In this document: piece after piece, positions 1 to 18,642 of the stretch
How the letters are laid out: each line of letters begins with the position of its first letter
Position numbering within the stretch: the stretch's first letter is position 1
Source of the DNA: an uncultured Cloacibacillus sp.
GTDB taxonomy: Bacteria; Synergistota; Synergistia; Synergistales; Synergistaceae
Length of the DNA: 18,642 nucleotides
NCBI GenBank assembly: GCA_900545755.1
Contig: URAG01000041.1
Coordinates: 1-18,642, forward strand
Direction: 5' to 3'
The notes under the pieces: generated by a model
What the model was told of the DNA's origin: nothing
Databases searched by the model: none
Seen by the model: only the letters and a program-made list of their open reading frames with translations
Made by a program: the position numbers and the translations under genes

Positions 1-3000
1 ATAAAAGATAAGTTCAAAGACTGGCTTTTCGGCGACATGGCGCGGCGCGAGGTGCTTGTCGAAAAATACAACAGCATCTTCAATACGACGAGGCCTAGAG
101 AATACGACGGCTCGCATATCACATTTTCCGGCATGAACCCGGAGATACGGCTGACGAAGCACCAGCGGGACGCGATAGCGAGGATACTTTACGGCCCGAA
201 CACGCTGCTCGCCCACGTCGTCGGAGCCGGGAAGACATTTGAGATGGTTGCCTCCGCGATGGAAAGCAAGCGGCTCGGCCTATGCCGCAAGAGCATGATA
301 GTCGTTCCGAACCATCTCACGGAACAGACGGCATCTGAGTTTATGAAGTTATACCCCGCCGCGAATATACTCGTGACGACGAAGCGCGACTTTGAGACGA
401 AAAACCGCAAGACCTTCTGCGCGAGGATCGCGACAGGGGAATATGACGCTGTAATTATAGGTTTCTCGCAGTTTGAAAAAATCCCGGTGAGCGAAGAGCG
501 TCAGGAACGGTACATCCAGCAGCAGATAGACGACATCGTTTTCGGCATAGATGATATGAAACAAAGCGACGCGCCGCGTTACTCGGTGAAGCGTCTCGAA
601 AAAATGAAAATCTCTCTCGAAGCAAAGCTCAAAAGTCTGCACGAGCGTATGGACGCGAGAAAAGACGACGTCATTACTTTTGAGGAGCTTGGGGTGGACA
701 GGCTTTATATAGATGAAGCGCACAACTTCAAAAATCTTATGGTTTACACCAAGATGCAGAACGTAGCCGGGATATCCACGAGCGATGCTCAGAAGAGCAA
801 CGACTTATATCTCAAGTGCCGCTATATAGACGAGATAACCGGCGGGACGGGGATAATATTCGCGACCGGCACGCCGGTCAGCAACAGTATGGTAGAGCTT
901 TACACGATGCAGCGCTATCTCCAGCTCAATGAGCTCGAGAAACACGGGCTTACGCATTTTGACGCTTGGGCCTCCACTTTCGGGGAAACGATCACATCTA
1001 TAGAGCTTTCGCCGGAGGGCAACGGCTATCGTGCGCGGACGCGTTTCTCTAAATTTTTCAACCTTCCGGAATTGATGGCCATGTTCCGCGAAGTGGCAGA
1101 TATAAAGACCGCCGATCTTCTGAATCTGCCGGTGCCGGAGGCGCACTTCGAAAACGTGGCCGTTCCGCCCACCGGCGAACAGCTCAAAATGATAGAAAAG
1201 CTCGCTGAACGGGCCGAAGACGTCAGGAACAAGCGCGTCGAGCCGTGGCAGGACAACATGCTTAAGATTACCTCAGACGGCAGGAAGATAGGCCTAGACC
1301 AGAGGCTTATGGACTGCGGGCTCGACGACGACCCTGACAGCAAGGTCAACTCCTGCGTCCGCAACGTGCTTCGGATATGGGAAGAAACGAAGGAGCAGAA
1401 GTCCACGCAGCTCATATTCTGCGACTTTTCCACTCCGTCCAAGGAATTCAATTTATACGACGATATCAAAGCCAAGCTGATAAAGGCCGGAGTGCCCGAG
1501 AACGAAATAGCTTTTATCCACGACGCGAATACGGAGGTAAAAAAGGCGGCTTTGTTTTCAAAGGTGCGCGCGGGCAATGTCCGCGTCCTTATGGGAAGCA
1601 CGCAGAAGATGGGAGCCGGGACTAACGTGCAGGAGCGGCTCGTAGCCTCACACGATTTAGACTGCCCGTGGCGGCCCGCGGATCTCGAACAGCGCGCTGG
1701 ACGCATAATCCGTCAGGGAAACCGCAATAAGGAAGTCTACATCTACAGGTACGTCACAGAGCGCACATTCGACGCATACCTGTACCAGACGATCGAAAAC
1801 AAACAGAAATTCATCGCCCAGATAATGACGAGTAAGAACCCGCTGCGCAGCTGCGGGGACGTGGACGAGTCGGTTCTGCAATACGCCGAGGTCAAAGCGC
1901 TCTGCGCCGGAGACCCGAGGATAAAAGAAAAAATGGATTTGGACGTTCAGGTGGGACGGCTTCGGATGCTTAAGTCGGCCTATCAAAACAATAGGTATGA
2001 CCTTGAGCACAAGGTCGCTGTAGCTATTCCCAAAGAGCTCGCTGAGTGCAGGGACGTCGTAGAGAAGCTCAAGGGAGACGCCGAGCACCTGACACGCAAT
2101 ACGCACGACGATAACGAGGAGAAGTTCTCGCCTATGAGCTCGACTCTTTTCAACAAGGTATGCACGACGAGAAAGTCAGCGGGCGAAACCATCCTTATGG
2201 CGAAAGAACTCGCCAAGCAGGACGAGCCCATCCGCATAGGGGAGTATAGGGGGTTTGCGATGTATCTCACCTACCGCACTTTCGGCGGCGAATATGTGCT
2301 TACGCTTCACCGCGAAGGCGGCGTACAGCACCACGTTACGCTCGGCAGCGACGCCGTCGGCTGCGTCACCCGCGTCAACAACGCGCTGAACGAGATACCG
2401 AAGGCGCTTGAAGTCGAGCAAACGCGGCTTGAAGAACTGAACCGCAAGCTCGAAGGATATTCCAAGGAGTTGGGTAAGCCGTTTGCATACGAGGCTGAGC
2501 TTGAGGAGAAATCCAAACGACTGAACGAGCTTGATACGCTTCTCAACCTCGACAGTGCGAGATGCGGAAAACACGAGGATATCGCGATTCCGCAGCCTGC
2601 GGCGGCGGAAGAGGTCTCCGACGACGCGTTTTTATCCAACGACTATCCGTGCCGCATAGAGCTGGACGGCGAGGTCTTCGGCTCAGCGTCGCAGGCGTAT
2701 CTCTATTTCATGTGCAAAGAACAGGACGACCGTGAAAAGGTGCTCGCAGCCGCGTCTCCTTCGGAGGCGCAGGCAGCCGTCGTAGGCGCGCCGGTGCGCG
2801 ACGGATGGTATTTTTCGGGGAGCCTGGACGCGATGAAAGACGTCGTAGAAGCAAAATTTACGCAGAATCCTGAGCTTGCGGCGAAACTCGCCGCATCGGA
2901 CGATAGCGCGCTCACGTACAAAAACGGAGGACAGGGCAAATTCTGGAGCGTCGACGCGAACACCGGGGAGGGAGAGAACCATCTTGGCAAGATACTGATG

Positions 3001-3144
3001 CTGGTCAAGGAACACATCGCCGATTTAAGGAATCTCAACGGAAATGCAACGGCCCGCGCGCTGGAAGAGTCCGCCAAACACACGCTGCCGCTCACAGCGG
3101 ACGAGCGCGTCATGTCAACAGCCGTTTCGGTGAGATGCAGGTAA
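1..3144 (+). CDS. Large SNF2-family helicase of a conjugative element, C-terminal part, with a terminal NADAR-like domain
   Basis: The reading frame is open from base 1; the ATG at 37 is internal, since the conserved block begins before it. Numbering from that ATG, the visible part has Walker A VGAGKT (62-67), the DEAH box (226-229), a motif III-like ATGTP (about 277-281) and the C-terminal helicase motif DLEQRAGRIIRQGN (from 549). A charged, coiled-coil-like stretch spans about 650-850. Such proteins are very large ATP-dependent DNA translocases of conjugative elements, often with an N-terminal methyltransferase, which here would lie outside the window. Residues about 863-1000 resemble a NADAR (YbiA/DUF1768) domain: FLSNDYP, LDG, VEAKFTQNPEL, FW and GEGENHLGKILM. 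Several residues usually conserved in NADAR are replaced: the Glu of the E-x-x-Y motif, the Glu after the substrate loop, and the Gly of WG. The domain may therefore be inactive or altered. The next gene follows after 40 bases, probably in the same transcript. Confidence 0.88.
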   Translation: MKDKFKDWLFGDMARREVLVEKYNSIFNTTRPREYDGSHITFSGMNPEIRLTKHQRDAIARILYGPNTLLAHVVGAGKTFEMVASAMESKRLGLCRKSMIVVPNHLTEQTASEFMKLYPAANILVTTKRDFETKNRKTFCARIATGEYDAVIIGFSQFEKIPVSEERQERYIQQQIDDIVFGIDDMKQSDAPRYSVKRLEKMKISLEAKLKSLHERMDARKDDVITFEELGVDRLYIDEAHNFKNLMVYTKMQNVAGISTSDAQKSNDLYLKCRYIDEITGGTGIIFATGTPVSNSMVELYTMQRYLQLNELEKHGLTHFDAWASTFGETITSIELSPEGNGYRARTRFSKFFNLPELMAMFREVADIKTADLLNLPVPEAHFENVAVPPTGEQLKMIEKLAERAEDVRNKRVEPWQDNMLKITSDGRKIGLDQRLMDCGLDDDPDSKVNSCVRNVLRIWEETKEQKSTQLIFCDFSTPSKEFNLYDDIKAKLIKAGVPENEIAFIHDANTEVKKAALFSKVRAGNVRVLMGSTQKMGAGTNVQERLVASHDLDCPWRPADLEQRAGRIIRQGNRNKEVYIYRYVTERTFDAYLYQTIENKQKFIAQIMTSKNPLRSCGDVDESVLQYAEVKALCAGDPRIKEKMDLDVQVGRLRMLKSAYQNNRYDLEHKVAVAIPKELAECRDVVEKLKGDAEHLTRNTHDDNEEKFSPMSSTLFNKVCTTRKSAGETILMAKELAKQDEPIRIGEYRGFAMYLTYRTFGGEYVLTLHREGGVQHHVTLGSDAVGCVTRVNNALNEIPKALEVEQTRLEELNRKLEGYSKELGKPFAYEAELEEKSKRLNELDTLLNLDSARCGKHEDIAIPQPAAAEEVSDDAFLSNDYPCRIELDGEVFGSASQAYLYFMCKEQDDREKVLAAASPSEAQAAVVGAPVRDGWYFSGSLDAMKDVVEAKFTQNPELAAKLAASDDSALTYKNGGQGKFWSVDANTGEGENHLGKILMLVKEHIADLRNLNGNATARALEESAKHTLPLTADERVMSTAVSVRCR

Positions 3145-3170
3145 CGAAAATGAAATATATTTTTGTATAG

Positions 3171-3176
3171 AAGGAG
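3171..3176 (+). promoter_or_regulatory. Ribosome binding site for the gene at 3185
   Basis: AAGGAG lies 8 bases before the ATG at 3185 and fixes that start. No promoter is seen in the 40-base gap, which supports co-transcription with the helicase. Confidence 0.8.
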
Positions 3177-3184
3177 ATACTGAT

Positions 3185-4087
3185 ATGGCAGACAACCGCG
3201 AAAAAGAACAGTACGAGCGCAAGACGGAAGACCTGCTTAGCGGGAGCGCTTTCGTCCACAGGTCATACGACAGAGGGAAAACGATAGTTGGGACGATTTC
3301 TGGCGAGGTGAAGAAGAGCACGATAACGAAGAAAGATGACGGAACGAAAATCTACACGGCGGCGTTTGACCTGAAGCCGCTACAGGCGAAAGTTCCGGCG
3401 ATTTCCGTCGATATCCGCAGCATGGAGCCAATAGACATGAGCCCGTTCGAACACGGCGCGCTGCTCGCCGTCACAGGACAGAGATTTCTCGTCACGCCGC
3501 GCGATAAAGACGGACACACCGCTGGAGAGCGCAGGCCGGTCCTCTTTGCCAGGTCGGTACACAGCGCCGTGCTCGGAGAAAACAACAGGCCCGAGATAAT
3601 AGAGACTGTGATCCCAGCAGATAAGATGACGAAGACGGAATTTTACAGAGCGGCGAACGAGCTGCTTACAGGCTATGTTTTCAACAGCAGATACTCTGTT
3701 TTTAACGAGCGAATAAGTTACATGACCGACCGCGGCGAGGCTGGACTGTACGGCTACGTCAGCCGCTTTTCCGTATCTTCGCCCAAATACGTCGAAGGGA
3801 AGAGGGCTGTAGACGAGGACGGCAGAGCCGAATACGAATACACGAAAGTCGATATGGTGACGAAAGAGCCGATAGACGTTCAATCTTTTATTTCGACTAA
3901 AGAGCACCCGCAGCGCCTGAGCCTGAAAGGCGCTTACAGGCTGTTCGACTACAAAGACGCAAACGGGAAGTGGCACAACAACATCGTGACGTTCGAACCG
4001 GTGATTTTATCGAAATATATTAAGAAAGAAACAGAGCTGAAAGAACAGAATGAACAGCAGGTACAATCCAAAGCTATGCGCAGATAG
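3185..4087 (+). CDS. Conjugative-element protein of unknown function
   Basis: This is a soluble 300-residue protein with no signal peptide or membrane segment and many charged residues. I do not recognise a family. The N-terminal half (about 30-120) reads as alternating beta strands, beginning TIVGTISGEVKK. The C-terminal half has a similar strand-rich character, with GLYGYVSRFSV at about 190-200 and SLKGAYRLFDY at about 247-257. This could mean one or two OB-like folds, and a single-stranded DNA-binding role beside a helicase would make sense, but that is inference. The start is the ATG at 3185, supported by a strong Shine-Dalgarno. The position directly after the helicase, with no terminator between them, suggests a shared transcript and a role in element transfer or replication. 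Confidence 0.75.
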   Translation: MADNREKEQYERKTEDLLSGSAFVHRSYDRGKTIVGTISGEVKKSTITKKDDGTKIYTAAFDLKPLQAKVPAISVDIRSMEPIDMSPFEHGALLAVTGQRFLVTPRDKDGHTAGERRPVLFARSVHSAVLGENNRPEIIETVIPADKMTKTEFYRAANELLTGYVFNSRYSVFNERISYMTDRGEAGLYGYVSRFSVSSPKYVEGKRAVDEDGRAEYEYTKVDMVTKEPIDVQSFISTKEHPQRLSLKGAYRLFDYKDANGKWHNNIVTFEPVILSKYIKKETELKEQNEQQVQSKAMRR

Positions 4088-4142
4088 CAGGTTTGAATTC
4101 CCTGTCATTTTATGTTTTGATACAACGCAATATAGGTATATT

Positions 4143-4179
4143 CTCATATTTCCCGCAAATGAGTATGTTTAAGTATAAT
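4143..4179 (+). promoter_or_regulatory. Possible promoter and operator of the AlbA_2 gene
   Basis: A perfect TATAAT sits at 4174-4179 in an AT-rich gap. No good -35 box is found at 16-18 bases spacing. Just upstream is a small inverted repeat, CTCAT(A)TTT at 4143-4150 against AAATGAG at 4157-4163, which could be an operator. The following gene has a winged-helix end, so autoregulation is possible. Confidence 0.35.
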
Positions 4180-4204
4180 ATATTTAGAACTTAAAAACAT
4201 GAGC

Positions 4205-4209
4205 GGAGG
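4205..4209 (+). promoter_or_regulatory. Ribosome binding site deciding a GTG start at 4217
   Basis: GGAGG lies 7 bases before an in-frame GTG at 4217. The in-frame ATG at 4199 overlaps this site and has no Shine-Dalgarno of its own, because only an A-rich stretch precedes it. The GTG is therefore the better start. Confidence 0.7.
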
Positions 4210-4216
4210 TAACGGC

Positions 4217-5680
4217 GTGCCGGAAGACAAACTGATTGCGGAAGAAACCGAATACGATTTTAAGGCTGCATTAGAAACAAACAAGCCCAAAAGTTGGTTG
4301 AAGAGCGTCAGTGCATTTGCAAACGGCATAGGCGGTACATTGTACTTTGGTGTTGATAATGGCGGTAATATCATCGGATTGAAAAACGCACAAGCTGATG
4401 CAGAGAGCATCAGCAGTTTCATAAAGGATCGCATCACGCCATGTCCTGACTTTATTCTTAATTCTATGCGGTATAACGGGAAGGATTATATAGCCTTAAA
4501 AGTGTTTTCAGGCAGAGACACGCCCTATTGCCTAAAAGCAGATGGGAGAAAAGAAACTTATATAAGGGTTGGAAACGAAAGCATCCCTGCTCCAGACAAC
4601 GTGCTCAAAAAGTTGCTGCTGAACGGCGTCAACAAAAGTTATGACGCGTTAATGTCGCCTTATGATTTCAAAGACTATGCTTTTTCAAAGTTGCGCGAAC
4701 GCTATAAGGCTTTGACTGGTGAAAGCATGGAAGAAAAACTCTTTGATTCTTTTGAAATAAGAGATGCTAATGGAAAACTCACTAACGCGGGTGCATTACT
4801 AGCAGACGATTCACCGGTAAGGCACTCAAGGTTGTTTTACACAAGATGGGGTGGGCTTGATAAAAGCGGCGGCCTGGTCGATGCTCTTGATAGTGCTGAG
4901 TTTTCTGGCAGTTTGATCATTCTTCTTAACGAAGGGCTCGGTTTTATCAAAAGAAACATGAAAACAATGTGGAAAAAGACCGCCGACTCACGCATAGACA
5001 TGCCAGACTACTGCGAGCGCAGCTTTATCGAGGGGCTTGTAAACGCGTTGATTCACCGCGATTATCTGATATTAGGTGGCGAGGTACATATTGATATATA
5101 CGACGACCGCATGACAATCTATTCTCCAGGCGGTATGCCGGACGGGACGATGATACAAGACCGAGATGTCGCTTATGTCGCCTCTACTCGCCGTAACCCG
5201 ATTCTAGCCGATATTTTCGGACGTCTCGGATATATGGAGCGCCAGGGTAGCGGTCTCAGTAAAATCCGTGACGCATACGAAAGAGCAGCTAATTTCCGGA
5301 AAGGACTGGAGCCATCTTTCTATTCAGATCAAACGCAATTTACCGTCACTCTGCCAAACTTGAACTATGGCGTTGTGTTCGATAATGTGGCGATTGAAGA
5401 AGGAAACGTGATGATTGATGGCGAAAATGTGTCGTTTGAAAGTACAAATGCGTTGATTATGACGGCGATTGACGGGTTAAAGGTAAACCAGCCAACTAAA
5501 GATAAAATTCAAGCTATCTTCCAAAAATTTGGTTTCGCTGTCTTTGGTAGAAAAGATGTCATGGAAATAACGGGGGTAGCACAGACCGCATCTGGCAATC
5601 TTATAAACAAGATGAAAGCGGCAGGATTGGTAGAGCCCGTCAGCGGCATGGGAAAGGGAAAATATCGGTTTATTAAGTGA
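4217..5680 (+). CDS. AlbA_2 domain / ATP-binding / winged-helix regulator
   Basis: From the GTG start the protein has 487 residues. Residues about 8-130 form an AlbA_2 (Schlafen-type, formerly AAA_4) putative nucleic-acid-binding domain: ESxxYDFKAAL-like start, FANGIGGTLYFGVDNGG, and a YIRVGNES end. Residues about 265-370 are the usual C-terminal ATP-binding region (HATPase_c_4 type): EGLVNALIHRDY, DDRMTIYSPGGMP, RRNPILADIF and RQGSGLSKI. The last 60 residues contain a winged-helix-like segment (RKDVMEITGVAQTASGNLINKM). Family members are annotated as transcriptional regulators or divergent helicase-like ATP-binding proteins; many are mobile-element or phage cargo and some sit in defence islands. 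Its base composition is visibly more AT-rich than the helicase upstream and the mutase genes downstream, and it has its own upstream gap. Both suggest separate acquisition. The specific target is unknown. Confidence 0.85.
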   Translation: MPEDKLIAEETEYDFKAALETNKPKSWLKSVSAFANGIGGTLYFGVDNGGNIIGLKNAQADAESISSFIKDRITPCPDFILNSMRYNGKDYIALKVFSGRDTPYCLKADGRKETYIRVGNESIPAPDNVLKKLLLNGVNKSYDALMSPYDFKDYAFSKLRERYKALTGESMEEKLFDSFEIRDANGKLTNAGALLADDSPVRHSRLFYTRWGGLDKSGGLVDALDSAEFSGSLIILLNEGLGFIKRNMKTMWKKTADSRIDMPDYCERSFIEGLVNALIHRDYLILGGEVHIDIYDDRMTIYSPGGMPDGTMIQDRDVAYVASTRRNPILADIFGRLGYMERQGSGLSKIRDAYERAANFRKGLEPSFYSDQTQFTVTLPNLNYGVVFDNVAIEEGNVMIDGENVSFESTNALIMTAIDGLKVNQPTKDKIQAIFQKFGFAVFGRKDVMEITGVAQTASGNLINKMKAAGLVEPVSGMGKGKYRFIK

Positions 5681-5865
5681 ATATAAAATTTTGTATGAAT
5701 GGCATTTTACTATAAACAAGCTATATCGTTTTATTCACTAGCTATTGTGCGCGCTCACGAGCTCAAGCTCAAACAGCAGCGCCCATGCCGTAACGGCCTA
5801 CGGTATCAGCGACAGGCTGTACTCTATTTACAATATTCATGTTAGTTGCCCGCGTTAGTGAGTTG
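5681..5865. other. Spacer between mobile-element cargo and the riboswitch promoter
   Basis: There is no gene here. The first 60 bases are AT-rich with a near-palindrome around 5685-5700 but no clear terminator for the AlbA_2 gene. Bases about 5747-5820 are suddenly GC-rich and coding-like, with a short open stretch of about 36 codons in one frame that lacks a proper start. This may be a remnant of a gene or the junction of the element. I see no tRNA and no obvious attachment repeat. Confidence 0.45.
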
Positions 5866-5894
5866 TTGACTAAAATGTAGAAGTTGTGTATCAT
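5866..5894 (+). promoter_or_regulatory. Sigma-70 type promoter of the mutAB-meaB operon
   Basis: The -35 box TTGACT is at 5866-5871, followed by a 17-base spacer and the -10 box TATCAT at 5889-5894. The expected start of transcription, about 5901-5903, is some 16 bases before the first helix of the riboswitch. Spacing and position are both as expected for a riboswitch leader. Confidence 0.8.
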
Positions 5895-5917
5895 AAAGTT
5901 ACAATTAAATATAAAGA

Positions 5918-6050
5918 TGCAGATGTTCGGGAATCAGGTGTGAAACCTGAGCGGCCCCGCCACTGTGACCGTGACGACGCGCAAAGCCACTGGATTTTCC
6001 CCGGGAAGGCGCGCAGGTAGGATGAACGGAAGTCAGGAGACCGGTCTGCA
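5918..6050 (+). promoter_or_regulatory. Cobalamin (B12) riboswitch aptamer
   Basis: The conserved elements occur in the right order. The closing helix is TGCAGA 5918-5923 with TCTGCA 6045-6050. Next come GGGAA, a P3 hairpin (TCAGGT 5934-5939 with ACCTGA 5945-5950), the core GCCACTGTGA 5959-5968, AAGCCACTGG 5984-5993, CCGGGAAGG 6001-6009 and the B12 box AAGTCAGGAGACC 6030-6042. The RNA binds adenosylcobalamin or a related corrinoid in the nascent transcript. The next gene is the AdoCbl-dependent mutase, not a transporter or synthesis gene. That is a less common target. Confidence 0.95.
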
Positions 6051-6062
6051 AGGCTTAGGTGG

Positions 6063-6086
6063 CAATCTCTGCGCGGGCGGAGATTG
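6063..6086 (+). promoter_or_regulatory. P13-like hairpin with kissing loop (riboswitch expression platform)
   Basis: The stem CAATCTC 6063-6069 pairs with GAGATTG 6080-6086 around a 10-base loop. Loop bases GCGGG 6073-6077 are complementary to CCCGC 5956-5960 in the aptamer L5 region, which is the expected L5-L13 kissing contact of cobalamin riboswitches. Loop bases CGCGGGCG 6072-6079 are also perfectly complementary to CGCCCGCG 6143-6150, the 5' arm and loop of the downstream terminator. The two pairings exclude each other. Confidence 0.75.
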
Positions 6087-6139
6087 TCAGAAGTGTTTTT
6101 TGAGGTCGTGTACACGCCTTCAAAGTAGCCTATGTTACG

Positions 6140-6166
6140 GATCGCCCGCGGGGCGGTCTTTTTTTT
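6140..6166 (+). terminator. Riboswitch-controlled intrinsic terminator before mutA
   Basis: An 8-bp stem, GATCGCCC 6140-6147 with GGGCGGTC 6151-6158 (one G-U pair), closes a 3-base loop and is followed by eight T residues. It ends 37 bases before the mutA start, so it must be bypassed for the operon to be expressed. It is the natural off state of the riboswitch. Confidence 0.88.
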
Positions 6167-6185
6167 GCCCGCCGCCGTAATGGAG

Positions 6186-6194
6186 AGGAAGGGA
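6186..6194 (+). promoter_or_regulatory. Ribosome binding site of mutA, deciding a GTG start
   Basis: The purine-rich AGGAAGGGA lies 9 bases before an in-frame GTG at 6204. Two upstream in-frame ATGs are less likely. The one at 6132 precedes and reads through the terminator hairpin, and the one at 6180 has no Shine-Dalgarno. Confidence 0.6.
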
Positions 6195-6203
6195 ACGTAT
6201 GCC

Positions 6204-8387
6204 GTGGAAGAAACCGGAGTAAAGCGTGAGGATTATCCTCGTGTGCCGTTCGGAGAGTTTGCCGAACCAAGTCGCGAGGAATGGTATGCGGAAGCGAACT
6301 CCGCGCTGAAGGGCGCGCCGTTTGACAAAAAAATGTATACGGAGACTTACGAGGGGATTCTGCTTAAACCGATCTATAATCTCGAGGACGCTGAGTCGTT
6401 TCTGAAGCTTGGCGGCTTTCCTGGAGAAGCGCCTTTCCTTCGTGGTACGAGGAGCTCCGGTTATATCGCTTCGCCGTGGAACGTTTCACAGGGCGTCGGT
6501 GAGGTTATTCCAGAGGCCGCCGCGGAGGCTGCAAAGCGCGAGCTTGAGCACGGCGCGACAGTTGCAAACTTCGGGCTTGACGAATGTACGCTGCTTGGGG
6601 CCGACCCGTCGCCGGAGATTTTCACGGGAGATTACCGCGGGCTCTCTCTTACTACGTTGCGCGATGCGGAAACGGTTTTTTCAGGCTTTGATTTTTCAAA
6701 AACGCCCGTCTACATCTACGCGGGAGCTTCGGCCGTGCCAATGCTCGGCCTTTTCGGGGCGCGGGCGAGGGCGGCGGGCGAGAGGGCTTCGCTTGCTTCA
6801 GCGCGCGGCTGCATAGGCGCGGACCCGCTCGGCGAGCTCGCGCGGCGCGGGACACTGCCCGTCCCTATCGACGAGCTTTACGACGAGATGGCGCTTGCCA
6901 TCGAATGGGCGGAGCTGAACGTGCCGGGGATAAAGACGATAGCGATACAGGGCGCGGCCTATCATGACGGCGGCGCGAGCGCTGTGCAGGAGACGGCATA
7001 CGTCGTGAGCGCTGCGATAGCCTATATGCGCGCGCTGAAGTGCAGGGGAATCGAGCCGGAACGTGTGGCGAGGCAGATAAAATTCAGCTTTTCCGTCGGT
7101 ACAAACTTCTTTATGGAAATAGCGCGGCTTCGTGCGGCGCGCGCGGTGTGGGCGCAGGTTGCGGAGGCGTTCGGCGTGCCGCCGGAAGAGGCCAAGCTTG
7201 ACGTGCTTGCGCGCACTTCGCGCTTCACCGAGACGGTTTACGACCCCTACGTGAATATACTGCGCGCGACGACGCAGGCCTTCTCGTGCGCGGTCGGCGG
7301 CGCGGACGACATGCAGGTTGGATGTTTCGACGGCGCGGTGCGCCCCGAGACGGAGTTCTCGATGCGCGTCGCGCGCAACATACAGATAATGTTACAGAAG
7401 GAATTCGACATGCTTCAGCCTGTGGATCCGGCTGGCGGCTCTTGGTACGTCGAGCGACTCACGCAGCAGTGCGCAGCGAAGATATGGGAACTTATACAGT
7501 CTGTAGACGGCGAGGGTGGCCTCTACGCCGCGCTCAAAAAAGGCTCTGTGCAGGACGCGGTCGGCAAGGTTTTCCAGAAACGACTGAAAAATCTCGCCTT
7601 CCGTAAAGACCGCGCCGTCGGCACGAACATGTATCCGAACATACTGGAGAAGCCGCTTGAGGACACGTCGCCGAAGGGCGCGGAGCTTTACGCGGCGCGC
7701 CGCGAGGCGATAGACAAATTCCTCGAAGTTTCGGAGCGCCGCCACGCGGCGGAGCTTCTGGCGAATCTGCACGAGGCGGTGAACGCGGGAGGCGGCGGCT
7801 TCGTGGAGCGCGTCGCCGAGGCGTTCATGTCGGGTGCGACGATAGGCGAGGTGCGCCGCGCTCTCGACGACGGTTTCGAGGGCGAGGAGACGGCGCGCGC
7901 GATAGGCGTCCACCGCTGGACGGAGGAGATAGAGGAGCTGCGCCGCCGTACCGAGGACTACATGGCGAAGACCGGAAAGACTGTGAAAATTTTCCTCGCG
8001 AACATGGGGCCAGTGCCGCAGCACAAGGCTCGCGCGGATTTCAGCGCTGGCTTCATGGAGGTCGCGCACTTCGACGTGATACGCAGCGACGGATTTTCCT
8101 CGCCCGAGGATGCCGCGAAGGCCGCCGCGGAGTCGGGGGCCTGCGCCGCGGTGATATGCTCGACGGACGACACCTATCCCGAGCTCGTGCCGCCTGTCGC
8201 CTCAGGCATAAAGGCCGCCGCGCCGGATATGATGGTTTTCGTCGCGGGAGCGCCCGCGGCTGAATATAAGGACTCGTACCTGGACGCCGGAGTGGACGGC
8301 TTCATCCACGTAAAGGCGAACTGCCTCGAAATTTTGGGACAGATACAGGATATTGCGATGGGCGGCAAAGAAGCGGAGGCGCGTTAA
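6204..8387 (+). CDS. mutA: Methylmalonyl-CoA mutase small (beta) subunit
   Basis: This is the non-catalytic partner of the AdoCbl-dependent mutase that interconverts succinyl-CoA and (R)-methylmalonyl-CoA. Starting at GTG 6204 it has 727 residues. An N-terminal mutase barrel (about 45-560) shows FLRGTRSSG (78-86), [41 protein letters not shown] and [13 protein letters not shown]. From about 590 there is a second Rossmann-like domain, a degenerate cobalamin-binding fold. At the place where the catalytic subunit has DGHDRG it reads [11 protein letters not shown], so the axial histidine motif is absent, as expected for the small subunit. It is somewhat longer than the roughly 640 residues of the Propionibacterium protein. 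It is first in the operon, 37 bases after the riboswitch terminator, and its stop is one base before the mutB ATG. The exact start is the least certain part. Confidence 0.92.
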
Positions 8388-8388
8388 A

Positions 8389-10584
8389 ATGGCCGAAAGA
8401 TACCCGGATTTCACAAAAATACCGCTCGACATGAGCCCGCGCAGGCCAGTGTCGTTCGAGGAATGGAAGAAAAAGGTCGAACGCGAGACGGGAAAGCCCT
8501 TCGAGAGCCTCATGCGCAGGACGATGGAGCAGATAGACGTAGCACCGCTCTACACCGAGGCCGACTACGAGGGCATGACGCACCTGAAATACACGGCGGG
8601 CATCCCCCCCTTCCTGCGCGGGCCGTACCCGACGATGTACGTCACGCGCCCGTGGACGGTGCGCCAGTACGCGGGATTCTCGACAGCGGAAGAAAGCAAC
8701 GCATTTTACCGCCGCAACCTCGCTGCGGGGCAGAAGGGGCTTTCGATAGCCTTCGACCTCGCGACGCACCGCGGCTACGACTCGGATCACCCGCGCGTCG
8801 TCGGCGACGTGGGCAAGGCGGGCGTCGCTGTGGACTCGATACTCGACATGGAGATACTTTTCTCGGGCATCCCGCTCGGGCAGATGTCCGTCTCGATGAC
8901 GATGAACGGCGCGGTGCTTCCAGTCATGGCCTTCTACATCGTCGCGGCGGAGGAGCAGGGCGTCGACAAGTCCGTCCTCTCCGGCACGATACAGAACGAC
9001 ATACTCAAAGAATTCATGGTGCGCAACACCTACATCTACCCGCCCGCGCCTTCGATGAGGATAATCGGCGACATATTCGCCTACACCTCGAAGAACATGC
9101 CTAAGTTCAACAGCATAAGCATCTCGGGCTACCACATGCAGGAGGCTGGGGCGACGGCGGACATCGAACTCGGCTACACGCTCGCCGACGGCCTCGAATA
9201 CATCAGGACGGGGCAGGCCGCGGGCCTCGGTGTAGACGATTTCGCGCCGCGCCTCTCCTTCTTCTGGGCGATGGGCAAGAACTACTTCATGGAAGTGGCG
9301 AAGATGCGCGCGGGACGGATGCTCTGGGCCAAGATAGTTAAGCAGTTCAACCCGAAAAAGGCGAAGTCGATGGCGTTGCGCACGCATTCGCAGACCTCGG
9401 GCTGGAGCCTCACGGAGCAGGACCCGTTCAACAACGTCGCGCGCACCTGCATAGAGGCGATGGCGGCGGCGCTCGGACACACGCAGTCGCTGCACACCAA
9501 CGCGCTCGACGAGGCGATAGCCCTGCCGACGGACTTCTCGGCGCGAATAGCGCGCAACACGCAGCTCTACATACAGGACGAGACGAGCGTCTGTAAGGTC
9601 ATAGACCCGTGGGGCGGCTCGTACTACGTCGAGGCGCTCACCGACGAGCTGATACGCCGCGCATGGGCGCACATCCAGGAGGTCGAGTCGCTCGGCGGGA
9701 TGTCGAAGGCGATAGAGACGGGGCTTCCGAAGATGCGCATAGAGGAGGCCGCTGCGCGCCGTCAGGCACGCATAGACTCCGGCAGCGAAAAGATAGTCGG
9801 CGTCAACTGCCTGCGCCTCGAACACGAAGACCCGATAGACATCCTCGAAGTCGACAACACCGCGGTGCGCGAGGCGCAGCTCGCGCGTCTCGAAAAATTA
9901 CGTGCGAACAGAGACCAGGATGAGGTAGAGCGCCGTCTCGACGCAATAACGAAATCTATGGAGACGGGCGAGGGTAACCTTCTTGAACTCGCGGTCGAGG
10001 CCGCGCGCGCGAGGGCGAGCCTCGGCGAAATCTCCTACGCTATAGAAAAAGTGGTCGGGAGGCATCAGGCCGTGATACGCTCAATATCGGGCATATACAG
10101 CAGCGAATTTGCCGACGAGGAAATAATAGAAGAAGTCAGGAAAATGACCGACGACTTCGAGAAACGTGAAGGCCGCCGTCCGCGCATAATGGTCGCGAAG
10201 ATGGGGCAGGATGGACACGACCGCGGCGCGAAGGTCGTCGCGACCGCCTACGCCGACATGGGATTCGACGTCGACGTGGGGCCGCTCTTCCAGACGCCCG
10301 AGGAGACCGCGCAGGACGCCGTCGACAACGACGTGCACATCGTCGGCATGAGCTCGCTCGCCGCGGGGCACAAGACCCTGCTCCCGCAGCTCGTTGAAGA
10401 GCTGAAGAAGCGTGGGCGCGGCGACATAATGGTCGTCGCGGGAGGCGTTATCCCGGCGCAGGACTACCAGTTCCTCTACGACCACGGCGCAGCGGCGATA
10501 TTCGGCCCCGGCACCGTCATTCCCGTCGCGGCGAAGGAAATGCTGACGATACTCAACAAGCGTCTCGCGGAGGCGCAGGGATAA
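8389..10584 (+). CDS. mutB: Methylmalonyl-CoA mutase large (alpha, catalytic) subunit
   Basis: This is the catalytic subunit of AdoCbl-dependent methylmalonyl-CoA mutase, 731 residues. The ATG at 8389 has GGAGG at 8375-8379 and gives the usual length; the frame is open further upstream but only overlaps mutA. The barrel has [18 protein letters not shown] (active-site Tyr about 94), [44 protein letters not shown] and [13 protein letters not shown]. The C-terminal cobalamin domain has MGQDGHDRG. Its histidine falls at residue 610, the same number as the axial cobalt ligand of the Propionibacterium enzyme. This is followed by GMSSLAAGH and [11 protein letters not shown]. With MutA it forms the heterodimer. 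In an amino-acid or succinate fermenter it would work toward propionate. Epimerase, decarboxylase and CoA-transferase genes are not in the window. Confidence 0.97.
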
Positions 10585-10585
10585 A

Positions 10586-11734
10586 ATGGGCGGCGGAACG
10601 GCGGACACGCGCCGCGCGGACGAAATCGGACGCACGGCCCCCGAATGGAGGCCGGAGGGCGCGGGCACGGAATTCGCCTGCTCCGTCATGTCCGGCGTGA
10701 AAGCCCGGGCCGTCCCGCGCGAATACACGGGCGCACCCGCCGCGAGGCCGGCAACCGCCGAAGACTACGCGCGCGGCATAACGGCGGGCGACCGCGTGAC
10801 GCTCGCGCGCGCGATAACAGTGATAGAAAGCAACGCGCCGAAGCACTTCGAGCTCGGGCAGGAGATAATCCGGCTCGTGCTGCCGCGCACGGGGCGCGCC
10901 ATGCGCGTCGGCATAACGGGCATCCCGGGCGCGGGAAAAAGCACATTCATCGAAGCGCTCGGCACGCGCCTCTGCGGCGAGGGGCACAAGGTCGCCGTGC
11001 TCGCCGTCGACCCGTCGAGCTCGCTCACCAAAGGCAGCATACTCGGCGACAAAACGCGTATGGAAAAGCTCGCGCGCGAGAAAAACGCCTTCATCCGCCC
11101 CTCGCCCTCGGGCGGCTCGCTCGGCGGCGTAACGCGCAAAAGCCGCGAAACGATGCTGCTCTGCGAGGCCGCGGGCTACGACACGATACTCGTCGAGACC
11201 GTCGGCGTCGGGCAGAGCGAGACCGCCGTGCGCTCGATGGTAGACTTCTTCCTCGTCGTCGTGATAACTGGCGCGGGCGACGAGCTTCAGGGCATCAAAA
11301 AGGGAATAATAGAGCTCGCCGACGCGATACTCGTCAACAAGGCGGACGGCGGCAACAAGCTGCGCGCGATGACTGCGCGCGCGGACTACGAACAGATCCT
11401 GCACTATCTGCGCCCAGCCACGGAAGGCTGGAGGACAGGCGCTTACACGTGCTCGTCGCTGACGGGCGAGGGAATAGACGAAATATGGAACGTCGTCGAA
11501 AAATTCAGGGAGACGACGGAACACTCGGGATTTTTCCAAAAGCGCCGCGCAGAACAGACAATAGAGTGGGTACGCGCGATGGCGGAAGAATACATAAAAA
11601 ACCGCGTCGCTGGAAACGCGGAGCTCGCAGAGCGCCGCGAGGAAATAGAAAGGCAGGTGATTGCCGGAGCCGTAACTCCGACCGTGGCGGCGAAAGCCGT
11701 GATAGACGAGATGGAGGGGCTGTTGTTCAAATAA
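10586..11734 (+). CDS. meaB: Methylmalonyl-CoA mutase chaperone GTPase MeaB (ArgK family)
   Basis: This G3E-type P-loop GTPase protects and reloads the mutase with adenosylcobalamin. In its 382 residues it shows Walker A GIPGAGKST (112-120), the VDPSSS motif (141-146), the SGGSLGGVTRKSRET block (175-189), ETVGVGQSE (204-212) and NKAD (251-254). The C-terminal helical dimerisation arm includes RAEQTIEWVRAMAEEY. The first 45-55 residues are an extension, rich in Gly, Ala and Arg, not normally present in MeaB, which usually starts close to the segment at about residue 60. No Shine-Dalgarno is seen before the internal Met35, whereas GGAGG at 10569 and AGGG at 10577 precede the ATG at 10586. The start is one base after the mutB stop, with almost the same junction sequence as mutA-mutB. 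Confidence 0.95.
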   Translation: MGGGTADTRRADEIGRTAPEWRPEGAGTEFACSVMSGVKARAVPREYTGAPAARPATAEDYARGITAGDRVTLARAITVIESNAPKHFELGQEIIRLVLPRTGRAMRVGITGIPGAGKSTFIEALGTRLCGEGHKVAVLAVDPSSSLTKGSILGDKTRMEKLAREKNAFIRPSPSGGSLGGVTRKSRETMLLCEAAGYDTILVETVGVGQSETAVRSMVDFFLVVVITGAGDELQGIKKGIIELADAILVNKADGGNKLRAMTARADYEQILHYLRPATEGWRTGAYTCSSLTGEGIDEIWNVVEKFRETTEHSGFFQKRRAEQTIEWVRAMAEEYIKNRVAGNAELAERREEIERQVIAGAVTPTVAAKAVIDEMEGLLFK

Positions 11735-11791
11735 GCGCCGCGCCGCGCAGGACATAAAGGCGCACATGTAGGACGCAAAAGCACACACACT

Positions 11792-11817
11792 CCCTCCGCC
11801 GTACCCGCGGCGGGGGG
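11792..11817. terminator. GC-rich hairpin after meaB
   Basis: A stem of up to 10 bp, CCCTCCGCCG 11792-11801 with CGGCGGGGGG 11808-11817 (one G-T wobble), closes a 6-base loop. It has no T tract on either strand. It may aid termination or protect the 3' end. Confidence 0.4.
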
Positions 11818-11834
11818 AATCTAAAAGCTGTTAT

Positions 11835-11857
11835 CGGGGCATCCGCCTGCCCCGTTT
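11835..11857 (+). terminator. Hairpin with short T run, possible meaB operon terminator
   Basis: The stem CGGGGCA 11835-11841 pairs with TGCCCCG 11848-11854 around a 6-base loop and is followed by only three T residues. It is a plausible but weak rho-independent terminator for the mutAB-meaB transcript. Confidence 0.5.
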
Positions 11858-11883
11858 ACAGATAAATCATTCCTTTCTAAGCT

Positions 11884-11912
11884 TGACCCCGCGCATTCAT
11901 TGCGCGGGGTCA
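11884..11912. repeat. Perfect 12-bp inverted repeat (strong hairpin)
   Basis: TGACCCCGCGCA 11884-11895 is the exact reverse complement of TGCGCGGGGTCA 11901-11912, with the 5-base loop TTCAT. It stands out from its AT-rich surroundings. It lacks a T tract on both strands, so it is not a classical intrinsic terminator. It could be a bidirectional transcription barrier or a dispersed repeat. Confidence 0.65.
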
Positions 11913-12291
11913 CATTATATTAGTCATCAGTTTTACTAAAAACGAGCTAAGCTTCAGTATCCAGCATACAAGAAAACTGTGCCATGGAAAGTTCCTATAA
12001 AGATGTTTGTGATTAACTTAGCGGTAATGATTTAGTATTTTACAATATGTTATATATTCAACCCAAGATATTGATTTCCGTTCTCCGTTTTTACAACGCC
12101 ACATATATATCTGTTTAACTCAAAGACATAAATTAAAGAAAGGCAAATAAAAGCCTACCGTTGTACCCTAGACTCATAGCTAAACGGCTTCCCGTAATTT
12201 AAAAACGCAACAAAAAACATAAGGCATTTGGCTCCGTATCAACAGCACGTAGACAACCTAGTATATCGCCGATATTTTATTAAAATAATTA

Positions 12292-13080
12292 CTAGCTGTT
12301 TATGCTGAAAGAGAAGGGAACTCTTACACGGATAGTACCGCGGCTATTAAATTTCCAACCTTTCAAAGCTCTCATCGCAGAATCGTCAAGACGGCTGTGA
12401 CCACTTGAACTTTCGAGTTCAACTGATGTTACTGAGCCGTTCTCAACGAGCGCTATTATAACGACAGTTCCTTCTTCGCGGCGCTTGCGCGAAAAGAGCG
12501 GGTATTCGGGTGTTACTTTTTTCAGGACCTCAAGCTCTGATAGGTTGGCGATACCGCTTCCCGTGCCCACACCAACGCCAGAGCCTCCGCCAGTACCGCC
12601 GCCGCTTCCTCCTCCGAGTCCTTCACCACGTCCGGTATCACCTCCCGCTTCAGCGTTTTCTCCGCCTCTCTGTACATCGGGAAGAATATTCGTCTGTGGG
12701 GCGACGGCGTCTCCCTCATGCCGTATGCTGTTTCCCTTTATAGCAGGAGCATGAGTTATGGTTTGTGTTTCTTTAGGTTTAACTACAGGAGCTGCTTTCT
12801 TTATTTTCGGCGAAGTTTTTGCTTTAACCGATTTTACCGACTTTGCGCGCTCGAGCGAAGACTTTTGGGAGGAAAACACTCTTGCTTGAGACGCTGGTTT
12901 ACCCCCGCCGCCACCGCCGGAACTGTGCGGCCCCGGCAAGGTTACAAGGCGTACAGACATCACCGGATTTTCTTCCAATTGGCGCTCAGGCACAGACTTT
13001 AAGACAAAAAACAGCGCAAGATGAATAGAAAGGCTGAGTATCACAGCTACGCGCCATCGTCCCCGTTCTCCTACGCTCAT
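12292..13080 (-). CDS. tonB: TonB family energy-transducing protein
   Basis: This protein couples the ExbB-ExbD proton motor in the inner membrane to an outer-membrane receptor. Its 262 residues have a short cytoplasmic N-terminus and a single membrane anchor (about 11-27) that contains Ser16 and His20 in the S-x-x-x-H arrangement critical in E. coli TonB. A lysine-rich segment (about 77-105) follows, then a long Gly/Ser-rich linker (about 140-175) where most TonBs have a Pro-rich rod. The C-terminal TonB domain (about 185-262) has TPEYPLFSRKRREEGTV, SVELESSSGHSRLD and a W-K-F end. The ATG overlaps the exbD stop by four bases (ATGA). It is last in the uptake operon; the matching outer-membrane receptor is not in the window. 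Confidence 0.93.
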   Translation of the reverse strand: MSVGERGRWRVAVILSLSIHLALFFVLKSVPERQLEENPVMSVRLVTLPGPHSSGGGGGGKPASQARVFSSQKSSLERAKSVKSVKAKTSPKIKKAAPVVKPKETQTITHAPAIKGNSIRHEGDAVAPQTNILPDVQRGGENAEAGGDTGRGEGLGGGSGGGTGGGSGVGVGTGSGIANLSELEVLKKVTPEYPLFSRKRREEGTVVIIALVENGSVTSVELESSSGHSRLDDSAMRALKGWKFNSRGTIRVRVPFSFSINS

Positions 13081-13466
13081 TCAGCCCGACCTCCTGAAAG
13101 CAACAACCCGGCTGAGCTTACGCCTTGGCTGCGCAGCAGCGAGAGAATGGAAGCTACATCGCCGTAAGGTACTCCTTCGTCTCCGGCAATGAGTATTTCC
13201 CGTCCTTTCTCCATCTCAGCCGCATTAGAAAGCTCGTCTCTGCTTATTTCTTGCCCGTTCCAATAAAGTTTTTTGTCTGTGGCGACGGTCAGGACGACGG
13301 CTCCCCGCGTGTCTGCGGAATCGCCGTCACCCTGCGGCAGGTTTACGTCCAGCTTTCCCTGGACGAACGAGGCGGTGAGCACAAAGAATATGATGAGCAT
13401 AAAAAGGACGTCTATAAGCGGGGTTATGTCGATATCAACTCCGCAGCGTTTTTTCCCTTTTCTCAT
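13077..13466 (-). CDS. exbD: ExbD-type biopolymer transport protein
   Basis: This is the proton-channel partner of ExbB in the TonB motor, 129 residues. The N-terminal segment DIDITPLIDVLFMLIIFF (11-28) carries the membrane aspartate (Asp19, equivalent to Asp25 of E. coli ExbD) used for proton translocation. The rest is a small periplasmic domain of the usual kind, with a WNGQEISRDEL-like segment and a final helix-strand ending LLLSGG. Start and stop both lie in four-base ATGA overlaps, with exbB upstream and tonB downstream, which implies translational coupling and equal dosage. TolR is the alternative name for the family, but the tonB neighbour favours ExbD. Confidence 0.95.
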   Translation of the reverse strand: MRKGKKRCGVDIDITPLIDVLFMLIIFFVLTASFVQGKLDVNLPQGDGDSADTRGAVVLTVATDKKLYWNGQEISRDELSNAAEMEKGREILIAGDEGVPYGDVASILSLLRSQGVSSAGLLLSGGRAE

Positions 13467-14062
13467 GATCTGCGCTTCCTGTGCAGGTGCAGCACCCAGT
13501 CGGCTCCGCGCTGTAATTTTTCTTCTTCACTGTCTATCCTTGAATTCAGCAGCCCATTTATGAATATAACCGGTATAGCGACAGTAAGCCCCGCGACCGT
13601 CGTGTAGAGCGCTTTCCAGATGCCGCCCGTTACGGCTTCCGCGCTGATCTGCCCTCCCATGTGCAGGGAGCCAAACATTTCAACCATGCCGAGAACGGTT
13701 CCCAGCAGCCCGAGAAGCGGCGAGAGCTTGCCGACCATCTCGAGTATGAACAGATGTTTTTCCCATCTGTATATCTCGCGCCGTATGCTTTCTTCGGTGA
13801 GAAGCTTCATGTCCTCGCGCTCCGCATCCCATTGGGAGAGCGCATCCGCAAACAGGCGTGCAAGCGAGCTGTCCGCCGACTGAAGCTCGGCTTTTCCATG
13901 CTCGCCGCGGACGGCTGAAGCGAAAATGCGTTCAAGTTCCTCTGCACTGCCGGACGCCCTGCGGAAGAACATAAGACGCTCTATCACCACGGCGAGCGCG
14001 ACGACGGACAGCGCCGCTATGATCCACATTATGCTTCCGCCTTCGTTCATGTAATTAAGCAT
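13463..14062 (-). CDS. exbB: ExbB-type proton channel subunit
   Basis: This MotA/TolQ/ExbB family inner-membrane protein has 199 residues. It has three membrane segments: about 11-32, 105-130 (with the conserved LSPLLGLLGTVLGM, 113-126) and 150-172 (ALYTTVAGLTVAIP, 151-164). A cytoplasmic loop of about 70 residues separates the first two. It assembles with ExbD around the TonB anchor. The ATG at 14062 has AAAGGAGG seven bases before it and overlaps the end of the cbiR-like gene by eight bases, so the motor genes are in the same transcript as the cobamide import genes. The substrate is inferred from this context only. Confidence 0.95.
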   Translation of the reverse strand: MLNYMNEGGSIMWIIAALSVVALAVVIERLMFFRRASGSAEELERIFASAVRGEHGKAELQSADSSLARLFADALSQWDAEREDMKLLTEESIRREIYRWEKHLFILEMVGKLSPLLGLLGTVLGMVEMFGSLHMGGQISAEAVTGGIWKALYTTVAGLTVAIPVIFINGLLNSRIDSEEEKLQRGADWVLHLHRKRRS

Positions 14063-14864
14063 GTAAATCCTCCTTTGCCATTTCGCTGGCGAATTTTCTC
14101 AGAAAATCTACGGATGTTCCGTAATCGTCTTCAAAAACCTCGATCGTCATAATGCGCTCCCCTCCGTCGGAAGCCAGTATCTTCAGCACGCGCGACAGAA
14201 GCCCCTTGTCGAAATAGGTCATAGCGCTGTGATCCACCCCGTCCGGCTTCACTCCGTGAATATGCAGCACGCGCGTCGCGCTGAGGTATTTCGTGAGCAG
14301 CTCTTCGACCGGATAGCCGTACATCACGAGATGTCCCACGTCTATGCAGGCGGAAATGCCTGTTTCGGCGATGACGGGCCACAGATACCCGAAGTTGAAG
14401 TCCAGCGTCTCGGCGCATATCAGCTTTCTATCGTGCGCGGCTCCTGCGATGCGTCCGGCGGATCCCGCAGTCAGTTCGCGCCAGCGCTCCATATCAGCGC
14501 TCGGGACGGTTCCGTACCGTTCTCCGCATAGGTGCAGCACGTAGGCGTAAGGATTCAGACAGTCGAAGAGCTCCATTATTCTTAAGCACGAATCCTCACA
14601 GCGCCGTCTCTCGGATGCGTCAAGCGACATACAGACGTTTTCCGCAAAATGCACGGTGCAGCTCATACCGAGCTCGAGCTTCAGCTCGGCAAGCGCGCGC
14701 ACTTCGTCTTTGGAGGGGATGTTCGAACCGTAAGCGTTGTCAAAGAGCACAAGCTGCATATCGTCGACATCGCGCGAAAGCTCGCGCAGATTTCCGGCGA
14801 ATCCGTCGTGGACCACCCACGAAGTCCCGCCGAAGCGTACGCCTGGGAATCTGAGCCGCTCCAT
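14055..14864 (-). CDS. cbiR: Sugar-isomerase/AP-endonuclease-2 type TIM barrel, probable cobamide-remodelling enzyme CbiR
   Basis: This 269-residue protein has the AP_endonuc_2 (xylose isomerase-like) barrel pattern of metal ligands: VHFAEN (His72), LHLCGE (His111), CAETLDF (Glu152), CIDVGH (Asp175, His178), LHIHGV (His201 and His203), DH (211-212) and IEVFEDD (Glu242). CbiR, described in Akkermansia muciniphila, belongs to this superfamily. It cleaves the nucleotide loop of imported cobamides so that a preferred lower ligand can be attached. Here the gene sits between btuC and exbB in a cobamide uptake operon, directly adjoining the btuC stop (no gap) and overlapping exbB. No signal peptide is present, so it acts in the cytoplasm after import. 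The family also includes sugar epimerases and endonuclease IV; the operon context is what favours CbiR. Confidence 0.8.
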   Translation of the reverse strand: MERLRFPGVRFGGTSWVVHDGFAGNLRELSRDVDDMQLVLFDNAYGSNIPSKDEVRALAELKLELGMSCTVHFAENVCMSLDASERRRCEDSCLRIMELFDCLNPYAYVLHLCGERYGTVPSADMERWRELTAGSAGRIAGAAHDRKLICAETLDFNFGYLWPVIAETGISACIDVGHLVMYGYPVEELLTKYLSATRVLHIHGVKPDGVDHSAMTYFDKGLLSRVLKILASDGGERIMTIEVFEDDYGTSVDFLRKFASEMAKEDLHA

Positions 14865-15842
14865 CTATCCGTTCCCCCGGATCACAAGCCAGATGAAGAA
14901 GAGCGCGCCGAGCGACGAAGTTAGAATCCCGACGGGCAGCTCAGCGGGAGCCCACAGCGTTCGCGCGGCGGCGTCGCACAGGACAAGGAAAGCCCCGCCT
15001 GTAAAAACGCAGAGGACGGACAGGCTGCGGTGTTCGCCCCATCCGGCCAGCCTGCGGCAGATATGTGGGCACATAAGTCCGACGAAGCCTATCGGGCCGC
15101 AGAGCGCGACGTTGACGCCGACCGCAAGCGAAACAGCGAGGAAAAGAAAACGCCGCAGGGCCTTTACGGAAACGCCGCGGCTGGCGGCGAGCGTCTCGCC
15201 GCATACGAGCAGGTCGAGCTGCGGGCCGACGGCCCAGCCTGTGAGCGCGATGAAAATAAAACCGGGGAGAGAGACGAGAGGCGGAACGCAGCCGATAGTA
15301 TCCAGCCCGCCCATAGTCCAGCGCATCATGCGGAACGAGTCGGTATAGCCTCCGGTGTACTGGATAATCATATTGAGGCTGCCGCACAGAAAGTTCAGCG
15401 CGATGCCTGACAGCAGCAGCGACTGAGCGGAAAAGCCGCCGCGCTTAGCCCCTCCTGCCGCGTAGAGCGCCGCGACCGCTGCGAAAGCGCCCAGGAAGGC
15501 CGCGCAGGCGCCTCCGCTTATAACGCCGAGGAAGGCCGACGCAAATCCGAGGCGGATATACAGCACCGCGCCTAGAGCCGCTCCTGACGAGACGCCGAGC
15601 ATATCCGGCGAGGCCAGCGAATTTCTGAAAAGAGCCTGAAAAATCAGGCCGCATACCGACAGCGTCGCGCCGGTCAGCCATGCAAGAAGGACGCGGGGGA
15701 CGCGCATCTCCCACAGGATCTGACTGGCAGGCGTCCCATGCACGAAGGCGCTGTGAAGATCTATCGAAGCCGCGCCGAAGAACGGAGCCGCGGCAAGAAC
15801 CACAAGCGACGTCAGAGCCGCGGCGCAGATACTCCGCTTCAT
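14865..15842 (-). CDS. btuC: Cobamide ABC transporter permease (FecCD/BtuC family)
   Basis: This inner-membrane permease of a corrinoid/iron-chelate class ABC importer has 325 residues and about ten hydrophobic helices. Family motifs are RVPRVLLAWLTGATLSVCG (about 48-66), FRNSLASPDMLGVSSGAALG (about 72-91), LSGIALNFLCGS and, near the end, GFVGLMCPHICRRLAG, which contacts the ATPase. The frame is open for 42 codons further upstream, but only the ATG at 15842 makes sense. It forms a four-base ATGA overlap with the btuD stop, and the protein then begins with a normal first helix. The family also carries siderophores and heme; the CbiR-like neighbour and the mutase operon favour cobamides. Confidence 0.93.
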   Translation of the reverse strand: MKRSICAAALTSLVVLAAAPFFGAASIDLHSAFVHGTPASQILWEMRVPRVLLAWLTGATLSVCGLIFQALFRNSLASPDMLGVSSGAALGAVLYIRLGFASAFLGVISGGACAAFLGAFAAVAALYAAGGAKRGGFSAQSLLLSGIALNFLCGSLNMIIQYTGGYTDSFRMMRWTMGGLDTIGCVPPLVSLPGFIFIALTGWAVGPQLDLLVCGETLAASRGVSVKALRRFLFLAVSLAVGVNVALCGPIGFVGLMCPHICRRLAGWGEHRSLSVLCVFTGGAFLVLCDAAARTLWAPAELPVGILTSSLGALFFIWLVIRGNG

Positions 15843-16633
15843 CCGGCAAGCCCTTTCGGGACGGCGTAGGGTATACGTCCGGCGGCGCTGCTGAAAAGCT
15901 CGAACTCCGTGCCGAAGATTTCGCTGAGCTTCCCGCCGTAGATCAAATCCTCCGGCAGTCCCTGCCACACGGAGCGCCCGTCCTTCACTGCGAGGATCTC
16001 GTCAGCGCCGTGCAGCGCGAGATTCACGTCGTGAGTGACCATTACCACGGTCTTGCCCTCTTTTTTATTGAGCCGCCCGATAAGGGCGGCGGCCTCCGCC
16101 TGATGGCGGTAGTCGAGATAGCTTGTAGGCTCGTCGAGGAAGAGGATGTCCGTCTCCTGCGCGAGAGCCGCCGCTATGAAAGCGCGCTGACGTTCGCCGC
16201 CGGAAAGAGTGCAGAGCCTGCGTTCCGCAAGAGAGGCCACTCCGGCGGTCTCAAGCGCCGCGTCGACGGCCGCGCGCTCCTCCGCGGACTCGCCGCCAAG
16301 CACAGGACGAAGCGCGAATCGCGACATTGAAGCGAACTGGCGCACCGTATAGATAAGACCTTCGCCGCTTCCCTGATGCACCCACGCGATACGGCGCGGC
16401 TGGGGGCGCGGAGTCATCGAAGCGACGGGCTCGCCGAACAGTCGCACGTCGCCCCGCCAGCCGCGTATAAGTCCGCCGGCGCACTTGAGCAGCGTGCTCT
16501 TGCCCGCTCCGTTCGGGCCGACGATGCAGAGAAAACCGCCTGCTTCAACCGAAAAGGAGACGCCGCGCAGAATCCGGGCATTCCCGACGGTGAACGAAAG
16601 GCCGCGAACGGTCACGGCCTTCTCTGCGGTCAT
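15839..16633 (-). CDS. btuD: Cobamide ABC transporter ATP-binding protein
   Basis: This ABC ATPase has 264 residues. Walker A is GPNGAGKST (39-47), the signature is LSGGERQ (143-149), Walker B is ILFLDEP (163-169), followed by a D-loop SYLD and the switch His201. It powers BtuC-mediated import from the periplasm. The frame extends 47 codons upstream into btuF, but the ATG at 16633 has GGAGG seven bases before it and overlaps the btuF stop by four bases. That arrangement is repeated through the operon. The C-terminal extension after about residue 235 is typical of FecE/BtuD proteins. Confidence 0.95.
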   Translation of the reverse strand: MTAEKAVTVRGLSFTVGNARILRGVSFSVEAGGFLCIVGPNGAGKSTLLKCAGGLIRGWRGDVRLFGEPVASMTPRPQPRRIAWVHQGSGEGLIYTVRQFASMSRFALRPVLGGESAEERAAVDAALETAGVASLAERRLCTLSGGERQRAFIAAALAQETDILFLDEPTSYLDYRHQAEAAALIGRLNKKEGKTVVMVTHDVNLALHGADEILAVKDGRSVWQGLPEDLIYGGKLSEIFGTEFELFSSAAGRIPYAVPKGLAG

Positions 16634-17532
16634 AGATCGGCCTCCGGATGGACAGCCGCGGCGAAGGCTTTCAGTATCTCCGTAATACGCGGCCCCGGGC
16701 GCAGGTAGACAGTACCGCGCAGGACGGAGACGCGCCCGTCGCGCACGGCCCTCACCTTCGGGCCGGAAAGCCACTGTCCGCGCAGCCGCCCGGAATCGAA
16801 CAGCTCATCCGAATCTGAATTGTCGGGAGAATGATAATAGGCGCTGTCGCCTACCAGATCTATTACGACCTCCGGATCGAGAGAGACAAGCCCTTCCGCC
16901 GATATCCGGGGATAAGCGGCGGACGTGCCGGTAAGCGCGTTCACGCCTCCGGCGAGGGTTATAAGCTCGTCATAAAACGTATTTTTCCCCGCCGCGTAGA
17001 AAGTGGAGATGCGCGGCTCGCCCAGCTCGCGCGATATGCAGAGCAGCACAGAGCGCGGCGGAAGGCCGGAGAGCGCGGAAGAAATGCGCGCTATTTCCTC
17101 CTTCATGCCGCCGACGACGCGCGCGGCCTCGGCCTCCGCGCCGCAGAGCCGGCCCAGCTCCGTTATCGACGCGCAGATGTCCTCGACGCTGTTCTGCCGG
17201 ACGACCGCGTAGGCGACTCCGAGCTTTTTCAGGTCGCCTTCGTATTGCAGATGAAGGTCGGAAATCACGACAAAATCGGCCCCGCTTGAGGCGATCGCCT
17301 CGAAATTCACCCCGCTGAAGCCGCCTATCTTCGGCTTTGAAAGAGCTTCGGCCGGATAATCGCAGAACTCCGTGACGCCTGCGATATTATCTCCCTGCCC
17401 GAGCTCGAACAGGATCTCGGTGCCGACGGGACTTAAAGAAATTATTCTTTTAGGTGTGGCTTCTACGGGAGAAGAGAATAAAAATATAAGCAGCAATAAA
17501 AGCGAAACAATTATCGACGATTTACGAAACAC
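16630..17532 (-). CDS. btuF: Periplasmic cobamide-binding protein (BtuF family)
   Basis: This 300-residue solute-binding protein delivers corrinoid to BtuCD. A signal peptide with a long leucine/isoleucine core spans about 5-25 and probably ends at VEA; no lipobox cysteine is seen. Mature-chain motifs of the class III binding proteins are RIISLSPVGTEILFELG (29-45), a GADFVVISDLH-type strand, and the long helix linking the two lobes. The start is a GTG at 17532 with a perfect AAGGAGG seven bases before it. It is the first gene of the overlapping import cluster. Only about 27 bases separate the upstream terminator from its Shine-Dalgarno, so it lacks room for its own promoter. Confidence 0.92.
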   Translation of the reverse strand: MFRKSSIIVSLLLLLIFLFSSPVEATPKRIISLSPVGTEILFELGQGDNIAGVTEFCDYPAEALSKPKIGGFSGVNFEAIASSGADFVVISDLHLQYEGDLKKLGVAYAVVRQNSVEDICASITELGRLCGAEAEAARVVGGMKEEIARISSALSGLPPRSVLLCISRELGEPRISTFYAAGKNTFYDELITLAGGVNALTGTSAAYPRISAEGLVSLDPEVVIDLVGDSAYYHSPDNSDSDELFDSGRLRGQWLSGPKVRAVRDGRVSVLRGTVYLRPGPRITEILKAFAAAVHPEADL

Positions 17533-17539
17533 CGTGTTT

Positions 17540-17546
17540 CCTCCTT
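17540..17546 (-). promoter_or_regulatory. Ribosome binding site of btuF
   Basis: AAGGAGG on the minus strand, seven bases before GTG 17532, fixes a non-ATG start for btuF. Confidence 0.85.
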
Positions 17547-17559
17547 AAAACGGCATCTG

Positions 17560-17621
17560 AGACGGCGGGAAAAACCGCCCGTAATGAGTAAACCGTAATC
17601 ATTCATTACGGGCGGCCGTCT
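17560..17621 (-). terminator. Intrinsic terminator or attenuator upstream of btuF
   Basis: A perfect 13-bp inverted repeat (17575-17587 with 17603-17615, 15-base loop) is followed on the minus strand by five T residues (17574-17570). It lies after the propeller protein stop and before btuF. A second pair of arms, 17560-17566 with 17615-17621, can extend the structure. In addition CCCGCC (17564-17569, minus) can compete for the same GGGCGG arm. Alternative pairing suggests an attenuator that sets the ratio of upstream to downstream expression. Confidence 0.75.
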
Positions 17622-17658
17622 GCCAAAATACCGCTGCTCTATGATTGATTCAGCAATA

Positions 17659-18642
17659 TTACCGTTTGATGTGCCTGATTATAACAGGCACAAAAGCCAG
17701 AGCCAGAATAGCGGAGCCGCCCCATCCGCTGTTGCATCCGCCACCGCCGCCACCTCCGCCGTTGCCATCATCGGTTGTGGGAGGTGGTGTTTCTTCTGAA
17801 TCTCCAGACATAGAGCCTCCGTTGTCAACAGCGGCAAAGGCAGATATATTTCCCCTAAGAGCATCGCTGTTGAACTCTGTCCAATTCGAACCGTCATAAC
17901 GCCAAATGCTGTATCCGGCGGCCACCCAAAGGTATTTAGTGGCTTCGTCGTAAACAAGGCCGACTCGATAGCCGTAATCCCCTGTGAACTCGCGCACCAG
18001 TTCTCCAATGTCGCCTTCTTTAAGTTTATCTTCCGTTGTTTCGTACAGCCTTATGCTGTAACCAGCTGCGTATTCATCTTGTGAAGTCCATTTTGCGGCC
18101 TGGATATAAATTTTATCACCAGCAAATATTATGGAATTGAACATATGGCTGAATGTGGCGTCGACGCTGTTTACGTCTTCGGCCGTGACCAGGGTCTTGA
18201 CTTCCATTGTGTCGAGGTCGACTGCTTCTATGCGCGATTCGGTATTCCAGCTGTCGCCGAAGGGCTGGACTCCGCCCAGCGTAGCCACGTAAAGCTCGCT
18301 GCCTTTCAGACAGTATGCGCCGGGCGTAAAACCGTCCAGGTTTTTCCCTTCCATCGTCACGGCGGCGACCTGGTTTAAATCTTTATCGAGCTTGACAAGT
18401 TCATTGAGGCGGTATGAGCCGCTTGTCAGATTCCAAGGGTCGTCGCTTCCGGTAAATATGCCGTACAGGCTGCCGTTATAGGCGACCAAAGCCTCGCCGT
18501 GCCCGTCGTACTTAGAGTCGTTATGGTAGTATTCGTATTTTAAGTCCTGTTTGTAGACATCGCCGGCTGTGGTAATACGGCTCACTATAGGAATATCGTA
18601 GGCCGTTGCGTACAGATTGCCGTCCAACTCGACGAGCGCTCT
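17659..18642 (-). CDS. Secreted propeller-like protein with Synerg-CTERM sorting signal (partial, N-terminus outside window)
   Basis: The frame is open to the right edge, leaving 327 residues. The visible part contains repeated strand units of a beta-propeller type spaced about 45-60 residues: LDGNLYATAY, YNGSLYGIFT, KGSELYVATLGG, AGDKIYIQA, TKYLWVAAG and SIWRYDGSNW. No enzyme motif is evident. The C-terminus has a Pro/Thr stretch, a Gly run ending GGCNSGWGG, a hydrophobic stretch and the basic end RHIKR. This is the Synerg-CTERM pattern of Synergistota proteins that are exported and processed to the surface. It lies just upstream of btuF on the same strand. A role in capturing corrinoid outside the cell, by analogy with the propeller protein BtuG of Bacteroides, is inference from context only. 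It could equally be an unrelated surface protein. Confidence 0.8.
   Translation of the reverse strand, partial: RALVELDGNLYATAYDIPIVSRITTAGDVYKQDLKYEYYHNDSKYDGHGEALVAYNGSLYGIFTGSDDPWNLTSGSYRLNELVKLDKDLNQVAAVTMEGKNLDGFTPGAYCLKGSELYVATLGGVQPFGDSWNTESRIEAVDLDTMEVKTLVTAEDVNSVDATFSHMFNSIIFAGDKIYIQAAKWTSQDEYAAGYSIRLYETTEDKLKEGDIGELVREFTGDYGYRVGLVYDEATKYLWVAAGYSIWRYDGSNWTEFNSDALRGNISAFAAVDNGGSMSGDSEETPPPTTDDGNGGGGGGGGCNSGWGGSAILALAFVPVIIRHIKR

What the first reader, a model, noticed from the sequence alone, without database searches (positions are those of the whole stretch)
2620..3040. NADAR-like domain fused to the end of a conjugative-element helicase
Residues about 863-1000 of the helicase carry FLSNDYP, VEAKFTQNPEL and GEGENHLGKILM, the pattern of NADAR (YbiA/DUF1768) domains. 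NADAR proteins can remove ADP-ribose from guanine and act as antitoxins to DarT-type toxins. Phages and conjugative elements are known to pack counter-defence domains into polyvalent proteins. A NADAR tail on the transfer-associated helicase could protect incoming element DNA from ADP-ribosylating defence. The usual Glu of the E-x-x-Y motif and the WG glycine look replaced, so it may instead be a non-catalytic ADP-ribose or nucleic-acid reader.
Basis: partly seen in the sequence, partly recalled or inferred. Interest (0 to 1): 0.8.

Follow-up and report, generated by a model that had tools for sequence, protein, structure and literature searches.

The report
Dead NADAR domain on transfer helicase
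A large DNA-protecting protein, probably of a mobile element, ends in a domain shaped like an enzyme that removes ADP-ribose from DNA, but this copy has lost the enzyme's working parts while keeping its fold, so it probably now binds something rather than cuts.

Summary
The NADAR tail is real. Residues 876-1006 of the window's first ORF (nt 2626-3018) match Pfam NADAR above its cut-off, and the predicted structure matches YbiA and ADP-ribose-bound Phytophthora NADAR. It sits behind a low-confidence linker at the end of a DarB-like methylase-SNF2 polyvalent protein; full-length relatives are about 2800 aa.

It is very probably not a working hydrolase. Seven of nine residues with ligand-contact or functional roles are replaced: E43S, K50M, K75Q, R79V, R93S, E125Y, D130G. 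All seven tail-bearing relatives found carry the same replacements, whereas 117 of 120 standalone homologs keep E43, K50, E125 and D130. Losing four basic residues at or near the pocket also argues against canonical ADP-ribose reading. The tail is not visibly decaying: 79% identical where the helicase is 86% identical.

None of 84 related helicases with a readable tail has it, and no helicase match in 185 Synergistota genomes extends into it. Best reading: a repurposed, non-catalytic NADAR fold, probably a protein-binding cargo module. The partner is unknown.

The parts
1..3144 (+). C-terminal 1047 aa of a DarB-like adenine-methylase/SNF2-helicase polyvalent protein; the 5' part lies outside the window (relatives are about 2800 aa)
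   Evidence: ORF open at 5' end; phrog_10089 DarB-like antirestriction 8.3e-271; full-length relatives P0124-P0130
196..735 (+). SNF2-related ATPase lobe, residues 66-245, with Walker A GAGKT and DEAH box intact
   Evidence: PF00176 5.3e-8; G75, G77, K78, T79, D238, E239 invariant and H241 at least 90% conserved in the 25 aligned sequences
1369..1719 (+). Helicase C-terminal lobe, residues 457-573
   Evidence: PF00271 6.7e-7
2548..2625 (+). Probably flexible linker, residues 850-875
   Evidence: pLDDT under 50 at residues 850-883 in the 1047-aa model, whose overall quality is low; the 61 residues before the tail are 57.4% identical between P0124 and P0130
2626..3018 (+). Degenerate NADAR (YbiA-fold) domain, residues 876-1006
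2689..2712 (+). Former substrate helix SQAYLYFM: S897 in place of E43 and M904 in place of K50
   Evidence: 119 of 120 standalone homologs have E and 119 of 120 have K, the other being a truncated protein; all 7 tail-bearing relatives have S and M
2806..2808 (+). W936, retained W89 equivalent
   Evidence: W in 120 of 120 homologs
2917..2937 (+). Former catalytic loop: Y973 in place of E125, G979 in place of D130
   Evidence: E in 119 of 120 and D in 119 of 120 homologs
2944..2946 (+). W982, retained W133 equivalent
   Evidence: W in 117 of 120 homologs
3185..4087 (+). 300-aa protein of unknown family, next gene of the presumed element
   Evidence: no Pfam, PHROG or NCBIfam match under E 0.1, no PADLOC match at 0.01; no relative at E 1e-5 among ORFs of loci L001-L088

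Best explanation
The tail is a repurposed pseudo-NADAR. A YbiA-type NADAR domain became fused to the C-terminus of a DarB-like methylase/SNF2 polyvalent protein, at a position where other members of the family carry different tails or almost none. It then lost its hydrolase site and its phosphate-binding basic residues, and has been kept since as a folded module. Shown here: the fold, the fusion in seven protein clusters, the replaced residues, and the conservation. Inferred: that the protein travels with or acts on incoming element DNA as DarB does; that the tail is non-catalytic; and that it works by binding, most likely a protein partner such as a host defence factor or another element protein, while tethered by a flexible linker to the DNA translocase.
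For: NADAR fold by sequence and structure. Seven full-length protein clusters share the architecture and the replacements. E43, K50, E125 and D130 are all replaced here, whereas 117 of 120 standalone homologs keep all four; K75, R79 and R93-type basics are also replaced. In E. coli C7 NADAR, mutation of D171 (E125 position) lost efficient hydrolysis and K95 (K50 position) was found essential for it (PMC11543638, passages). Between P0124 and P0130 the tail is 79.4% identical (85 of 107) against helicase 86.1%, methylase 78.6%, linker 57.4% and N-terminus 58.9% (borders set by hand). The tree stem is 1.21 against a median terminal branch of 0.24. 0 of 84 related helicases with a readable tail have a NADAR; of six such tails scanned with Pfam, one holds YodL and one DUF3991-Toprim. 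ATPase motifs are intact.
Against: Binding itself is not shown; no partner or ligand was identified. The enrichment of replacements at contact columns is only suggestive (6 of 8 against 16 of 45 conserved columns, Fisher p = 0.054). All seven replaced positions are identical in the relatives, but at a 21% overall variation rate (23 of 107) that could happen by chance (about 0.18, my arithmetic). P0130's last residues read as a shifted frame, so the last motif is not intact in every copy, and its tail falls below the Pfam cut-off. No dN/dS could be computed because DNA of the relatives was not available. Two pocket tryptophans and the GENHLG motif remain, so some residual binding is possible.
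Confidence: 0.64

Rival explanations
1. It is an active NADAR hydrolase that strips ADP-ribose from incoming element DNA using a rearranged site.
For: NADAR fold is intact; W89, W133 and the GENHLG segment are kept; E88A alone had only a minor effect in vitro in C7 NADAR; a basic residue (K906, R in P0130) lies two positions after the lost K50.
Against: E43, K50, E125 and D130 are all replaced; the K50 and E125 equivalents were needed for efficient hydrolysis; of the 120 standalone homologs only one, a truncated protein, lacks two of the four and none lacks three.
Confidence: 0.07
2. It is a non-catalytic reader that binds ADP-ribose or ADP-ribosylated nucleic acid and targets the methylase/helicase to modified DNA.
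For: Two tryptophans of the ligand site are kept; inactive members of the TIR/DrHyd/SLOG class are described as sensors that bind nucleotides or their derivatives (PMC9503650, passage).
Against: K50, R79 and R93-position residues that hold the pyrophosphate are M, V and S; K75 is Q. Domain net charge is -8, as low or lower in only 2 of 120 homologs, though P0130 is -1 over columns that include its shifted end. Former polar helix positions are L and M.
Confidence: 0.12
3. It is a decaying remnant without function, carried along at the end of the helicase.
For: Catalytic residues gone; P0130 ends in a shifted frame; the tail was not found on the 84 other helicases examined nor in the Synergistota matches.
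Against: The tail is as conserved as the methylase region between P0124 and P0130 and far more than linker or N-terminus; many of the 23 variable positions change conservatively; the model folds with high confidence.
Confidence: 0.12
4. It is an intramolecular structural or regulatory cap of the helicase, with no outside partner.
For: Fixed position at the C-terminus in all seven clusters.
Against: A low-confidence, poorly conserved linker separates it from the helicase; related helicases at 43-62% identity do without it. The 1047-aa model (pTM 0.42) is too poor to test packing.
Confidence: 0.05

Closest known systems
YbiA-family NADAR hydrolases (E. coli YbiA; Phytophthora nicotianae NADAR 8bau)
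   Same: Fold, conserved segments of the YbiA-like homologs (LSN, KFTQNPEL, GENHLGKILM), two ligand-site tryptophans
   Different: Seven of nine functional or contact residues replaced, including E43, K50, E125 and D130; fused to a protein of about 2800 aa instead of standing alone
DarB-like methylase/SNF2 polyvalent proteins (phage P1 DarB; conjugative-element counterparts)
   Same: Adenine methylase followed by SNF2 ATPase with intact motifs; in P0124 the PHROG 10089 match spans about 1600 residues
   Different: C-terminal pseudo-NADAR; the 2017 survey of polyvalent proteins does not contain the word NADAR or YbiA in its main text
SNA-3 of nematodes (three NADAR domains)
   Same: A large protein with a NADAR domain (NADAR 1) in which the residues critical in YbiA are not conserved (PMC9303266, passages)
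   Different: Eukaryotic trans-splicing protein; its NADAR 2 and 3 keep such residues, and their mutation impairs the protein
P0002: NADAR plus PF08401 domain, 955 aa
   Same: NADAR joined in one protein to PF08401 (ArdC N-terminal domain, name recalled)
   Different: NADAR at the N-terminus with E, K, E and D intact; no SNF2 domain listed
P0131: 2540-aa protein with NADAR
   Same: Very long protein with an intact NADAR followed by a weak second NADAR-like stretch
   Different: Intact catalytic residues in the first copy; no methylase or helicase match at E 0.1

Membership tests
NADAR superfamily (fold) | PF08719 match above the curated cut-off | tested here: met
   50.4 bits against 35.1; of the relatives, P0124 passes (47.2) and P0130 does not (23.8)
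NADAR superfamily (fold) | YbiA fold (five core helices, two small sheets) | tested here: met
NADAR hydrolases (YbiA, BC4488 or phage type) | Glu, Asp or His at the E125 position | tested here: not met
   Y973 in window and in all 7 relatives
NADAR hydrolases | Glu at E43 and Lys at K50 | tested here: not met
   S897 and M904
NADAR hydrolases | De-ADP-ribosylation of guanine or N-glycosidase activity | not testable with these tools
   needs an enzyme assay
DarT1-associated NADAR antitoxin | Conserved lysine K115 (K75 position) | tested here: not met
   Q924
DarT1-associated NADAR antitoxin | DarT gene beside it | not tested
   The window was not scanned for DarT with a profile, and the region upstream of it was not seen
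DarB-like polyvalent protein | Adenine methylase followed by SWI2/SNF2 ATPase in one chain | tested here: met
   Shown in the relatives: Eco57I methylase above the Pfam cut-off in P0130 (26.1 against 25.3) and below it in P0124 (22.0), then SNF2 and Helicase_C; phrog_10089 over 1036-2640 of P0124. In the window only the SNF2 part is visible
DarB-like polyvalent protein | Encoded on a transferable element | tested here: inconclusive
   The relative H1 lies near relaxase, VirD4 and VirB4 genes, though PLSDB types that plasmid non-mobilizable; the window itself shows no transfer gene
DarB-like polyvalent protein | Delivered with the DNA and protecting it in cis | not testable with these tools
   known for P1 DarB (PMC5512222, passage)

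The most novel reading that the evidence does not exclude
The tail is an antitoxin mimic. A NADAR shell stripped of catalysis is delivered with element DNA and sequesters a host DNA-targeting ADP-ribosyltransferase, or competes with its cognate NADAR antitoxin, giving a stoichiometric rather than enzymatic counter-defence built into a DarB-type protein.
Probability: 0.14. Interest if true: 0.78.

Novelty: new variant of a known kind. Interest (0 to 1): 0.5.

Why it matters
NADAR domains are known as ADP-ribose hydrolases and antitoxins. Here a degenerate but conserved NADAR is the tail of a counter-restriction-type protein, with the same replaced pocket in every copy found. If its partner is a defence protein, the NADAR fold has been reused as a binding module in element-host conflict. 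A single domain of about 130 residues can be tested directly for ligand or partner binding.

Tried and rejected
Active hydrolase as main reading: rejected on residue loss. Canonical ADP-ribose reader: disfavoured on loss of basic residues. Plain decay: disfavoured on conservation. DNA mimicry by an acidic surface was considered because the domain's net charge is -8, but P0130 is -1 over the same columns, which include its shifted end, so it was not adopted.

Literature: listings for NADAR with conjugative and helicase (8 papers, all listed), polyvalent protein with NADAR (3, all listed) and NADAR with anti-defense and phage (6 held, 5 listed) showed no report of this fusion. The search for NADAR with inactive or pseudoenzyme terms (15 of 8,865 listed) was too broad to show anything. 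I read passages, not whole papers, except part 1 of 6 of PMC11125620. Only licence-open PMC papers are held, so absence from print is not shown.

Full report

Whole protein. A protein search whose candidates were limited to lengths around the ORF found no helicase with this tail. A search of the same region at a larger nominal length found eight proteins. P0124-P0129 (2806-2815 aa, 97-98% identical in the domain) and P0130 (2782 aa, 70% over the domain) are full-length relatives of the window protein. P0124 and P0130, which were scanned, have an Eco57I-type methylase region (below cut-off in P0124, above in P0130), SNF2 and helicase-C lobes, and the NADAR tail; all seven align with the window ORF over the helicase and into the tail. 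NADAR is above the Pfam cut-off in P0124 (47.2 bits) but below it in P0130 (23.8), whose end is shifted. The eighth, P0131 (2540 aa), is a different protein with an intact NADAR. In the table the seven helicase clusters hold 112 member sequences on 13 contigs.

Active site. Positions were mapped onto 8bau by the alignments; the spacing E43-K50, R79-W89-R93 and E125-D130-W133 agrees with the residues named in PMC11543638 (passages read). In the window E43 is S897, K50 is M904, K75 is Q924, R79 is V928, the R93 position is S941, E125 is Y973 and D130 is G979; W89 (W936) and W133 (W982) are kept. All seven tail-bearing relatives are the same at all nine positions. Of the 120 standalone homologs listed (120 of 652 reported), 117 keep E43, K50, E125 and D130; the other three are P0021 (C for D), P0114 (D for E) and P0094 (lacks the first two columns). 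The pairwise phmmer alignment to 8bau places a gap in the first of these helices; the profile alignments do not, and I follow the latter. The test that contact columns are hit more than other conserved columns gave 6 of 8 against 16 of 45, p = 0.054, which is not significant.

Is it maintained? Between P0124 and P0130 the tail up to the FW motif is 85 of 107 identical (79.4%), the helicase region 86.1%, the methylase region 78.6%, the 61 residues before the tail 57.4%, the first 600 residues 58.9% and residues 600-1050 51.4%. 23 of 107 positions vary among the window and its seven relatives, many of them conservatively. In a FastTree tree of 127 sequences the tail clade has a stem of 1.21 against a median terminal branch of 0.24, and P0130's own branch is 0.52 with its shifted end included: fast change first, slower change after. 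P0130's last residues do not match; they are compatible with 14 of 15 residues of the conserved end motif in another frame, against a maximum of 8 in 500 shuffled peptides. So that copy ends in a shifted frame, real or a sequencing error.

Distribution. 88 helicase loci were fetched (80 best of 397 in genome contigs; 8 in viral contigs). In them no ORF of 60 or more residues matched a NADAR profile that scores the window ORF at 118.5 bits. A readable helicase end with some tail was found in 84 of the 88 loci (46 of 85 aligned ORFs have tails of 100 residues or more), and none is NADAR. Of seven stretches scanned with Pfam (six tails and one whole C-terminal ORF), one tail carried DUF3991-Toprim and one YodL, four tails had no family, and the ORF of L069 had only its helicase domains. 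In 185 Synergistota genomes (phylum of the Fretibacterium locus L004; taxonomy), 12 have a NADAR match. Helicase-like matches end by residue 881, and the NADAR matches lie in separate short frames of at most 374 aa; only up to four candidates a genome were scored. The window's own chromosome is Synergistota-like: its mutA-mutB region is 76% identical to the best of those genomes.

Context. After the helicase come a 300-aa protein of unknown family, a Schlafen-AlbA_2/HATPase protein, and then genes that read as a methylmalonyl-CoA mutase operon behind a cobalamin riboswitch, which I take to be chromosome. In a related plasmid the helicase sits near a relaxase, VirD4 and VirB4 genes, although PLSDB types that plasmid non-mobilizable. 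The 2017 survey of polyvalent proteins describes the methylase-SNF2 dyad and DarB protection in cis and does not contain NADAR in its main text (passages). The 2022 survey of viral NAD/ADP-ribose systems says that viral NADARs are typically standalone outside RNA-virus polyproteins (passage).

Mechanism. The shape is kept, the hydrolase site and the phosphate-binding residues are gone, and the sequence appears constrained. The simplest reading is a module that binds something through a changed surface. A protein partner is more likely than ADP-ribose, because four basic residues at or near the pocket are gone and the domain is acidic (net charge -8, as low or lower in 2 of 120 homologs; P0130 is -1 with its shifted end). 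SNA-3 is a known case of a NADAR domain without the critical residues in a large protein (passages). The identity of the partner is open.

Noticed in passing
window 5904-6063 and 6132-11734: Cobalamin riboswitch (93.7 bits) directly before genes that read as methylmalonyl-CoA mutase small and large subunits and a MeaB-like GTPase (names recalled from the sequence, not from a profile search).
   Followed up: partly
window 12292-17532, minus strand: ORFs that read as a TonB/ExbD/ExbB set, an ABC permease and ATPase, and a periplasmic binding protein, perhaps B12 or metal-chelate uptake (recalled from sequence, no profile search).
   Followed up: no
window 4199-5680: Schlafen AlbA_2 plus HATPase_c_4 protein between the helicase and the chromosomal operon; partial PADLOC matches.
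   Followed up: partly
P0131 residues 950-1090 and 1128-1214: Intact NADAR followed by a weak second NADAR-like stretch in the same 2540-aa protein.
   Followed up: partly
P0002: Intact NADAR at the N-terminus of a 955-aa protein with the PF08401 domain (ArdC-type, name recalled).
   Followed up: partly
P0001: 822-aa protein with PF13306 repeats, a PF01467 nucleotidyltransferase domain (names recalled) and a NADAR in one chain.
   Followed up: no
P0130 last 24 residues: C-terminal end reads as a shifted frame of the conserved NADAR end motif.
   Followed up: yes
G034 contig 62, 3003-5108 minus and 6589-8694 plus: Two copies of the same helicase in inverted orientation with equal scores, real or an assembly artefact.
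   Followed up: no
G085 contig 2, 589633-590043: Standalone NADAR match interrupted by one stop codon; a second, uninterrupted one lies in the same genome.
   Followed up: no
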